NCBI RefSeq assembly: GCF_008638305.1
Contig: NZ_VTPZ01000005.1
Span: 77,444-141,443, forward strand
DNA: 64,000 nucleotides
Source of the DNA: Pseudomonas profundi
GTDB lineage: Bacteria > Pseudomonadota > Gammaproteobacteria > Pseudomonadales > Pseudomonadaceae
Direction: 5' to 3'
Of this stretch, positions 1 through 64,000 are shown piece after piece. Both the position numbers and the translations under genes were made by a program. The notes beneath the pieces were generated by a model. The model was not told the origin of the DNA. It ran no database searches and saw nothing but the letters and a program-made list of their open reading frames with translations. The stretch's first letter is position 1. Each line of letters opens with the position of its first letter.

Positions 1-217
1 AAGCGACACCGGTCATTCGTTTCGACCGGTTCTGCTCGCGCAAAACCGGTGTAATGTATCCTGATGTGACATTCTTGGCAATCCAGGCGACATCATAAGC
101 CGCGCATAAGAGGCGGCCAGCTGGTGATTCGTAGACGGCTCGTCGCGAGCCGCAGGCCGCTTTTCCCCGCTGCTGTCCGGCGGGACGAGAGCAGGCGAAA
201 GCGTCTAGACCAAGACT

Positions 218-1639
218 CTAGAGCAGAAAAATTGTAGCCAGCCCGAGGAAGATAAAGAACCCGCCACTGTCGGTTATTGCGGTAATCATCACACTCGCAC
301 CCAGTGCCGGGTCGCTCTCCATGCGCATTCTTGCCAACGGGATAACCACACCCATGATCGAAGCCAGCAACATGTTCAAGGTCATGGCTGCGAGCAGCAC
401 GACCGCCAGTGCTACGCTTGCATAGAGCCAATAGGCAATGACGGACAGTACCACCCCCCAGAACACGCCATTGATCATTGCCACAGACGCCTCCTTACGG
501 ATCAGGCGCCGGCCATGGGCGACCTGAACCTGACCAGTGGCAATGCCGCGCACGATCATGGTGATGGTCTGGTTTCCGGAATTACCGCCTATCCCGGCAA
601 CAATCGGCATCAAGGCCGCTAGCGCGACCAACTGCTCGATTGCATTCTCGAACAGGCCAATCACCCGGGAGGCTATCAGGGCAGTACACAGATTCACCGC
701 CAACCAGGCCCAACGGTTGCGTACCGACTTCCACACTGAGGCGAAAATATCTTCCTCCTCGCGCAGACCAGCCGCATTGAGCACCTCGGCTTCGCTCTCT
801 TCACGGATATAGTCGACCATTACACCAATGGTCAGGCGACCCTGCAGCGCGCCCTGAGCATCCACCACCGGTGCTGAGACCAGGTCGTAACGCTCGAATG
901 CCTGAGCAGCCTCGCCTGCATCATCCAACCGACCAAAAACGACCGGCTCGACGGCCATCGCGTCACGCACCAGCTCATCGGGCGAGCCAACCAACAAGCG
1001 CTTGATCGGCAGCACACCTTTAAGCACGCCGTCCACGTCCACCACGAAGAGCTTGTCGGTATGGTCAGGTAGCACATCGAAACGGCGCAGATAACGAATC
1101 ACCACTTCCAGCGACACATCATCCCTGATGGTGACCATGTCGAAGTCCATCAGCGCCCCGACCTGGTCGGCATCATAGGATAATGCCGAGCGCAACCGCT
1201 CGCGCTGTTGTGCATCAAGCGTATCCATCAGCTCGCGCACTACGTCACGGGGAAGATCCGGCGCCAGGTCTGCGAGCTCGTCCGCATCCAGCGTGTTGGC
1301 CGCAGCAATGATTTCGTGATCATCCATGTCCGCGATGAGCGTCTCACGCACCGCATCGGACACTTCGAGGAGAATCTCACCGTCTCGCTCGGACCGCACC
1401 CGTCGCCAGACCGCCAAACGCTCTTCAAACGGGAGGGATTCCAGGATATAGGCGATATCGGCCGGGTGAAGCTCGTCCAGCAGAGCCTGTAAGTCGACGA
1501 GGGACTGGCGATAGGTCGCGCTATCCTCAACCTGCCCGGGCCCGCGATGATCGCCGATACCGAGCTGCTCAAGCAGTACCACGACCTGATCGAGTCGATC
1601 CTGAAGGCTGTCCGGCAAGTTGAGGCTGGGGTCTGACAT
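218..1639 (-). CDS. mgtE: Magnesium transporter MgtE
   Basis: This 473-residue protein has the MgtE layout: an acidic N-terminal superhelical domain (about residues 20-150), a CBS pair (about 150-280) and a C-terminal block of five membrane helices holding the family signature GIGGNSGNQ. The family forms inner-membrane Mg2+ channels gated by cytosolic Mg2+ bound at the N and CBS domains. I start at the ATG at 1639, preceded by GGGAAG; an in-frame TTG at 1684 would add 15 residues without a better ribosome site. It stands alone, upstream of tRNA-Arg. No Mg2+ riboswitch is visible upstream. Confidence 0.93.
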   Translation of the reverse strand: MSDPSLNLPDSLQDRLDQVVVLLEQLGIGDHRGPGQVEDSATYRQSLVDLQALLDELHPADIAYILESLPFEERLAVWRRVRSERDGEILLEVSDAVRETLIADMDDHEIIAAANTLDADELADLAPDLPRDVVRELMDTLDAQQRERLRSALSYDADQVGALMDFDMVTIRDDVSLEVVIRYLRRFDVLPDHTDKLFVVDVDGVLKGVLPIKRLLVGSPDELVRDAMAVEPVVFGRLDDAGEAAQAFERYDLVSAPVVDAQGALQGRLTIGVMVDYIREESEAEVLNAAGLREEEDIFASVWKSVRNRWAWLAVNLCTALIASRVIGLFENAIEQLVALAALMPIVAGIGGNSGNQTITMIVRGIATGQVQVAHGRRLIRKEASVAMINGVFWGVVLSVIAYWLYASVALAVVLLAAMTLNMLLASIMGVVIPLARMRMESDPALGASVMITAITDSGGFFIFLGLATIFLL

Positions 1640-1775
1640 GGATACTTCCCGATAGTCTGGCGATGCGTCAGCAAGATGAGCCAAGCGAGGCGGCGTTCGG
1701 CAAACCTGATTTCAGCCTAGCAGGAGCCTGGCCGCTTGTGCGCCTGGCCAAGACTTGGCCAAGCAAATGAGGAGC

Positions 1776-1810
1776 AAAAAAAAACCCACCGGCATTAACC
1801 AGTGGGTTTT
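1776..1810 (-). terminator. Rho-independent terminator of tRNA-Arg
   Basis: Read on the minus strand, ACCCACTGG and CCGGTGGGT form a stem around a short loop and run directly into a T tract of nine. It lies a few bases past the CCA end of tRNA-Arg, so it ends that transcript. Confidence 0.85.
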
Positions 1811-1815
1811 TCGTT

Positions 1816-1892
1816 TGGTGCACTCGGAAGGATTCGAACCTTCGACCGCTCGGTTCGTAGCCGAGTACTCTATCCAGCTGAGCTACGAGTGC
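1816..1892 (-). tRNA. tRNA-Arg (ACG)
   Basis: A 77-nt cloverleaf with acceptor GCACTCG paired to CGAGTGC, D arm GCTC/GAGT, anticodon loop CTACGAA (anticodon ACG, which after A34 deamination to inosine reads CGN) and T loop TTCGAAT. CCA is encoded. It has its own promoter and terminator. Confidence 0.97.
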
Positions 1893-1904
1893 ATTGTGGG
1901 GCGT

Positions 1905-1932
1905 ATTATAGGGCGTTAATTTCAACTGTCAA
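1905..1932 (-). promoter_or_regulatory. Sigma-70 promoter of tRNA-Arg
   Basis: On the minus strand a perfect -35 TTGACA (1927-1932) is followed after 16 bp by a perfect -10 TATAAT (1905-1910). The discriminator is GC-rich (ACGCCCC), as is usual for stringently controlled stable-RNA promoters. The tRNA begins 12 nt further on. Confidence 0.88.
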
Positions 1933-1989
1933 ACATTTTTTTCTTTAAAATTCAGAAGCTAACGTCTGACCACCACTACAACCACAAAG

Positions 1990-2080
1990 TGGCGGAGAGG
2001 GCGGGATTCGAACCCGCGATACCCTTTTGAGATATACTCCCTTAGCAGGGGAGCGCCTTCAGCCACTCGGCCACCTCTCC
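1990..2080 (-). tRNA. tRNA-Ser (GCT)
   Basis: A 91-nt tRNA with a long variable arm, acceptor GGAGAGG/CCTCTCC, anticodon loop CTGCTAA (anticodon GCT, reads AGY) and encoded CCA. A serine tRNA just past csrA is a common gammaproteobacterial arrangement. Confidence 0.97.
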
Positions 2081-2092
2081 GTAACGCGCTGA

Positions 2093-2121
2093 ATATTACC
2101 GATGCGCTCCGCCCAATGCAA
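2093..2121 (-). promoter_or_regulatory. Sigma-70 promoter of tRNA-Ser
   Basis: On the minus strand TTGCAT (2116-2121) and TAATAT (2093-2098) are separated by 17 bp, a dozen bases ahead of the tRNA 5' end. It lies in the 59 bp between csrA and the tRNA. Confidence 0.7.
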
Positions 2122-2139
2122 TAAAAAACTTTAAGAAAT

Positions 2140-2325
2140 TTAAACGCTTGGCTCTTCACCTTTCTCTTTTTGAATACGCTGATAAATTTCTTCACGATGA
2201 ACCGCCACTTCTTTGGGCGCATTCACCCCGATGCGAACCTGGTTGCCCTTCACACCCAGCACGGTCACCGTTACTTCGTCACCTACCATCAGGGTTTCAC
2301 CAACCCGACGAGTCAAAATTAGCAT
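2140..2325 (-). CDS. csrA: Carbon storage regulator CsrA/RsmA
   Basis: This 61-residue RNA-binding regulator starts [16 protein letters not shown] and carries the conserved [16 protein letters not shown] segment; the N-terminal strand with Arg/Leu and the Val-His-Arg block are the known RNA contacts. CsrA dimers bind ANGGA sites in mRNA leaders and change translation and stability. The ATG at 2325 has AAGGAG-like sequence upstream; a further in-frame codon at 2352 would add an atypical leader. It lies between lysC and tRNA-Ser, the conserved alaS-lysC-csrA order. Confidence 0.96.
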
Positions 2326-2501
2326 TCCTTTCTCCTTGATTTTGATCAGCACACAGCAGTCTGCAAAAACCGGCTAGTTGCCTGTCGGCCGCCTTGCTGG
2401 CATGGATGTTGACCACACGATGCATCAGGGGTTCGATACATATGCGGGTTAACTCATGCTGGGAAGCCAAGAGGGGCACGTCAGCCAAAGGGACGCGCCC
2501 T

Positions 2502-2526
2502 CGCAAGCGTCGCAGGGACGCTTGCG
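2502..2526 (-). terminator. Perfect 10-bp hairpin downstream of lysC
   Basis: CGCAAGCGTC and GACGCTTGCG pair perfectly around a 5-nt loop, 24 nt past the lysC stop and about 180 nt ahead of csrA. No U tract follows, so it may be a rho-assisted terminator, a stabilising 3' hairpin or an attenuator controlling read-through into csrA. Confidence 0.5.
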
Positions 2527-2549
2527 GTCAGTTTGATAAAAACAAAATC

Positions 2550-3791
2550 TCAGAGCCGATCAGCACCCGACGCTTCAGTATCCAGATCAAAGGCTGAGTG
2601 AAGCGAACGCACCGCCAGTTCGAGATATTTTTCGTCAATGACTACGGAAATCTTGATCTCGGAAGTCGATATCATCTGGATATTGATACCTTCGCGCGAC
2701 AATGCCTCGAACATTCTGCTCGCTACCCCGGCGTGCGAGCGCATACCGACGCCAACAATCGACACTTTCGCGATCTTGCTGTCGCCAGCTACTTCGCGCG
2801 CGCCGATTTCGGTGGCGATCCTGCGCAAGATATCTTCGGTCTTGCGCAGATCGTTACGATTGATAGTGAATGTAAAATCAGTCGTATTATCCTTCGACAC
2901 GTTCTGCACGATCATGTCGATCTCGATATTGGCCGCGCTTACCGGCCCGAGGATCTTGAATGCCACGCCGGGGGTGTCGGGCACGCCACGAATAGTCAGC
3001 TTGGCTTCGTCACGATTGAACGCGATGCCGGAAATGACAGGTTGTTCCATGGATGAGGCTTCCTCAAGGGTGATTAGCGTTCCGGGACCTTCTTTGAAAC
3101 TGTGCAGCACCCGTAGCGGGACGCTGTATTTGCCGGCGAATTCCACCGCGCGAATCTGCAGCACCTTCGAGCCCAGGCTGGCCATTTCGAGCATTTCCTC
3201 GAAGGTGATCTTATCCAGCCGGCGAGCGCTTTCGACAACGCGCGGATCAGTGGTATAGACGCCGTCGACGTCAGTATAGATCTGGCATTCGTCTGCCTTG
3301 AGCGCCGCCGCCAGGGCGACCCCCGTGGTATCGGAACCGCCGCGGCCCAGCGTGGTGATGTTGCCCTGCTCGTCGACGCCCTGGAAACCCGCGACGATCA
3401 CTACCCTGCCGGCATCCAGGTCAGCCCGCACCCTGGCTTCGTCGATGTGCTGAATACGCGCTTTATTGAAAGCGTTATCGGTCACGATGCGGACCTGGGA
3501 TCCCGTGTAGGAAACCGCCGGCACATCAATCTCTTTCAATGCCATGGCTAACAGGCCGATAGTGACCTGCTCGCCAGTCGACAGGATGACATCCAGCTCC
3601 CGTGAGTCCGGATCGGCCTGGATCTGGCGCGCCAGATCAATCAGGCGGTTGGTCTCGCCGCTCATGGCCGATACCACTACCACGAGATCATCCCCACGCG
3701 CCCTGAAACCTTTGATCTTCTCGGCTACCTGGCAAATGCGCTCGACACTGCCAACCGAGGTACCGCCAAACTTCTGGACAATAAGCGCCAT
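2550..3791 (-). CDS. lysC: Aspartate kinase LysC
   Basis: A 413-residue monofunctional aspartokinase that phosphorylates L-aspartate, the first step to Lys, Met, Thr and diaminopimelate. The kinase domain opens with VQKFGGTSVGS and contains LGRGGSDTTGVALAAAL; two ACT domains (about 265-410) should bind lysine or threonine for feedback control. The length fits the class whose gene also yields a small regulatory beta subunit from an internal start; I cannot tell whether that happens here. It sits between alaS and csrA. Confidence 0.97.
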   Translation of the reverse strand: MALIVQKFGGTSVGSVERICQVAEKIKGFRARGDDLVVVVSAMSGETNRLIDLARQIQADPDSRELDVILSTGEQVTIGLLAMALKEIDVPAVSYTGSQVRIVTDNAFNKARIQHIDEARVRADLDAGRVVIVAGFQGVDEQGNITTLGRGGSDTTGVALAAALKADECQIYTDVDGVYTTDPRVVESARRLDKITFEEMLEMASLGSKVLQIRAVEFAGKYSVPLRVLHSFKEGPGTLITLEEASSMEQPVISGIAFNRDEAKLTIRGVPDTPGVAFKILGPVSAANIEIDMIVQNVSKDNTTDFTFTINRNDLRKTEDILRRIATEIGAREVAGDSKIAKVSIVGVGMRSHAGVASRMFEALSREGINIQMISTSEIKISVVIDEKYLELAVRSLHSAFDLDTEASGADRL

Positions 3792-3872
3792 CGTGTTGCA
3801 CCAATCCCCATAGCGAAATCGGATATCCCGATCATCCTCCAGACATCAACGATGCCTGGGCCCTTAATACTG

Positions 3873-6494
3873 TTACTGCGCCAGCAAGTCGTTCAGCGTT
3901 TCAGCCAGCGCCCCATCCAACGCAGCGACATCGGTACCGCCACCCTGCGCCATGTCCGGACGTCCGCCGCCCTTGCCGCCTACCCGAGCCGCTGTGTTGC
4001 GGATCAGATCGCCAGCTTTGACACGACCAGTGAGGTCCTTGGTCACACCTGCGACCAGAACGACCTTGCCGTCCAGCTCTCCGCCCAGCAGTACAACTGC
4101 CGAACCGAGCTTATTCTTCAGCTGATCGATCAACGCCAGCAGCGCTTTTCCGTCCTGACCGTCGACTCGCTTGACCAGTACCCGCATGTCGCCGACCTGT
4201 TGAGCCTCAGCAGCCATATCGGCGCCCGCCGCGCTGGCAGCCTTGGCCTTGAGCTGCTCAAGGTCCTTCTCCAGCTGGCGGTTGCGCTCGATCAACCCGG
4301 TCAGCTTGTCGAGCAGGTTATCGCGGCTGCCTTTCACAAGCTGAGCGGCCTGCTGAAGCTGTTGTTCTGCTCCGGTCATAAGTGCCAAAGCCGCCTTGCC
4401 GGTCACTGCCTCGATCCGGCGAATACCCGCTGCGATACCGCTTTCGTTGGTAATGCGCAGCAAGCCGATATCGCCGGTGCGATTGACGTGAGTACCGCCG
4501 CAGAGCTCCACCGAAAAGCCGTCGCCCATCGTCAGCACCCGGACTTCATCGCCGTACTTCTCGCCGAACAGCGCCATGGCGCCCTTGCGCTTGGCGGTCT
4601 CGACATCAGTCAGCTCGATCCTGACCTCTGTGTTCAGACGGATTTGCTCGTTGACGATGTCTTCCAGTTGCTGCAGCTGCTCAGGCGTAATTGCTTCGAA
4701 GTGACTGAAGTCGAAGCGCAGACGCTGGCTATCCACCAATGAGCCTTTCTGCTGCACATGCTCGCCCAGGACCTGACGCAGTGCGGCGTGCAAAAGATGG
4801 GTGGCGGAATGGTTAAGCTTGGTGGCCTGGCGCACGCCCTCCTCGACGATCGCCTTGATTGACGCGCCGACATTCAGACTGCCGCTGGCCACAATACCGT
4901 GGTGCAAATGCGCGCTACCGGCCTTGGTGGTATCGCGGACATCGAATCGTCCACCCGCGCTTTCCAGATAACCGGTATCGCCAATCTGTCCGCCGGACTC
5001 TGCATAGAAAGGGGTCTGATCCAGTATCACTACGCCCTTCTCACCCTCGGCCAGGCTGTCGACCGACTGGCCGTCACGGTACAACGCCAGAATCTTGCCG
5101 GCGCCGGTCGTCCCTTCGTAACCCTGGAAGCGGGTTTCGGCACTGACCTTCACCAGGTTGCTGTAATCCATACCGAATTGGCTGGCAGAGCGGGCACGTT
5201 GACGCTGTGCGTCCATGGCGGCTTCAAAACCGGCTTCATCGAGCGTCAAGCCGCGCTCCCGCGCGATATCACCGGTCAGGTCCATGGGGAAGCCGTACGT
5301 GTCGTATAGCTTGAACACTACCTCGCCAGGAATTTCGTTGCCCTGGAGGCCGGCCAGATCCTGCTCGAGAATCCGCAAGCCCTGTTCCAGCGTCTTGGCA
5401 AATTGCTCTTCCTCAGCCTTCAGCACACGCTCGATATGCGCCTGCTGAGCCTTAAGCTCGGGAAAGGCTTCGCCCATCTCGGCAACCAGACCCGCAACAA
5501 TCTTATAGAAGAAAGCGCCCGACGCCCCCAGCTTGTTCCCGTGGCGGCATGCGCGGCGGATGATCCGACGCAATACGTATCCGCGTCCTTCGTTCGAAGG
5601 CAGCACACCATCGGCAATGAGAAAGCTGCAGGAACGGATGTGATCGGCTACGACTTTCAGCGAGGCAGCATTATCCTGCTCACAGCCAATGGCCGCAGCC
5701 GCAGCGGTCAGCAGGTTCTGGAACAGATCAATATCGTAGTTGGTATGCACCTTCTGCATGACCGCGCTCACACGCTCAAGTCCCATACCGGTATCCACAC
5801 TGGGGGCTGGCAGCGGATGCATCACGCCATCAGCAGTCCGGTTGAACTGCATGAATACCAGGTTCCAGATTTCGATGTAGCGATCGCCGTCCTCTTCAGG
5901 GCTACCCGGCGGGCCGCCCCAGATATGCTCGCCGTGATCAAAGAATATTTCAGTGCAGGGACCGCACGGACCGGTATCGCCCATTGCCCAGAAGTTATCC
6001 GAAGCATAGGGAGCCCCCTTGTTGTCGCCGATACGCACCATACGCTCGACCGGCACGCCGATCTCCCTGGTCCAGATATCGTAGGCTTCGTCATCATCGG
6101 CATAGACCGTGACCCAGAGCTTTTCAGACGGCAGATTCAGCCACTGCTCGGACGTCAGGAAATCCCAGGCGTAGACGATCGCATCGCGCTTGAAGTAATC
6201 GCCAAAGCTGAAATTGCCCAGCATTTCGAAGAAGGTGTGATGCCGCGCGGTATAGCCGACATTTTCCAGATCATTATGCTTGCCGCCAGCGCGTACGCAT
6301 TTCTGGCTGCTGGTGGCGCGGGTATAGGCACGCTTGTCCAGCCCCAGGAAACAGTCCTTGAACTGGTTCATACCGGCATTGGTGAACAGCAATGTCGGGT
6401 CGTCCGCTGGCACCAGCGAACTCGAGGCGACACGGGTGTGTCCCTGGCCTTCAAAGAAGCGAAGGAAGGCTTCACGAATTTGTGCGCTTTTCAT
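3873..6494 (-). CDS. alaS: Alanyl-tRNA synthetase
   Basis: An 873-residue class II synthetase that charges tRNA-Ala and hydrolyses Ser- and Gly-tRNA-Ala. The N-terminal catalytic core includes [15 protein letters not shown], the editing domain has [11 protein letters not shown] and CGGTHV (the zinc-binding His/Cys set), and the C-terminal DHHA1 domain has [15 protein letters not shown]. It starts at the ATG at 6494. An 80-bp gap separates it from lysC, so the two may be cotranscribed. Its upstream neighbour is aruG, not the aruD/aruB/aruE genes usual in Pseudomonas. Confidence 0.98.
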
Positions 6495-6677
6495 AATCCC
6501 CTTACCGAAACAGGTCAGCCGGACAGTGAAGACCCTGAGGCCTTTTCACCAGGACAAAGCGCGCATTATATAGGTATCCGCGCCGGGCTTGCATTAGCGG
6601 CGCACTTGATAATAGCTATGGCGCTGATAGCGCGTTACCCGGCCATTGTGGCGACCAAGCCATCGCACAGCGCCCCG

Positions 6678-7697
6678 TCAGGGTGAGCGGGCGTACAGCG
6701 ATACCGCCCGCACAGGCGTACCTGCGCGCACACCCAGGCGGGCAGCCGTTTCGGGCGCAACCACCAGGGTCCCTGCCGCCACGCGTGCGGGCGCACAGGT
6801 GATGCGGCAGTCCTCGCGCCCACGGTTATGGATAAGAAAAGGCTCGGCGCTCTCACCGGGAGTGCCGGTGGCGAGTACCAGAACCCGGCTCTCGTGGATA
6901 GCCCGAATCTGCTCGAGGGGCGATTCGAGTGTTGCACCGCCATCAAAGATATCGATATAGCCCTGATAGCTCATGCCCTCTTCCTGGGCCATTTCCAGAT
7001 TCGATTCCGATTCGGGGTGCACCTTGCCCATTGCATTTCGGGCTTCCTCACTGAGAAAGCACGCGTACAGCGGAAACTTCGGCATCATCTCGGCGATAAA
7101 TGCCTTGCTGCCGATGCCCGTAAGATAGTTTGCGCGGGAAAATTCCATCCGGAAGAAGTGCCGTCCGAGACTCTCCCAAAAAGGTGAACGGTCCTGCTCG
7201 TCGGAGATGCCGCGCATTTCAACGATCACCCGCGAGGAGAACGACTGCGGAAATTCAGCCATGAACATGAAACGCGCCTTGGACAGCAGCCTGCCGACCA
7301 TACCCTCGCGGAACTGCGGCTCGAGGTACAGTGAGCACAGCGCTGTCGCCCCGGTCAGATCGTTGACCAGAAACAGCGTCGGGTGCTGGCGATAGACTTG
7401 CAGCTCGCGACTGGCCGTGACAGTGAGCCCGAGGCGATAGCTGTACCAGGGGTCGCGCAGACCCGCAGCGGCGAGCATGCCAGTGGTGCCAATAATATTG
7501 CCGCCCTCATCCTCAAGCACCAGCAGGTAGTCGGCGTCGGCCTTGTCGACTTCGCCACGGAAGCTCGCTTCAACATTGCGCAAACGCCGCTCAAGGTCCT
7601 CCTCGCTGGCGGGCAGTGTAGTCAGTACCGCGCCTGCAGTAACCGCCAACTGGGTCAAGCTCGCCAGATCATTGACGCGTGCAGCACGAACCAGCAT
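6678..7697 (-). CDS. aruG: Arginine N-succinyltransferase, beta subunit AruG
   Basis: A 339-residue AstA-family protein that with AruF transfers succinyl from succinyl-CoA to arginine, the first step of the arginine succinyltransferase (AST) pathway. Family features include MLVRAARVNDLASL at the N-terminus, LVLEDEGG, YRLGLTVTAS, EMRGISDEQ and FDGGATLE. The ATG at 7697 has a strong GGGAGG site; the frame is open further upstream but that part is antisense-like sequence inside aruF. The start lies one base from the aruF stop, so translation is coupled. aruD should follow it but does not. Confidence 0.93.
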   Translation of the reverse strand: MLVRAARVNDLASLTQLAVTAGAVLTTLPASEEDLERRLRNVEASFRGEVDKADADYLLVLEDEGGNIIGTTGMLAAAGLRDPWYSYRLGLTVTASRELQVYRQHPTLFLVNDLTGATALCSLYLEPQFREGMVGRLLSKARFMFMAEFPQSFSSRVIVEMRGISDEQDRSPFWESLGRHFFRMEFSRANYLTGIGSKAFIAEMMPKFPLYACFLSEEARNAMGKVHPESESNLEMAQEEGMSYQGYIDIFDGGATLESPLEQIRAIHESRVLVLATGTPGESAEPFLIHNRGREDCRITCAPARVAAGTLVVAPETAARLGVRAGTPVRAVSLYARSP

Positions 7698-7698
7698 A

Positions 7699-8721
7699 TC
7701 AAGCCTCCCTGACCAGTCTGAGGGTGTCGCCCGCTTCCACTTTGAGCAAGTCCGCTTGCTCGGGGGAAAGCACCAGGGGTTCATCGGCACCGCAGGCCAG
7801 GCGCAGCGCGCAGGCGCGATAGTCCGCCACCCTGGTATTGGCAGCCAACCACAAGCCGTCGGCTGGCTCAGGTACGCCAATCTCCACCTTTACCGTCTGA
7901 CTTTCGCCGACCGTACGCAGCGTAGCCGTACGGGCCTGAACAACGGGTCCGCCATCGAAAATATCCACGTAGTTGTCCGTTTCGAAACCTTCACGCATCA
8001 GGATATCGAAAACCGCCTGAGCCGATGGATGTACCTGCCCGATCACCTCCTGGGCTTCGTCCGATAGCATTGGTACGTAAATGGGATAACCCGGCATCAG
8101 CTCTGCCAGAAAATTGCGGCCACGGCTGCTGCCCATTTGCTCGGCTTCGCTGTAACCAACCGCGAAAAAATGCCGACCTACCGCATCCCAGAAGGGCGCA
8201 TTGCCCTGCTCATCACTGATCCCGACAATCTCGGCAGCAATGGACTCTGCGAAGCGCTGCGGGTGATTTGCCATGAACAACAAACGCCCTAGGGCATTCA
8301 GCTCGCGGGCAGTGGACTGCGCCCTGGCCGCGGGCTCCAGATGAAAGCCCGTCAGCAGGCTATGCCCGGTCAGATCATGGCAGAGCGACAGAACGTGGAT
8401 CCGGTTATGCAAGCCCAGCTCGCCCGACGCATGCACAAATGTTTCGTTACGGAAGGTATAGAACGGCTGGCTGAAGCCGGCCGCCGCGATAACGCTGCTG
8501 CACCCTGCCAGGCGGCCGGACGCCTTGTCTTCCAGCACAAACAGGTAACGCTCTTCACCACTGAAGACGACTTCCTCGGCCATCGAAGCCTCAGACGCCT
8601 CGATGATTTCCACCAGGCGTTGGCGCTCGGCCGGCAGCGCGGTAACGCCAACCGGACTGGCGCTGGCAAGCCGCTCTATTTCAGGCAGGTCAGCCATGGT
8701 GCATAAACGTTGAACGAGCAT
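7699..8721 (-). CDS. aruF: Arginine/ornithine N-succinyltransferase, alpha subunit AruF
   Basis: A 340-residue paralogue of AruG in the AstA family. Shared features are LFVLEDKASGRLAGCS, NETFVHASGELGLHN, VLSLCHDLTGHSLLTGF, EIVGISDEQGNAPFW, EGFETDNYVDIFDGGP. In Pseudomonas the alpha and beta chains form the active enzyme and the alpha chain also handles ornithine. It lies 15 nt past aruC and 1 nt before aruG, clearly one operon. Confidence 0.94.
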   Translation of the reverse strand: MLVQRLCTMADLPEIERLASASPVGVTALPAERQRLVEIIEASEASMAEEVVFSGEERYLFVLEDKASGRLAGCSSVIAAAGFSQPFYTFRNETFVHASGELGLHNRIHVLSLCHDLTGHSLLTGFHLEPAARAQSTARELNALGRLLFMANHPQRFAESIAAEIVGISDEQGNAPFWDAVGRHFFAVGYSEAEQMGSSRGRNFLAELMPGYPIYVPMLSDEAQEVIGQVHPSAQAVFDILMREGFETDNYVDIFDGGPVVQARTATLRTVGESQTVKVEIGVPEPADGLWLAANTRVADYRACALRLACGADEPLVLSPEQADLLKVEAGDTLRLVREA

Positions 8722-8736
8722 TGGCGGCGCCCCAGC

Positions 8737-11015
<2,279 letters not shown>

Positions 11016-11115
11016 CAGCCAACCTGCGCGCACTCGTCAACACGAATAAACTCCGCTCGAATCCCAAGCGACGCATTGTGCCACAAGCGCTTGAAACTGG
11101 CACAGCGCAGACAAC

Positions 11116-11147
11116 GAAAAAAGGCGTACCCCACCGAGTACGCCTTT
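11116..11147 (-). terminator. Rho-independent terminator after the SDR gene
   Basis: On the minus strand AAAGGCGTAC and GTACGCCTTT pair perfectly around an 8-nt loop and end in a T run. It separates the SDR at 11171 from argR, so argR must have its own promoter. Confidence 0.85.
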
Positions 11148-11170
11148 GGCTGCCCCCCTGTGCGAAACGC

Positions 11171-11986
11171 TCAAGACGGGGTTGCTAACCGCTTTTCCAT
11201 CAACCGGGTCATCTCAGCGTAAACAGCGTCCGGATTGGCTTGCTTCAGCGCCCAGGCCTGTCGGCCGCTCTCGTGCGGCAGGATCATGAACTGCCCCGCT
11301 TCGCTCTGGGTGTAGATGCTGTCCGCCACCTCTGCCGCTGAGATCGGCGAACTCTGCAACAGTTTGGCGATCTGCTCCCTGGATGCCTGGTCCGGGCCGC
11401 GGTAAGAGTCCAGCAGATTGGTCTGAAAAAAGGAGGGACACGCCACACTCACTTCAACACCCAAGGGCTTGAGCTCCGCCAGTAAGCTTTCCGATAGCGC
11501 TACCACGCCTGCTTTCGCCACGTTGTAGTTGCTCATCCCCGGCGACTGCATCAACGCAGCCATCGATGCGATATTGATAATGCGCCCGCTGCGTTGCCTG
11601 GTCAGCATCGGAACGAACGCCTTGCACCCCTTCACTACGCCCATCAGATTGATGCTTATCTGCCACTCCCAGTCCTCAAGCGTGAGTTCCCAGAACAATC
11701 CACCGGACGCCACGCCTGCATTATTGATGAGGACATCAATACCCTCCATACGCTCCTGACAGCTCTGCGCCAACGCCGCCAGCTGGCTGAAATCACGCAC
11801 GTCACAACGCTGTGTGAACGCCCAGCCCCCTGCCTCACGTACCATTGCGAGTGTCTCAGCCAGGCCTTCGTCGTGAATATCTGCAAGCGCCAGCTGCGCC
11901 CCTTCCCGCGCGTAACGTAGCGCCAACTCGCGCCCCAGACCGCTACCCGCCCCTGTGATGACTATCCGTTGCCCCGAATTCTGCAT
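11171..11986 (-). CDS. Short-chain dehydrogenase/reductase
   Basis: A 271-residue classical SDR: cofactor loop TGAGSGLG (about 10-17), NNAG, an active-site serine in IINIASMAAL and YNVAK as the Tyr-x3-Lys pair. The Asp after the second strand (ALADIHD) points to NAD(H) rather than NADP(H). I start at MQNSGQRIVITGAG (ATG 11986, GGGAG upstream) because the longer frame adds 49 poorly protein-like residues. Substrate unknown; it has its own terminator and is not part of the aru operon. Confidence 0.85.
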   Translation of the reverse strand: MQNSGQRIVITGAGSGLGRELALRYAREGAQLALADIHDEGLAETLAMVREAGGWAFTQRCDVRDFSQLAALAQSCQERMEGIDVLINNAGVASGGLFWELTLEDWEWQISINLMGVVKGCKAFVPMLTRQRSGRIINIASMAALMQSPGMSNYNVAKAGVVALSESLLAELKPLGVEVSVACPSFFQTNLLDSYRGPDQASREQIAKLLQSSPISAAEVADSIYTQSEAGQFMILPHESGRQAWALKQANPDAVYAEMTRLMEKRLATPS

Positions 11987-12150
11987 AATCGCTCCCGGTT
12001 CCGTGCGGCGCTGCGCCAGAACGCTCCGTTGACCCGCTGTTGTTATGTCATGCCCGCTCAGTTTAGCGGCATGGGGAGCGGGAACTCCTGCAGAGCGACC
12101 CAAAATAAACGCGGCGAATAGGCGGCACGCCATCCAGGGTTAGCTTAGGG

Positions 12151-12792
12151 TTAGCTGGGTCGGTAATTTCGATGGAAGCGCTCTTCGCCCATCGCTTTGA
12201 TCTGGCCGTCGATCAATGCCTCAAACGGAGTAAGTAACGCGCTGAAGTCAGTATCGGGCTCAATAATATTCAGCGCTGCCACGGCTGCCTCGACAGTGGA
12301 TAATGCGCCCTCCATCGGCGCCTTGCGTACGCGATAGCGGCTATGCAGCCCGACCGGCAAGGCCACCCGCGGCAGATGCTGCAATACTGGATTGACGTGC
12401 AGAATCTTGCGCGCCTTGCGCCAGGTTCCATCCAGCAACACCAGCCGATGTGGCCGCGTGTCGGCTGATGCAGCCAGGAGCAACGCCGACTCGGCACCGG
12501 GGAATAACAATTCGGTGCGCCAGGCAGGATCCTGCAATTGCTGATACCAATCGCTTTGCCCGGATAGTTGCTCAGCGATCAACAGCCGCGCATTCTTCAA
12601 GCCACGCACCAGCAGCCGCGCTGTGTTGAGCGGGTGGCGCTGCTCGCTGGGATGCTGGATGACCAACAAATGGGTGTTCGAGTCCAGGTCCGGTATCAGA
12701 CTGCACAAACAATGGCTGGCCGGCCGTTCACAGGCACGACACCAGGGTCTTCGATCGGATTCGCTGCGTGTCATTGGTGTAACTGGCGTCAT
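12151..12792 (-). CDS. DTW-domain tRNA-uridine aminocarboxypropyltransferase
   Basis: A 213-residue DTW-domain protein. It has the N-terminal zinc-type pattern CRACERPASHCLC, the signature DGTWRKARKI and a basic C-terminal part with SRYRVRKAP. The family (TapT/YfiP in E. coli) transfers the 3-amino-3-carboxypropyl group of S-adenosylmethionine to uridine in the tRNA variable loop. The start at 12792 is an ATG without a clear ribosome site; a second ATG at 12774 is possible. It is followed on the same strand by no close partner gene. Confidence 0.88.
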   Translation of the reverse strand: MTPVTPMTRSESDRRPWCRACERPASHCLCSLIPDLDSNTHLLVIQHPSEQRHPLNTARLLVRGLKNARLLIAEQLSGQSDWYQQLQDPAWRTELLFPGAESALLLAASADTRPHRLVLLDGTWRKARKILHVNPVLQHLPRVALPVGLHSRYRVRKAPMEGALSTVEAAVAALNIIEPDTDFSALLTPFEALIDGQIKAMGEERFHRNYRPS

Positions 12793-12822
12793 GAGGATTG
12801 TTTAATGGTAACGCGCCTGACG

Positions 12823-13905
12823 CTATAGCAGATCCATTTGTGAACCGGGCGGCGCAAACAGACTGCAATCCAGATCCTTATTCAATTCAGGGCGATTCAG
12901 CCCCAGTCGCCTGATCGCCAGGGCGAATCGCTGCGACAGCAGCGTGGCGAACACGCCTTCACCCCTGAACCGCTTGCCAAAGCTTGCGTCATATAACTCG
13001 CCACCTCGGCACTGGCGGATCAGGCTGAGCACATGCTCCGCCCGTAACGGCATATGCGTTTCCAGCCATTCCTCAAACAGCGGACCGACCTCGCGGGGCA
13101 ACCGCAACAATATATAGGCAGCACTGCTTGCTCCGGCATCGCTGGCTGCCTCAAGCAGCCGCTCGAGCTCGACATCATTAACCATCGGGATAATAGGCGC
13201 GCAGAGCACGCCCACCGGAATGCCCCGGGCCGATAAGGCGCGGATGACCTTGAGTCGGGCAGCCGGCGCGGCAGCACGGGGCTCAAGCGTGCACTTCAGT
13301 TCATTATCCAGTGTCGTCAGACTGACCATGACCCGCACCAGCCGATGGCGAGCCAACTCTTCGAGCAGATCGAGGTCGCGGAGAATCAGGGCTCCCTTGG
13401 TGACCAGCGTCACCGGATGCCGGAAACGCAATAGCACCTCCAGACACTCCCGGGTCAGCTGGTACTCCCGTTCGACCGGTTGGTAGGGATCGGTATTGGC
13501 GCCGATATTGATTGGCGCGCACTGGTAGCCCGCTTTACTCAGCTCCCGCTCGAGCAGCCTGGCTGCGTTGACCCGGGCGATCAGGCGGGTTTCGAAGTCC
13601 AGTCCTGGGGACATATCCCAATAGGCGTGGCTGGGCCGGGCATAGCAATACACACAGCCATGTTCACAACCGCGATATGGATTGATCGAGCGGTCGAACG
13701 GAAGATCCGGCGACTGATTCCGGGTGATGATGCTTTTCGATTGCTCGATACGCACTTCGGTCGCAGCGGTAAGCGGCGCATCGTCAGTCCAGCCGTCGTG
13801 CTCCGCCTCACTGACTGTACTGGCGAACCGATTGACGGGGTTGGATGCGGTGCCACGGCCGCGCAGAATTCGTACGGGAATAAGACTGGCTTCTTTACTG
13901 TTCAT
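12823..13905 (-). CDS. Radical SAM protein of the PA0069 family
   Basis: A 360-residue radical SAM protein. The cluster-binding motif is CEHGCVYC (C-x3-C-x2-C), preceded by INPYRGCEHG as in the PA0069/Rv2578c family, and ANTDPYQPVEREYQLTRECLE is a further family block. These proteins resemble DNA spore photoproduct lyase but have no established reaction. I start at MNSKEASLIP (ATG 13905) since the upstream 17 residues are atypical; the ribosome site is weak. Its start lies just past the ccoM terminator. Confidence 0.85.
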   Translation of the reverse strand: MNSKEASLIPVRILRGRGTASNPVNRFASTVSEAEHDGWTDDAPLTAATEVRIEQSKSIITRNQSPDLPFDRSINPYRGCEHGCVYCYARPSHAYWDMSPGLDFETRLIARVNAARLLERELSKAGYQCAPINIGANTDPYQPVEREYQLTRECLEVLLRFRHPVTLVTKGALILRDLDLLEELARHRLVRVMVSLTTLDNELKCTLEPRAAAPAARLKVIRALSARGIPVGVLCAPIIPMVNDVELERLLEAASDAGASSAAYILLRLPREVGPLFEEWLETHMPLRAEHVLSLIRQCRGGELYDASFGKRFRGEGVFATLLSQRFALAIRRLGLNRPELNKDLDCSLFAPPGSQMDLL

Positions 13906-13952
13906 GCATACAGTATATCCGCCCGAAACGACCTCGGTGAACCACCGGTCAG

Positions 13953-13988
13953 GCAAAAAAAAGCGATCAGTCCGAAGAAAGATCGCTC
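13953..13988 (-). terminator. Rho-independent terminator after the CcoM-like gene
   Basis: Minus-strand AGCGATC and GATCGCT form a stem with a 12-nt loop followed by eight T. It is about 75 nt past the stop of the small gene at 14064-14192 and before the radical SAM gene. Confidence 0.82.
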
Positions 13989-14063
13989 AAAGGCCTTGCG
14001 AGCCATGCCCTTGCCGGGTCGAGCGTATCGACCCACATTCAGATATCGTCCGGTTACAGCGCT

Positions 14064-14192
14064 TCAGGGACGCTTGATCGCGCGCGCTGGCTTGCGGCTG
14101 TCACGCCAGATAAACAAACCCACTCCGCCCAGAAACACGACCATCAATCCAACAGTCAATATTCCAGCGATTACGGCTTCGTCGATAAACAT
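14064..14192 (-). CDS. ccoM: CcoM-like cbb3 oxidase small subunit
   Basis: A 42-residue single-span membrane protein starting MFIDEAVIAGILTVGLMV, with FLGGVGLFIW completing the helix and a short basic tail (DSRKPARAIKRP). Its size, N-terminus and helix match my recollection of CcoM, the small extra subunit of the cbb3-type cytochrome oxidase of Pseudomonas stutzeri, which helps assembly and stability of that complex. AGGAG lies 9 nt before the ATG and a good terminator follows, so it is a monocistronic gene away from the oxidase operon. The name rests on recalled similarity. Confidence 0.7.
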   Translation of the reverse strand: MFIDEAVIAGILTVGLMVVFLGGVGLFIWRDSRKPARAIKRP

Positions 14193-14319
14193 GAGAGGTG
14201 CTCCTGAACCTGATCCAGACTCAAGAATACACAGGGGCAGCGGGTGAACTATTGACCCGGATCAAGATTGAGCGGTTTATTTGAGCGAGGTAGGCGAAGT
14301 GCCGGTCAACGAGTGGACA

Positions 14320-14505
14320 TCAACGTTTGGGCTTTTTCTTGCGGGATTTTTTCGACTTCGATTTGCCAGGTCCGGAAGCCAATGGCAGCGCCTGCTCGAA
14401 CCGGGCCCGCATGGTCTTGAGCCGCGCCTCATATAGGTCGTGCCGACGACGCTGGCGCGCCTCGACAAGATCTATCACAGGAGCTGATTCTGATTCGTCT
14501 GGCAT
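14320..14505 (-). CDS. Small basic protein of unknown function
   Basis: A 61-residue protein: an acidic start (MPDESESAP), a helix rich in Arg and Glu (VEARQRRRHDLYEARLKTMRA) and a strongly basic tail (KSKSKKSRKKKPKR). It follows the 14518-14790 gene by 12 nt on the same strand, so they probably form a two-gene operon. The tail suggests nucleic-acid or ribosome association, which is inference. I do not recognise the family. Confidence 0.5.
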   Translation of the reverse strand: MPDESESAPVIDLVEARQRRRHDLYEARLKTMRARFEQALPLASGPGKSKSKKSRKKKPKR

Positions 14506-14517
14506 AGGCGGAGAGTA

Positions 14518-14790
14518 TCAGATTTCGATATCTATCAGCAGCCCCTTGGCGGGCAGCTCGGGGGACATTTCAGCTACGCCCTCCGCCGAGTATTCAGTCT
14601 GCGCGGCGAAGCTTGCGCGTTTACGGCCGCGGCGGCGATCAGGCACACGCTTTTTATTGCGCCGGCGGCGCTCCACCGGCTCGGCCAGTGTTTCATGCAC
14701 CACTGGTGTTTTTTCAGTGGGCGTCACGCCGCGCTTCGGTCTGGTTACTTCTGGTTGTGCGCCAAGTGGCGGGAGCCCTGGGATAAGCAT
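14518..14790 (-). CDS. Small protein of unknown function
   Basis: A 90-residue protein beginning MLIPGLPPLGAQPEVTRP, with a basic middle (RRRRNKKRVPDRRRGRKRAS) and an acidic hydrophobic C-terminus. AGG lies 7 nt before the ATG at 14790; a GTG at 14802 would add four residues. It precedes the 61-residue gene in a likely operon and is divergent from rapA. Low complexity makes function unreadable. Confidence 0.5.
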   Translation of the reverse strand: MLIPGLPPLGAQPEVTRPKRGVTPTEKTPVVHETLAEPVERRRRNKKRVPDRRRGRKRASFAAQTEYSAEGVAEMSPELPAKGLLIDIEI

Positions 14791-15154
14791 GCTGTGCCTC
14801 ACGTGACCCTGGTTCAGGGTTAGCCATGTCCATATTGAAGCTATTGACCACCAAATACCGCAGCTGATTCCCTAACCTGAGAAATCGTTCACGCTCAAGT
14901 TATACGCCGCATCGCTTCTGTTCGCACGCATGCGCATTAAACATGCCTGCTGGAAAGAACCCTTGGCACCATCTGGCAGACCCGAAGGCAGCCATCCAAG
15001 CCGATACCGGGCGAAACCGACCCGGCGAAAGGCCTGCTCGCCCCGATTTCACCCTGGCTTGGCAAGCGGAGCCGTTTTTGCCGACTGCTTAAGGTTTGTG
15101 AGGGCTGCTGCATCAGTTAATATAGCGGCCTTTTCAGCACGGCAGGAGTAAGGC
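14791..15154. other. Divergent intergenic region upstream of rapA
   Basis: 364 bp between a minus-strand small gene and rapA. Apart from the candidate rapA promoter at 15096-15124 I see no gene. The stretch 14950-15070 is GC-rich with several short self-complementary pieces such as GGCGAAAGGCC, but nothing I can match to a known riboswitch. Confidence 0.4.
15096..15124 (+). promoter_or_regulatory. Candidate sigma-70 promoter of rapA
   Basis: TTGTGA (15096-15101) and AATATA (15119-15124) are spaced by 17 bp; the rapA ATG follows 30 bp later behind GGAG. Confidence 0.5.
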
Positions 15155-17995
15155 ATGACGGTATTCACCCCAGGACAACGCTGGGTCAGCGATAGCGAAT
15201 CAGAACTCGGCCTGGGTACGGTGCTGTCGCAGGACGACAGGCTGGTCATCATCCTGTTCCCTGCTAGCGGCGAAACGCGCCACTACGCTCTGCGCAACGC
15301 ACCTCTCACCCGGGTGCGCTTCACTCCCGGCGACAACATCAGTCATCACGAGGGCTGGGTACTCACCGTTAGCGACGTGGCGGAAGAGAACGGGTTACTG
15401 CAGTATCGCGGCCTGCGAGAGGACGGCACCCCTGCCGAATTCTCCGAAACCATGCTGGATAACTTCATTCAGTTCCGTCTGGCCAGCGATCGTCTGTTTG
15501 CCAGCCAGATTGATCCGCTACCCTGGTTCGGCCTGCGCTATGAAAGTCTGCGCCATTATTGCCGCATCCAGCGCTCTCCCCTGCTCGGCCTGGGCGGTGT
15601 GAGGACGCAACCGATTCCCCATCAGCTACATATCGCCCGTGACGTGGCCGACCGCATCGCTCCCCGCGTACTGCTGGCTGACGAAGTAGGCCTGGGCAAG
15701 ACCATCGAAGCGGGCCTGGTCATCCATCGGCAGATTCGTACTGGCCGGGTACGCCGCGTGCTGATTGTGGTGCCGGAGAACCTGCAACACCAGTGGCTGG
15801 TCGAGATGCGCCGCCGCTTCAATCTGCGCTTTGCGCTGTTCAATCAGGAACGCTGCGCCGGTGCGGAGGACAACCCCTTCGAAGAAGAACAACTGGCGCT
15901 GGTCTCCCTGGAAATACTGCTGGAAGACGAGAAGGTCCGCGACTATATGCTTGCCTCCGATTGGGACATGCTGGTGGTCGATGAAGCGCACCACCTTGTC
16001 TGGCAAGAAGGCGCTCCCAGCCCGGAGTACGCACTGGTTGAGCAGCTCGCAGCCCAGATACCCGCGGTACTCTTGCTGACAGCCACGCCGGAGCAACTCG
16101 GACAAGCCAGCCATTTCGCCCGCTTGCGTCTGCTTGATCCTGACCGCTTCCATGATCTGCAGGCCTTCCGCGAAGAAACAGCGCGCTATCAGCCGGTCGC
16201 CGAAGCGGTGCAACAACTGATGGAAGGTGGCGCGCTGGCCCAGGCTGACCGGCAGGCAATCAGCGATTGGCTGGGCGGTAGTGCAGAGCAGCTACTCGAT
16301 GCACTCGAACAGCCCGGCGCACAAGCCGAGCAAGCGCGGTCCAGCCTGATTCGCCAGTTGCTGGACCGCCACGGGACCGGCCGCGTGTTGTATCGCAATA
16401 CCCGCGCCGCGATTGCCGGCTTTCCCGAGCGCGAGTTGCATGCTCATCCCCTGCCCTGCCCCGAGATTTATGCGGACCTGGAAGGTCGCACTGCACTGTA
16501 TCCCGAAGTGGGGCTGCAGGACGAATTCGAACCAGTCGAAACGGCCTGGTGGCAGGACGACCCGCGCGTCGACTGGCTGATCGACACCCTGAAGCTGCTC
16601 AAGCGCAGCAAGGTGCTGGTGATTTGCGCGCATGCCGAGACGGCGCTGGATCTGGATGACGCCCTGCGTGTCCGCAGCGGCATCCCGGCGACGGTATTCC
16701 ATGAGGGCATGAGCATTGTCGAACGGGACCGCGCAGCAGCCTTCTTCGCCGATGAAGAATTTGGCGCCCAGGTGATGATCTGTTCCGAGATTGGTAGCGA
16801 GGGCCGCAATTTCCAGTTTGCCCATCACCTGGTGATGTTCGATCTGCCAACTCATCCCGATCTGCTTGAACAGCGCATCGGGCGCCTCGATCGTATCGGT
16901 CAACGCGAAGTCATCCAGCTGCACATTCCTTATCTGGAAGGCACGGCCCAGGAAGGACTGTTCCATTGGTATCACGATGCCCTCAATGCTTTTCAGGCTA
17001 CCTCGCCGACGGGCAGTGCGATCCAGCATGAATTCGGCTCCCAGCTGCTGCACCTGCTGGATCATCCTGACGACGCCGCCTGGTCACGTCTGATCGAACA
17101 GGCACTGGCCCGTCGCACAGCATTGGAAGAAGAGATGCACAAGGGGCGCGATCGCCTGCTGGAGTTGCATTCACGCGGTCACGGCGACGCTGAAGAGATG
17201 CTCGAAGCCATTGAGCAGCAGGACAACGATTTCCAGCTGCCTATTTATATGGAGCGGTTGTTCGATGTATTCGGCGTCGACAGCGAGGATCATTCGGATA
17301 ATGCGCTGGTCCTGCGCCCCGGCGAGCGCATGCTGGATGCCGGCTTCCCGCTGGGCGACGACGAAGGCGTCACCATCACCTATGATCGCGAAACCGCGCT
17401 GACCCGCGAGGACATGCAGTTCATCACCTGGGAGCATCCAATGCTCGAAGGCGGAATGGATCTGGTGTTGTCAGGCAGCATGGGCAACAGTTCAGTCGCG
17501 TTGCTGAAAAACAAGGCGCTGAAGCCAGGCACCATGCTGCTGGAATGTCTGTTTGTCAGCGAGGCTATTGCACCGCGCGCGCTGCAGATGCAACGGTACC
17601 TGCCGCCAACACCGATTCGCTGTTTGCTCGATATCAACGGCACCGATCTCGGCGCCAAGGTGGCCTTCGAGACGCTGGAGGCGCAGGTGGAAAATCTGCC
17701 CAAGCACCTAGCCAGCAAGATCGCCAAAAGCCAGCGCGACGTCGTCGAACGACTGCTGGACCGCGCCGAAGCACTGGCCGACGTACAGCATGCCGAACTG
17801 GTGGAACAGGCCAGCCAGCGTTTTGCTTCCGATCTGGATGAAGAGATCAATCGACTCAAGGCGCTACAGCAGGTCAATCCGTTGGTACGCGACAGCGAGA
17901 TCGAAACCCTGGAGAAGCACAAATCCGAAGGTAGTATCTCGCTGCAACATGCCAAGGTACGCCTGGATGCCCTGCGCATGCTGGTGGCGGGGTAA
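15155..17995 (+). CDS. rapA: RNA polymerase-associated ATPase RapA (HepA)
   Basis: A 946-residue SWI2/SNF2-type protein, close to the 968 of E. coli RapA. It recycles core RNA polymerase from post-termination complexes. Visible parts are the N-terminal Tudor-like domains (1-105), the Walker A box DEVGLGKT (176-183), the DEAH box (276-279), and the helicase C lobe with [18 protein letters not shown] and [12 protein letters not shown], then RapA-specific spacer and C-terminal domains. The ATG has GGAG upstream. Monocistronic; a hairpin follows. Confidence 0.97.
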
Positions 17996-18004
17996 ACAGG
18001 AATA

Positions 18005-18035
18005 TTGACGCTTGGTCGCTGCTACGAAGCGTCAA
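18005..18035. terminator. Bidirectional hairpin between rapA and the patatin gene
   Basis: TTGACGCTT and AAGCGTCAA pair perfectly around a 13-nt loop in the 40 bp between the convergent stops. No long U run follows on either strand, so it is a weak or rho-helped terminator. Confidence 0.5.
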
Positions 18036-19220
18036 TCATTCTGAATCGGGCAAAACCAAGCCAAGAAACCGTTGCAACTCGTCACGCTTGGCCAGCGCAT
18101 CGCGCCGGCCGAGGGCGATCAGCTCGTTGCAATACTCCGCTTCGAATAGCAAATAGCTGACGACGCTGCCACCCGAGGCACGCGTGGCGCCGCTACCGCG
18201 CAGAAACATCCTCAAACCCGCGGGTAACGCCTTGCGGTGTCGACTTGCAATAATATCCAGCGGCTCGCTCGGAGAAATCGTCAACACGTCAACCGGGCGG
18301 AGTGCCTTGCCGGATAGTCCTGAGGCGTGGGGCATCAGCGCTGCCAAACGGTTCATGCGCTCGATCTGCTCCATATCTGCCTCGAGGTTGTCGACAAAGG
18401 TGCTATTGAGCAAATGCCCGCCAATCTGCGCCAGACTGGGCGGCGGCGGGTTTCGCCGACGTCCGGGCCTGCTGGTAACCGGCTCATTGACCGGATTGTC
18501 CGACACGCCGATGACCAATACCCGGTTCGCGCCAAGATGCAACGCCGGGCTGATCGGAGTCCGCTGACGCACTGCTCCGTCGCCGTACCAGTTGCGGTCT
18601 AACAGAACCGGCTCGAATAACAGCGGTATCGCCGCGGAAGCAACGAGATGATCAAGCTTCAATGGCGTCTGGATGCCGATACGACGGTGACGATTCCATG
18701 GCTCAATGCGTTGATGACCCTGATAGAAACAGACCGACTCGGCTGTCTGGTAATTGAATGCACTCACCGATACCGCGCGCAGCTGGCCCATCATCAAGGC
18801 TTCATCAATCTTGCCGAACTGCATGATACTCCCCAGCAGGTGGCGCAGGGGGCGGCTATCGAGCAGCGATGTCGGCTGCGCTCCGCCCAGCCCCAGCAGG
18901 TTGACCCGGGTCCAGCGCCAAGCCTGGGCAACCAGACCAGGCCAGTCGGTTCGGTAGACCTGGTTACAACGAAACCCGCCCCAGACTGCGCGCATACGCT
19001 CGACCCCGACATTGAAATCGGCAGCGTTCGACGCCAGCGCCACTGCATTGATCGCACCGGCCGAGGTACCGCAAATAATGGGGAATGGATTCTGCGAGTG
19101 ATCCGGCAGCAACTCGGCAATGGCACTCAGCACACCGACCTGATAAGCCGCCCTCGCTCCGCCGCCTGAAAGGATCAGGGCGGTGCAATCGGTTGGCCTG
19201 GTCCATGGCTGAGCGGTCAT
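18036..19220 (-). CDS. Patatin-like phospholipase
   Basis: A 394-residue patatin-fold lipid acyl hydrolase. The oxyanion loop is LSGGGARAAY (about 18-26), the nucleophile Ser53 sits in GTSAG, and the catalytic Asp is in WYGDGAVRQ. No signal peptide is visible, so it is probably cytosolic or peripheral. Its start overlaps the htrB stop by ATGA, so the two are translationally coupled, which points to a role in membrane lipid turnover. The substrate is not readable. Confidence 0.88.
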   Translation of the reverse strand: MTAQPWTRPTDCTALILSGGGARAAYQVGVLSAIAELLPDHSQNPFPIICGTSAGAINAVALASNAADFNVGVERMRAVWGGFRCNQVYRTDWPGLVAQAWRWTRVNLLGLGGAQPTSLLDSRPLRHLLGSIMQFGKIDEALMMGQLRAVSVSAFNYQTAESVCFYQGHQRIEPWNRHRRIGIQTPLKLDHLVASAAIPLLFEPVLLDRNWYGDGAVRQRTPISPALHLGANRVLVIGVSDNPVNEPVTSRPGRRRNPPPPSLAQIGGHLLNSTFVDNLEADMEQIERMNRLAALMPHASGLSGKALRPVDVLTISPSEPLDIIASRHRKALPAGLRMFLRGSGATRASGGSVVSYLLFEAEYCNELIALGRRDALAKRDELQRFLGLVLPDSE

Positions 19221-20185
19221 CCCTTAGTCCGGGCAGCGTGGCGGCGTTTACGGCGCTGCCGTTTCGGATACGGCCGCTCCTCCCCTTCCGGACGCGTCTT
19301 GAAACGGCGATGGACCCACATATATTGCTCGGGCTGCTTGAGGATCGCCTGCTCCACCCACTGATTGATGCGTAAAGCATCGGCCTCTTCGTCGCCCACC
19401 GGAAAGCCTTCCAGCGGGGGGTGGATCGTCAGACGGTAACCCTGGGCGTCAGGTAAGCGGGTCTGGGTAAAAGGCACGACCTTCGCTTTACCCAAACGCG
19501 CAAAGGTGGCGGTCGCGGTAACGGTGGCGGCCGGCACGCCAAAAAAAGGCACAAACACGCTCGCCTTGCGGCCATAATCCTGGTCCGGTGCATACCAGAT
19601 GGCGCGGCCTGATCGCATCGACTTGAGCATGCTGCGCACGTCTTCACGCTCCACAGCCAGCGCATCGGCATTATGTCGCTCACGCCCGCGGCGCTGAATG
19701 AAATCAAAGGTGGGATTGGCATGCTCACGGTACATCCCGTCAATCGTTGCCTGCTGACCGAGCAGCGCTGCACCGATTTCCAGCGTGGTGAAGTGCATCG
19801 ACATAAGCAAGACACCCTTGCCCTCTGCGGCAGCATTCTGCAGATGTTCCAGCCCTTCGATGGTAGCGAGTTTCGCCAGCCTGCGCGGCGGCCACCACCA
19901 GGCCATGGCCATTTCAAACAGCGCTATGCCGTTTGAAGCAAAGTTTTCCCGCAGTACCTGTTCGCGTCGCTCGTTGGACCAGTCGGGGAAACACAGCTCA
20001 AGATTGGTCGCGGCAATCAGCCGGCGCTCGGGCATCAGGTGATACATGGCTCGACCTACCAGCCGCCCAACTGAGAGAATGGTCCGATAGGGAAGTTGAA
20101 CCAGCAGCCATAACAGGCCCATGCCCATCCATAGCAACCAGTAACGGGGGTGCAGCATGGCGCTGCTGAAACCAGGACGTTGCAT
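19217..20185 (-). CDS. htrB: Lipid A late acyltransferase (HtrB/LpxL family)
   Basis: A 322-residue inner-membrane acyltransferase with one N-terminal hydrophobic segment (YWLLWMGMGLLWLLVQL) and the H-x4-E catalytic motif in MSMHFTTLEIG. It also has WYAPDQDYG, typical of LpxL/LpxM enzymes that add secondary acyl chains to lipid A. The position beside minCDE matches PA3242 of P. aeruginosa. Which chain it adds cannot be told. The ribosome site is weak (GGTTGGTGT). It overlaps the patatin gene by 4 bp. Confidence 0.9.
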   Translation of the reverse strand: MQRPGFSSAMLHPRYWLLWMGMGLLWLLVQLPYRTILSVGRLVGRAMYHLMPERRLIAATNLELCFPDWSNERREQVLRENFASNGIALFEMAMAWWWPPRRLAKLATIEGLEHLQNAAAEGKGVLLMSMHFTTLEIGAALLGQQATIDGMYREHANPTFDFIQRRGRERHNADALAVEREDVRSMLKSMRSGRAIWYAPDQDYGRKASVFVPFFGVPAATVTATATFARLGKAKVVPFTQTRLPDAQGYRLTIHPPLEGFPVGDEEADALRINQWVEQAILKQPEQYMWVHRRFKTRPEGEERPYPKRQRRKRRHAARTKG

Positions 20186-20234
20186 ACACCAACCATAACG
20201 GTAAAAACCGCATTCTACCGAAGCCGGGCGCGGC

Positions 20235-20263
20235 TTGCGATCAACGCAGCCAATCTATATAAG
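20235..20263 (+). promoter_or_regulatory. Candidate sigma-70 promoter of minC
   Basis: TTGCGA (20235-20240) and TATAAG (20258-20263) are spaced by 17 bp, with the minC ATG 32 bp downstream. It lies in the divergent region between htrB and minC. Confidence 0.55.
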
Positions 20264-20295
20264 TGTGCCCACTAAACTGTGCTCCTGGATCCTAC

Positions 20296-21063
20296 ATGAC
20301 TGCTGAAACTCACTCCGACAAGCTCGATAATGATCTCGCGTTCAATCTGAAGGGCGGCATGCTGACCATGACCGTGATTGAACTCATACGGCAGGAGCCT
20401 GAACGTTTTGCCCGTCAACTGGCGGAAAAGGTCAGGCAGGCGCCGAATTTCTTCAAGGACACCCCTGTCGTCTTCAGTCTGGACAAGCTGGGCGACAAGC
20501 TGGACGCCACCACACTTGCCGAACTACTGCAGATCTGCCGCGACAGTGGTATGCAGCCCATGGCCCTGCGCGGAAACGAATCCTTCCGATCGCTGGCACA
20601 ACATTGCGGGCTTGTACTGATGCTGCCGGGCCGCGTACGCGACAAGAGCGGTGAAGGTGAGCGGCGAGCGTCGCCACCACCGAAAAAACCAGAGCCGGCC
20701 AGACGCGAGGCACCCGCAGCAGCTGCCGCCGAGAGCATGCCCAGCAAGGTAATTACCCAACCGGTTCGCTCCGGCCAGCAGGTTTACGCGCGCGGTGGCG
20801 ACTTGGTGGTGCTGGCTTCGGTAAGCCCCGGGTCGGAACTTCTTGCCGATGGCAACATCCATGTTTATGGCCCGTTACGTGGTCGTGCCTTGGCAGGTGT
20901 AAGGGGGAATACCGAGGCACGTATCTTCTGCCAGTCGCTGGAAGCGGAACTGGTGTCGATTGCTGGACAGTACAAGGTTGCGGAGGATCTGCGTCGCCAT
21001 CTTTGGAAAGAGTCCACACAAATCAGCCTTGACGGGGATAGCTTGAAGATAGTCCCCCTTTAA
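20296..21063 (+). CDS. minC: Septum site-determining protein MinC
   Basis: A 255-residue inhibitor of FtsZ assembly. The N-terminal FtsZ-binding domain spans about 1-115, a Pro/Ala/Glu linker follows (KPEPARREAPAAAAAE), and the beta-helical C-terminal domain (about 150-255) has GDLVVLASVSPGSELLADGN, the MinD-binding and dimer region. I start at MTAETHSDKL (ATG 20296, GGA upstream), not the longer frame at 20263. It is followed by minD after 145 bp. Confidence 0.95.
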   Translation: MTAETHSDKLDNDLAFNLKGGMLTMTVIELIRQEPERFARQLAEKVRQAPNFFKDTPVVFSLDKLGDKLDATTLAELLQICRDSGMQPMALRGNESFRSLAQHCGLVLMLPGRVRDKSGEGERRASPPPKKPEPARREAPAAAAAESMPSKVITQPVRSGQQVYARGGDLVVLASVSPGSELLADGNIHVYGPLRGRALAGVRGNTEARIFCQSLEAELVSIAGQYKVAEDLRRHLWKESTQISLDGDSLKIVPL

Positions 21064-21208
21064 CCGATACTGTTCAACCATCCGAGGAAGCCCGATTTTC
21101 GTGGTCTATGGCCATTTCAGGCTCCTCAATAATTAGGTCTCGAATACGCCGGAATTCACTCCCGGAGTGTTCTTTTTTACTCATTCGCGCTCCGACGGGA
21201 AGGTCATC

Positions 21209-22018
21209 TTGGCAAAGATCATAGTCATCACATCAGGCAAAGGCGGCGTTGGCAAGACAACTACCAGCGCTGCCATCGGTACCGGGCTCGCTCTGCGTGG
21301 GTTCAAAACAGTGATCGTCGACTTTGACGTCGGCCTGCGAAATCTTGATCTGATCATGGGCTGCGAACGCCGTGTGGTTTACGACTTCGTGAACCTTATC
21401 AACGGTGATTCGAACCTCAATCAGACCCTGATCAAAGACAAGCGCTCTGACAACTTGTACATCCTTCCCGCCTCCCAGACCCGGGACAAGGATGCACTCA
21501 CCCAGGAAGGCGTGGAAAAGGTACTGGAAGAGCTGAAGCAGACTTTTGACTACATCGTGTGCGACTCACCGGCCGGTATCGAGAAAGGCGCTCACCTGGC
21601 AATGTATTTTGCCGACGAAGCAGTCGTCGTGACCAACCCTGAAGTGTCTTCGGTTCGAGACTCCGACCGCATCCTGGGGTTGCTCTCAAGCAAGTCCCGT
21701 CGTGCGGAAAGCGGCGAACGTATCAAGGAGCACCTGCTGCTGACACGGTACAACCCCGCTCGGGCAGAGCTGGGCGAAATGCTCACCGTCAGCGATGTGG
21801 AGGATATCCTCTCAATTCCGCTACTGGGCGTCATTCCTGAATCGCAGGCCGTGCTCAAGGCTTCCAACCAGGGCGTACCTGTGATCATGGATGAAATCAG
21901 TGACGCGGGTCAGGCCTATGGCGACGCCGTAGATCGCCTGCTTGGTGAAACCAAACCGCACCGTTTCCTCGAAGCTCAGAAGAAATCACTGCTGCAGCGA
22001 CTGTTCGGAGGTCGATAA
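21209..22018 (+). CDS. minD: Septum site-determining ATPase MinD
   Basis: A 269-residue membrane-cycling ATPase that carries MinC to the poles. The deviant Walker [11 protein letters not shown] lies at 9-18, the MinD signature is [21 protein letters not shown], and the C-terminal amphipathic helix is [10 protein letters not shown]. The correct start is a TTG at 21209, behind GGGAAGG, giving the conserved [14 protein letters not shown]-terminus; an ATG start at 21167 would add 14 residues no MinD carries. The stop overlaps the minE start by one base. Confidence 0.96.
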
Positions 22019-22278
22019 TGAGCCTGTTCGACTATTTCCGAGACCGGAAAAAGCCCGCCAAAACGGCGTCGGTCGCGAAAGAGCGTCTACAGATCATCGT
22101 CGCCCATGAACGCGGCCAACGCTCCCAGCCCGATTACCTGCCGCAATTGCAGCAGGAAATCATCGATGTGATCAGCAAGTACGTCCAGATCGACCGGGAT
22201 CAGGTGCATGTCGCGCTGGATAACCAGAACGATTGCTCCATCCTTGAACTGAACGTCACGCTGCCCGAACGGCCCTGA
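22018..22278 (+). CDS. minE: Cell division topological specificity factor MinE
   Basis: An 86-residue protein that stimulates MinD ATPase and makes the Min system oscillate. It has the N-terminal membrane-targeting piece [12 protein letters not shown], the anti-MinCD helix with [14 protein letters not shown] and the C-terminal dimer domain with [13 protein letters not shown]. The start ATG shares its A with the minD TAA, so translation is coupled. Confidence 0.96.
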
Positions 22279-22319
22279 CCTGATCGGCGCCCCTGTCCCG
22301 GGGGTGCCATGGAACCCGA

Positions 22320-22955
22320 ATGCCACTTACCGACATCGGCATCCTTCATGAGGATCCGACCTTTCTAATCGTCAACAAGCCCAGCCTGTTGCTTTCCGTC
22401 CCTGGCCGCGCGGAGGACAACAAGGATTGCCTGATCACCCGTCTCCAGGATAATGGCTACCCGGAAGCCCGCATCGTGCACCGTCTCGACTGGGAAACCT
22501 CGGGATTGCTGGTAATCGCCCGAAATCCGGACAGCCACCGCGAGCTGTCGCGGCAGTTTCATGACCGGGAAACCGAAAAGACTTACATCGCCCTGTGCTG
22601 GGGGCAACCTGAAACTGACTCGGGGCATATCGATCTGCCTCTGCGTTATGATCCCCCGAACAAACCGCGACATATCGTCGATCATGAACTGGGGAAATCA
22701 GCGCAGACTTTCTGGCGCGTGCTTGAACGCCTGGGCGATTATTGCCGTGTTGAGCTGACGCCCATTACGGGTCGGTCGCACCAATTGCGGGTGCACATGC
22801 TCGCCATCGGCCATCCCCTGCTTGGCGACAGGCTCTACGCCCAGGCCGACGCGCTTGCAGCCTGTCCACGGCTGGCACTGCATGCGGCCCGTTTGGGATT
22901 GAAACATCCAGAGAGCGGCGAGCGCATGGTGTTCGACACCCCAGCACCCTTCTGA
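22320..22955 (+). CDS. rluA: Pseudouridine synthase RluA
   Basis: A 211-residue RluA-family enzyme with the catalytic Asp57 in RIVHRLDWETSG and family blocks SRQFHDRETEKTYIAL and ITGRSHQLRVHM. RluA of E. coli makes pseudouridine at 23S rRNA 746 and tRNA 32; there is no S4 domain, as expected. Gene order minE-rluA matches PA3245-PA3246, which supports the name. It begins 41 bp past minE on the same strand. Confidence 0.88.
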   Translation: MPLTDIGILHEDPTFLIVNKPSLLLSVPGRAEDNKDCLITRLQDNGYPEARIVHRLDWETSGLLVIARNPDSHRELSRQFHDRETEKTYIALCWGQPETDSGHIDLPLRYDPPNKPRHIVDHELGKSAQTFWRVLERLGDYCRVELTPITGRSHQLRVHMLAIGHPLLGDRLYAQADALAACPRLALHAARLGLKHPESGERMVFDTPAPF

Positions 22956-22997
22956 CCGCCGCAGCCTAAGCAGCAGGATTCTTTACAGGAGTTTTTC

Positions 22998-24293
22998 ATG
23001 CCTCAACCTTCAGTCAATCAAGCCCTTGCAGATTTTATTCAGGCTTCGCCAACTCCCTTCCATGCTACCGGGAACCTGACTCAGCGCTTGCTTGCGAACG
23101 GATACGAGCAGCTGGACGAACGTGATGAATGGGCCCTACAGCCCGCTGGCAAGTACCTGGTCACCCGCAACGGCTCTTCTCTGATTGCATTCCACATGGG
23201 CGCCAGCGGCGCAGTTGATCAAGGCATACGGATGGTCGGTGCCCATACCGACAGCCCTTGCCTGCGCGTCAAACCGCAACCTGAATTGAACCAGCAAGGG
23301 CTCTGGCAACTGGCGATTGAAGTGTATGGAGGCGCCCTGTTGGCGCCCTGGTTTGACCGTGATCTATCCATTGCCGGAAGAGTTACCTTCCGCACCCGCG
23401 AAGGCAAACTCGACAGCCGTCTGATCAATTTTGAACGCCCTATAGCAGTGATACCAAGCCTGGCGATCCACCTCAATCGCGGTGTTAATGATGGCCTGGC
23501 CATCAATGCGCAGACCGATCTGCCGCCGATCCTTGCGATGGCGCTGGAGCCACAGCGCAACTTTCGTGCGCTGCTCGGTGCCCAGCTGGCTCAGGAGCAC
23601 CCCGACTGCCAGGCGGATCAGGTACTCGATTACGAGCTGTCCTTCTTCGACACACAACCACCCTCCACCATCGGCCTGGAAGACGACTTTTTCGCCTCGG
23701 CGCGTCTGGACAACCTGCTGTCCTGCCACGCTGGGCTGCAGGCGTTGCTGGCCAGCAGTGGCCAGCAGCCTTCGCTCCTGATATGTACCGACCATGAAGA
23801 AGTAGGCTCGACCTCGGCCTGCGGCGCTGACGGCCCCTTCCTGGAAGATGTGTTGAGCCGGGTAATACCCGATGCGAGCAAACGCATCCAGGTGATCCAG
23901 CGATCGGTTATGGTCTCGGCAGACAACGCCCACGCCGTGCATCCGAACTTCGCTGACCGTCACGATACCAACCATGGCCCCAGACTCAATGCCGGACCGG
24001 TAATCAAGATCAACAGTAACCAGCGCTACGCAACCAGCAGCGAGACTGCTGCGTTTTTCCGCAATCTGTGTAACGAGGCCGAGGTGCCGGTGCAGAGCTT
24101 TGTGGTGCGTAGCGATATGGGTTGCGGGAGCACTATCGGCCCGATTACCGCCAGCCGGCTCGGCGTACGGACGGTGGATGTGGGCGTCCCCACGTTCGCC
24201 ATGCATTCCATTCGCGAGCTGGCCGGCAGCCGGGATGCGGCGTACCTGACAACAGTGCTGACCCGCTTCTATGATAGCGAACAGCTGATCTAG
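22998..24293 (+). CDS. apeB: M18 family aminopeptidase ApeB
   Basis: A 431-residue zinc aminopeptidase of family M18. The metal and catalytic residues are in [34 protein letters not shown] and the C-terminal [11 protein letters not shown]. The family removes N-terminal Asp/Glu or other residues from peptides in the cytosol. AGGAG lies before the ATG. It follows rluA by 42 bp and probably shares its transcript, as in P. aeruginosa (PA3247). Confidence 0.94.
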
Positions 24294-24311
24294 AGCACCC
24301 AACGGGACCAA

Positions 24312-24332
24312 GGCCCGATCAAGGATCGGGCC
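24312..24332. terminator. Bidirectional hairpin between apeB and the quinone reductase
   Basis: GGCCCGATC and GATCGGGCC form a perfect 9-bp stem with a 3-nt loop between convergent stops. The flank lacks a U tract, so efficiency is uncertain. Confidence 0.6.
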
Positions 24333-24338
24333 GATTGC

Positions 24339-25289
24339 TTACTCGTTAACCAGAATGACCTTACCGATTACCTTATCGGATGCCAGTTCGGCGAAGGCCG
24401 CTTCCGCTTCCTCAAAGCTGAACGTTTTCGCCACCAGAGGCTTGAGCTCACCCGTGGCAAACAACGGCCACAGGCGCTGCTCCATACGACTCAACAGCCC
24501 GGCCTTGAAGTCAGCATCTCTGCTACGCAGGGTCGAGCCAATCAATTTGATGCGCTTGGCCAGCACCTTGGCCAGATCCAGGGTTGCCTCGCGGCCGCCC
24601 ATAAGTCCGATCAGCACCCAACGCCCATCCACCGCCAGCAGATCGAGATGATCCTTGGCGTAGTTTGCGCCAACCGGATCCAGTGCCACATTGAATGGCC
24701 CATTCTCCTTGAGGCTGTTGATCCCGTTCTGACGCAACGCGCCACCGCTTGCACCGAGCTCCTGACACGCCTTCAGCTTTTCCTCGCTACCAAGCGTAAC
24801 CCAGCAGGGATTACCCATGGCCTTGCACAACTGGATCGCTGCAGTGCCAACCCCACTGGCACCGGCGTGAATCAGAACCTTCTCGCCTGGCTGAGCGGCG
24901 CCCAGCTCGAAGACGTTTAACCAGGCAGTGCTGAATACCTCCGGTATCGCTGCAGCCTGAGCCCAATCGAACCCGTCAGGCACCGGCAACGCGTGCCGGC
25001 CATCAACAATCACCTCATCAGCCATGCCGCCCCCGGCCAGCAGCGCACAGACCCGGTCGCCTGCTTTCCAGCGACTTTCGCCCTTTACTTCGACCACTTC
25101 GCCCGCGCATTCCAGCCCAAGAATGTCAGTCACACCCGGTGGCGGCGGGTACATCCCGGCCTTCTGCAACAAATCGGCACGATTCAGTCCGGCGGCCTTG
25201 ACGCGGATCCGTATCTGACCATCCGACAGCTCTGCAACGGGCTGTTCACCCCAGGTTAGGGACTTCGCCCCGGCTTGCAATCCTCTCAT
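24339..25289 (-). CDS. NAD(P)H quinone oxidoreductase, MDR family
   Basis: A 316-residue zeta-crystallin-like medium-chain dehydrogenase without the zinc ligands of alcohol dehydrogenases. It has ILGLECAGEVVEV, the nucleotide loop HAGASGVGTAAIQL and the family block GLNRADLLQKAGMYPPPPG. Enzymes of this PIG3/Qor type reduce quinones with NADPH. I start at MRGLQAG (ATG 25289 with GGAG 5 nt upstream). It is divergent from prc, as the PA3256-algO pair of P. aeruginosa. Confidence 0.9.
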   Translation of the reverse strand: MRGLQAGAKSLTWGEQPVAELSDGQIRIRVKAAGLNRADLLQKAGMYPPPPGVTDILGLECAGEVVEVKGESRWKAGDRVCALLAGGGMADEVIVDGRHALPVPDGFDWAQAAAIPEVFSTAWLNVFELGAAQPGEKVLIHAGASGVGTAAIQLCKAMGNPCWVTLGSEEKLKACQELGASGGALRQNGINSLKENGPFNVALDPVGANYAKDHLDLLAVDGRWVLIGLMGGREATLDLAKVLAKRIKLIGSTLRSRDADFKAGLLSRMEQRLWPLFATGELKPLVAKTFSFEEAEAAFAELASDKVIGKVILVNE

Positions 25290-25393
25290 AGTGACTCCAT
25301 AGTGCATTTGTCAACCGTTGAAAAGGGAACCCATGATCCCTTATAAGACCTAACAGCATACTTCCTATCTATCTCTCCGGACACGATACCTAC

Positions 25394-27502
25394 ATGAGAC
25401 TCCCTCCATCCCTGCGCAATACCTGCCTGGTTGCACTGCTGACCCTCGGCGGCGGTGTATACGCGGCCGAGAAACTCCCGGTTCTTGACGTGGAGAGCCT
25501 GCAATCCACACGCGAGCAACGCATCGCCAGCCTGAACACGGTCGAGCTGCTCCGTCGCCATCATTACAACAAGATCGAGCTTGATGATGCACTGTCCAGC
25601 GAGATATTCGACACCTATCTGAAGCAGCTTGATCCGCAACGCAGCCTGTTTACTGCGAAGGATATTCAGGAGTTCGAAAAGCATCGACTGAATCTCGACG
25701 ACCTCCTCCTCAGCGGTGATCTGAGCGTTGGCTTTGATATCCACCGTACGCAAATCCAGCGCGCCAACGAGCGCGTGATTTACGCTTTGAGCCTGCTACA
25801 CCAAGGACTTGAAGACATGGATTTCGAGAGCGACCAGCAGATCCGTCTGGACCGCGAGGATGCCGATTGGGTCGCTGACCGGGATGCGCTCGAGGAGCTC
25901 TGGTACCGCCAGCTCAAGGATGAAGTTCTTCGACTGAAACTCGCAGGACGCGACACCGACGCTATCGCAGAGCTGCTCGAAAAGCGCTACAAGAGTCAGC
26001 AGACCCGGCTGTCTCAAACCCGTAGCGAAGATATCTTCCAGAATTACATCAACGCATTCGCCCAGGTGTTCGATCCGCACACGCAGTACATGTCGCCCGA
26101 GAATGCCGAAAACTTCGATATCAATATGAGTCTGTCACTGGAAGGGATCGGTGCTGTTCTGCAAAGTGATGACGAATTCACCAAGATCGTTCGGCTGGTG
26201 CCGGCCGGCCCTGCCGAGAAGAGCAAACAACTTGCACCTGCCGACCGGATCGTCGGCGTCGCCCAGGAAAAAGGCGAAATGATCGATGTGGTGGGATGGC
26301 GTCTGGACGAGGTAGTCAAACTGATCCGTGGACCGAAAGGCTCCAGCATCACGCTTGAAGTGATACCGGCAAGCAATCCGACCACCGATCTCACCAGTCG
26401 CCAGGTCAAGCTAACCCGCGAAGCCGTGAAGCTGGAAGACCAGGCAGCCAATGCGGAGGTGCTGGACGTTCGTGAAGGCAGCAAGGACTACCGCATCGGT
26501 GTCATCGAAGTCCCCGGCTTCTATATCGATTTCAAAGCCTACCGCCGTGGCGATCCGGATTACCGCAGCACCACCCGGGACGTCCGCAGACTGCTGGGCG
26601 AGCTCGAGGAACAAAAGGTCGATGGCATCGTGCTGGATCTTCGCAACAATGGCGGTGGGTCCCTGCAGGAGGCCACCGAACTGACCGGGCTGTTTATTGA
26701 TCAGGGACCGACCGTGCTGGTGCGCGATGCGCAGGGACAGGTACAGGTTCTGGATGACCCGGAAACCGGCTCGACCTATACCGGCCCACTAGCGGTGATG
26801 GTTAACCGGTTGTCTGCATCAGCTTCCGAAATTTTTGCAGGTGCCATGCAGGATTACGGTCGTGCCGTGGTGATCGGTGAACCGACCTTTGGCAAGGGCA
26901 CGGTGCAATCCATTCAGCCGCTTAATCACGGCGAACTAAAGCTTACGCTCGCCAAGTTCTATCGTGTTTCGGGTCAGAGTACACAAAACCGCGGTGTCAT
27001 CCCTGATATCCAGTTTCCCTCGCTGATGGAAACCGCGGAGATTGGCGAAAGCAACCTGCCCCGCGCACTGCCCTGGGATACCATCCCCCCGGCTCGCTAC
27101 CGTATGGCTGGTCAACTTACGCCACTGCTTGAACCCTTGAACGAGCAACATCAGAAGCGTGCGGCAAAAGATCCCGATTTCGCCTACACCATGGCGCGTG
27201 TCGAGCTGAATCGCACGATGAAGGAACAGCAGTTCCTGCCCCTGAATGAAACCAAGCGACGCGAGCAGAAGGACAAGTTCGAGAAACAACTGCTTGAGCT
27301 GGAAAACAAACGGCGGGCGGCGCGTGGAGAAGAATTGATCACCTCTCTCGAAGAAGATGATCCGCTGCTTGAACAGGGTATTTCTGCGCTGACCGCAGAG
27401 CAGGACGAAGAAGACGATGAGACCGACCCTTTCCTCGCCGAAACAGGTCACATTCTGATCGACTTGCTACGTCTTCGCGAACAGGTCGCAGCCGCGAGCT
27501 GA
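25394..27502 (+). CDS. prc: Periplasmic tail-specific protease Prc (AlgO)
   Basis: A 702-residue S41 protease. A signal peptide (MRLPPSLRNTCLVALLTL...YAA) is followed by an N-terminal helical domain, a PDZ domain (about 240-340) and the protease core with the nucleophile Ser476 in RLSASASEIFAG and Lys501 in TFGKGTVQ. Prc trims C-termini of periplasmic proteins; in P. aeruginosa this protein (AlgO) helps degrade MucA and so affects alginate control. An acidic C-terminal part with EEDDETDPF closes it. The ribosome site is weak. A strong terminator follows. Confidence 0.95.
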   Translation: MRLPPSLRNTCLVALLTLGGGVYAAEKLPVLDVESLQSTREQRIASLNTVELLRRHHYNKIELDDALSSEIFDTYLKQLDPQRSLFTAKDIQEFEKHRLNLDDLLLSGDLSVGFDIHRTQIQRANERVIYALSLLHQGLEDMDFESDQQIRLDREDADWVADRDALEELWYRQLKDEVLRLKLAGRDTDAIAELLEKRYKSQQTRLSQTRSEDIFQNYINAFAQVFDPHTQYMSPENAENFDINMSLSLEGIGAVLQSDDEFTKIVRLVPAGPAEKSKQLAPADRIVGVAQEKGEMIDVVGWRLDEVVKLIRGPKGSSITLEVIPASNPTTDLTSRQVKLTREAVKLEDQAANAEVLDVREGSKDYRIGVIEVPGFYIDFKAYRRGDPDYRSTTRDVRRLLGELEEQKVDGIVLDLRNNGGGSLQEATELTGLFIDQGPTVLVRDAQGQVQVLDDPETGSTYTGPLAVMVNRLSASASEIFAGAMQDYGRAVVIGEPTFGKGTVQSIQPLNHGELKLTLAKFYRVSGQSTQNRGVIPDIQFPSLMETAEIGESNLPRALPWDTIPPARYRMAGQLTPLLEPLNEQHQKRAAKDPDFAYTMARVELNRTMKEQQFLPLNETKRREQKDKFEKQLLELENKRRAARGEELITSLEEDDPLLEQGISALTAEQDEEDDETDPFLAETGHILIDLLRLREQVAAAS

Positions 27503-27530
27503 TATAACAACTGCAACACACGCAACCTGA

Positions 27531-27565
27531 CCGCCAGCGACTCCCCAGGGTCGCTGGCGGTTTTG
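27531..27565 (+). terminator. Rho-independent terminator of prc
   Basis: CCGCCAGCGAC and GTCGCTGGCGG pair perfectly (11 bp) around an 8-nt loop and are followed by TTTTG, 28 nt past the prc stop. Confidence 0.88.
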
Positions 27566-27589
27566 CATTAGCTGTCAGAAACCTTGCAA

Positions 27590-27790
27590 CCCTTTGTTGG
27601 GCTTATACGCCAGAGGCAGCTGCCGCGAGCCGGCAGGGCCGCGCCGACACGCTGCAAGTACGTCCCTGTAAGCTCGCCGGCTGTAAGGCTGGAGCAAGTG
27701 TTGAAAACAGGGATGTCACCAAGCCCCAGGGACGGGTTCACGGCGTCTTGCGTAAGACTGGCAGGCGGTGGGCGATCTGCTCCGACCTTC
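27590..27790. repeat. Probable dispersed intergenic repeat
   Basis: The stretch contains inverted pieces (ACGTCCCTGT near 27659 against ACAGGGATGT near 27705, and CAGGGACG near 27728) and wording such as CAAGTGTTGAAAACAGGGATG and ACGCTGCAAGTACGTCCC that I recall from dispersed intergenic repeats of pseudomonads and Halomonas. There is no second copy in this window, so this rests on memory of the family and on the internal symmetry. An open frame of 69 codons inside it is not a gene in my view. Confidence 0.4.
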
Positions 27791-27969
27791 TGAAACAGGA
27801 CGCGACCTGACCGACTACTGATTAGATTGAATCCAGGTTTGACTGAGCTCGAGCCCCTGTGTCTTAGCGTTCAACCCTTCTCCGATTTCATGTGGATACC
27901 TGGCGTTTCGGCTCACAGATATAGCTGGTTCCTCCACCCTCGATTCAGGGTTATGGGAAACGTGACGGG

Positions 27970-28099
27970 TTACCCACATATTCTGTGGATAAGTCTGTGA
28001 ACAAGGTATGGGAAACTGTGGCAAACGCCCGTTTAAACTAGGCTCAGGTCGAAATGAGTGAATTTTGATCAAACAAAAAGCTTTATAAATCAGTGATTT
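27970..28099. other. DnaA-box cluster A beside an AT-rich stretch
   Basis: A perfect DnaA box TTATCCACA lies on the minus strand at 27984-27992, facing a one-mismatch box TTACCCACA at 27970-27978; weaker boxes lie at 27996-28004 and 28017-28025. A 40-bp AT-rich stretch follows with TGATCAAA (28066-28073) and CAGTGATTT (28091-28099). The rest of the 610-bp gap between prc and the FKBP gene holds only the repeat above and a terminator. Cluster B, 2.4 kb away, has the same parts. Confidence 0.5.
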
Positions 28100-28177
28100 A
28101 CAGTTCGTCTGGAAACAGGAGATTGGGAGGGAAACGTGCTTGAGTGTTACGGAGGAATGTGCATAACGGTAACAACC

Positions 28178-28207
28178 CAAGCCCCGATACGTCTGCGCTG
28201 GGGCTTG
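28178..28207 (-). terminator. Terminator of the FKBP lipoprotein gene
   Basis: CAAGCCCC and GGGGCTTG flank a 14-nt loop 18 bp past the minus-strand stop at 28225; the following GGTTGTT is a poor U tract. Confidence 0.6.
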
Positions 28208-28224
28208 GAAGTGTTACTTTGATA

Positions 28225-28980
28225 TTACTCGGCGGGAGCCGTTTCGTTGGCTTGAGTTTCGCCGTCGGATTCCGCACCGGCTTCGTCAATGCCCAGCAGT
28301 TCCATCTCGAACACCAGAATCGAGTTCGGAGGAATGACCGGGCTCGGGCTACGCTCGCCATATGCCAGATCGCTCGGAATGGTCACACGCCATTTATCAC
28401 CCACGCGCATCATCTGCAGCGCTTCCACCCAACCAGGAATCACACCGCTCACAGGCAGATCGACTGGTTCGCCACGGCTGATGGAGCTATCGAATACCGT
28501 GCCATCGAGTAATTTGCCTTCGTAGTGCACCGATACCGTATCGGTTGCGTCAGGCTGAGGGGCATCCTCCGGACCAGACTCGAGAACCTCGTATTGCAGG
28601 CCAGACTCGGTAGTAGTGACCTCGTCCTTTTCAGCGTTCTCGGCAAGATACTCTTCGTTGGCTTCGCGCGTTTCGGAAACCAGGGCGGTAGCCCGCTCTT
28701 CAGCGCGGCTCTGCAGCTCCGTGAAAGCGGCCCGAAGTTCTTCTTCGCCAACGCGAGGTGGTTGTTTGGAGAGAGCGTCCTGCATACCCAGGGCAAGCGC
28801 ATTGGGATCAATGTCGTCGAGACCGTCCTGCAACAGGCTCTCGCCCATGTTCAGGCCGATACCATAGGACGCTTGCTGAATTGGGGTACTGATGTCGACT
28901 TCCGTTTCCTTGTCGCCGCCACAACCAACAAGAGTGAGAATACTCAGGGCAACACCTGCTGCCAGCAGATTACGCTTCAT
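28225..28980 (-). CDS. FKBP-type peptidyl-prolyl isomerase lipoprotein
   Basis: A 251-residue MIP/FkpA-like protein. The signal peptide ends in the lipobox LVGC, a helical dimer domain (about 40-125) follows and the FKBP domain (about 130-235) carries VSVHYEGKLLDGTVFDSS, VIPGWVEALQMM and IPSDLAYGE. It should act as a periplasmic, membrane-anchored foldase. The acidic tail (ETQANETAPAE) is unusual but harmless. The ATG at 28980 has GAGG upstream. It matches PA3262 by position, close to rdgC. Confidence 0.92.
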   Translation of the reverse strand: MKRNLLAAGVALSILTLVGCGGDKETEVDISTPIQQASYGIGLNMGESLLQDGLDDIDPNALALGMQDALSKQPPRVGEEELRAAFTELQSRAEERATALVSETREANEEYLAENAEKDEVTTTESGLQYEVLESGPEDAPQPDATDTVSVHYEGKLLDGTVFDSSISRGEPVDLPVSGVIPGWVEALQMMRVGDKWRVTIPSDLAYGERSPSPVIPPNSILVFEMELLGIDEAGAESDGETQANETAPAE

Positions 28981-29126
28981 GCTTACCTCAATTGACAAGC
29001 CCCATAGGGCGGAAATAAAGCAGGAAGCTTAACAGGGGAATACAACCCAATCTACCAGCTGGCTGGCAAAGTTTGAGCAAAGAGGAAGGTAATATTGAAC
29101 GGATATAACAAGGGGGAGGTAAAAAA

Positions 29127-29203
29127 TGGCGCAGCGGACGGGACTCGAACCCGCGACCCCCGGCGTGACAGGCCGGTATTCTAACCAACTGAACTACCGC
29201 TGC
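29127..29203 (-). tRNA. tRNA-Asp (GTC)
   Basis: A 77-nt tRNA with acceptor GCAGCGG/CCGCTGC, anticodon loop CTGTCAC (GTC), T loop TTCGAGT and encoded CCA. It is 13 nt past tRNA-Val and shares its transcript. Confidence 0.97.
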
Positions 29204-29216
29204 GCGTAACCTCGAG

Positions 29217-29292
29217 TGGTGGGTGATGACGGGATCGAACCGCCGACCCTCTGCTTGTAAGGCAGATGCTCTCCCAGCTGAGCTAATCACCC
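29217..29292 (-). tRNA. tRNA-Val (TAC)
   Basis: A 76-nt tRNA with acceptor GGGTGAT/ATCACCC, anticodon loop CTTACAA (TAC) and encoded CCA. It is first in the tRNA-Val-tRNA-Asp unit driven from 29315-29343. Confidence 0.97.
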
Positions 29293-29314
29293 GTTTGCTC
29301 TCGAAGTGGGGCGC

Positions 29315-29343
29315 ATTCTAGGCAGGTTTTTATCTTCTGGCAA
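29315..29343 (-). promoter_or_regulatory. Sigma-70 promoter of tRNA-Val/tRNA-Asp
   Basis: On the minus strand TTGCCA (29338-29343) and TAGAAT (29315-29320) are spaced by exactly 17 bp and followed by a GC-rich discriminator (GCGCCCC). The tRNA starts 22 nt past the -10. Confidence 0.8.
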
Positions 29344-29500
29344 CACCTTTTTCGAAAATAAATTCACTCTTTTTCAATATCTTACTCGCAGCCCCCGAGA
29401 AGACTGGTCGCCAGCCGCGCTGTCAGGCAATATTGCCCGGCTTCGTGCCCCGGTGCATATGCCCCGTCGGCCAAACGTACAGGTAATCAAGGACTGCATA

Positions 29501-30418
29501 ATGTGGTTTCGTAATCTTCTTCTCTACCGCTTCAGCCAGAATATTCCCTTTGGCGAAGCCGAATTACTGACGGCGCTTGAACAGCGCCCCGCTCGTCCCT
29601 GCGCCAGTCAGGAGACGCACACGCTAGGTTGGACCACTCCCTTCGGCAGACACTCCGAGAACCTTCTACAAGTCGCAGAGGGCTACTGGTTGATCGCCAT
29701 GCGCAAGGAAGAGCGCATTTTGCCAGGCAGCGTCGTCAAGGATGCGCTGGCAGAGAAGGTTGAGGAGATCGAAGCACGAGACGCGCGCAAAATCTACAAG
29801 AAGGAGCGCGACACGCTGAAGGACGAGATTGTCATGTCGTTGCTTCCCCGCGCCTTCACCCGTACCCAGACTACGCTTGCCTGCATTGCACCTGCCGAGG
29901 GCTGGATTGCAGTCGATAGTTCGAGTAGCAAGCGCGCCGAGGACCTGCTCAGTCTGCTGCGTGAGTGCACCGGAAGCCTTCCCGTACGACCCATGAACGT
30001 GAAGATGGCCCCTGCCGCGGCCATGACCGACTGGGTGAAGAACGGCGAAGCGCCTGAAGGGTTGGTAGTACTTGATGAATGCGAGTTGCGCGACACCGGC
30101 GAAGACGGTGGCGTGATTCGCTGCAAGCGCCAGGATCTGGCGAGCGACGAAATTCAACAGCACCTCACCGTTGGCAAGCAAGTCAGCCAGCTGACCATGG
30201 CCTGGCATGACAAGCTCGTCCTGACGCTTGATGACAAGCTGACGGTGAAACGCCTGCGTTTCGAAGAATTGTTACGGGATGAAGTAGACGACCAGGGCGG
30301 AGATGATATGGCTAGTCAGCTGGACGCTACGTTCATCATCATGTCGAAAACGCTCAGCGAACTGATACCGGCGCTGACAACGGCGCTGGGCGGCGAAGAT
30401 ATTCCACAGGGAATCTGA
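29501..30418 (+). CDS. rdgC: Recombination-associated protein RdgC
   Basis: A 305-residue ring-forming DNA-binding protein that limits RecA filament use. It begins [11 protein letters not shown] and has the conserved SWxxP-equivalent segment [32 protein letters not shown], and [23 protein letters not shown] start at the ATG at 29501 (AAGGA upstream); the open frame further upstream is not protein-like. A long DnaA-box hairpin follows the stop immediately. Confidence 0.96.
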
Positions 30419-30425
30419 ACAGAAA

Positions 30426-30464
30426 AGCTATCCACAGATTCTGTGGACAACTCTGTGGGTAGCT
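30426..30464. other. DnaA-box hairpin (cluster B) after rdgC
   Basis: Two 13-base arms (AGCTATCCACAGA and TCTGTGGGTAGCT) pair with one wobble around a loop that itself holds TGTGGACAA. So three near-consensus DnaA boxes lie here (30428-30436, 30442-30450, 30454-30462). The hairpin begins 8 bp past the rdgC stop and may also act as its terminator, although no U tract follows. Confidence 0.55.
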
Positions 30465-30724
30465 TCTCAATAACCCTTCCCAATGCACAGAAGGCGGGAG
30501 ACCGAGTTAGAATGATCAAAAATTAACCAGTGATTTTATTCATTAAAATCAACAAGTTACAAATATCAAGTCAATTTACTACCGTTATAAGTCTTTTCCT
30601 GTCTATAACTCCGACTCATTATCCCGCTGTGCACAATGTCAACCCTCACGCATCAGAAAAAGCGCTGAAATGCCGGCCTGGGTGCCTACCTGCCTGGGCA
30701 GACCATTCCAACATGTCGCCACCA
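30465..30724. other. AT-rich intergenic stretch beside cluster B
   Basis: Between the DnaA-box hairpin and the convergent lipoprotein gene, 30510-30610 is strongly AT-rich and contains TGATCAAA (30513-30520) and CAGTGATTT (30528-30536), the same two words found next to cluster A. I see no gene here. Confidence 0.45.
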
Positions 30725-31342
30725 TCACCGGCGATTATGTTCCAGCCAGCGCGCGGCATCCTTGGCGGCCGCGCTGCGAGGATAGGTCTTGACCACGTAG
30801 CGTAAACGGGACTCGCCCGTCTCGAGGTCATTCGCCTCTATCGCATTCTGCGCCAACTGATATTCCGCCCGCGCCATCCCTTCATGCAGTTGTTCCAGCC
30901 GTGGAGCAATCTCATGGCGATAGGGTGACTCGGGGTAAGCCCGTACGAAACGCGCCATATGATTATGTGCCTGGCGGCCCAGTGCCAAGCGTTGTTGCGC
31001 ATCCCCTGCGGAGGACTCGAATCGCACAAAGTCGGTTAACGCGAGTAGATAGGCGGAATAATCCGGAAACGGCGGATCGACATGCCGCGAGTCATAGTCG
31101 CTCAACAAGTGTTTCACAGCGTCCAGATCGCCTTGTTGCAAACAAAGAAAGGCTGTCTCCTGCTCCAGTGCAGGCTCCTTGACGTCGACCACCTGGCGAG
31201 CAAGCGCCATGCTGCAGCGCCCCATGCTCAGCTTCGCTCTGGCGTCGGCAATTGCTTCGGCGCGCTGGCTATCTTTCTGGCTCATGCTCGAGCAACCCGT
31301 CAGAGTAGCCAGCAGTAACACCATCATGAATTTACGACTCAC
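30725..31342 (-). CDS. Repeat-type lipoprotein at the end of the type II secretion operon
   Basis: A 205-residue lipoprotein: signal peptide MSRKFMMVLLLATLTGCSS with lipobox LTGC, then helical TPR-like segments (FVRAYPESPYRHEIAP, LRYVVKTYPRSAAAKDAARWL) resembling BamD-type proteins. It begins 33 nt past gspN on the same strand, so it is likely the last gene of the operon. In that place it could be a secretin pilotin or an assembly lipoprotein; the sequence does not prove either. Confidence 0.75.
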   Translation of the reverse strand: MSRKFMMVLLLATLTGCSSMSQKDSQRAEAIADARAKLSMGRCSMALARQVVDVKEPALEQETAFLCLQQGDLDAVKHLLSDYDSRHVDPPFPDYSAYLLALTDFVRFESSAGDAQQRLALGRQAHNHMARFVRAYPESPYRHEIAPRLEQLHEGMARAEYQLAQNAIEANDLETGESRLRYVVKTYPRSAAAKDAARWLEHNRR

Positions 31343-31375
31343 TATATTTACTCCTCGGATTAACGCGAATATTCG

Positions 31376-32131
31376 CTATTGCAACTGGGCACGCCAGCCA
31401 ATCCAGCCCTGTGCGTCGGGTTTCCCAAGCATCCCCAGACCGCCTGCTAGCGCGTCCTCCGCGCTTGCGCGAGCCTGAAGGCGTGAATCTATCTGCATTG
31501 CTTGTCCGGGGCGCCAGCGGGCGTCACCGCGCAGTCCAAGCGGCCCGCCCTGATCGCCCAGATTGAAGACCAGCCAATCGTCTTCGCCGGACAACGCTGC
31601 CGTCAGATCCCCGAGTTCCATCGGTCTGGGCAAGCCACCGGCGGCGTTCTGCCAAACCAGCTGGCCCTCCGCCCGACCAACATTCTCGAAATCCTTGAGC
31701 TCGAGCACCGGCACATCAAGCAGCCAGGTTCCACGCAAGACAAAGGGCGCCTTGTTGATAGCCGCCATGCTTGCAGCATCCAGTCGGCCGTTTACCTGTT
31801 CAAGTCTGACCGATCCAAAGCCGAGCTTCATGGTCGCATCGACATGCCCGTTCCGAGGTTGCCAGATCAGATCCAGCGCAATGCGTCCGGTCAACATATG
31901 TCCGGGCTTCCAGTCCCAGTAAAGCGCGCCCTGATCTATGCCGCTCACTTCCATGCGCTGCACATGGCCAGACCACAAGGTCCCTGAGAGGCCATGCAGC
32001 GTCACCTCGGCAGGTAGCTGATTGGATATACGGTTCCAGACGAAGGCTGCCGGCAAGTTCCAGAGAAGACTCAGCAGATAAATGACCACAGCCGCGATCA
32101 AGGTATTCTTCAGGGTCAGCCACTTCAGCAT
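31376..32131 (-). CDS. gspN: Type II secretion protein GspN
   Basis: A 251-residue GspN-family protein with one N-terminal membrane helix (LIAAVVIYLLSLLWNLPAAFVW) and a periplasmic beta-rich domain containing LHGLSGTLWSGHVQRM and WDWKPGHMLTG, typical of the family. GspN is an optional inner-membrane component of unclear role. Its ATG overlaps the gspM TAA by one base. Confidence 0.9.
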   Translation of the reverse strand: MLKWLTLKNTLIAAVVIYLLSLLWNLPAAFVWNRISNQLPAEVTLHGLSGTLWSGHVQRMEVSGIDQGALYWDWKPGHMLTGRIALDLIWQPRNGHVDATMKLGFGSVRLEQVNGRLDAASMAAINKAPFVLRGTWLLDVPVLELKDFENVGRAEGQLVWQNAAGGLPRPMELGDLTAALSGEDDWLVFNLGDQGGPLGLRGDARWRPGQAMQIDSRLQARASAEDALAGGLGMLGKPDAQGWIGWRAQLQ

Positions 32132-32613
32132 TAGCGTGGCTCCACCATCAAACGCGCGGAAACCATTCCAGGGCTGCTGCTTACATCCACCGCCAACTGG
32201 CTTATCTGTAAACCGTGACGATTTTCGAGGTCATTCAGCCAGCCGACCAGCGAATCAAACCCGACCTCTTCAAAAGAAAGCCTCGCCCCGCTTCCTTCCG
32301 GCTGGACACGCCCGAGCGCTTGCTTGATGCCTGCCGCGTTGGCAGAGACTTCTATCAACGTGAGTACTGAACCGCCCGCCCCCGCTGAGGGTTGACTACG
32401 CTGCTGCGCCCCGCGGCGCCGAACCTGATCAGATACTTGCTGCATCCACGCCAGGTCAGTTGAGAGTGCGCCGACCTCCGAGCGCAACTCGGCACGGTTC
32501 GAGGCCAGAGGCTCCCATACCCCCAACCACAGAAACAGCACCACCAGCGCTACCAGTCCTGCCAGCACTATGCGCTGTTCGCGTGGGACCAGTCCTGCCC
32601 ACCAAGCTTTCAT
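32131..32613 (-). CDS. gspM: Type II secretion protein GspM
   Basis: A 160-residue bitopic inner-membrane protein: short cytosolic start MKAWWAGLVPREQRIV, helix LAGLVALVVLFLWLGVW, and a periplasmic ferredoxin-like domain with LTLIEVSANAAG. It pairs with GspL in the assembly platform. It overlaps both neighbours (gspL stop, gspN start). Confidence 0.9.
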   Translation of the reverse strand: MKAWWAGLVPREQRIVLAGLVALVVLFLWLGVWEPLASNRAELRSEVGALSTDLAWMQQVSDQVRRRGAQQRSQPSAGAGGSVLTLIEVSANAAGIKQALGRVQPEGSGARLSFEEVGFDSLVGWLNDLENRHGLQISQLAVDVSSSPGMVSARLMVEPR

Positions 32614-33845
32614 GATTCGCTCCTTTCAACCTTGAGACGCGCCGTGACGCCTTCGGTGCCGGAGTCAGCGCCCTGTAGGGTCTCACGCAGCGCTGGCTTG
32701 GCAGCGAGGTTCGCCCGGATAGTTTCGAGCTCGGCGAACGAGGCCACATGCAACTCTATTTCCATGTCCACTGGTGTGGCCCTGAATTCACGAATCTCTG
32801 CCTTGCCGTCCTTGCTGCTTGCCGCCAGCACTTCATATAACAACCCACCCATGCCACCGTTGCCGCTACTTCCGCCGCCTTCCAGCGCCTCGCGAAATTG
32901 CGTGACCGGATCCACCCGGCGACTGGTGGGCAGTGTCGTATCGAACAGGCTGTTGATCTCGGCCTGCAGACGATCCCGTTCGCGCACCAGCGTCCAGGTT
33001 TCAAGACCGAACTGCGTCGCCAGCACGGCCAGCAGCACCCCGGCAGCAATCATGGTGGTGCGCATCTTGCGCCACGGGGGCGCGGCCATACTCGAGGCGT
33101 AAGGGCCCGTCAGTAAATTGAATACCGGACGCGTATCAGTGGCACGGCGCAGCGCTGGCTCAAGCAATTCCGGCCTTAAATCCGGGCCAGTAATAACCTG
33201 TGTATCCCCGCCCTGATTCAACGCACCCGCCCCAACTCCATACAACTCGAGAATGCGGTCTTCCGGGTCACGATCAGCCAGGCGGCGCTGGAGCCAGAAA
33301 CCAAGCAGGCTCTCCTCCATCATCACCGGTTCCTGATCAGCAGCGGTTACGATGACCAGCGGCATATCGGTCGGCCAGGGAGAGTGCTGAACGCGCAAAA
33401 CCCCGGCCGGTGGCAATTCCGCATGCAGTTCCGACAGCGGCATCAAGGCTTCAAGCCGCCAGCCTGCCTGCTCGAACAGCTCCTGCCAGAACACCATGTT
33501 GGAATGCTCGACCACCGCCGCCGCAACACGGTCATCCGGCCGGCGCGGCCCGGCGGCAAAGTGCAGCTCATCAAGCTCCTGACTGAGGAAGTCTTCCAGG
33601 GCGAACGGCAACGCCGCCCTGACTGCAGAGGCCTTGCGCACGGGAATTCTCACCCGGTACAGCGTCACTGCGGACGGCGGCACCAAGGCGCGCATCCGTT
33701 CCGTCGGGTACTGGTCATGCAACGCCTCGAGCGTGTCATGCCCTGCATCAACCAGACTTCCGTCACGGTCGGTATGCCACCAATGCATTCGAACCGGGCC
33801 CGGACTGTCAGGCTGCAGGTGTTCTGGTAACAAGACTATCAACAT
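32610..33845 (-). CDS. gspL: Type II secretion protein GspL
   Basis: A 411-residue protein linking the GspE ATPase to the inner-membrane platform. A cytosolic actin-like domain (1-260, with YRVRIPVRKASAVRAALPFALEDFL) is followed by a membrane helix (about 270-290) and a periplasmic ferredoxin-like domain. Its stop overlaps the gspM start by 4 bp. It lies 18 nt past gspK. Confidence 0.92.
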   Translation of the reverse strand: MLIVLLPEHLQPDSPGPVRMHWWHTDRDGSLVDAGHDTLEALHDQYPTERMRALVPPSAVTLYRVRIPVRKASAVRAALPFALEDFLSQELDELHFAAGPRRPDDRVAAAVVEHSNMVFWQELFEQAGWRLEALMPLSELHAELPPAGVLRVQHSPWPTDMPLVIVTAADQEPVMMEESLLGFWLQRRLADRDPEDRILELYGVGAGALNQGGDTQVITGPDLRPELLEPALRRATDTRPVFNLLTGPYASSMAAPPWRKMRTTMIAAGVLLAVLATQFGLETWTLVRERDRLQAEINSLFDTTLPTSRRVDPVTQFREALEGGGSSGNGGMGGLLYEVLAASSKDGKAEIREFRATPVDMEIELHVASFAELETIRANLAAKPALRETLQGADSGTEGVTARLKVERSES

Positions 33846-33863
33846 GATCAGATCCGCTTTTCT

Positions 33864-34667
33864 TCAGGGCTCGCAGGCCGTTTGTTCGCGCAGGATGACA
33901 GTGCCGCTGGCAGCATCCAGCGTCGTGCATTGATAAAACCGGCGTTCGCCGAATTCCGCAGTCAGCTGAAGCCGCATGAACCACGGCGCCTCAGCGGAAG
34001 CCCCACGCTCGGCGAAGACTTCCTGCATCAGCTCCGCACTGCGTTCCATGTCGATAGGGCTGGCGGTGCCGGGATAAGCCGTAACGTAAGGAGCCAGCGC
34101 GTGCCAGGCTTCATCAGTCATGCCGGAAACGGCTGTTAATTCCGAAGCCAGCAGCATGCTCCGATTGCCAGACACCCGAGCCGGCTTGGCCAAGCGATAT
34201 ACCGGGTCATCCGTTTCCGGATTCATCCAGTCGCTTACCGCCAGGGCCAGCTCGGCACCGGATGGCATCGTCACACCACTTTCCTGAGAGACCCTGTCAA
34301 CCAGGCGGGCGAAAAAGCCTTGCTCAACTTCGTCAGCCCCCGCCAATGCGTTTATGTTGTAACGGCACTGCATGTTGTCCAACGTTGCCAGCATGCGAAT
34401 TCCATCGACTTCGAAGGGCAGTACCGGTGACAGGCACGTCTCCCATAGGAGTTCGTCCGGCCCCTCGGTTTGTTCCAGCAGCTGCAGCACCATTTTCTCA
34501 GCGCCCATGGTGATATGCCGCGACAGGTCGCGCTCGAATACAGCGCTGGTACGGCGGATATCCGCCTGGCTGCGCAAGGCCATTGCCACGGCCGCGGTGA
34601 CCGACAGGGCCACCACCAACAGCGCAGTGATCAACGCGACCCCTTGCTGATCCGCCCGGGACCTCAT
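33864..34667 (-). CDS. gspK: Type II secretion minor pseudopilin GspK
   Basis: A 267-residue pseudopilin. The prepilin site is QQGVALITALLVVAL; as usual for GspK, Glu at position +5 of the mature protein is absent, which suits its place at the tip of the pseudopilus. The large globular domain has YNINALAG and WMNPETDDP. It overlaps gspJ by ATGA. Confidence 0.93.
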   Translation of the reverse strand: MRSRADQQGVALITALLVVALSVTAAVAMALRSQADIRRTSAVFERDLSRHITMGAEKMVLQLLEQTEGPDELLWETCLSPVLPFEVDGIRMLATLDNMQCRYNINALAGADEVEQGFFARLVDRVSQESGVTMPSGAELALAVSDWMNPETDDPVYRLAKPARVSGNRSMLLASELTAVSGMTDEAWHALAPYVTAYPGTASPIDMERSAELMQEVFAERGASAEAPWFMRLQLTAEFGERRFYQCTTLDAASGTVILREQTACEP

Positions 34668-35290
34668 AGCCCCACCGCCATCAATCGACGAATCACGCCC
34701 AGACCGGGGAGGTCGATCACCACTTCGACAGCCATGGGTAATGCGCTACTTTCTTCGTCTGCATCGGCCGGCGGCCAGGACTCGAGTCGCTCCAGCCCCG
34801 AAGGCGTGCGCACCACGAACAGAAATCCACTCTCCACGCCGAGCCTTTCGTCTTCGCCCACCAGCTCGGCAAATGGCCGGGTGCGCATGCTGTCAGGATC
34901 GACTACGTCCAGACCATCCCACATGCGGCGTTCCAGCCCGCGCTCAGTTATCTCCCAGGCAGTACGGCGCAGCCGATGATCGCCTCCCGCGCCGGCCCGG
35001 ACCAGCTCGAGCAATGTCTCGTCACCACCTGGTCGCAAGCGAAGTGGCGGCAGCCGATCCCCAAATTCATCGCGCGATTCGATGTCGACCAACTGCGCCA
35101 GATCACGCTCCAGTACGCTCAATGTAACCTGTAGATCCGCCAGTTTTTGCGCCTGGATTCGAGTGATGTGATCGGCATCAAGAACAGCGCGCAAGCCTTG
35201 GTATGCAACCAGGCTCATGATCGCAAACACGACCATGGCGATGAGCATCTCGAGCAGGGTGAAACCACCCTCGCTTCGCCGGCCATTCAT
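34664..35290 (-). CDS. gspJ: Type II secretion minor pseudopilin GspJ
   Basis: A 208-residue pseudopilin with prepilin site GGFTLLEMLIAMVVFA (Glu+5 present). I start at MNGRRSEGGFTLLEM (ATG 35290), which overlaps the gspI stop by ATGA; the frame stays open upstream inside gspI but that part is not a leader peptide. GspI, J and K form the tip complex. Confidence 0.93.
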   Translation of the reverse strand: MNGRRSEGGFTLLEMLIAMVVFAIMSLVAYQGLRAVLDADHITRIQAQKLADLQVTLSVLERDLAQLVDIESRDEFGDRLPPLRLRPGGDETLLELVRAGAGGDHRLRRTAWEITERGLERRMWDGLDVVDPDSMRTRPFAELVGEDERLGVESGFLFVVRTPSGLERLESWPPADADEESSALPMAVEVVIDLPGLGVIRRLMAVGL

Positions 35291-35679
35291 GGCAGTACAA
35301 ATCCGCTGACTGAGGCACGCTGATGCGTCTCCCCCCGCTCCGCCAACCACAGACGGATGTCGATACGCTGAACCGGGGGCAAGGGGATAGGAGAATCTGG
35401 TGTGAATGCACCAATTTCTATCTTGTACGCGAATTGATAGGGCCCCATTTCTACCTCGCCCGAGCGTTTGCTGTCGGACAGCGGTCGCATGCCCGTTTCA
35501 TATTCAGCCAAGAGATTCTGGCCGGCCCAATGGGCAAGCGTCCGTTCCTGAAGGTATGCCGTATTGCGCGCATGGTCCGCACCGCCCTTCACCAACGCAC
35601 CCAGGGCAACCCCGAGAATCGCCAGCGCAACCAGTACCTCCAGCAGGGTGAAGCCGCGATTACTCTTCCTCGAGCTCAT
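35287..35679 (-). CDS. gspI: Type II secretion minor pseudopilin GspI
   Basis: A 130-residue pseudopilin with prepilin site NRGFTLLEVLVALAILG and the conserved NxxAE-like block HWAGQNLLAEYE. It overlaps gspH by 20 bp and gspJ by 4 bp. Confidence 0.93.
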   Translation of the reverse strand: MSSRKSNRGFTLLEVLVALAILGVALGALVKGGADHARNTAYLQERTLAHWAGQNLLAEYETGMRPLSDSKRSGEVEMGPYQFAYKIEIGAFTPDSPIPLPPVQRIDIRLWLAERGETHQRASVSGFVLP

Positions 35680-36202
35680 TAAGCACCTCGACGCTGCCTT
35701 CCAGGCCCACTCTGATATACCGCTCCAGTTGGTTGCCGGGAATCCTCAAAGTAATGATCGCGGGCGTCATCTCACCCGTTGCGCCTAGCCGTATATGGGG
35801 CTCCCAGCCATTGGTCTGACGCAGCCCCCGCCGTTCACCTTCGATCTCAAGGTCCAACTCGATCAATCCTTGCTCCAGTTGCCGAGGGCCGAGCTGAGGG
35901 TCCCGCACCGGCTGCCACTCGCGCGTGGCATCGTCCAGAATCATCAGCTCAAGAAAGCTGTATGCATCATGACGAAGGCCTAACGCCCGGTCCGCCTCCC
36001 CTGTTATCAACAATTCATCGCGCGCCAGCCGCAACGCCCCGGCAAGTCGCTCGGCCTCGGTTCGCAGTTTGCGCTCCGCGCCATCACCCACCGAGAGCGT
36101 CGCCAGGCTGGCTACAACCCCGACCAGCACCAGCACAACCAGCAATTCCATCAAGGTAAAGCCGTACTGCCTTTGCCGCCAAGAATGCCGGTGTTGGTAC
36201 AT
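35660..36202 (-). CDS. gspH: Type II secretion minor pseudopilin GspH
   Basis: A 180-residue pseudopilin: a 13-residue leader, prepilin site YGFTLMELLVVLVLVGVVAS and a small globular domain. It begins 2 nt past gspG. Confidence 0.92.
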   Translation of the reverse strand: MYQHRHSWRQRQYGFTLMELLVVLVLVGVVASLATLSVGDGAERKLRTEAERLAGALRLARDELLITGEADRALGLRHDAYSFLELMILDDATREWQPVRDPQLGPRQLEQGLIELDLEIEGERRGLRQTNGWEPHIRLGATGEMTPAIITLRIPGNQLERYIRVGLEGSVEVLNELEEE

Positions 36203-36204
36203 GT

Positions 36205-36672
36205 TCAGCGCCGCTCGTCCTGTTCGGGATCCCAGTTCCCGATGTCAGCGTTGGAGTCTTCACCCCCGGGGCGGCCGTCTGCGCCGAGACTGAACAGATC
36301 GTACTCCCGGTCGCCACGACCTGGGCGACGATACTGGTATTCACGACCCCACGGATCCTTCTGCAAACGGTCGATGTAGCCACCTGTACGCCAGTTTCGT
36401 GCGGTCGCGTCACCTGATGGCCGGGTTACCAACGCATTCAGGCCCTGCTCGGTGGTCGGGTAGTTGAAATTGTCGAGACGGTAAAGGTTCAGTGCACTTT
36501 CCAGCGCACGTATATCGTTTTCAGCTTTGGTAACACGCGCCTGGTCGGGACGATCCATGACGCGCGGGACGACGACTGCCGCCAGAATCCCGAGAATTAC
36601 GACCACCACCATGACCTCGATCAGGGTGAAACCGCGCTGTAGCGCTCTTGTGTTTTTCATAGTCTTGAGCAT
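36205..36672 (-). CDS. gspG: Type II secretion major pseudopilin GspG
   Basis: A 155-residue major pseudopilin with prepilin site RGFTLIEVMVVVVILGILAA and the calcium-binding C-terminal loop DLFSLGADGRPGGED. YPTTEQGLNALV and DPWGREYQY are family blocks. I start at MLKTMKNT (ATG 36672), one base past the gspF stop; an ATG at 36660 giving MKNTRALQRG is equally possible. It is the pilus subunit pushed by the GspE motor. Confidence 0.94.
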   Translation of the reverse strand: MLKTMKNTRALQRGFTLIEVMVVVVILGILAAVVVPRVMDRPDQARVTKAENDIRALESALNLYRLDNFNYPTTEQGLNALVTRPSGDATARNWRTGGYIDRLQKDPWGREYQYRRPGRGDREYDLFSLGADGRPGGEDSNADIGNWDPEQDERR

Positions 36673-36673
36673 G

Positions 36674-37885
36674 TCAGTTAACCAGTTGATTGAGTTCGAA
36701 GATCGGCAGAAGAATGGCCAGTACAATGATCAGTACTACGCCGCCCATCGCCAGAATCAGCAGGGGTTCGAAAACGCCCATCACGATTGCTATACGCGCC
36801 TCCAGTTCGCGTTCCTGTGTTTCGGCTGCCCTTTCCAGCATCTGGTCCAGCGTGCCGCTGCTTTCGCCACTCTTGATCAGGCTCAGCGTCATGGGTGGGA
36901 AGTATCCGCTTCGCTCCAGCGATGCGCCCACCCCGGCGCCTTCCCTGACCCGCTTCGCCGCATCACTGACGGCGTCGCGCATAGGTACATTGGAAATCAC
37001 GCTGGCGCTCATATTCAAGGCCTCGAGTAGCGGAACACCGCTGCCGGCCAGGATATTCAGGGTTCGAGCGAAACGGGCCGTATTCAGGCCGCGGATCAGG
37101 CGCCCAAGCAAAGGTAACCGGAGCAACCAGGCATGCCAGCGATACAATGCCTTGGGTCGCTTGAGTACTTCCTTGGCGGCAAAGTAGGCAGCGACCATCC
37201 CTATCGCCATCACCAGCCCCCAGTTACGCAGGGCATCGCTGGTAGCGATCAGCGCGCGGGTCAGCCAGGGCAGCTGTTGATTCATGCCGGTAAAGACCTG
37301 CACCACCTCGGGTACTACGTAGGTGAGCAGCGCAACGGTCACCAACAAGGCAACCACGGTAAGTACCCCAGGGTAAAACATGGCCAGCTGAATCTTCTGA
37401 CGCATCGCATTCTGCGCTTCAACGTTGTCCGCAAGGCGCTCCAGAACCAGGTCCAGGCGGCCAGCCGATTCCCCCGCAGCGATCGTGGTTCGATAAATCG
37501 ATGGAAATACCGAAGGAAACTCCCCCAGCGCATGCGCCAGCGGCAGCCCTTCCATGACCCGGGTGCGCACGGCGGACAAGGTCGATTTGACCTTCGGCGT
37601 TTCGCTTTGCCGGGCCACGGTGCCTAGTACTTCTTCGATGGGCATACCGGCCCGGGCCAGCGTTGCCATCTGTCGTGTTGCAAGCGCCAGTTCCAGGGGT
37701 TTCACCCGCGGCTGGAATACCGGCATGCGCAGTGCAGCGTGACGCTCCGCTACCTGATGCACCGACATCGGCATCAATCCCTGGTCACGCAACCGGCCAC
37801 GTACCTGGCGGCTGGAATCGCCCTCCTCCACACCTTTACGGGTCTTGCCCGCCTGGTCCAACGCTACATATTCGAAAGCAGGCAT
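36674..37885 (-). CDS. gspF: Type II secretion inner-membrane protein GspF
   Basis: A 403-residue platform protein with two GspF domains and three membrane helices (for example VALLVTVALLTYVVPEV and the C-terminal LLILAMGGVVLIIVLAILLPIF). It begins MPAFEYVALDQAGKTRKGV, typical of the family, and has MLERAAETQERELEARI. It follows gspE by 2 nt. Confidence 0.95.
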   Translation of the reverse strand: MPAFEYVALDQAGKTRKGVEEGDSSRQVRGRLRDQGLMPMSVHQVAERHAALRMPVFQPRVKPLELALATRQMATLARAGMPIEEVLGTVARQSETPKVKSTLSAVRTRVMEGLPLAHALGEFPSVFPSIYRTTIAAGESAGRLDLVLERLADNVEAQNAMRQKIQLAMFYPGVLTVVALLVTVALLTYVVPEVVQVFTGMNQQLPWLTRALIATSDALRNWGLVMAIGMVAAYFAAKEVLKRPKALYRWHAWLLRLPLLGRLIRGLNTARFARTLNILAGSGVPLLEALNMSASVISNVPMRDAVSDAAKRVREGAGVGASLERSGYFPPMTLSLIKSGESSGTLDQMLERAAETQERELEARIAIVMGVFEPLLILAMGGVVLIIVLAILLPIFELNQLVN

Positions 37886-37887
37886 GT

Positions 37888-39405
37888 TCAGTCCTCCCTG
37901 GTGACGCGAAGAACTTCTTCCAGCGTGGTGTCGCCCATCAATACGCGACGCAGGCCATCCTGGCGAATGCCGAGTTGCTCGATACGCGCATGCCTGACCA
38001 TCGCCTGCTCGCTGGCGCCATCATGAATCAGGCCACGCAGGGTATCGTCGATTTCGATAAGCTCGTAGATACCGGTCCGCCCCTTGTACCCGCTTTGATT
38101 GCACGCAGCACAAGCGCCCGGGCGGTACAAGGTGGGTGGATTAGCCGGATCAACGTTCATCAGTTTGCATTCACTCGCCGTGGCGATATGCGGCGTACGA
38201 CACGAGGGACACAGAGTTCGCACCAGCCGCTGCGCGAGGACGCCGTTAAGCGTGGATGACAACAGAAACGGCTCGATGCCCATGTCACGCAGACGCGTTA
38301 TCGCGCCCACAGCGGTGTTGGTATGCAAGGTCGAGAACACCAGGTGCCCAGTCAAACTGGCCTGAATGGCGATCTGCACGGTCTCGATGTCGCGGATCTC
38401 ACCGACCATCACAACATCAGGATCCTGACGCAGAATGGCGCGTAGGCCGCGGGCAAAGGTCATATCCACCTTGGAATTGATCTGGGTCTGGCCAATCCCG
38501 TCCAGATAGTATTCGATCGGATCTTCTACCGTCAGGATATTGCGGGTGCGGTCGTTGAGGCGCATCAAGGCCGAGTACAGGGTTGTGGTTTTACCCGAGC
38601 CGGTCGGACCCGTTACCAGCACGATGCCGTGGGGCTTGTTAACCACACGCTCCATCGCTTCGTAATGCTGTTCACACATCCCCAGGTGACGCAGCTCGAG
38701 ACGTCCAGCCTGCTTGTCCAGCAAACGAAGAACGACCCGCTCTCCGTGGCCCGAAGGCAGGGTGGAAACCCGCACGTCCACGGCACGACCCACCAGTTTC
38801 AAACCTATGCGACCATCCTGCGGCAACCGTTTTTCGGCGATATCCAGTTTTGCCATGACCTTGATACGCGACACAATTACCGGCGCCAATGCGCGGGGCG
38901 GCTCCAGCACTTCGCGTAGCACACCATCGACGCGCAGACGAATCGACAAGCGATTCTCGAAGGGTTCGATATGAATATCCGACGCGTTTTCCTTCACGGC
39001 CTCGGAGAGCAAGGCGTTGATCAGACGGATGATCGGCGCTTCGTCCTGGGATTCGAGCAAATCCTCGGGCTCAGCCAGCGACTGAGCGACCGACATCAGA
39101 TCACCGTCATCCAGACCTTCAACAAGCTGCATGGCATCGTTTGCCGAGCGCTCATAGCGGTCTCGCAAGCGAGCGGCGAAGGCGTCATCATCAAGCATCA
39201 GGGGACGCAGCGGGTGCCCCGAACGGCGGCGCAGCTCCAGCAATGCCTGCGGATCACAATCCGAACGTACGAACACATCGAGCAAACCGTCCTGGAGATT
39301 TCCGGTAAGCACACCGAAACGACGGGCAAAGCGATACCCCGTTTCGGCCTGCTGGCCGGGATCTGCAATGGCATCGCTGATATCGCTGATTTCGCTTTCG
39401 CTCAT
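37888..39405 (-). CDS. gspE: Type II secretion ATPase GspE
   Basis: A 505-residue motor ATPase. An N-terminal N1/N2 domain binds GspL; the core has Walker A GPTGSGKT (266-273), the Asp box [14 protein letters not shown] and the Walker B-type [10 protein letters not shown]; a zinc site with two CxxC pairs (CPSC and CAAC) follows at about 397-430. It begins 10 nt past gspD. Confidence 0.96.
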
Positions 39406-39415
39406 GTCAGCCGCC

Positions 39416-41455
39416 TCAATTCACTTTCGGAGGAGCAGGAATAGCCGTCTTGACAGGCACGCCGCCCTGGGCTGCGTTTTCGAACGGCGGTGGCAGGCTC
39501 AACAGATAGTTCCAGTCGGGCAATACCGGCATGCTATCGCTGGGCAGCATGCGGTCGCCGCGTTCCTGTTCCTTGAGCTGCTGGTCACGAATATAAGTAT
39601 ATTTCGAGTGAGTCACGCTTTCTGCTACAGCGGTATCACGGATGATGACCGGCCGCAGAAAAACCATCAGGTTACGCTTTTCCAGACGCCCTGTGTCATA
39701 CCGGAACAACCGGCCCAGGCCAGGAATATCACCCAGCCCCGGTACCTTGTCGCGGGTCTCGACCATCTGGTCGTCAATCAATCCGCCAAGAACGATGAGT
39801 TCGTTATCGTCCACCATCACGGTAGTGGTCAGGCTGCGCTTGTTGGTAATGATGTCAGCTGCACCGCTTGCACCCTGCGCAATCTGTGACACCTCCTGCG
39901 CGATTTCGAGACGCACCGCATTACCTTCATTGATCTGCGGCCTGATTTTCAGCTTGATACCCACGTCCTGCCGCTCGATGGTGTCGAACGCCTGACCTGA
40001 ATCTTCAACCGATCGCCCGACGATGAACGGAACGTTCTGGCCGACAACGATCTCGGCTTCCTCGTTGTCCAGCGTCAACAGACTGGGCGTAGACAGAATG
40101 TTACTCGAGCTATCGCCCTGCAGCGCGTTGACCAACATGGCGATCTGGGTACTGCCTATATTACCGGCGGCACCGAAGGTAGCCCCATCGGCCAGCGAAG
40201 GCGGCGTGGTGACATCGCCCTCAAGGAAATTGTTGACCCCTGCGGCAAGGTTGACGATACCGCGGCCGCCGCGATTGAAATTGATAATACCGACACCGCC
40301 GTTATCGTTCCCAATACCCCACTGCACGCCGAGCTCCTTGGCGCGATCGTAGGAAACCTCGGCGATCACCGCTTCGACCAGAACCTGGGCTCGGCGAATG
40401 TCCAGTTGAGTGATGATGCCGGACAGGTCGCGGGTCAGCTCCGCAGGACCGAATATCACTACCGAATTGGTGCTTTCGTGCGCCTGAATACGCACCTTGG
40501 ACTCGTCCATGCTACTCATGCTACCGGCAGCGCCATCTTCGCTGGTTTGCACGTTATTTCGATCACGTCCCTCGGCGATCCCACGAAGCAGTTCAGCCAC
40601 ATCTTCCGCCTTCGCATATCGCAGATAGTGCACCTGGCTATTGCCGCTATCGCCCGGCACGTCCATCTGATAGACCATCTTGCGCAGTGACGCTCGACGA
40701 GCCGCTTCCCCTCGCAGAATGATGGTATTGGTTCGCTCGTCAGCAATGATTCGAGTGCGTTTGTTGAACTCATCGCCGCTGTTATCGCCCTCAAGGCCCT
40801 GCACCATCCGCATGATGTCGGCTGCCGCAGCATGCTCCAGAGGGATGATTTCAAAATCATCCATCGACTCCCGATCGATTCGATGGATAAGCCCTTCGAT
40901 ACGCCGTACGTTCGCTGCCGTATCGGCGATCACCAGGGTATTCGATTCGGCTGCGGCGGCCAGATGCCCGCCTTTCGGGACCAATGGCCGCAGAATTCTC
41001 ACCAGCTGGCCGGCATTGATGTGCTTGACGCTGATGACGTGAGTGATGACTTCGTCGCCGCGGCTGTCTTCATTCAATCCGGCGACCTCGTTCTCCTTCG
41101 CCTGCACCTCGGGCACGATCCGGACAACCCCTTCGGAACCTTCCACCGCAGCGAAACCGTAGGATTTCAGCACACCGAGAAACAGATCGTACAGCTCGCC
41201 CCGGCGGACCGGTTTACCCGACACCACATTTACCTGGCCACGAACGCGCGGATCAACAATGAAGTTGATACCGGTTTCCAGGCTCACTATCTCGATCAGT
41301 CCATTGATATCCGCGTCACGCAGATTCAACACCAGTTCCTCATTGGGGTTACCCACTGGGCTATCCGGCGACTGCGCAGCAATGGACGAAGCCAGCAAAC
41401 TCAGACTCAATGCCACGGGAAGGGTATAACGGTTAAATGAGAACAACGTCGGCAT
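39416..41455 (-). CDS. gspD: Type II secretion secretin GspD
   Basis: A 679-residue outer-membrane secretin. A signal peptide is followed by N0 (with [18 protein letters not shown]), three N1-N3 ring domains and the secretin core with [19 protein letters not shown] and [15 protein letters not shown]. The C-terminus lacks an obvious long S-domain, so pilotin use is uncertain. It lies 6 nt past gspC. Confidence 0.96.
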
Positions 41456-41461
41456 CGTGTC

Positions 41462-42319
41462 TTAGTCCATCGTTATAGTAATTTCGGTCGGCTGGCCATC
41501 ACGCTCCAGCGAAACCGATACGGAGCTAGAGCCGCCAAGCTCTTGGAGTATGTCGCGGTAATCCTGGATTTCCGAAACCGGGGTACCTTCCACCGCGAGG
41601 ATTACATCGCCCGGCATCAACCCTGCTGCTTCGAACTCGCCAGCCTGGCGACCGGGATTGACTTCCAGCCCATACATCTCGCCGTCCTGCATGACAGGGT
41701 TGGCACTGATAACCTCGAGAAAACGCTGCGGATCGTTCGCCCAGGCCTCGCGATCAATAGTGGCGACGCCGCCATCGGGCGTCAGGGTGGCGTTAGACGC
41801 ACCGGGTTTCGGGCGCGACGGCGCTTTTTTTCCATTGGTAGCCGACTCGCGTTTTAATCGCAGCGTTTCCAGCTTGCCATCTCGGGCAAGGATGACCCGA
41901 TCCGACAGGATCTGTTCGAGCCGCACGTTACCGGGCAAAGATGCGCCGACCCGATAGAGTTTTTCGGGCTGCCCCTGAGGGGAAAGTATCGCTGAGCTAC
42001 GTTCCGGGTCACGATCGGAAAGCACACCCTTAAGTACCCAGCTCAATGTGGTGTCTGGCGCATTGACTACAGAGTAATTGGAATTGTTGGAGGCGCCGAA
42101 TATCGAAAGCGCAGCCAGTTCACGAAAACCACCCCGGGAACCATTCGCTGAGGATGTCAGTAGCGGTTGGGTGGCAGCCGCCTCGGCGCTCGGCAGGATA
42201 CTCGATGGCTCAATCAAGGCCCAGCTGAGGCGCCCCAGCACCACCGCTGTGATCGCAATCAAGATGAAAGTGGCGATTTTCAGCGCAGGGTCTAAGGTTA
42301 AACGGGCGACCAAGGGCAT
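41462..42319 (-). CDS. gspC: Type II secretion protein GspC with PDZ domain
   Basis: A 285-residue inner-membrane protein: helix (about 15-37), homology region (about 90-165, with LSWVLKGVLSDRDPERSSAIL) that contacts GspD, and a C-terminal PDZ domain (about 200-283, with EAAGLMPGDVILAVEGTPVS). GspC helps select substrates. It is the first gene of the operon; the promoter must lie in the 580-bp gap upstream. Confidence 0.93.
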   Translation of the reverse strand: MPLVARLTLDPALKIATFILIAITAVVLGRLSWALIEPSSILPSAEAAATQPLLTSSANGSRGGFRELAALSIFGASNNSNYSVVNAPDTTLSWVLKGVLSDRDPERSSAILSPQGQPEKLYRVGASLPGNVRLEQILSDRVILARDGKLETLRLKRESATNGKKAPSRPKPGASNATLTPDGGVATIDREAWANDPQRFLEVISANPVMQDGEMYGLEVNPGRQAGEFEAAGLMPGDVILAVEGTPVSEIQDYRDILQELGGSSSVSVSLERDGQPTEITITMD

Positions 42320-42898
42320 GCTTTCTCCGAAGGCAAGGAAGGCTCCGATCCGGAAGCCATGATCAGATGCTTACACATTACTGACTTTTCTTTGCAAAAA
42401 TATTGTTATAAGCCGGCGCCGACTTGTAATGATCTGGATTGTCACGAATTTGCTATACCCCAGCAACCCCCCCTGAATGGGTGAGAATTTAGCGAAAATA
42501 CCTCAAGCCTAGCGGCCTGCTGGTCTTGATATAGCCTCAATCACCCGTCCGGGTGTTAGCCCCTGTATACGAAACTGTGAGCGGATTCACTTCCGGTTGG
42601 ATCGCGAGGGATCAACCGGAGCTCGCATAGCAGTAGCCGGCTTTGTAACCGTATCAATGGCGATGCCGCTCACACCAAGCCGCACCTGGCCCTGCAACCT
42701 ACCTGGCGATTATGACAGTAAAGTTTCAACCGCCGTGAGGCCTGAAACAAAATAACGACCATTGATCCGGCATACGCTGGGATTGGTCCCCCGCTCAACG
42801 GCGTTGCCATCCTGCGTGCCTGGATCTTTACTCCAATTAGCCGAGCGAGCCGCCCCGGCCCGTAACAGCACCAACGACTCGGCAACCGGAGAAAAATA
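42320..42898. other. Divergent region between the T2SS operon and the hydrolase gene
   Basis: 579 bp without a convincing gene. It holds a perfect palindrome CACCCG-TC-CGGGTG near 42544-42557 and a hairpin from 42592 to 42620 whose arms are TCCGGTTG and CAACCGGA plus ATC/GAT. Close to gspC, minus-strand TTGCAA and TGTAAG spaced by 16 bp (about 42370-42397) are a weak promoter candidate. Confidence 0.4.
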
Positions 42899-44365
42899 AT
42901 GAACAAGATGAATGCGCTTAAAAAAGGAGCAGTCACCGGTATTCCCTTGAGCATTGTCCTGGTCGCTGGCTGCCTCGACGGCGGAAGCAGCAGTGACGCG
43001 CCCGCCCCTATCCACGAACCGGCACGAGAGCAGCAAGCCCGTATTGATGACGGCTTATTCGTCGTCAATGAAGAATCCCTCCCGTTCGAAGCCCTGCCCG
43101 GATATCCGGGAACCGATCGCTGGTGGGGTGTCCACCAGGGCGCCGGATACAGGGTCGAAGTGCCGGAAAACTGGAATGGCATGCTGGTGATGTGGGCCCA
43201 TGAATATCGCGGCGAAGGCAAAGAGCTGACCGTAGACAGCCCGCCCTTCAGAACATATCTGCTGGAAAATGAATACGCCTGGGCTGCTTCGAGCTACAGC
43301 GCCAACTTTTATGATGTGCGCGCAGGCGTCGAAGACACCAATGCGCTGGCGCTGGCCTTCAAAGATATCGCCGAGCAGAACGGTCGTGCATTGCCGGCAC
43401 CTGGCAAGTATTACATTGCGGGCGTCTCCATGGGCGGCCATGTTGCCGGCGCCGCGATCGAACGCGAAACATTGGCGACCGCGAACAATGTGGTTGAGTA
43501 CGCAGGCGCTGCGCCTATGTGCGGAGTGATGGGCGACACGGCATTGTTCGACTACTTCACAGCCTACGGGCTTGCCCTGTTCGAAGTGGCTGGCGTTGGC
43601 GCCGCGCAATTCCCGGTTTCGCCCGAAGAAGCGCAAGAAAAACTGACGGTCGCCCACCAGGAACTCTGGTTCGATTATGAGACCAATCCTACTCCGTTGG
43701 GCTTGACCTCGAAGGGCCTCGTATTCTTCCAGATCCTGCAAAACCTGTCCGGCGGCGAACGTCCTATCTATCCCCGGTCATTTGGTGGGTTCCAGGATCT
43801 GTTACAGGGCTTTCTCGGCACAGACGGCACCATCACGGGTATCACTGCAGAACGTGCCGTCGACACCACGGACATCACCTATCGTTTCGAAGGCAACCCG
43901 GGTGAGCCTCTGACCCCTGCCGAGCAGAACTTCAACGCAACCATAGCCCAGGCTGAAGCAGTTTCCGGCGCCAACGCGCAACGCGACGACGGGCTTCGCT
44001 GGGTTCCGGCAATCAATGGCGAGTTCGATGTCCCGGTTGTTACCGTGCACACCCTGGGTGATCTGTTCGTACCTATCAGCATGCAGCAGATTTACCGTCA
44101 ACGTGCCGAAGCGGCGGGAAGCGCTGACCTGCTGGTACAACGCGCGATAAGAGCTCCCGCCCACTGCGATTTTTCGATAGCGGAATTCACCGAGACCTTC
44201 GATGCGATGATCCAGTGGGAACAAACAGGCGTCAAACCACCCGGGGATGATCTGCTCGACCCGGCAGAGATGGCTAATTCGAATTTTGGCTGTCAGTTTA
44301 CTCGTGACGGCTTCCCTCAGGAGGACACGCGCAAACTCATGCCACCCTGCGACGTGCCAGAGTAA
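42899..44365 (+). CDS. Secreted lipoprotein alpha/beta hydrolase
   Basis: A 488-residue protein with a lipobox (VAGC, Cys25) and a nucleophile elbow GVSMGG (Ser177). Likely catalytic Asp and His lie in HTLGDLFVPIS and APAHCDF near the C-terminus. The fold is an alpha/beta hydrolase with a large lid insertion; esterase, lipase or polymer depolymerase are all possible. GGAG lies 7 nt before the ATG. It stands beside the T2SS operon and could be a client, though the lipobox suggests membrane anchoring instead. Confidence 0.8.
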   Translation: MNKMNALKKGAVTGIPLSIVLVAGCLDGGSSSDAPAPIHEPAREQQARIDDGLFVVNEESLPFEALPGYPGTDRWWGVHQGAGYRVEVPENWNGMLVMWAHEYRGEGKELTVDSPPFRTYLLENEYAWAASSYSANFYDVRAGVEDTNALALAFKDIAEQNGRALPAPGKYYIAGVSMGGHVAGAAIERETLATANNVVEYAGAAPMCGVMGDTALFDYFTAYGLALFEVAGVGAAQFPVSPEEAQEKLTVAHQELWFDYETNPTPLGLTSKGLVFFQILQNLSGGERPIYPRSFGGFQDLLQGFLGTDGTITGITAERAVDTTDITYRFEGNPGEPLTPAEQNFNATIAQAEAVSGANAQRDDGLRWVPAINGEFDVPVVTVHTLGDLFVPISMQQIYRQRAEAAGSADLLVQRAIRAPAHCDFSIAEFTETFDAMIQWEQTGVKPPGDDLLDPAEMANSNFGCQFTRDGFPQEDTRKLMPPCDVPE

Positions 44366-44375
44366 GCTAACCGGT

Positions 44376-44419
44376 GCGGGCAGTTATTAGGCTCTTCGAC
44401 TGAACCTAACCCTGCCCGC
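44376..44419. terminator. Inverted repeat between convergent genes
   Basis: GCGGGCAG (44376-44383) pairs with CTGCCCGC (44412-44419), with an inner TTAGG/CCTAA pair. It spans the 40 bp between the hydrolase stop and the tatB stop and probably ends both transcripts, although no U tract is present. Confidence 0.6.
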
Positions 44420-44672
44420 TACCGACCGCCAGCTCGACGACTTTCTTCTTCACATTGGAAGGCCGTAGCGCCTGGACATTATCCTTGAGCAGCTTCACCT
44501 CTTCCGTCGGCAGATCCTTTTCGACTTGCTGCTGAACGTCAGCCAACGCAGCCTTCGCCTTGCCCAACATCAACCCGGCCATCTTCATCGTGGTCAGGGT
44601 ACGCTGGGGGCCCAACACCAACAGCGCCACCACAGCCACCACCAACCACTCGGTCATTCCGCTATCGAACAT
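44406..44672 (-). CDS. tatB: Accessory TatB-like translocase protein
   Basis: An 88-residue protein of the TatA/B family: membrane helix EWLVVAVVALLVLGPQRT followed by an amphipathic helix. The GPQR (rather than FGTKK) after the helix and the Glu near its start are TatB features. TatB recognises twin-arginine signals. It lies 14 nt past tatA with GAGGG upstream, and no tatC is present here. Confidence 0.78.
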   Translation of the reverse strand: MFDSGMTEWLVVAVVALLVLGPQRTLTTMKMAGLMLGKAKAALADVQQQVEKDLPTEEVKLLKDNVQALRPSNVKKKVVELAVGSGQG

Positions 44673-44686
44673 GGCCGTGCCCTCGC

Positions 44687-44917
44687 TCAGGCTGCGGAGC
44701 GATCAGCGTGAACTGTCGAACCCTGCCCATCCTGACGCTCCACCGTCGCGGCAAGCGCTTCACGGGTGTCGTCGCTCTCCTTGACTGCCTTGCGAAAACC
44801 ACTGAGTGCACCGCCCAGGTCGCTCCCAATGCTGCGCAGCCGTTTGGTGCCAAACAGCAACATGACAATGACCAGAACAATCAATAATGATCCGATGCTG
44901 ATTCCGCCGATTCCCAT
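44687..44917 (-). CDS. tatA: Accessory TatA translocase protein
   Basis: A 76-residue Tat[39 protein letters not shown], i.e. a membrane helix, FGTKRL hinge and amphipathic helix, then a charged tail. It forms the variable-size Tat pore. I choose ATG 44917 (GGAG 7 nt upstream) over ATG 44923. It follows phoX by about 110 bp on the same strand, so phoX-tatA-tatB form one unit. Confidence 0.88.
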
Positions 44918-45028
44918 AACCATTCTCCACGAGTAAATGCCCTGGCTTTATATCTCACCACAGCGTAAAACGACTTGATCAACATCAGGTCCGGCTGCGG
45001 AAACTCCGCCGCCGGACCTTGCCGAAGT

Positions 45029-47059
45029 TCAGGTGCCGACTATGCCGCCGTCATCCTTCCACACCACAACGGTTGCAGAACGCGGCGGGACTGACGGATC
45101 GTAATCAGGCCAATCCCCGCTGGGGTGCTGAACGTTGATAAAGAGCGTGCGCTGATCCGGCGTCATACTGATACCGGTTATTTCCTGCCCCACCGGCCCG
45201 ACGAGGAAGCGTTTCAGTTCGCCTGTTGTCGGATCGGCCACGAGCATGGCGCAGTTGCCGAACGGATCGGTATCGCCCGAATCCATCTGAATCCACACGC
45301 GGCTGTCCGGATCAATCCACATGCCATCCGGCGAGCTGAGGATGTTGTCAGCGGTCAGCTTTTCGCCGTTCGGGTCGTAGCCTATGCTCGTTGGCTTGCC
45401 ACTCTCACCGCTGTCGCCGGCGAACAGGAAAATATCCCATTCGAAGGAGGTTGCTGCGTGGTCTTCACCGGTCTCGGCCCAGCGAATGATGTGCCCATGA
45501 GTGTTCGGTCCGCGCGGGTTGGCTTCGTTGGTCTCGTCTTCCCCACGCTGGCTGTTGTTTGTCAGCGTGAAGTACACGTCGCCGTTAGCCGGGTCGATGG
45601 CGCCCCATTCTGGGCGATCCATCGGTGTCGCGCCCAAACGATCTGCAGCCAGACGTGTGTTGACCAGCACCTCCGCCTGGCTAGCGAACCCGTTTGATGC
45701 ATCCAGGCCGTTCTGGCCGTGTACCAAGGGCATCCATTCGCCACTGCCATCGGCATTGAAGCGCGCCACATACAACGTTCCGTTGTCCAGCAAGGCTCCC
45801 GAGGCGCTGGCCTGGTAGTAAGGATCGCGGCTGACGAACTTGTAGATATATTCGAAACGCGAATCATCACCCGAGTAGCACACCACAGATTTGCCTTCGA
45901 CAGCCGGAGCAAACACTACGCCCTCATGCCCGAAGCGGCCCATGGCGGTGCGCTTGACCGGCGTACTATCAGGGTCGAACGGATCGATCTCGACCATCCA
46001 GCCGAAGGTATTGGGCTCGTTGCGGTAGTCGTCCAGCGCCGTGGCCCCGCTGTCCGTTGCATTGAAACGCACGTACTCATCGTTACCGGATTCGGCCAGG
46101 TGCCACTCGTACTTGCCCGAAGCCCTCGTACCATCTTCCTTCGGACGCGGCACCCCATACCGCTCGTGCTCGCGCGGATAGGTTCCCTCGTTGACGAAAT
46201 AGCCTGCCCAGTTTTCCTCGGCGGCCATGTAGGTATTCCATGGCGTTACGCCGCTGCCACAGTTGTTGATGGTACCGCGCGTTGCGGTGCCATCCGGGCT
46301 GTACAAGGTCTTGACCAGATCACTTCCGGCGACCGGGCCGGAGAGCTTCATCGGTGTCAGCGCTGTGATTCGGCGGTTATAGCCGTCAGGCTGAACCTGC
46401 CACTCACCGTTCAGGTTCCGGACGATGCGCACCACCGTGACCCCGTGCGCGTTCATTTCTTTCAATACTTCGTCATCTACCCGTTTCAAATCCGAGCTAA
46501 GCAATACAGCGCCTGAACCCAGATCCTGACCAGCATAGGCAGCGTGCATCAGGCGCGGCTCAACGTATTCATGGTTGAGCACAAGCAAACCGTCCTCCGA
46601 GCTCCCATCGATCGGGAAGAAATGCATCCCGTCATGGTGCGAACCCACCTGATCAGCTTGCTCAGCGCCGGTGCTCTCAATTCTGAAACGCGTATCGCCA
46701 TCAATCAGGGACGTGCCCCACGGAATCAGGACCTGGTGGCTGTAGCCCTCAGGGATGGTGATCTGGTCTTCAAAGCTGACCGGCACAGCAGAAAAGCCCA
46801 GCAGCGCTGGCGGCTCCTCCTCTCCCGGTGCCAATTCCGGTTCGTCATTATCACCGCCGGAGCCGCTGATACAACCGGCCAGCCCCAGGCTCATGAAACC
46901 GATAGCAGCGGCACCGGCGCTCCCTTTGAGTATCTGGCGACGACCAAGGCGGGCTTCCAGAATGCCTGAAAAAAGAGGGTTCATCTGGCGGGTGCTAAGC
47001 GGCTCGTCGGCATCGCCGTTGTCGACCATGATCACGTGACGTTGCATATCCGTGGACAT
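45029..47059 (-). CDS. phoX: PhoX-family alkaline phosphatase, Tat lipoprotein
   Basis: A 676-residue PhoX (DUF839) phosphatase, a Ca2+/Fe-dependent enzyme releasing phosphate from many phosphoesters. The signal has twin arginines at 40-41 (GRRQILKGSAG), then a hydrophobic run ending in the lipobox LAGC (Cys63), so it is exported folded and lipidated. Family blocks include LVLNHEYVEPRLMH, NNCGSGVTPWNTYMAAEEN, CYSGDDSRFEYIYKF and SSPDGMWID. The ATG at 47059 follows GAGGAAC. tatA and tatB lie just downstream. Confidence 0.92.
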   Translation of the reverse strand: MSTDMQRHVIMVDNGDADEPLSTRQMNPLFSGILEARLGRRQILKGSAGAAAIGFMSLGLAGCISGSGGDNDEPELAPGEEEPPALLGFSAVPVSFEDQITIPEGYSHQVLIPWGTSLIDGDTRFRIESTGAEQADQVGSHHDGMHFFPIDGSSEDGLLVLNHEYVEPRLMHAAYAGQDLGSGAVLLSSDLKRVDDEVLKEMNAHGVTVVRIVRNLNGEWQVQPDGYNRRITALTPMKLSGPVAGSDLVKTLYSPDGTATRGTINNCGSGVTPWNTYMAAEENWAGYFVNEGTYPREHERYGVPRPKEDGTRASGKYEWHLAESGNDEYVRFNATDSGATALDDYRNEPNTFGWMVEIDPFDPDSTPVKRTAMGRFGHEGVVFAPAVEGKSVVCYSGDDSRFEYIYKFVSRDPYYQASASGALLDNGTLYVARFNADGSGEWMPLVHGQNGLDASNGFASQAEVLVNTRLAADRLGATPMDRPEWGAIDPANGDVYFTLTNNSQRGEDETNEANPRGPNTHGHIIRWAETGEDHAATSFEWDIFLFAGDSGESGKPTSIGYDPNGEKLTADNILSSPDGMWIDPDSRVWIQMDSGDTDPFGNCAMLVADPTTGELKRFLVGPVGQEITGISMTPDQRTLFINVQHPSGDWPDYDPSVPPRSATVVVWKDDGGIVGT

Positions 47060-47532
47060 CCGGTGTTCCTCATCAAGTTTGTTTTGAATGCCGGCACATG
47101 ATGAGGAGCTGGCGTGACAAGCCGGGGGCATCCAAATGAACTATCAATGACAAGAAACTGGCACTTTAGAATCATCTGCCAGAATTGTGACGCAGCCCGC
47201 TTCCTACCGCTATGCCTGGGAACCTCGGATAGACCGCACAATCAGAGAGGGGCGAGAGTCGGTGCCGGACACGGATGCATAAAACACCCCGATAGCTTGC
47301 TGCATTACCAGGTCTCACCGAGCAAGGATTTATCTGCTCGCTCCGACATGCACATGCCAAATGGACCAGGCGTGCAACCCATGCTTGCCTGTCTGAAGCG
47401 GACCGTCTTCTTCTACGGGATTAGCCGCCCATCTTGTCAAGCAGACGGGTCGGCAAATAACCAAACCCAAGTAACATCGCCGGCCGTAGTCCTGTCGCTC
47501 AGAGGGCCTTGCAGACTCGAGAGCAGACCCCA
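47060..47532. other. Divergent region between phoX and the acyltransferase
   Basis: 473 bp. Near phoX it holds the candidate Pho box at 47114-47153. The remaining 380 bp shows no gene or strong promoter to my eye, only scattered short inverted pieces. Confidence 0.4.
47114..47153 (-). promoter_or_regulatory. Candidate Pho box upstream of phoX
   Basis: On the minus strand TTGTCAT (47147-47153) and TTGTCAC (47114-47120) lie exactly 33 bp apart, three times the 11-bp period of PhoB half-sites; AGTTCAT at the next 11-bp register is a partial unit, the third is weak. The consensus half-site is CTGTCAT. They lie 55-94 bp before the phoX ATG. Confidence 0.5.
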
Positions 47533-49560
47533 ATGCAGCCGACGCATGACCGCACCATCGCCTACCGTCCGGAGATAGACGGCTTACGCGCCGTGGCAGT
47601 GGTTCCTGTCATATTCTTCCACGCGGGTTTCGAAGCCATGGCCGGCGGGTTCGTGGGCGTCGATATTTTCTTTGTGATCAGCGGTCACCTGATCACCTCG
47701 ATTCTCTATAGCGAAATTCAGAACGGCGGCTTCAGTCTCGCGCGCTTTTACGAGCGACGCGTTCGTCGCCTGTACCCTGCCCTGACGCTGGTTACCCTGT
47801 TCTGCATTCCATTCGCCTGGTGGTGGATGCTGCCCTCGGAGTTTCGCGATTTTCTCTATAGCATCGCCGCCATTCAGTTGTTCGCATCCAACATCTACTT
47901 CTGGTGGGACACGGACTATTTCAGCACTGGCGCTGAGCTGACGCCCCTGTTACATACCTGGTCGCTGGCGGTCGAGGAGCAGTTCTATCTGTTTTTTCCG
48001 CTGGGTCTTCTATTAGTGAGGCAGCTGGACAAACGCTTGCTGATCGCCGGCATCGTGCTCGCTATCGCTGCGGGAATATTGCTGGCGACCCGCCTGACTG
48101 TCACGCATCCCTCCGCCAGCTTCTACCTGCTACCCTCCCGCGCCTGGGAATTGCTCACCGGCGCCTTGCTGGCATTGACTGCTCAGTATTGGTCCAGCAC
48201 TACACGCTGGCTTTCCGAGACCTTGTCCCTGGCAGGCCTGGCGCTGATTGTCATCGCCGTTTTCACCTTCGACGCACAAACGCCATTCCCAGGCATATAT
48301 GCTCTCGCACCCGTGATGGGGACGGCACTGATCATCGGTTTCGCCGATCATCGAACAGGGGTCGGGAAGCTATTGGCGCTGCCGCCCGTGGTACTGATCG
48401 GGCTGATGAGTTATAGCGCTTACCTGTGGCATCAGCCACTCTTTGCCTTTGCACGTATACGTACACTCAATAATCTCGACACTGTGGATTTTCTCGGACT
48501 GATCGTCCTGACTTTTGTGCTGGCGTATCTCTCCTGGCGATATGTGGAAAGTCCCTTCCGTGAGCGCCGGAAATTCCCTCGCAAAACAATTTTTGCCGGC
48601 GCTCTGGCCTTTTCAGCAACGCTGTTCATGAGCACCGTCTTCGCCTCCTTCTACCCCGCTCCCATTCAGATGCACGAGCGGAAACTGACCGGTGATCAGC
48701 TGCGTGCGCTGGAACTGGTCGAAAGCAATGAACCCAAACAAACCCCCCGGTTTGACGAACCCTGCAATTTTGCGCGCGAGTTGATTACTCCTTCCACGAC
48801 GGACCGAATATTGAAGTGCCGGCAGACGCACGGCCCCGGCCTCGCCATCCTTGGGGACTCCCACGGCATGAATGTATTCAATGCGCTGTCGGTCAACATG
48901 GACGATCAGTTCATCGTGGGATTTCTGCAAAACGGCTGCATCCCGTATCCGCACCAGGACAGATGTCAGTACCAGGGGTTTCGCGAGTTGCTGCAGCAGC
49001 ACCCCGATCTGTTCCGTACCGTGATATTCAACGAAGCGGGCTTTTACCTGCTGCAGACGCCAGAAGGCCGCACCGTTTCACGCGCCGCCCTGAGTGAGCA
49101 GAGCCACACGGGTTTCGTGCCAAACGAGCGTTATATAGATGGAACTCTGCAATATCTGCAGCAGCTCGAGCAATACTCACGCGTCGTCTGGCTCGGCCCG
49201 TGGACCGAGCCGCATATCCTACCCAGGGAATACGTGCTCCACGGCTGTGAATCCCCGCCTGAAATCCGTAAACCCCTGCGCGATACATTCGAACAGCTTG
49301 ATGATCGCATCGCCGATACGGCGCAGACATATAAAGGAATCGACTACCGCTCCTCCATCAAGACGCTCAACCTGAGCGGAGGCCATCAGTTGATGGACTG
49401 TCAGAACCTGTATTTTCGCGATGGTGACCACTGGACCATCGCCGGCGAGTTGCGCTTCGGCAAGGTCCTCAGGGAAGAACTCGGACGCGCGATGGATGAG
49501 CACACGACACCTTTGGCAAGTGCCGATGCGCCACGGGCTGCAGTCCCGGACAATAAATAA
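47533..49560 (+). CDS. OafA-type acyltransferase fused to an SGNH domain
   Basis: A 675-residue polysaccharide O-acyltransferase. Residues 1-380 form the ten-helix acyltransferase-3 domain (IDGLRAVAVVPVIFFHAGF, FFVISGHLITS, RRLYPAL, WSLAVEEQFY); the C-terminal part is a periplasmic SGNH domain with ILGDSHG and DGDHWT. Such proteins acetylate O-antigen or other surface glycans. I start at ATG 47533; a TTG at 47509 is possible. It stands alone with no glycan gene nearby. Confidence 0.92.
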   Translation: MQPTHDRTIAYRPEIDGLRAVAVVPVIFFHAGFEAMAGGFVGVDIFFVISGHLITSILYSEIQNGGFSLARFYERRVRRLYPALTLVTLFCIPFAWWWMLPSEFRDFLYSIAAIQLFASNIYFWWDTDYFSTGAELTPLLHTWSLAVEEQFYLFFPLGLLLVRQLDKRLLIAGIVLAIAAGILLATRLTVTHPSASFYLLPSRAWELLTGALLALTAQYWSSTTRWLSETLSLAGLALIVIAVFTFDAQTPFPGIYALAPVMGTALIIGFADHRTGVGKLLALPPVVLIGLMSYSAYLWHQPLFAFARIRTLNNLDTVDFLGLIVLTFVLAYLSWRYVESPFRERRKFPRKTIFAGALAFSATLFMSTVFASFYPAPIQMHERKLTGDQLRALELVESNEPKQTPRFDEPCNFARELITPSTTDRILKCRQTHGPGLAILGDSHGMNVFNALSVNMDDQFIVGFLQNGCIPYPHQDRCQYQGFRELLQQHPDLFRTVIFNEAGFYLLQTPEGRTVSRAALSEQSHTGFVPNERYIDGTLQYLQQLEQYSRVVWLGPWTEPHILPREYVLHGCESPPEIRKPLRDTFEQLDDRIADTAQTYKGIDYRSSIKTLNLSGGHQLMDCQNLYFRDGDHWTIAGELRFGKVLREELGRAMDEHTTPLASADAPRAAVPDNK

Positions 49561-49576
49561 AGCTCGCCTTTGAGCT

Positions 49577-49842
49577 AGGGTCTGTTCCCGTTTCATCACG
49601 GCCGCGACGGAGGCCCGTTTGGTGCAGAACAAGGCGCGAGGAGCGTGATTTGGTTGTTCCAAATGAGCGACGAGTAACGCAGTGCTGCGCTAAACGAGCC
49701 CCGTCCCTTCGGGTTGCGCGGCAAATGACGCCATGCGGCGTTGCGGGACTTGGCAAGGGAACAACCATTACCTGCGTCCCGCGCCTTGCCTGGCGACATT
49801 TGACACAGCAACGCGGCTCGCGATGAAGCGGAAACAGACCCT
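49577..49842. repeat. MITE-like element with long terminal inverted repeats
   Basis: The 266-bp stretch begins AGGGTCTGTTCCCGTTTCATC and ends with its near-perfect complement GATGAAGCGGAAACAGACCCT; inner sequence is partly self-complementary and contains no gene. It fills the gap between two convergent genes without cutting either. I recall similar dispersed AGGGTCTGTT repeats in pseudomonad genomes, but there is only one copy in this window. No target-site duplication is clear (flanks GAGCT and GACTG). Confidence 0.75.
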
Positions 49843-49862
49843 GACTGCCCCGGCACTGATAC

Positions 49863-50735
49863 TCAATTGTTGTTCGGCACTGCCTCTGAATCGGCTTCAA
49901 GATTTGAATAATGCCCGACCACTATCAACAGATCGTCCTGACGACGCAGGAACGCCTGCTTCGTTTCAAACTTGCGGATAACGGGGTTACGCCATTGGTA
50001 GGAGTATGTCGCTTCGGGCTGATCATCGATCAGATCAAGCATGTCCTGCCCGATGGACTTGCCAGTCCGGTCCTTGAGCGAAACAAAATCCTGGCCTATC
50101 AGATTCAGATCATAGCCGTGGGCGACAAACTGTTTGCTCTGCAGATCGACAACGAAAGCATATAGCTCGTCCTGGATATACCGGGGGTCCAGCCAGTTGA
50201 TCGCGTTGAGAGTCTTGTGACGGTTTTCTTTCAGGTCTTCAGTGACACGGCCCAACAAAGCTTTCGCTTCTGCCTCACCAGGTCTGCCGAGGTAATAACC
50301 AACGGCCAGGATGTGGTCGCCGACCCGCTGGTAGAAAGCTTTTTTACGCTCGACCCTGCCCGTGCTCTGGTTCACCCAACGGTACTCGCCCTCGCGGACC
50401 CCTTCGCCGGACTCCGATAGTACCGCTTCAAAATCGAGCTTGAGCCTGTCATCCAGTAACGGCTTGATATTCCGACCAATCAACGCGTGGGATGGACCGC
50501 TGCTGGCGAGCATTACCCCTTCGCTATCAATGACGAAAACATACAGATTACCCTCAAGAAAGGGACCCTGCCGACTGAAAGCAGCCAGCGCGCGATCGCC
50601 TTCATCGCGGTAATGCTCCACCGCACGTTCAAGCAATTTTTTAGCTCGACTTGCCTCTTCAGGCTTGGTATCAGCGAATGTTGGCATTGCGAACGCGACG
50701 CACAGACTGATCAACACCATCCAGCACTTTTTCAT
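49863..50735 (-). CDS. Periplasmic tandem-Cache protein (paralogue 1)
   Basis: A 290-residue exported protein: signal peptide MKKCWMVLISLCVAFAMPTFA, then two similar halves (about 25-150 and 155-285), each with a Cache-type core (LYVFVIDSEGVMLASSGP and LYAFVVDLQSKQFVAHGYD). There is no membrane helix, kinase, cyclase or methyl-accepting domain, so it is a free periplasmic ligand-binding protein in appearance. AGGAG lies before the ATG. It is a close paralogue of the gene at 55143 with the same layout. Confidence 0.8.
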   Translation of the reverse strand: MKKCWMVLISLCVAFAMPTFADTKPEEASRAKKLLERAVEHYRDEGDRALAAFSRQGPFLEGNLYVFVIDSEGVMLASSGPSHALIGRNIKPLLDDRLKLDFEAVLSESGEGVREGEYRWVNQSTGRVERKKAFYQRVGDHILAVGYYLGRPGEAEAKALLGRVTEDLKENRHKTLNAINWLDPRYIQDELYAFVVDLQSKQFVAHGYDLNLIGQDFVSLKDRTGKSIGQDMLDLIDDQPEATYSYQWRNPVIRKFETKQAFLRRQDDLLIVVGHYSNLEADSEAVPNNN

Positions 50736-51064
50736 TTTGTTCTCCTGGTCGGTACTTTGTTGGTTAGCTTGCCCATCCAGTCAGGGATACAGCATCGTCC
50801 ATAAGGACGAGCCGGCTTGTTCAATATGAGGCAACTGACAAACCGTCCGGCGGCGTCGTCATTGCACGGCACCGGCAGTCCGGGCTCGCTGCGTAAATGG
50901 AAGAGAGGGGAACGACATCTGCTGGAGAGGCGACTGCGCGGCCTCGGAGGGGCGGGCCAGATAGACATTCGCGCCGTTTGCCTGGCCCGTACACTTGATA
51001 AGAATACGAACGAAACGTCGGCCGGACAGATGCGAACCTGTCAGACCAGACGTTTCCAGGTTCG
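50736..51064. other. Intergenic region with nested hairpin
   Basis: 329 bp between the Rieske gene stop and the Cache gene. Just past the Rieske stop, AAACGTC/GACGTTT (51013-51055) enclose a second stem GACAG/CTGTC, a likely but U-poor terminator. Nothing else is recognised. Confidence 0.4.
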
Positions 51065-52102
51065 CTACTTATCTACCGTGACGATTTCCTGACGCTGTTT
51101 CAGTGAAGCGGGCACGTCCGCTTCGTCCATGAAGAACTGCGAGTACCACTCGCGTAGCTGATAGACCGGACCGTCGCCCTCGGCGAGCAGCGGATTATCG
51201 ATACGCACTTTGGTTTTCCAGATATCCACGTCCTGGTAAAAAGATTCGCGGTTCTGTTGAACATATTGCAGAGCCAGGTCCCGGTTCTGCTCTTCGGTCC
51301 AACCCGGAATCTTCTTCACCAGTACACCAAAGCGCAGCTCGAAACTGTTCGGCGTGATGGGCACGTGGCAGTTCAGCAGGATGCTTTCAACAGTCATTCC
51401 GTCAAACTCAGCGCGCATACGGGTAAAGTGCGTAGCGGGACCGTGATAAGCCGACTCGGCAACCAGGTCGCCACCTAAACGCTCTGAATCACCATGGAAT
51501 GTCTGCTCACCGATATGCCCTTCGAAGACGTTCGAAAAATATTTGGTCGGTGTGCCATGGACCGGACCAAAATGTTGCGCATCCGCCAGGTTATCGACCA
51601 GCTCCCGCGGATTGGTCTCGATGATCATCAGATCAAGGTGCCAATCATGATCCCACTCATCACTGTCAATTTCAGGCAGGTACGGTATTTCGACGCCTTC
51701 CGCAGGTGCTTTGCCTTCTGGGTTGTTCCATACGAACAACAAGCGGTTGACCTCTTTGGTCAGCCATTTGCGGGTTTTGGCTTTCGGAGGCACGCGTTTG
51801 CAATAGGGAATCGACGCACAGCGACCGCTGGCTTCGAACTCCCAATGATGGAACGGGCAGACGATACGGCCATTTACCAGCTCACCGGTAGACAGATCAG
51901 CGCCCATGTGCGGACAATGTGCGTCAAGCACGCTGATCTGGCCTTCGTCAGTGGCAAACGCCAGCAGGCGTGTCCCGAAGATATTCAGAGTATGGATCTG
52001 GCCGTCGCGGTATTTTTCGGCTTCGCCAAGACAATGCCAACCACGCGCATAGCGATACTCCGCCGTGGTTGGGACTGTTTTTATATCTATCATTTGTGTC
52101 AT
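51065..52102 (-). CDS. KshA-like Rieske oxygenase component
   Basis: A 345-residue Rieske non-heme iron oxygenase. The [2Fe-2S] ligands are in CPHMGAD (Cys63, His65) and CPFHHWEF (Cys82, His85); the mononuclear iron site is N-L-A-D-A-Q-H-F-G-P-V-H (Asp174, His177, His182). The spacing resembles 3-ketosteroid 9-alpha-hydroxylase KshA and related sterol desaturases. Such enzymes need a ferredoxin reductase, and none is encoded here. I prefer the ATG at 52102, with GAGG 8 nt upstream, over the one at 52108. Confidence 0.85.
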   Translation of the reverse strand: MTQMIDIKTVPTTAEYRYARGWHCLGEAEKYRDGQIHTLNIFGTRLLAFATDEGQISVLDAHCPHMGADLSTGELVNGRIVCPFHHWEFEASGRCASIPYCKRVPPKAKTRKWLTKEVNRLLFVWNNPEGKAPAEGVEIPYLPEIDSDEWDHDWHLDLMIIETNPRELVDNLADAQHFGPVHGTPTKYFSNVFEGHIGEQTFHGDSERLGGDLVAESAYHGPATHFTRMRAEFDGMTVESILLNCHVPITPNSFELRFGVLVKKIPGWTEEQNRDLALQYVQQNRESFYQDVDIWKTKVRIDNPLLAEGDGPVYQLREWYSQFFMDEADVPASLKQRQEIVTVDK

Positions 52103-52220
52103 GCCCATGTCCTCGCTTCAATTCATCTGCGGCGTGTATAACCACATTCAACGTAGGACATAGTCGCCAAGCCAGCGGATTGCTTCATCCTCCACTCGGA
52201 CTAGATCATCGACCGGCTGA

Positions 52221-53057
52221 TCAAGCTCGCCAATCTGCGACGATTTCCTGCTTGAGCGCGAATGGCTGCGCGTTGATCGTCTTTTTCTGATGCGCGCCTT
52301 CGACATCCTTACAGGCAAGCCAGCAGATCACCTCGGCCGGCACATCGGGCGGAGCGGAGCCGTTGCGCAGCGCGATGACACCTTTTTCGCCAATGGTTGC
52401 TTTCAGCGCTTCGGTCGTCACCACTCCGGGATTCACCGTATAGGCCCGCAAGCCCTGGCTACCCAGTTCTGTTGTAATGATGCCAGAAAGCCGCGATACG
52501 GCTGCCTTTCCTGCTCCGTAGGCATAGCCCCAACCGCCCTTGCCTGCGGCGACCGGCGGATCGGTTTCACCGGCACCCGATGTGATATTGATGATCACGC
52601 CAACCCCGCGCTCGGACATGTGCGCGGCGATCCTCTGGCTTAGCAGGAATGGAGCAAGCAGGTAGCCCTGATAGACACGCTCGAGGGTGTCAGGACCAAG
52701 ATCCATGAACGCACTGTTGAGGTCTTTGCCTTGATACACAGCATTATTGACCAGCACATCCACTCGACCAGCCTGGTCTATCGCTGCCGCGGCGGCTGAC
52801 AGTACCGACTCCGCATCGAGAAGATCCATCCGGATAGTCCATGCCTTGCGCCCGAGTTTCTCCACCAACGCGGCGGTCTCCAGCAAACTACCAGCCAACG
52901 GCAGACCCTCGGCGGTAGTCAGGGCGTGTTCGTGTTTTTCACCTTCGGCGAGCGTTCGTGCGCTGAGCACGATATCGAAACCCCGTTGGGCAAAAGAGAG
53001 AGCAGTTGCGCGACCTATGCCGCGACTGGCACCGGTGATAAAGGCGACCTTGTTCAT
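52221..53057 (-). CDS. Short-chain dehydrogenase/reductase, probable catabolic
   Basis: A 278-residue SDR: TGASRGIGRA cofactor loop, NNAVYQ, ITSGAGE for the active Ser and YAYGAGKAAVSRL for Tyr-x3-Lys. It lies 118 bp before the Rieske gene on the same strand. The ATG at 53057 follows GGAGG, but start codon and ribosome site lie within an 11-bp perfect hairpin (53055-53084). The longer frame to 53081 is unlikely. In such clusters SDRs oxidise hydroxy groups on rings or acyl-CoAs; the substrate is unknown. Confidence 0.85.
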   Translation of the reverse strand: MNKVAFITGASRGIGRATALSFAQRGFDIVLSARTLAEGEKHEHALTTAEGLPLAGSLLETAALVEKLGRKAWTIRMDLLDAESVLSAAAAAIDQAGRVDVLVNNAVYQGKDLNSAFMDLGPDTLERVYQGYLLAPFLLSQRIAAHMSERGVGVIINITSGAGETDPPVAAGKGGWGYAYGAGKAAVSRLSGIITTELGSQGLRAYTVNPGVVTTEALKATIGEKGVIALRNGSAPPDVPAEVICWLACKDVEGAHQKKTINAQPFALKQEIVADWRA

Positions 53058-53084
53058 ATGGATCCTCCGTCTGGGATCCATATG
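53055..53084 (-). promoter_or_regulatory. Perfect hairpin covering the SDR start codon
   Basis: CATATGGATCC (53055-53065) and GGATCCATATG (53074-53084) are exact complements with an 8-nt loop. In the mRNA the 3' arm contains the start ATG and half the GGAGG ribosome site, so the structure could block initiation. It may equally be a protein-binding palindrome. Confidence 0.6.
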
Positions 53085-53150
53085 ATTGCTGAACAGGCCG
53101 GCTGGAGCATGGTCAATTCGGACCAGACGCGCACGGGGTCATGATATGGA

Positions 53151-53438
53151 TCAGCCCGTCGGACGTAGCGGCTTGACCTCAGGTTTGATCAACGAAGCAT
53201 TGCTGCCACGATAGGGGGAGATTCCGCCCTGGCCAAGGGATACGACACTGTTGAGCATGACGCGCACCAGCTCAGCCTGCCGCCTTACCCCCGTCTTGGA
53301 GAAGATTGCCCGGAGGTGGGCCCGCGCAGTGTTACGCATGATGCCGAGATTCTCGGCGGCTTCCTCCAGAGATAAGCCATTGGCAAGCTCCAATGCCAGC
53401 GCCGTCTCCGCGGGTGCTAGCGTGTATAGCGCCTCCAA
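53151..53438 (-). pseudogene. LuxR-type regulator remnant, N-terminus missing
   Basis: Only the C-terminal helix-turn-helix part remains: LEALYTLAPAETALALELANGLSLEEAAENLGIMRNTARAHLRAIFSKTGVRRQAELVRVM (in pieces), as in the LuxR regulators of about 370 residues. Upstream of residue LEALY the frame runs into sequence antisense to an SDR remnant, so no true N-terminus exists. It is probably dead, or at most a stray HTH. Confidence 0.75.
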
Positions 53439-53814
53439 ATTTGCCGTCGCTGGTTTTTCAGAATCCTTGGCGCAGGAAGTTGCAGGCTTTGGCATTAAGG
53501 TTACTTCGGTCGCACCCGGTGCCTTCCGCACGGACTTTCTGGACGATAGTTCAGCTCACTTTGGCAGCGAGCCCCTTCCCGAATATAAGACATTCTCTGA
53601 TAAAGTTCGCTCATCATCTGCTAACAACAACCATAAGCAACCCGGATCACCAGAGAAGCTTGGCCAGGCTTTAGTCGAGTTAGCATTGAATCCGGAAGCT
53701 CCACTCCATTTTATAGTGGGTTCCGATGCCGTCGGGCTGGCTGAAACCCGGTTAGCCTCGAGAAAACAGGAAATGCAGCGCTGGGGAAACTTAGCTATTT
53801 CTACTGACGCCTGA
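53422..53814 (+). pseudogene. SDR remnant, N-terminal half missing
   Basis: The frame contains VYSASKFAVAGFSESLAQEV, with the Tyr-x3-Lys pair, and PGAFRTDFLDDSSA, i.e. the C-terminal half of a classical SDR of about 280 residues. The cofactor-binding half is absent; upstream sequence belongs to the antisense LuxR remnant. So the two broken genes meet head to head at about 53422-53438. Confidence 0.75.
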
Positions 53815-53836
53815 CATCTCAGCAAAGATGGGCCGG

Positions 53837-54397
53837 TTAGCCCCGGCCAATCAGTTGCAGGAACTCCTGACGAGTGTTACCTGATTCACGGAAAGCACCC
53901 AGCATAACCGAGGTGAACATAGTGGAATTTTGTTTTTCAACCCCGCGCATCATCATGCACATGTGCTTGGCTTCTATCACTACGGCCACCCCTTCAGCCT
54001 GAGTCACCTGCTGCAGTGCCTCCGCGATCTGACGAGTCAGGTTTTCCTGTATCTGCAGACGTCGAGCAAACATGTCGACAATGCGCGCCACCTTGGAAAG
54101 ACCAATAACCTTACCGGTGGGAATATAGGCAACATGGGCCTTGCCGACAAACGGCAACATATGATGCTCGCAAAGAGAGTAGAGCTCGATATCCTTGACG
54201 ATCACCATCTCGTCACCCTTGGCATCGAACAGCGCATTATTGACGATCTCTTCCAGCGATTGCTCATAGCCCTTGCACAGAAACTGCATGGCCTTGGCTG
54301 CTCTTAGCGGAGTCCCTGCCAACCCGCCCCGCTGCGGATCCTCCCCAATGCCGCGCAAAATCGCCTCATACTGGAGAGCAAGATTCTCTGTACTCAT
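53837..54397 (-). CDS. folE: GTP cyclohydrolase I (FolE)
   Basis: A 186-residue enzyme making dihydroneopterin triphosphate from GTP. The zinc ligands are Cys76, His79 (LCEHHMLPF) and Cys147 (HMCMMMRG); [13 protein letters not shown] and QIAEALQ follow the family. It lies 9 nt past folM, so both serve the tetrahydrofolate/tetrahydromonapterin branch. The rest of the pathway (FolX) is not here. Confidence 0.95.
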
Positions 54398-54406
54398 TGT
54401 GTTTCC

Positions 54407-55129
54407 TTAAGCAAATTTGAGCATGCCGCCGCCGTTCAGATCTTGGCACGTACCGGTTATATAGGGATTGCCCATCACATAGCGCACAGCTTGATAAACC
54501 ACCTCGGGGCCTGGCTCGACGCCAAGAGCCAAACGGGACAGGATATGTTTCTTGAACTCTTCACTATCATTGTCGTTAAACATGATCAGCGCAGGGGCGA
54601 TACTGTTGACCTTGATGTCCGGCGCGAAACGAGCAGCGAAGGATCGCGTCATGTTTTCCAGGCCGGCTTTGGTGGCCAGATAGGCGACGTGATCAGCATT
54701 GCCCCCGAGCGCATCATGATCGGTAATATGGATGATGTCAGCCGGGCCTGAATCGAACCAGTCTGCAGCCGCCATATTGATCATGTAGGGAGCCTGCATA
54801 TGCACCATGCACATCTGCTGAAACTGCTCGGGCGTCAACCCCTCGTCTTCCAGCCACAATGAGGCGTTGTGAATGATGGCTCTTAAACGTAACCTCTTCG
54901 CCGCGACTGCCGCTATGAACTCTGCAATGCCTTCCACGGTTGAAAAATCAGCCACGATGACGTCAATACCCTGCAACGGAGTGGTTTGCCACTCCGCTCT
55001 CAGCCGGCGGCAGCTGATTACCACCTGGAAGCCATCCTCAACCAGGCGGCGAGCGCAATGCAAACCTACGCGCTGACCGCCGCCAGTGATCAGAACGGCT
55101 GGCCGGGACTTTATGGGCGCATCAGGCAT
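54407..55129 (-). CDS. folM: Dihydromonapterin reductase FolM
   Basis: A 240-residue SDR with GGGQRVG cofactor loop, HNAS and Tyr150-x3-Lys154 in VAYLATKAG; PALIMFNDNDSEEFK is a FolM block. FolM reduces dihydromonapterin to tetrahydromonapterin, the cofactor of Pseudomonas phenylalanine hydroxylase. The ATG at 55129 has GAGGG upstream. It follows the Cache gene by 13 nt, which ties it to that operon. Confidence 0.88.
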   Translation of the reverse strand: MPDAPIKSRPAVLITGGGQRVGLHCARRLVEDGFQVVISCRRLRAEWQTTPLQGIDVIVADFSTVEGIAEFIAAVAAKRLRLRAIIHNASLWLEDEGLTPEQFQQMCMVHMQAPYMINMAAADWFDSGPADIIHITDHDALGGNADHVAYLATKAGLENMTRSFAARFAPDIKVNSIAPALIMFNDNDSEEFKKHILSRLALGVEPGPEVVYQAVRYVMGNPYITGTCQDLNGGGMLKFA

Positions 55130-55142
55130 ATCAGCACCCTCG

Positions 55143-56009
55143 CTACTGTTCTTCGTCCAGGTAGTACCCCACGGCAACGATATAGTTGTCCGTCGCCTCG
55201 AACAGGGTCACTTTCGGTTCATTCTTGCGGGTTACTGGATTGGGCCACAGATAGGAAATACGACCGCTCCCGCTCTGCGCAGCGGCCTCCAGAATTTGGC
55301 TACCAATTGGATGTCGGTCGGCGGAGTGCAGCTTGCGAAAATCGCTGCCGACCAGGCGCAGATTGTAACCATGGGCAATGAAGCGCTGAGTTTCGCGATC
55401 AACAACAAAGGCGTAAAGATCATCCCGAAGGTACTCAGCATCCAGCTTGTTGATTCGCTCGAAGGTCTGCTGTGGATTTTCCTTCACCGCCTCCACGACA
55501 TGATTGAGCAGCGCTTTCGCTTCTCCTTCGCTTGAACGGGGCATGTAATAGCCCACCGAAAAAACCTTGCCATCAACGCGTTGAAAAAAGACTCGCTTGC
55601 GCTCTTCGCGGCCATCCTGCCAGTTCTGCCAACGATAGTCGGCATGATGTATTGTGTCGCTTGGCGGCAGGGCCAGCGCTTCCTTGAAGCCCTTGTTCAG
55701 GTCGTCGTTCAGCGCCTGGCTGACATCTCGCCCAATCAGATTGGCCGAGGGCCCACCACTGGCGAGCATGATGCCGTCGGTATCGATGACATAGACATAG
55801 AGTTCGTCATCAATGAACTGTCCTTGCCGACTGAACGCGGCGATGGCCTTTTCGCCATTCTCCTGATAGTGGTCGACGGCTTTGCGCAAAAGCGACTTTG
55901 CGCGATCCGCCTCTTCGGCGTAGCGATCTTCCGGAATGCCCTGACCAAACACATTGGCAACCAGGAACATCGTGGCAACCAGAACAACATTTCGACAGAT
56001 CAGTAACAT
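55143..56009 (-). CDS. Periplasmic tandem-Cache protein (paralogue 2)
   Basis: A 288-residue exported protein with signal peptide MLLICRNVVLVATMFLVANVFG and two Cache-like halves (LYVYVIDTDGIMLASGGP and LYAFVVDRETQRFIAHGYN). Shared blocks AKSLLRKAVDHYQENGEKAIAAFSRQG and VGYY make it a clear paralogue of the protein at 49863. AGGAG precedes the ATG. It sits between acyl-CoA dehydrogenase and folM, 13 nt from folM. Role unknown. Confidence 0.8.
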   Translation of the reverse strand: MLLICRNVVLVATMFLVANVFGQGIPEDRYAEEADRAKSLLRKAVDHYQENGEKAIAAFSRQGQFIDDELYVYVIDTDGIMLASGGPSANLIGRDVSQALNDDLNKGFKEALALPPSDTIHHADYRWQNWQDGREERKRVFFQRVDGKVFSVGYYMPRSSEGEAKALLNHVVEAVKENPQQTFERINKLDAEYLRDDLYAFVVDRETQRFIAHGYNLRLVGSDFRKLHSADRHPIGSQILEAAAQSGSGRISYLWPNPVTRKNEPKVTLFEATDNYIVAVGYYLDEEQ

Positions 56010-56063
56010 AGCCTATCTCCTGCTTTTTGTTTTGGGCGGCAAGATCTGAAGATCCAGGCCTCG

Positions 56064-57188
56064 TCAAAGATTCCTGCTGATAATCTCCTTCATGATTTCC
56101 GAGGTTCCACCGTAGATCCGCGCAACGCGGGCATCAACCCAGGCACGCCCTATCTTGTACTCGCTCATGAAACCGTAGCCACCATGAAGCTGGAGCAACT
56201 CGTCAAGCATCTTTCCTTGCATTTCCGAGCCGAGCAATTTTGCCATTGCCGCCACATCGGCAGTCAACTCGCCAGCCATGACCTTTTCCAGACAATCGTC
56301 GACGAAGACACGTAACATGGTCGCCTGGGCCTTCACTTCGGCCAGCTTGAACCGGGTATTCTGGAAGTCAAACACAGTGTTGCTGAACACCTTGCGCTCG
56401 CGTGTGTAGGCGATTGTTTCTTCAAGCAAGGTTTCAATCGACTGTGCTGCGCGCAGCCCAATAATCAATCGTTCCCAGGCAAGCTGATGGGTAAGGTACT
56501 TGAATCCCCGGTTTTCTTCGCCGAGCCGGTTGCTCACCGGTACACGCACGTCGTCGAAAAACAGCTCGGCAGTGTCCTGGCCTTTCAGACCGATCTTGTC
56601 GAGCAACCGGCCCTTGGAGAATCCGGCCCGGTCGGTTTCCACACACACCAACGTAAGATCCTTGCCCGCAGGGTCCAGTTTGGTAGCCGTCACCACCAGA
56701 TCCGCGTTGCCGCCGTTGGTGATAAAGGTTTTCTGGCCAGACACTACGTATTCATCACCTTCCTGGCGCAGTACGGTGCGCATGGAGCGCAAGTCGCTGC
56801 CGATTCCCGGCTCGCTCATGGCAATCACGCCAATCATCTCGCCGCTGACCATTTTGGGCAGCCATTTGTGTTTTTGCTCTTCGGAACCATAGGCGACCAC
56901 ATAGGGCGCAACGATTTCCGAATGGGTAGTAAAACCCACAGCCGTGGCATTGGCGCGTGCGAGTTCTTCGATCATCACGGCTGAATGTCCAAAATCCCCG
57001 CCCGCACCGCCGTATTCCTCAGGCACGGTTGAACACAGCAAGCCCATTTCGCCGGCTTTCAGCCATACTTCCTTGGGAACAATCCCGGCTTTTTCCCATT
57101 CATGCAGATTCGGAACGATTTCCCGCTCGACAAAGCGACGGGCCTGTTCCCTGAACATGTTGTGGTCTTCACGAAATACGCTACGCAT
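56064..57188 (-). CDS. Acyl-CoA dehydrogenase (LCAD/IVD-type active site)
   Basis: A 374-residue flavoprotein dehydrogenase forming trans-2-enoyl-CoA. It has MSEPGIGSDLRSM and QKTFITNGG as FAD/substrate blocks. The catalytic Glu is not at the medium-chain position (there IYGGTSE) but probably Glu239 in LAWERLIIG, the place used by long-chain and isovaleryl-CoA dehydrogenases, so branched or bulky acyl-CoA is plausible. It begins 27 nt past the crotonase. Confidence 0.9.
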   Translation of the reverse strand: MRSVFREDHNMFREQARRFVEREIVPNLHEWEKAGIVPKEVWLKAGEMGLLCSTVPEEYGGAGGDFGHSAVMIEELARANATAVGFTTHSEIVAPYVVAYGSEEQKHKWLPKMVSGEMIGVIAMSEPGIGSDLRSMRTVLRQEGDEYVVSGQKTFITNGGNADLVVTATKLDPAGKDLTLVCVETDRAGFSKGRLLDKIGLKGQDTAELFFDDVRVPVSNRLGEENRGFKYLTHQLAWERLIIGLRAAQSIETLLEETIAYTRERKVFSNTVFDFQNTRFKLAEVKAQATMLRVFVDDCLEKVMAGELTADVAAMAKLLGSEMQGKMLDELLQLHGGYGFMSEYKIGRAWVDARVARIYGGTSEIMKEIISRNL

Positions 57189-57215
57189 CGTGATGGTCTC
57201 CTTTGAGCAGGCTCA

Positions 57216-58016
57216 TTATTTGTCGTTGAAATTCGGTTCGCGCTTCTCTACAAACGCACTGACCGCTTCGCGGTGATCTTCAGTGTGGTGAGCCAGAGAC
57301 TGATAGGCGGCCGAGAGCTCGAGCAACGAGTCCAACCGCATGTGCTGACCTTCACGCAGCAGGCGCTTGCAGAGACGCAGAGCATGCCCCGGGTTCCGGG
57401 CAATGCGCTCGGCCATCGCCAACGCTTCCGACTCTAGCGCCTCCGGCGTGCAGACCTGCTCAACCAGGCCCCACTCCAGCGCCTTGGCCGCATCAATGGT
57501 GTCCCCGGTGAAAGCCATCAGGCTGGCCTTGGGAATGCCGATGATGCGCGGCAACAACCAGGCGCCGCCGTCACCCGGCACAATGCCAAGTTTCACAAAG
57601 CTTTCAGCGAACAGGGCTTTATCGCTGGCGATGCGGATATCACACATGCACGCCAGATCAAGCCCCGCGCCAATAGCGGGTCCGTTCACCGCAGCGATAA
57701 TCGGGATATCCAGTTCGTAGAGCGCCAGCGGGATCTGCTGGATACCGTTGCGGTAGGTATCGCGCAGGTCATATGGCGAGCCGGCAAAAATGCCCTCGCG
57801 ATTCTGCATGTCCTTGATATTGCCGCCCGCACAAAAAGCTTTGCCGTTACCGGTCAGGACCATGACCCTGACGCTCTGGTCGCGTCGCAGATCGCGGCAG
57901 AGGTCGACAAACTCCTGCATCTGGGACGGTTCGGACAGGGCGTTGCGTGTTTCAGGACTATTCATCCTGACCACGGCTACTCCGCCGTTGCGTTGTACCT
58001 GTAGAAACTCGCTCAT
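57216..58016 (-). CDS. Crotonase-family enzyme, PaaG-like
   Basis: A 266-residue crotonase. The oxyanion region AFCAGGNIKDM and GPAIGAGLDLACMCD are normal. In alignment from memory with rat enoyl-CoA hydratase both catalytic glutamates are replaced (Phe and Leu), while an Asp sits in GIVPGDGGAWLLPR, as in PaaG-type isomerases. So isomerase activity is at least as likely as hydration. Its ATG overlaps the stop of the gene before by ATGA. Confidence 0.85.
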   Translation of the reverse strand: MSEFLQVQRNGGVAVVRMNSPETRNALSEPSQMQEFVDLCRDLRRDQSVRVMVLTGNGKAFCAGGNIKDMQNREGIFAGSPYDLRDTYRNGIQQIPLALYELDIPIIAAVNGPAIGAGLDLACMCDIRIASDKALFAESFVKLGIVPGDGGAWLLPRIIGIPKASLMAFTGDTIDAAKALEWGLVEQVCTPEALESEALAMAERIARNPGHALRLCKRLLREGQHMRLDSLLELSAAYQSLAHHTEDHREAVSAFVEKREPNFNDK

Positions 58017-59086
58017 AGATGTGATCCTTGTGGCGGGACGATCAACTCTTGTTGCTGCGCATGAGTAATGGCGGGCCAGAAGTTCTGGGCGCCAGCGGCG
58101 CAGATGTGCGCGCCGAGCAGCTTGCTCCAGAACGTCGACGATCCGTATTCACCCCGCCATGCCCACAAGCGACGGGTCAGCAGGTGCAGCGTGTATTCCT
58201 GGGTAAAGCCGATAGCGCCATGCACTGAGTGACCTATCCCCGCTCCGAGACTCGCCGCCTCGGCCGTGCTTACCTTGGCGGCAGCGATACTGAAGGCAGC
58301 CAGGTGGTCGGTGGATTCGACGAAGGCGGCTTCGGCAGCAATGTTCGCTGCGGCCGTCTGCTCCGCCAGTACAGCCAGCTGCTGCTGGATCGCCTGGAAT
58401 GCCGCAATGGGCCGCCCGAATTGCTTGCGATCCGCCGCGTACCCGGAGGTGAGTTCCATCAATGCGGTCAACGCACCAGCCATCTGCGCGGAGCGCAACA
58501 TGGCGCCACCGGTAAGCAAGACCGACTCGCTGAGCCCGGCGGGCAAAGGCGCCGATGCCACGACGTTCGCCGCGGCGAACTGGAGCGTATCGCGAGGCTC
58601 TCCGGCAATATTGGTTCCCTGTATGATGTTTTCCGCTGCAGCCGGCTCCACTAGCAGGACAGTGCTTTCAGCTCCCTCCCCCACCATTGCAATCACCAGT
58701 TCGGCGTGCCGTCCCCACGGCACCTGACGCAGCTCGCCGGAAATCCTGCCACCGTTCCACTGCAAGCAAGAGTCGGTAGCGACTGTAAGCACACCGCTCC
58801 GGGCGCCAATACCGGCCTTCTCCAACAACCAGTTGCCCAGCAACATTTCAACCAGCGGAACGGGCGCTGCAAACCGGCCTGCGGCGCGGGCGATAACAAA
58901 CAGCTCGGACCAGCTGGCCTCTGCGCCGCCGGCAGCTTCTGGCGCCCCTGCCAGCAGGATGCCGTTGTCCTCCAACGCACTCCAGAGGTCGGCGGACCAG
59001 GCTCCGGACTCAGCCGCGCGGATGTATTCAGGCGTGGCGATGTCACCCAGTAAGCGTTCTATTGTCGATTCAAAAAGTTCTCGCAT
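58013..59086 (-). CDS. Acyl-CoA dehydrogenase subunit, short form
   Basis: A 357-residue divergent acyl-CoA dehydrogenase chain. The typical N-terminal signature and the catalytic Glu region are missing; the C-terminal helix bundle with YAADRKQFGRPIAAFQAIQQ and IGFTQEYTLHLLTRRLW is clear. Together with its neighbour (59086-60237, one-base overlap) it fits the two-subunit alpha2-beta2 dehydrogenases known from steroid side-chain breakdown (FadE28-FadE29 type). Confidence 0.85.
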   Translation of the reverse strand: MRELFESTIERLLGDIATPEYIRAAESGAWSADLWSALEDNGILLAGAPEAAGGAEASWSELFVIARAAGRFAAPVPLVEMLLGNWLLEKAGIGARSGVLTVATDSCLQWNGGRISGELRQVPWGRHAELVIAMVGEGAESTVLLVEPAAAENIIQGTNIAGEPRDTLQFAAANVVASAPLPAGLSESVLLTGGAMLRSAQMAGALTALMELTSGYAADRKQFGRPIAAFQAIQQQLAVLAEQTAAANIAAEAAFVESTDHLAAFSIAAAKVSTAEAASLGAGIGHSVHGAIGFTQEYTLHLLTRRLWAWRGEYGSSTFWSKLLGAHICAAGAQNFWPAITHAQQQELIVPPQGSHL

Positions 59087-60237
59087 TATCTGAGCCCCAA
59101 TCCACGTGCAATGATCCCGCGAAGGATCTCGCGAGTGCCCCCGCGCAATGAGAAAGACGGCGCCATCTGGGTCAGGTAGGCAAGCACCTGGGCGTGATCG
59201 GACCCGCCGCCCACCTGGGGTTGTTCTTCAACCAGCACCTGCAGCATTTCCGGGAGATCCTGCTCGAAAACATTACCCAGATCCTTGACGCACGAGGCAG
59301 CCCAAGCCGGGTTCTCACCGTCGCTCAACTGCCTGGTTACCGCCAGCGACATATTGCGCAGCGTCAGCAATCGAGCGGAGATGCGCCCTATTTCTCGAGC
59401 CTGCAGCGCGTCGGGCTTGGAGCCGATAGCTTTGATGGCCGTGTGCAGCAGCGCAATGCTGCTGAGAAAACGCTCCGGGCCGCTGCGCTCGAATGCCAGC
59501 TCGGCAGTCACCTGTCCCCAGCCGTTGCCCTCTTCACCCACCAGGGCGTCCGCGTCCAGGCGTACGTTATCCAGAAACACTTCATTGAAATGCTCACCGC
59601 CCGCCAGATCGGCAATAGGCCGAATCGTGACGCCGGGCAGACTCAGATCGATGATGAACTGCGACATGCCGCCGTGGCGGCCGCTTTCTTCCTTGTTACC
59701 GGTGCGCAGCAACGCAATCATGTAATGCGAATGCTGGGCATTGGTGGTCCAGACCTTCTGACCATTGACCAGCCAGCCATTGTCGACGCGCTGGGCGCTG
59801 GACTTGATGGATGCCAGATCGGATCCGGAGTTCGGCTCGCTCATCCCGATACAGAAATAGCTTTCGCCGCGGCATATCAGCGGCAGGTATTTTTCCTTCT
59901 GAGCTTCGGTGCCAAAGCGCAGGATCAGCGGTGCGCTCTGTCGATCAGCGATCCAGTGGGCCGATACCGGCGCACCCGCAGCGAGCAGCTCTTCAATGAT
60001 CACATAGCGTGCAAAGGGTGATGCCTCTGCCCCGCCGTACCGTTTTGGCAGCGCCATACCCAGCCAGCCTTTCTGCCCGAGCAGGCGACTGAACTCGGCG
60101 TCGAATCCCATCCACGAATAGGCTCGTTTGACCGGCGGATAATCCTGCAGAGCCTGATCGATAAACGCCCTGACGTCAGCACGCAGCGCTTCGGCTTCTG
60201 GCGGTATGGTGCTGTAGTTAAATTGGGAAATACTCAT
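59086..60237 (-). CDS. Acyl-CoA dehydrogenase subunit, catalytic form
   Basis: A 383-residue acyl-CoA dehydrogenase with MSEPNSGSDLASIKSSA, QKVWTTNAQHSHYMI and a C-terminal SLRGGTREILRGIIARGLG. The likely catalytic Glu is in LAFERSGPERFL. I start at MSISQFN (ATG 60237). It overlaps the short subunit by one base, so the pair is made in equal amounts. Confidence 0.88.
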   Translation of the reverse strand: MSISQFNYSTIPPEAEALRADVRAFIDQALQDYPPVKRAYSWMGFDAEFSRLLGQKGWLGMALPKRYGGAEASPFARYVIIEELLAAGAPVSAHWIADRQSAPLILRFGTEAQKEKYLPLICRGESYFCIGMSEPNSGSDLASIKSSAQRVDNGWLVNGQKVWTTNAQHSHYMIALLRTGNKEESGRHGGMSQFIIDLSLPGVTIRPIADLAGGEHFNEVFLDNVRLDADALVGEEGNGWGQVTAELAFERSGPERFLSSIALLHTAIKAIGSKPDALQAREIGRISARLLTLRNMSLAVTRQLSDGENPAWAASCVKDLGNVFEQDLPEMLQVLVEEQPQVGGGSDHAQVLAYLTQMAPSFSLRGGTREILRGIIARGLGLR

Positions 60238-60347
60238 CAACAAGACACCCTCAACTGCTCGAAGCAATGCAGAAAGCAGGTTTGTTGGTTGGCCCCCGCC
60301 TCACCACCGGCTGCGGCCGATGGCAAGGCAAGGCGTTAGTCCAAGCG

Positions 60348-61658
60348 TCAGATGGCCGTTTTGGCGTCTGCACTTTCAAACATCGCATTGATGTCGCCGG
60401 AGGTGACGGGCTTGCCATCTTTACGCGTGACTTCGGCGCCGCCGAGACCCAGAGCAGGCTCGGTGCTGACATGCGTCGCCTGAGCGCGGAGTGCGCCGAC
60501 TGTGCAGTTTTCACGACCACCGAGGACGGCGAACGGATCATAAGAGAACTCACGCATGGCGTTGAGGTGGGTAACCTTATTGATCTGTGTGTCGGTCAGG
60601 TTTTTCAGATGCGCCCAGGTCGTTTCGGGAGAATGCGGCCAGGTGCAATCGGAATGCGGATAGTCGCTTTCCCAGGTAACCATGTCTTCGTTCATGAACT
60701 TGAGATTCTGCAATCCGAAGTTGTCCTCGATAAAGCAGGTAACGAAGTGCTTGAAGAAGATGTCACTCGGCATTTTTCCGCCGAAGTCCGCATTGGTCCA
60801 GGCGTTGTGATGACGGTGAGTAAAGTCAGCCCGCTCAAGAAGATAAGGTACCCAGCCAATGCTGCCTTCTGAAAGAGCCATGCGCAGGGTCGGAAACTTT
60901 TTCCACATGGGAGCCCAGATCCAGTCGGCCGCCGCGTTGGCGATCGAAATCGGCATGGTAGTGATCCAGGCGTCGATAGGCGACAGGTCCGAAGCGTGTT
61001 CTGCTTTGCCGCCCGAACCGATATGGCAACAGATCACCACATTGTTATCGGCACAAGCCTTCCACATCGGGTCCCAGTATTCGTCGTGAATAGACGGATA
61101 ACCCAGGCGGGCAGGGTTGTCCGAAAACGACAGCGCGTGCACACCCTGGGCAGACAGACGCTTGATCTCTGCGACGGCGGCTTTCATATCCCAGTAAGGC
61201 ACCAGCATCAGGGGAATGAATCGACCCGGCATCGCATTGCACCAATCGTACAGGTGCCAGTCGTTGTAGGCCTGGATCGCCGCCAGGGCGATTTCCCGGT
61301 TGCCATGGGTCTGGAAACGCTGGCCGGCAAAACCAGGGAAGGTCGGGAAGCACAGCGAGCCCAGTACGCCGTTGGCGTTCATGTCATCGACACGCGCTTT
61401 CACATCCCAGGTACCACGACGCATCTGGTCGTAACCCAGCGGCTCCATCCCGTATTCTTCCTTCGGACGCCCCACTACAGAGTTGAGGCCCATGTAGCCG
61501 GTAGCTTCTTCTTCAAATACCCATACATCACGATCCCCACGCTTTTCGACGTGCGGCTCACGACCTTTGAATTTTTCAGGCATGTGGTGTTTGAAGGCGT
61601 CCGGCGGCTCGATCGCATGGTCGTCCACACTGACGAGGATGAGGTCTTCGAGATTCAT
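60348..61658 (-). CDS. TIM-barrel amidohydrolase-family hydrolase
   Basis: A 436-residue amidohydrolase-2 type protein. Metal ligands appear as VDDHAIEPPDAF near the start, CCHIGSGG in the middle and ESDYPHSD near the end. Such proteins include decarboxylases and ring or ester hydrolases of catabolic clusters; the reaction cannot be read. GAAGGGGAA precedes the ATG. It follows the P450 after a 219-bp AT-rich gap and precedes the dehydrogenase pair by 110 bp. Confidence 0.88.
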   Translation of the reverse strand: MNLEDLILVSVDDHAIEPPDAFKHHMPEKFKGREPHVEKRGDRDVWVFEEEATGYMGLNSVVGRPKEEYGMEPLGYDQMRRGTWDVKARVDDMNANGVLGSLCFPTFPGFAGQRFQTHGNREIALAAIQAYNDWHLYDWCNAMPGRFIPLMLVPYWDMKAAVAEIKRLSAQGVHALSFSDNPARLGYPSIHDEYWDPMWKACADNNVVICCHIGSGGKAEHASDLSPIDAWITTMPISIANAAADWIWAPMWKKFPTLRMALSEGSIGWVPYLLERADFTHRHHNAWTNADFGGKMPSDIFFKHFVTCFIEDNFGLQNLKFMNEDMVTWESDYPHSDCTWPHSPETTWAHLKNLTDTQINKVTHLNAMREFSYDPFAVLGGRENCTVGALRAQATHVSTEPALGLGGAEVTRKDGKPVTSGDINAMFESADAKTAI

Positions 61659-61726
61659 GGTGTATTCCCCTTCGCTGTTCGCGGATTGTGTTTGTTCTAC
61701 GATGTTAGTTCAGATCAGAGTTGATT

Positions 61727-61750
61727 TAAACACATTTTTGATTTGTGTCT
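61727..61750. promoter_or_regulatory. AT-rich inverted repeat upstream of the amidohydrolase
   Basis: ACACA and TGTGT flank AAATCAAAA-like sequence in an AT-rich island of the 219-bp gap between P450 and amidohydrolase. It may be an operator or promoter; evidence is weak. Confidence 0.3.
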
Positions 61751-61877
61751 ATATCTTTTTGGATTATCACGGGGGGGTCTTGCCTGAAGCTGCCTCCCTC
61801 GATTCGCTGGAGACGAGGAAACAAGCAGGTCTCTGGCCGGTTTTCAGCGAGCCCTGCTTGATACTGGTGCGGCTAAC

Positions 61878-63152
61878 TCAGTCCCAAAGGACGTGCAATT
61901 TATGCGGACCGCGGAGCTGCGCCCCGGTAATTTCCGGGGCCGGTTTGGAAGGATCGAGACGGATATTCGGGAACATGTCCAGCACCGCGTTGAGGGCGCA
62001 GTTGATTTCAGTCTTGGCGACGAACTGGCCAATGCACATGTGCGGCCCGAAACCAAAGCCGAAGGACGGACGCTGCCGACGGTCGATATCAAAGGTATCG
62101 GCGTTATCAAAGAACTCCTCGTCCCGGTTGGCTGAGCTGACGATGCACGACACCATCGCCCCCTTGGGAATCTTGACACCGCGAATTTCGGTTTCCTCCG
62201 CTGTCTGGCGCACCTTGAACGTCGCAACAGGTTCGAAACGAATCGATTCGTCGATCGCCTTGTTCACCAGGCTGCGGTCGTTGCGCACGCGTTCGAGCAG
62301 TTCCGGGTTTTCCAGCAGCAGCGTCATCAAGGTGCCGAACGTACGGGTAGTGGTCTCCCCCGCCGCAGGCAGCAGCGAACGCACGAAGGTAGTGATCTCA
62401 TGGTCATCAAGCGAGCGGCCTTCATATTCGGCGCGGATCAGGCGGCTGATCAGGTCATCGCCTTCCCCACCTTCGGCGCGGCGCTCGGCAACCACTACCT
62501 TGATCGCATCATAGAGCGCAACTACCGCCTCCATGGCGGCTTTCTTGGCCGCCTGGGCCTTGGCCGGATCGACTTGCGGACCGGCAAGAATGGCCAGTGC
62601 CCAGGCAGCGTACTGCTTTATTTTTTCCGGCTGGTCGTTGGGAAAGCCGATCAGCGAATAGATGACCCGGATCGGGAAATACAGCGCAAAATCCATCAGA
62701 TCCGCACCCTTCTGCGGCGCCATCGGAGTCAGAAATTCCTCACGAATGACCTTGTCGATGCGATCTTCCTTCCAGCGGTTGACAGTGTCCGGCATGAATA
62801 CAGGTTGCAACAGGTTGCGCATGTTCTTGTGCTGATCGCCGTCCATTGCGGTCAGGATCAATCCATCAAAGAAAGCGCCCAGTCCTTCTGCGATGAACCC
62901 GCTGGTAAACTGGTTGGCGTCGCGCATGACGCGCATAACGTCGTCATATTTGAACAACGTGAAGCACGGGCGATCAGGGTCTACACCCGCTATCGACGGA
63001 ACGCCCAAGCGCTCCATGAAGTTCCCTTCCAGCACCGGGCTATTCTTGCGCATCTCGGCATAGGCCGCGTGCAGGTCAATATCGGTACCCTGATAATTGC
63101 TCGCCACATCGGCGAACACCTGTTCAAGGTTGCTTTTGTTCTGTTCAGACAT
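61878..63152 (-). CDS. Cytochrome P450
   Basis: A 424-residue soluble bacterial P450. The I-helix has AAGETTTRTF (264-270), the K-helix ESIR (302-305) and the heme Cys373 lies in FGFGFGPHMCIGQ. Class I bacterial P450s need ferredoxin and a reductase; neither is in the window. It is first in the presumed operon, so hydroxylation probably begins the pathway. The ATG has AGAGGA upstream. Confidence 0.93.
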   Translation of the reverse strand: MSEQNKSNLEQVFADVASNYQGTDIDLHAAYAEMRKNSPVLEGNFMERLGVPSIAGVDPDRPCFTLFKYDDVMRVMRDANQFTSGFIAEGLGAFFDGLILTAMDGDQHKNMRNLLQPVFMPDTVNRWKEDRIDKVIREEFLTPMAPQKGADLMDFALYFPIRVIYSLIGFPNDQPEKIKQYAAWALAILAGPQVDPAKAQAAKKAAMEAVVALYDAIKVVVAERRAEGGEGDDLISRLIRAEYEGRSLDDHEITTFVRSLLPAAGETTTRTFGTLMTLLLENPELLERVRNDRSLVNKAIDESIRFEPVATFKVRQTAEETEIRGVKIPKGAMVSCIVSSANRDEEFFDNADTFDIDRRQRPSFGFGFGPHMCIGQFVAKTEINCALNAVLDMFPNIRLDPSKPAPEITGAQLRGPHKLHVLWD

Positions 63153-63228
63153 GACGCTATCCTCTTGTTGTTCCTGGCATCGCTTTCCAGCTTATGCCTG
63201 AACGCGCAGAATTTGAACTATTTTAGGT

Positions 63229-63242
63229 TTATTGCTCAATAA
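63229..63242. promoter_or_regulatory. Palindrome upstream of the P450 gene
   Basis: TTATTG-CT-CAATAA is an exact palindrome 77 bp before the P450 ATG, a candidate operator. The short gap also holds a small hairpin past the glutathione peroxidase stop. Confidence 0.35.
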
Positions 63243-63250
63243 CCGTTTTT

Positions 63251-63796
63251 TCAACGGGCCAACCATTCGTCGATAACGGTCAGCCCTTGGGGCTCGCTCA
63301 TATCCACGTCCGGCGCAAAGCGCGCCACGACCTGACCGTCGCGGTTCATCAGGAATTTCTCGAAATTCCACAGCACCTCCGGCGCGGCGTTCGGCTCGAT
63401 GCCATATCCCGCCAGCTTCGAACGCATGGGACCCTCACCTATCGCTTCCGGCGCGGCGGCGGTCAGCGCCTTGTAGAGCGGATGTTGCTGTTCGCCATGT
63501 ACGCTGATCTTCGAGAACAAGGGAAAGGTGACGTCATATTCGGTGCTGCAAAAGTTGGCGATTTCCTCATCGGTGCCGGGCTCCTGCGCTTTAAAATCGT
63601 TGGCGGGAAAACCCAATACCACCAGTCCCGCGTCCTGCTTTTCCCGGTATAGTTTTTCAAGCGCTGAGTACTGGGGTGTGAGCCCGCAACGGGACGCCAC
63701 ATTGACGATAAGCACCACCTTGCCTTCGAACTCGCCGAGCGTGGTGCTGGTGCCGTCCATTTTTTTCAGGGGGATCTGCTGCAGTTCAGTGTTCAT
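63251..63796 (-). CDS. Glutathione peroxidase family protein
   Basis: A 181-residue thiol peroxidase: catalytic Cys37 in NVASRCGLTPQY, the Gln in FKAQEPG and the Trp in VLWNFEKFL form the usual tetrad. It reduces peroxides with glutathione or thioredoxin. The partial gene before it lies 2 nt away, so both are cotranscribed. No signal peptide. Confidence 0.93.
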   Translation of the reverse strand: MNTELQQIPLKKMDGTSTTLGEFEGKVVLIVNVASRCGLTPQYSALEKLYREKQDAGLVVLGFPANDFKAQEPGTDEEIANFCSTEYDVTFPLFSKISVHGEQQHPLYKALTAAAPEAIGEGPMRSKLAGYGIEPNAAPEVLWNFEKFLMNRDGQVVARFAPDVDMSEPQGLTVIDEWLAR

Positions 63797-63798
63797 AA

Positions 63799-64000
63799 TC
63801 AGTCCTCATAGGCCTGTTGGACATAGGTCATGCGGCCGCCGGCCAGCATCAGCGCGCAATACATGTTCAGTTCGGTGATTTCAGCCAGGCTGAAAAAGCC
63901 CGCCAAGGCTTCATAGTGCTGGTCATCCAACGCCATATAGTCACCGGCGAAAAGTTCGGCGTAGCGCAGGGCGGCCTGTTCGGGCGGCGAAAAACGGTCA
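63799..64000 (-). CDS. AhpD/carboxymuconolactone decarboxylase-like protein, 3' part
   Basis: Only the last 66 codons are in the window: FSPPEQAALRYAELFAGDYMAL ... LAEITELNMYCALMLAGGRMTYV. This looks like the C-terminal half of the carboxymuconolactone decarboxylase/AhpD superfamily. It is upstream of and joined to the glutathione peroxidase gene, fitting an oxidative-stress pair. The start is outside the window. Confidence 0.65.
   Translation of the reverse strand, partial: DRFSPPEQAALRYAELFAGDYMALDDQHYEALAGFFSLAEITELNMYCALMLAGGRMTYVQQAYED

What the first reader, a model, noticed from the sequence alone, without database searches (positions are those of the whole stretch)
51065..63152. Undescribed catabolic cluster: P450, amidohydrolase, two-subunit dehydrogenase, crotonase and Rieske oxygenase
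Seven genes on one strand with tight overlaps combine a P450 (61878), a metal-dependent amidohydrolase (60348), an acyl-CoA dehydrogenase pair (59086, 58013), a PaaG-like crotonase (57216), another dehydrogenase (56064), and close by an SDR and a KshA-like Rieske oxygenase. The parts resemble steroid or cyclic terpenoid degradation, but no ketosteroid dehydrogenase, ring-cleavage dioxygenase, acyl-CoA ligase, ferredoxin or reductase is present. The substrate and step order are unknown, and the set matches no pathway I can name.
Basis: partly seen in the sequence, partly recalled or inferred. Interest (0 to 1): 0.7.

Follow-up and report, generated by a model that had tools for sequence, protein, structure and literature searches.

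The report
Resin-acid (diterpenoid) breakdown gene cluster
These genes look like one end of a widely shared bacterial cluster of the type that degrades tree-resin diterpenoids, and one gene that looks like a hydrolase is probably a two-metal oxygenase that could do a step whose enzyme has not been identified.

Summary
The genes are real. Six (P450, 'amidohydrolase', two-subunit acyl-CoA dehydrogenase, crotonase, another dehydrogenase) form one minus-strand block, kept in order in 60 of 80 related loci. It is not undescribed: it is one end of a cluster running 36-40 kb past the window. The block and 20 of 35 further ORFs match, at 50-80%, a chromosome-3 region of Paraburkholderia xenovorans LB400, a known resin-acid (dit) strain. 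Two close P450 homologues are filed as DitQ/ditQ2. The ring-hydroxylating and extradiol dioxygenases, CoA ligase, ferredoxin and reductase said to be missing lie just outside the window. The KshA-like gene and its SDR are unrelated neighbours beyond a breakpoint at 53410. The main correction is the 'amidohydrolase': its nearest solved relatives are DitZ and PtmU3, and all seven residues of the dinuclear-oxygenase site are present. It is probably a diiron or Mn/Fe oxygenase acting on a diterpenoid-CoA. I propose that it hydroxylates C-5, seen in Pseudomonas abietaniphila without a known enzyme, and so starts A-ring opening. A known kind of cluster with one good testable prediction.

The parts
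61878..63152 (-). Cytochrome P450, DitQ-like (424 aa)
   Evidence: Pfam p450; heme Cys373 and I-helix Thr267 in 75 of 75 hits of 45% or more; of 120 listed homologues one at 81% is filed as 'protein DitQ' and one at 82% as 'ditQ2' (two others as 'Pulcherriminic acid synthase'); 69% and 62% to two P450s of the LB400 region
60348..61658 (-). Predicted amidohydrolase-related dinuclear oxygenase (ARO), DitZ/PtmU3-like (436 aa)
59086..60267 (-). Acyl-CoA dehydrogenase, catalytic subunit (likely start ATG at 60237)
   Evidence: Best PDB hits Tcur3483 and 4x28 chain A; Glu260 in 67 of 67 hits of 45% or more
58013..59086 (-). Acyl-CoA dehydrogenase, FAD-binding partner subunit
   Evidence: Best PDB hits Tcur3481 and 4x28 chain D; R220, F223, Q231 in 66 of 66 hits of 45% or more
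57216..58016 (-). Crotonase-family protein
   Evidence: NF006699 439 bits, over cut-off 354; best PDB hit 7mcm, PaaG 4fzw_C third
56064..57188 (-). Single-chain acyl-CoA dehydrogenase
   Evidence: N-terminal, middle and C-terminal acyl-CoA dehydrogenase domains; 80% to its LB400 counterpart
55143..56009 (-). dCache-domain protein, 54 bp after the block; accessory, possibly a sensor
   Evidence: PF08269; within 3 kb after the block in 42 of 80 loci; no match in the LB400 region
63251..63796 (-). Glutathione-peroxidase-like gene (named by eye) between the P450 and the rest of the cluster; probably not a pathway gene
   Evidence: Present in G032, no match in the LB400 region
63799..64000 (-). Start of the cluster part outside the window: 169-aa protein (to 64308), then thiolase, 3-hydroxyacyl-CoA dehydrogenase, FAH, HxH amidohydrolase, TetR, CoA ligase, SDRs, ring-hydroxylating dioxygenase, extradiol dioxygenase, P450, ferredoxin, reductase (window-equivalent about 63799-99916)
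53410..53410 (.). Synteny breakpoint: left boundary of the conserved neighbourhood
   Evidence: Alignment ends at 53410-53413 in 6 of 8 relatives' loci (L002, L003, L004, L007, L008, L009); L005 and L006 end earlier, at 55158 and 53837
51065..52108 (-). KshA-like Rieske oxygenase; NOT part of the cluster
   Evidence: 318-339 bits to solved KshA chains; in 0 of 80 loci of the ARO; no co-inheritance
52221..53081 (-). SDR; NOT part of the cluster, travels with the KshA-like gene
   Evidence: Beside KshA in 5 of 7 relatives' loci; 0 of 80 ARO loci at 45% or more

Best explanation
The block is one end of a dit-type diterpenoid (resin-acid) catabolic cluster. The cluster makes the diterpenoid acid into a CoA thioester, oxidises the B and C rings (P450, ring-hydroxylating and extradiol dioxygenases) and dismantles the pieces by beta-oxidation. 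The window block handles the A-ring end. The 'amidohydrolase' is a dinuclear (diiron or Mn/Fe) oxygenase. Proposed chemistry, inferred: it hydroxylates C-5, which is beta to the C-18 thioester; the C4-C5 bond then breaks in a retro-aldol, opening ring A to a 2-methyl-branched acyl-CoA with a ketone at C-5. The two-subunit dehydrogenase, of the kind used on sterol side chains, oxidises that chain; crotonase, 3-hydroxyacyl-CoA dehydrogenase and thiolase finish the round with release of propionyl-CoA; the third dehydrogenase serves a further acyl-CoA. The cluster's ferredoxin and reductase supply electrons. Computed here: gene order, orthology, co-inheritance, metal-site residues, subunit complementarity. 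Inferred: substrate, C-5 regiochemistry, retro-aldol, step order, electron partners. Rough odds: dit-type cluster 0.8; dinuclear oxygenase 0.85; C-5 hydroxylation given both 0.55. The confidence below is for the cluster and the oxygenase together, not for C-5.
For: LB400 carries counterparts of all six block genes (51-80%) and of 20 of 35 further ORFs at 50-78%. The dioxygenase alpha subunit has a match at 68-98% in 16 of 16 genomes reached through loci of the block; by contig numbers and coordinates it is on the block's own contig in 15, and in G011 on another contig with a second ARO copy. In 36 same-genus genomes: ARO orthologue 13, alpha subunit 12, both 12, Fisher p = 1e-8 (relatedness not corrected for), 12.9-13.9 kb apart in all 12 and own. 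Two P450 homologues named DitQ/ditQ2. DitZ and PtmU3 as nearest solved structures; full metal-site residue set. PtmU3 hydroxylates C-5 of diterpenoid-CoA (PMC10127204 passage). P. abietaniphila makes 5-hydroxy-dehydroabietic acid by an unknown enzyme (PMC13063091 abstract and passages); 5alpha-hydroxy products also come from Burkholderia, Cupriavidus and Pseudomonas with a modified ditA1 and from Rhodococcus (PMC6891630 passages). Sterol-type two-subunit ACAD.
Confidence: 0.66

Rival explanations
1. Same cluster, different substrate: another polycyclic terpenoid or a petroleum-type tricyclic or naphthenic acid rather than plant resin acids. The oxygenase and dehydrogenases work as described but on that acyl-CoA.
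For: Many carriers are marine or oil-associated genera (Halopseudomonas, Marinobacter; the habitat is largely my recall); diverged ARO copies (49-57%) occur in G034, G046 and G069, and in G034 beside other acyl-CoA dehydrogenases.
Against: LB400, with the orthologous block, is a documented dit strain, and P. resinovorans is reported with 10 of 24 dit genes co-located (PMC10710418 passages; strain not seen there); two P450 homologues are DitQ-named.
Confidence: 0.2
2. The 'amidohydrolase' is a hydrolase or decarboxylase, for example a ring-opening beta-diketone hydrolase, and the P450 or another enzyme hydroxylates C-5.
Confidence: 0.12
3. Steroid catabolism: the KshA-like oxygenase and the block together degrade a steroid.
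For: The Rieske protein scores 318-339 bits to solved KshA chains; the ACAD pair is of sterol side-chain type.
Against: KshA is in 0 of 80 ARO loci, on another contig in the close relative G032, and not associated with the ARO in 36 genomes (4 both; p = 1.0); no HsaA over cut-off in the own genome (where none of 14 control genomes passed either).
Confidence: 0.03

Closest known systems
dit cluster of Paraburkholderia xenovorans LB400 (region found here: chromosome 3, about 597-666 kb)
   Same: Counterparts of the six block genes (51-80%) and of 20 of 35 further ORFs at 50% or more
   Different: In LB400 the P450 is not beside the ARO; it has a second P450 at 62%; gene order is partly rearranged; no match to the dCache or peroxidase-like gene in the region fetched
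DitZ of Rhodococcus rhodochrous (PDB 8uyr)
   Different: Actinobacterial and well diverged; function not found in print. A Rhodococcus plasmid ARO at 39% (not DitZ itself) has a P450, a crotonase-like gene and SDRs but not the six-gene order
PtmU3 (platensimycin biosynthesis)
   Same: TIM-barrel dinuclear monooxygenase; C-5 hydroxylation of diterpenoid-CoA
   Different: 22% identity; biosynthetic, not catabolic; E313 where this protein has an Asp
Two-subunit sterol acyl-CoA dehydrogenases (Tcur3481/Tcur3483; PDB 4x28)
   Same: Split catalytic Glu and FAD-binding motif; that these act on sterol side chains is recalled
   Different: Low identity; substrate unknown here
KshA, 3-ketosteroid 9alpha-hydroxylase
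   Same: The Rieske gene at 51065 belongs to this family
   Different: Not part of the cluster

Membership tests
dit-type diterpenoid cluster | DitQ-type P450 | tested here: met
   81-82% to two proteins that sources name DitQ and ditQ2, of 120 listed; a name, not a tested function
dit-type diterpenoid cluster | Ring-hydroxylating dioxygenase alpha and beta (DitA1/A2 type) | tested here: inconclusive
   Alpha and beta present, 73% and 56% to the LB400 region; no listed model or record was named DitA1
dit-type diterpenoid cluster | Extradiol ring-cleavage dioxygenase (DitC type) | tested here: inconclusive
   Extradiol family hit TIGR03213 206 bits, under the 366 cut-off; 72% to an LB400-region protein
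dit-type diterpenoid cluster | Synteny with a resin-acid degrader | tested here: met
   LB400 region, block and 20 of 35 further ORFs; P. resinovorans and P. vancouverensis carry block and dioxygenase
dit-type diterpenoid cluster | Growth on or induction by resin acids | not testable with these tools
   No strain or expression data
Amidohydrolase-related dinuclear oxygenase (ARO) | PF04909 fold | tested here: met
Amidohydrolase-related dinuclear oxygenase (ARO) | Six metal ligands plus the acidic residue of binuclear sites | tested here: met
   70 of 70 rows of A2, 81 of 81 hits in loci; ligand list from PMC7782822 passages
Amidohydrolase-related dinuclear oxygenase (ARO) | O2-dependent hydroxylation with Fe/Fe or Mn/Fe | not testable with these tools
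   Needs purified enzyme
Amidohydrolase-related dinuclear oxygenase (ARO) | Small Rieske ferredoxin within three genes | tested here: inconclusive
   None recognised by eye among called ORFs; no dedicated search was made
Two-subunit sterol-type acyl-CoA dehydrogenase | Catalytic Glu in one chain, FAD-binding motif in the other | tested here: met
Steroid (9,10-seco) catabolic cluster | HsaA monooxygenase | tested here: not met
   No match over cut-off in the own genome, best 51.5 of 450 bits; none of 14 control genomes passed either, so no positive control
Steroid (9,10-seco) catabolic cluster | KshA linked to the block | tested here: not met
   0 of 80 loci; Fisher p = 1.0 in 36 genomes

The most novel reading that the evidence does not exclude
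The DitZ-like dinuclear oxygenase is the missing C-5 hydroxylase of proteobacterial resin-acid degradation. By hydroxylating beta to the thioester it triggers retro-aldol opening of ring A, the same logic that platensimycin biosynthesis uses to build a drug (the link of PtmU3 to ring opening is recalled). The window block is the dedicated A-ring dismantling unit; I found no paper that says so.
Probability: 0.38. Interest if true: 0.65.

Novelty: new member of a known kind. Interest (0 to 1): 0.4.

Why it matters
Resin acids are toxic pollutants of pulp-mill effluent, and in the papers I could read the breakdown of their A ring has no assigned enzymes. The prediction gives one gene, one cofactor and one carbon to test. 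It also suggests that a common annotation ('amidohydrolase family protein') hides probable oxygenases across Pseudomonas, Halopseudomonas, Zoogloea, Thauera and Paraburkholderia, and it extends the likely diterpenoid-degrading repertoire to Halopseudomonas and Marinobacter.

Tried and rejected
Steroid pathway with KshA: rejected (one search agrees but had no positive control).

A plain hydrolase role for the 'amidohydrolase': put below the oxygenase reading.

First structure model from a shallow alignment (A1, 18 rows) was poor, pLDDT 55, and was not used; a wider alignment (A2, 70 rows, 58 of them chosen from the 120 proteins listed) gave 94.1.

Promoter and terminator scan of 53400-64000: promoters no better than shuffles (3 found, mean 4.6), terminators 15 found, mean 10.6, sd 3.7. 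Rfam found nothing at gathering score in 47000-64000. So cotranscription rests on spacing and conserved order only.

Literature on DitZ: none seen; one search counted 404 papers with the word, of which 10 were listed, none on an enzyme by title. Papers by Smith and colleagues on LB400 are not held. The supplementary dit gene tables could not be read.

A plasmid ARO of Rhodococcus rhodochrous was examined in case it was DitZ; its sequence differs.

Plasmid searches with the ARO and the dioxygenase gave 25 and 5 records with no dit names among the rows listed.
Full report
WHAT IS THERE. The six genes from 56064 to 63152 lie on the minus strand and are intact. Two junctions overlap by 1 and 4 bp; the others are gaps of 27, 80 and 219 bp. 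Pfam places them as p450, Amidohydro_2, two acyl-CoA dehydrogenase chains, enoyl-CoA hydratase family and a third dehydrogenase. A scan of bacterial and archaeal genomes with the 'amidohydrolase' kept 80 loci (the best 80 of 140 confirmed). Of these 80, 60 have all six genes in order on one strand; 6 have five in order with the P450 on the other strand some 7 kb away (4) or not within the flank at 45% identity (2); 14 lack the dehydrogenase block. Of the 14, one (L024) is cut off by a contig end and 12 are second copies in genomes that also have the full block among the 80; the last is L053. Carriers include Halopseudomonas, Marinobacter, Pseudomonas, Stutzerimonas, Zoogloea, Thauera, Aromatoleum, Massilia and Paraburkholderia. 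A Massilia putida plasmid carries the same six-gene order.

IT CONTINUES OUTSIDE THE WINDOW. The window is G000:C45:77444-141443. To its right, on the same contig, come a thiolase, 3-hydroxyacyl-CoA dehydrogenase, two fumarylacetoacetate-hydrolase-family genes, a second amidohydrolase, a TetR regulator, an AMP-type CoA ligase, SDRs, ring-hydroxylating dioxygenase alpha and beta, a thiolase/lipid-transfer-family protein, an extradiol dioxygenase, a second P450, a ferredoxin and a ferredoxin reductase (ferredoxin, reductase and some SDRs named by eye). Against 597-666 kb of chromosome 3 of P. xenovorans LB400, the six block genes match at 51-80%. Of the 35 ORFs called from there to window-equivalent 103556, 20 match at 50-78%, including all 16 up to 78970. 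The other 15 match at under 50% or not at all: among them an MFS transporter, an aldehyde dehydrogenase, a GMC oxidoreductase, the second P450 (26%), sensory genes and the ferredoxin (42%). The peroxidase-like gene, the dCache gene and FolE/FolM inside the window have no match there either.

CO-INHERITANCE. The dioxygenase alpha subunit has a match in 16 of 16 genomes reached through loci of the block, at 68-98% for the best match. As far as contig numbers and coordinates tell, it lies on the block's own contig, about 12-45 kb away, in 15 of them; in G011 (Pseudomonas citronellolis) it is on another contig, that of a second ARO copy. Among 36 same-genus genomes the oxygenase orthologue (83% or more) is in 13 and the dioxygenase in 12, both in the same 12. 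The odd one, G047, is only 75% complete. Fisher p = 1e-8, not corrected for relatedness, and the spacing is 12.9-13.9 kb in all 12 and in the own genome. G034, with copies at 55-57% only, was counted as lacking the orthologue, and the second copy of G046 (55%) was not counted apart.

WHY DIT. LB400 is named in print as a strain with a dit cluster, and P. resinovorans with 10 of 24 dit genes co-located (passages of PMC10710418). The review PMC6891630 (passages) describes LB400 and P. abietaniphila as abietane degraders. P. vancouverensis strain Dha-51 (L027) also carries the block and the dioxygenase; that it was isolated on dehydroabietic acid is my recall. Of 120 listed homologues of the window P450, one at 81% is called 'protein DitQ' and one at 82% 'ditQ2'; most are plain 'cytochrome P450' or unnamed and two are called 'Pulcherriminic acid synthase'. 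That the LB400 dit cluster lies on chromosome 3 is also recalled; the source papers are not held.

THE KSHA-LIKE GENE IS A BYSTANDER. Alignment to relatives' loci stops at window 53410-53413 in 6 of 8; the other two stop earlier. Left of that point the KshA-like gene, the SDR and a LuxR fragment match a separate locus of relatives: the SDR sits beside KshA in 5 of the 7 relatives' loci examined and the LuxR piece in 4 of 7, though one of these loci (L119) is shorter than the others. In the close relative G032 KshA is on contig 34 and the oxygenase on contig 57. KshA is in 10 of 36 genus genomes, the oxygenase in 13, both in 4: no association (p = 1.0). KshA is in none of 80 loci of the block. 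No HsaA passes its cut-off in the genome, but none of the 14 control genomes passes it either, so this search had no positive control.

MECHANISM. PtmU3 hydroxylates C-5 of diterpenoid-CoA (PMC10127204 passage). In 2026 P. abietaniphila was shown to form 5-hydroxy-dehydroabietic acid, the authors suggesting a different P450 from DitQ (PMC13063091 abstract and passages). The review PMC6891630 reports 5alpha-hydroxy products from ditA1-modified Burkholderia, Cupriavidus and Pseudomonas, and from Rhodococcus erythropolis (passages); Rhodococcus plasmids carry AROs. C-5 is beta to the C-18 carboxyl carbon, so a C-5 alcohol on the thioester would allow retro-aldol cleavage of C4-C5 (general chemistry, inference). 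That yields a 2-methyl-branched acyl-CoA chain. The block's dehydrogenase pair suits such a chain: it is of the sterol side-chain two-subunit type, with Glu260 in one chain (67 of 67 hits) and R220, F223 and Q231 in the other (66 of 66). The crotonase aligns best to an entry called enoyl-CoA hydratase (7mcm), and PaaG is the third-listed hit. By recall of the hydratase active site it lacks the second catalytic Glu, so it may be an isomerase or lyase rather than a plain hydratase. Which enzyme does the retro-aldol is open.

LIMITS. Everything here is sequence and structure inference. No expression, growth or enzyme assay was available. Whether the substrate is a plant resin acid or another polycyclic acid is not settled, above all for marine carriers. 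One search looked for Halopseudomonas together with resin-acid terms; none of the 15 rows listed of 536 held the genus name.

Counts for LB400, the breakpoint, the dioxygenase linkage and the second copies were recounted; the missing positive control and the ties were added; the probability of the novel case went from 0.40 to 0.38 to equal the product of its parts.

Noticed in passing
window 53151-53814: Two truncated genes seem to meet at 53410: part of a LuxR-type regulator (minus strand) and the C-terminal part of an SDR (plus strand), both named by eye. The sequence that follows in relative L002 lies, in part, about 73 kb away at G000:C45:54.9-57.5 kb. Either a rearrangement or an assembly join.
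   Followed up: partly
window 49863-50735 and 55143-56009: Two related dCache-type proteins (43%); the second follows the catabolic block within 3 kb in 42 of 80 loci and may be a sensor for its substrate.
   Followed up: partly
window 53837-55177: GTP cyclohydrolase (FolE, by eye) and a dihydromonapterin-reductase-like gene (FolM) sit next to the block in Halopseudomonas; FolE also follows it in Thauera, Aromatoleum and Zoogloea at about 48-49%.
   Followed up: no
L126 and L127 (G034:C2): A same-genus genome without the orthologous block has two diverged ARO copies (57% and 55%) beside other acyl-CoA dehydrogenases, thiolases and SDRs (named by eye): probably a related pathway for another substrate.
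   Followed up: partly
L045, L046, L049-L051, L053, L054, L056: Pseudomonas and Stutzerimonas loci with an ARO copy (78-81%) but no dehydrogenase block; in six of these eight the full block lies on the same contig, about 32-38 kb away.
   Followed up: partly
homologues of window 61878-63152: Close P450 homologues (81-82%) appear in many Pseudomonas aeruginosa records, so the cluster may be present in some strains of that species.
   Followed up: no
G000:C53:110870-148338: Five ring-hydroxylating dioxygenase alpha subunits lie within about 38 kb on another contig of the same genome: a dense aromatic-degradation region.
   Followed up: no
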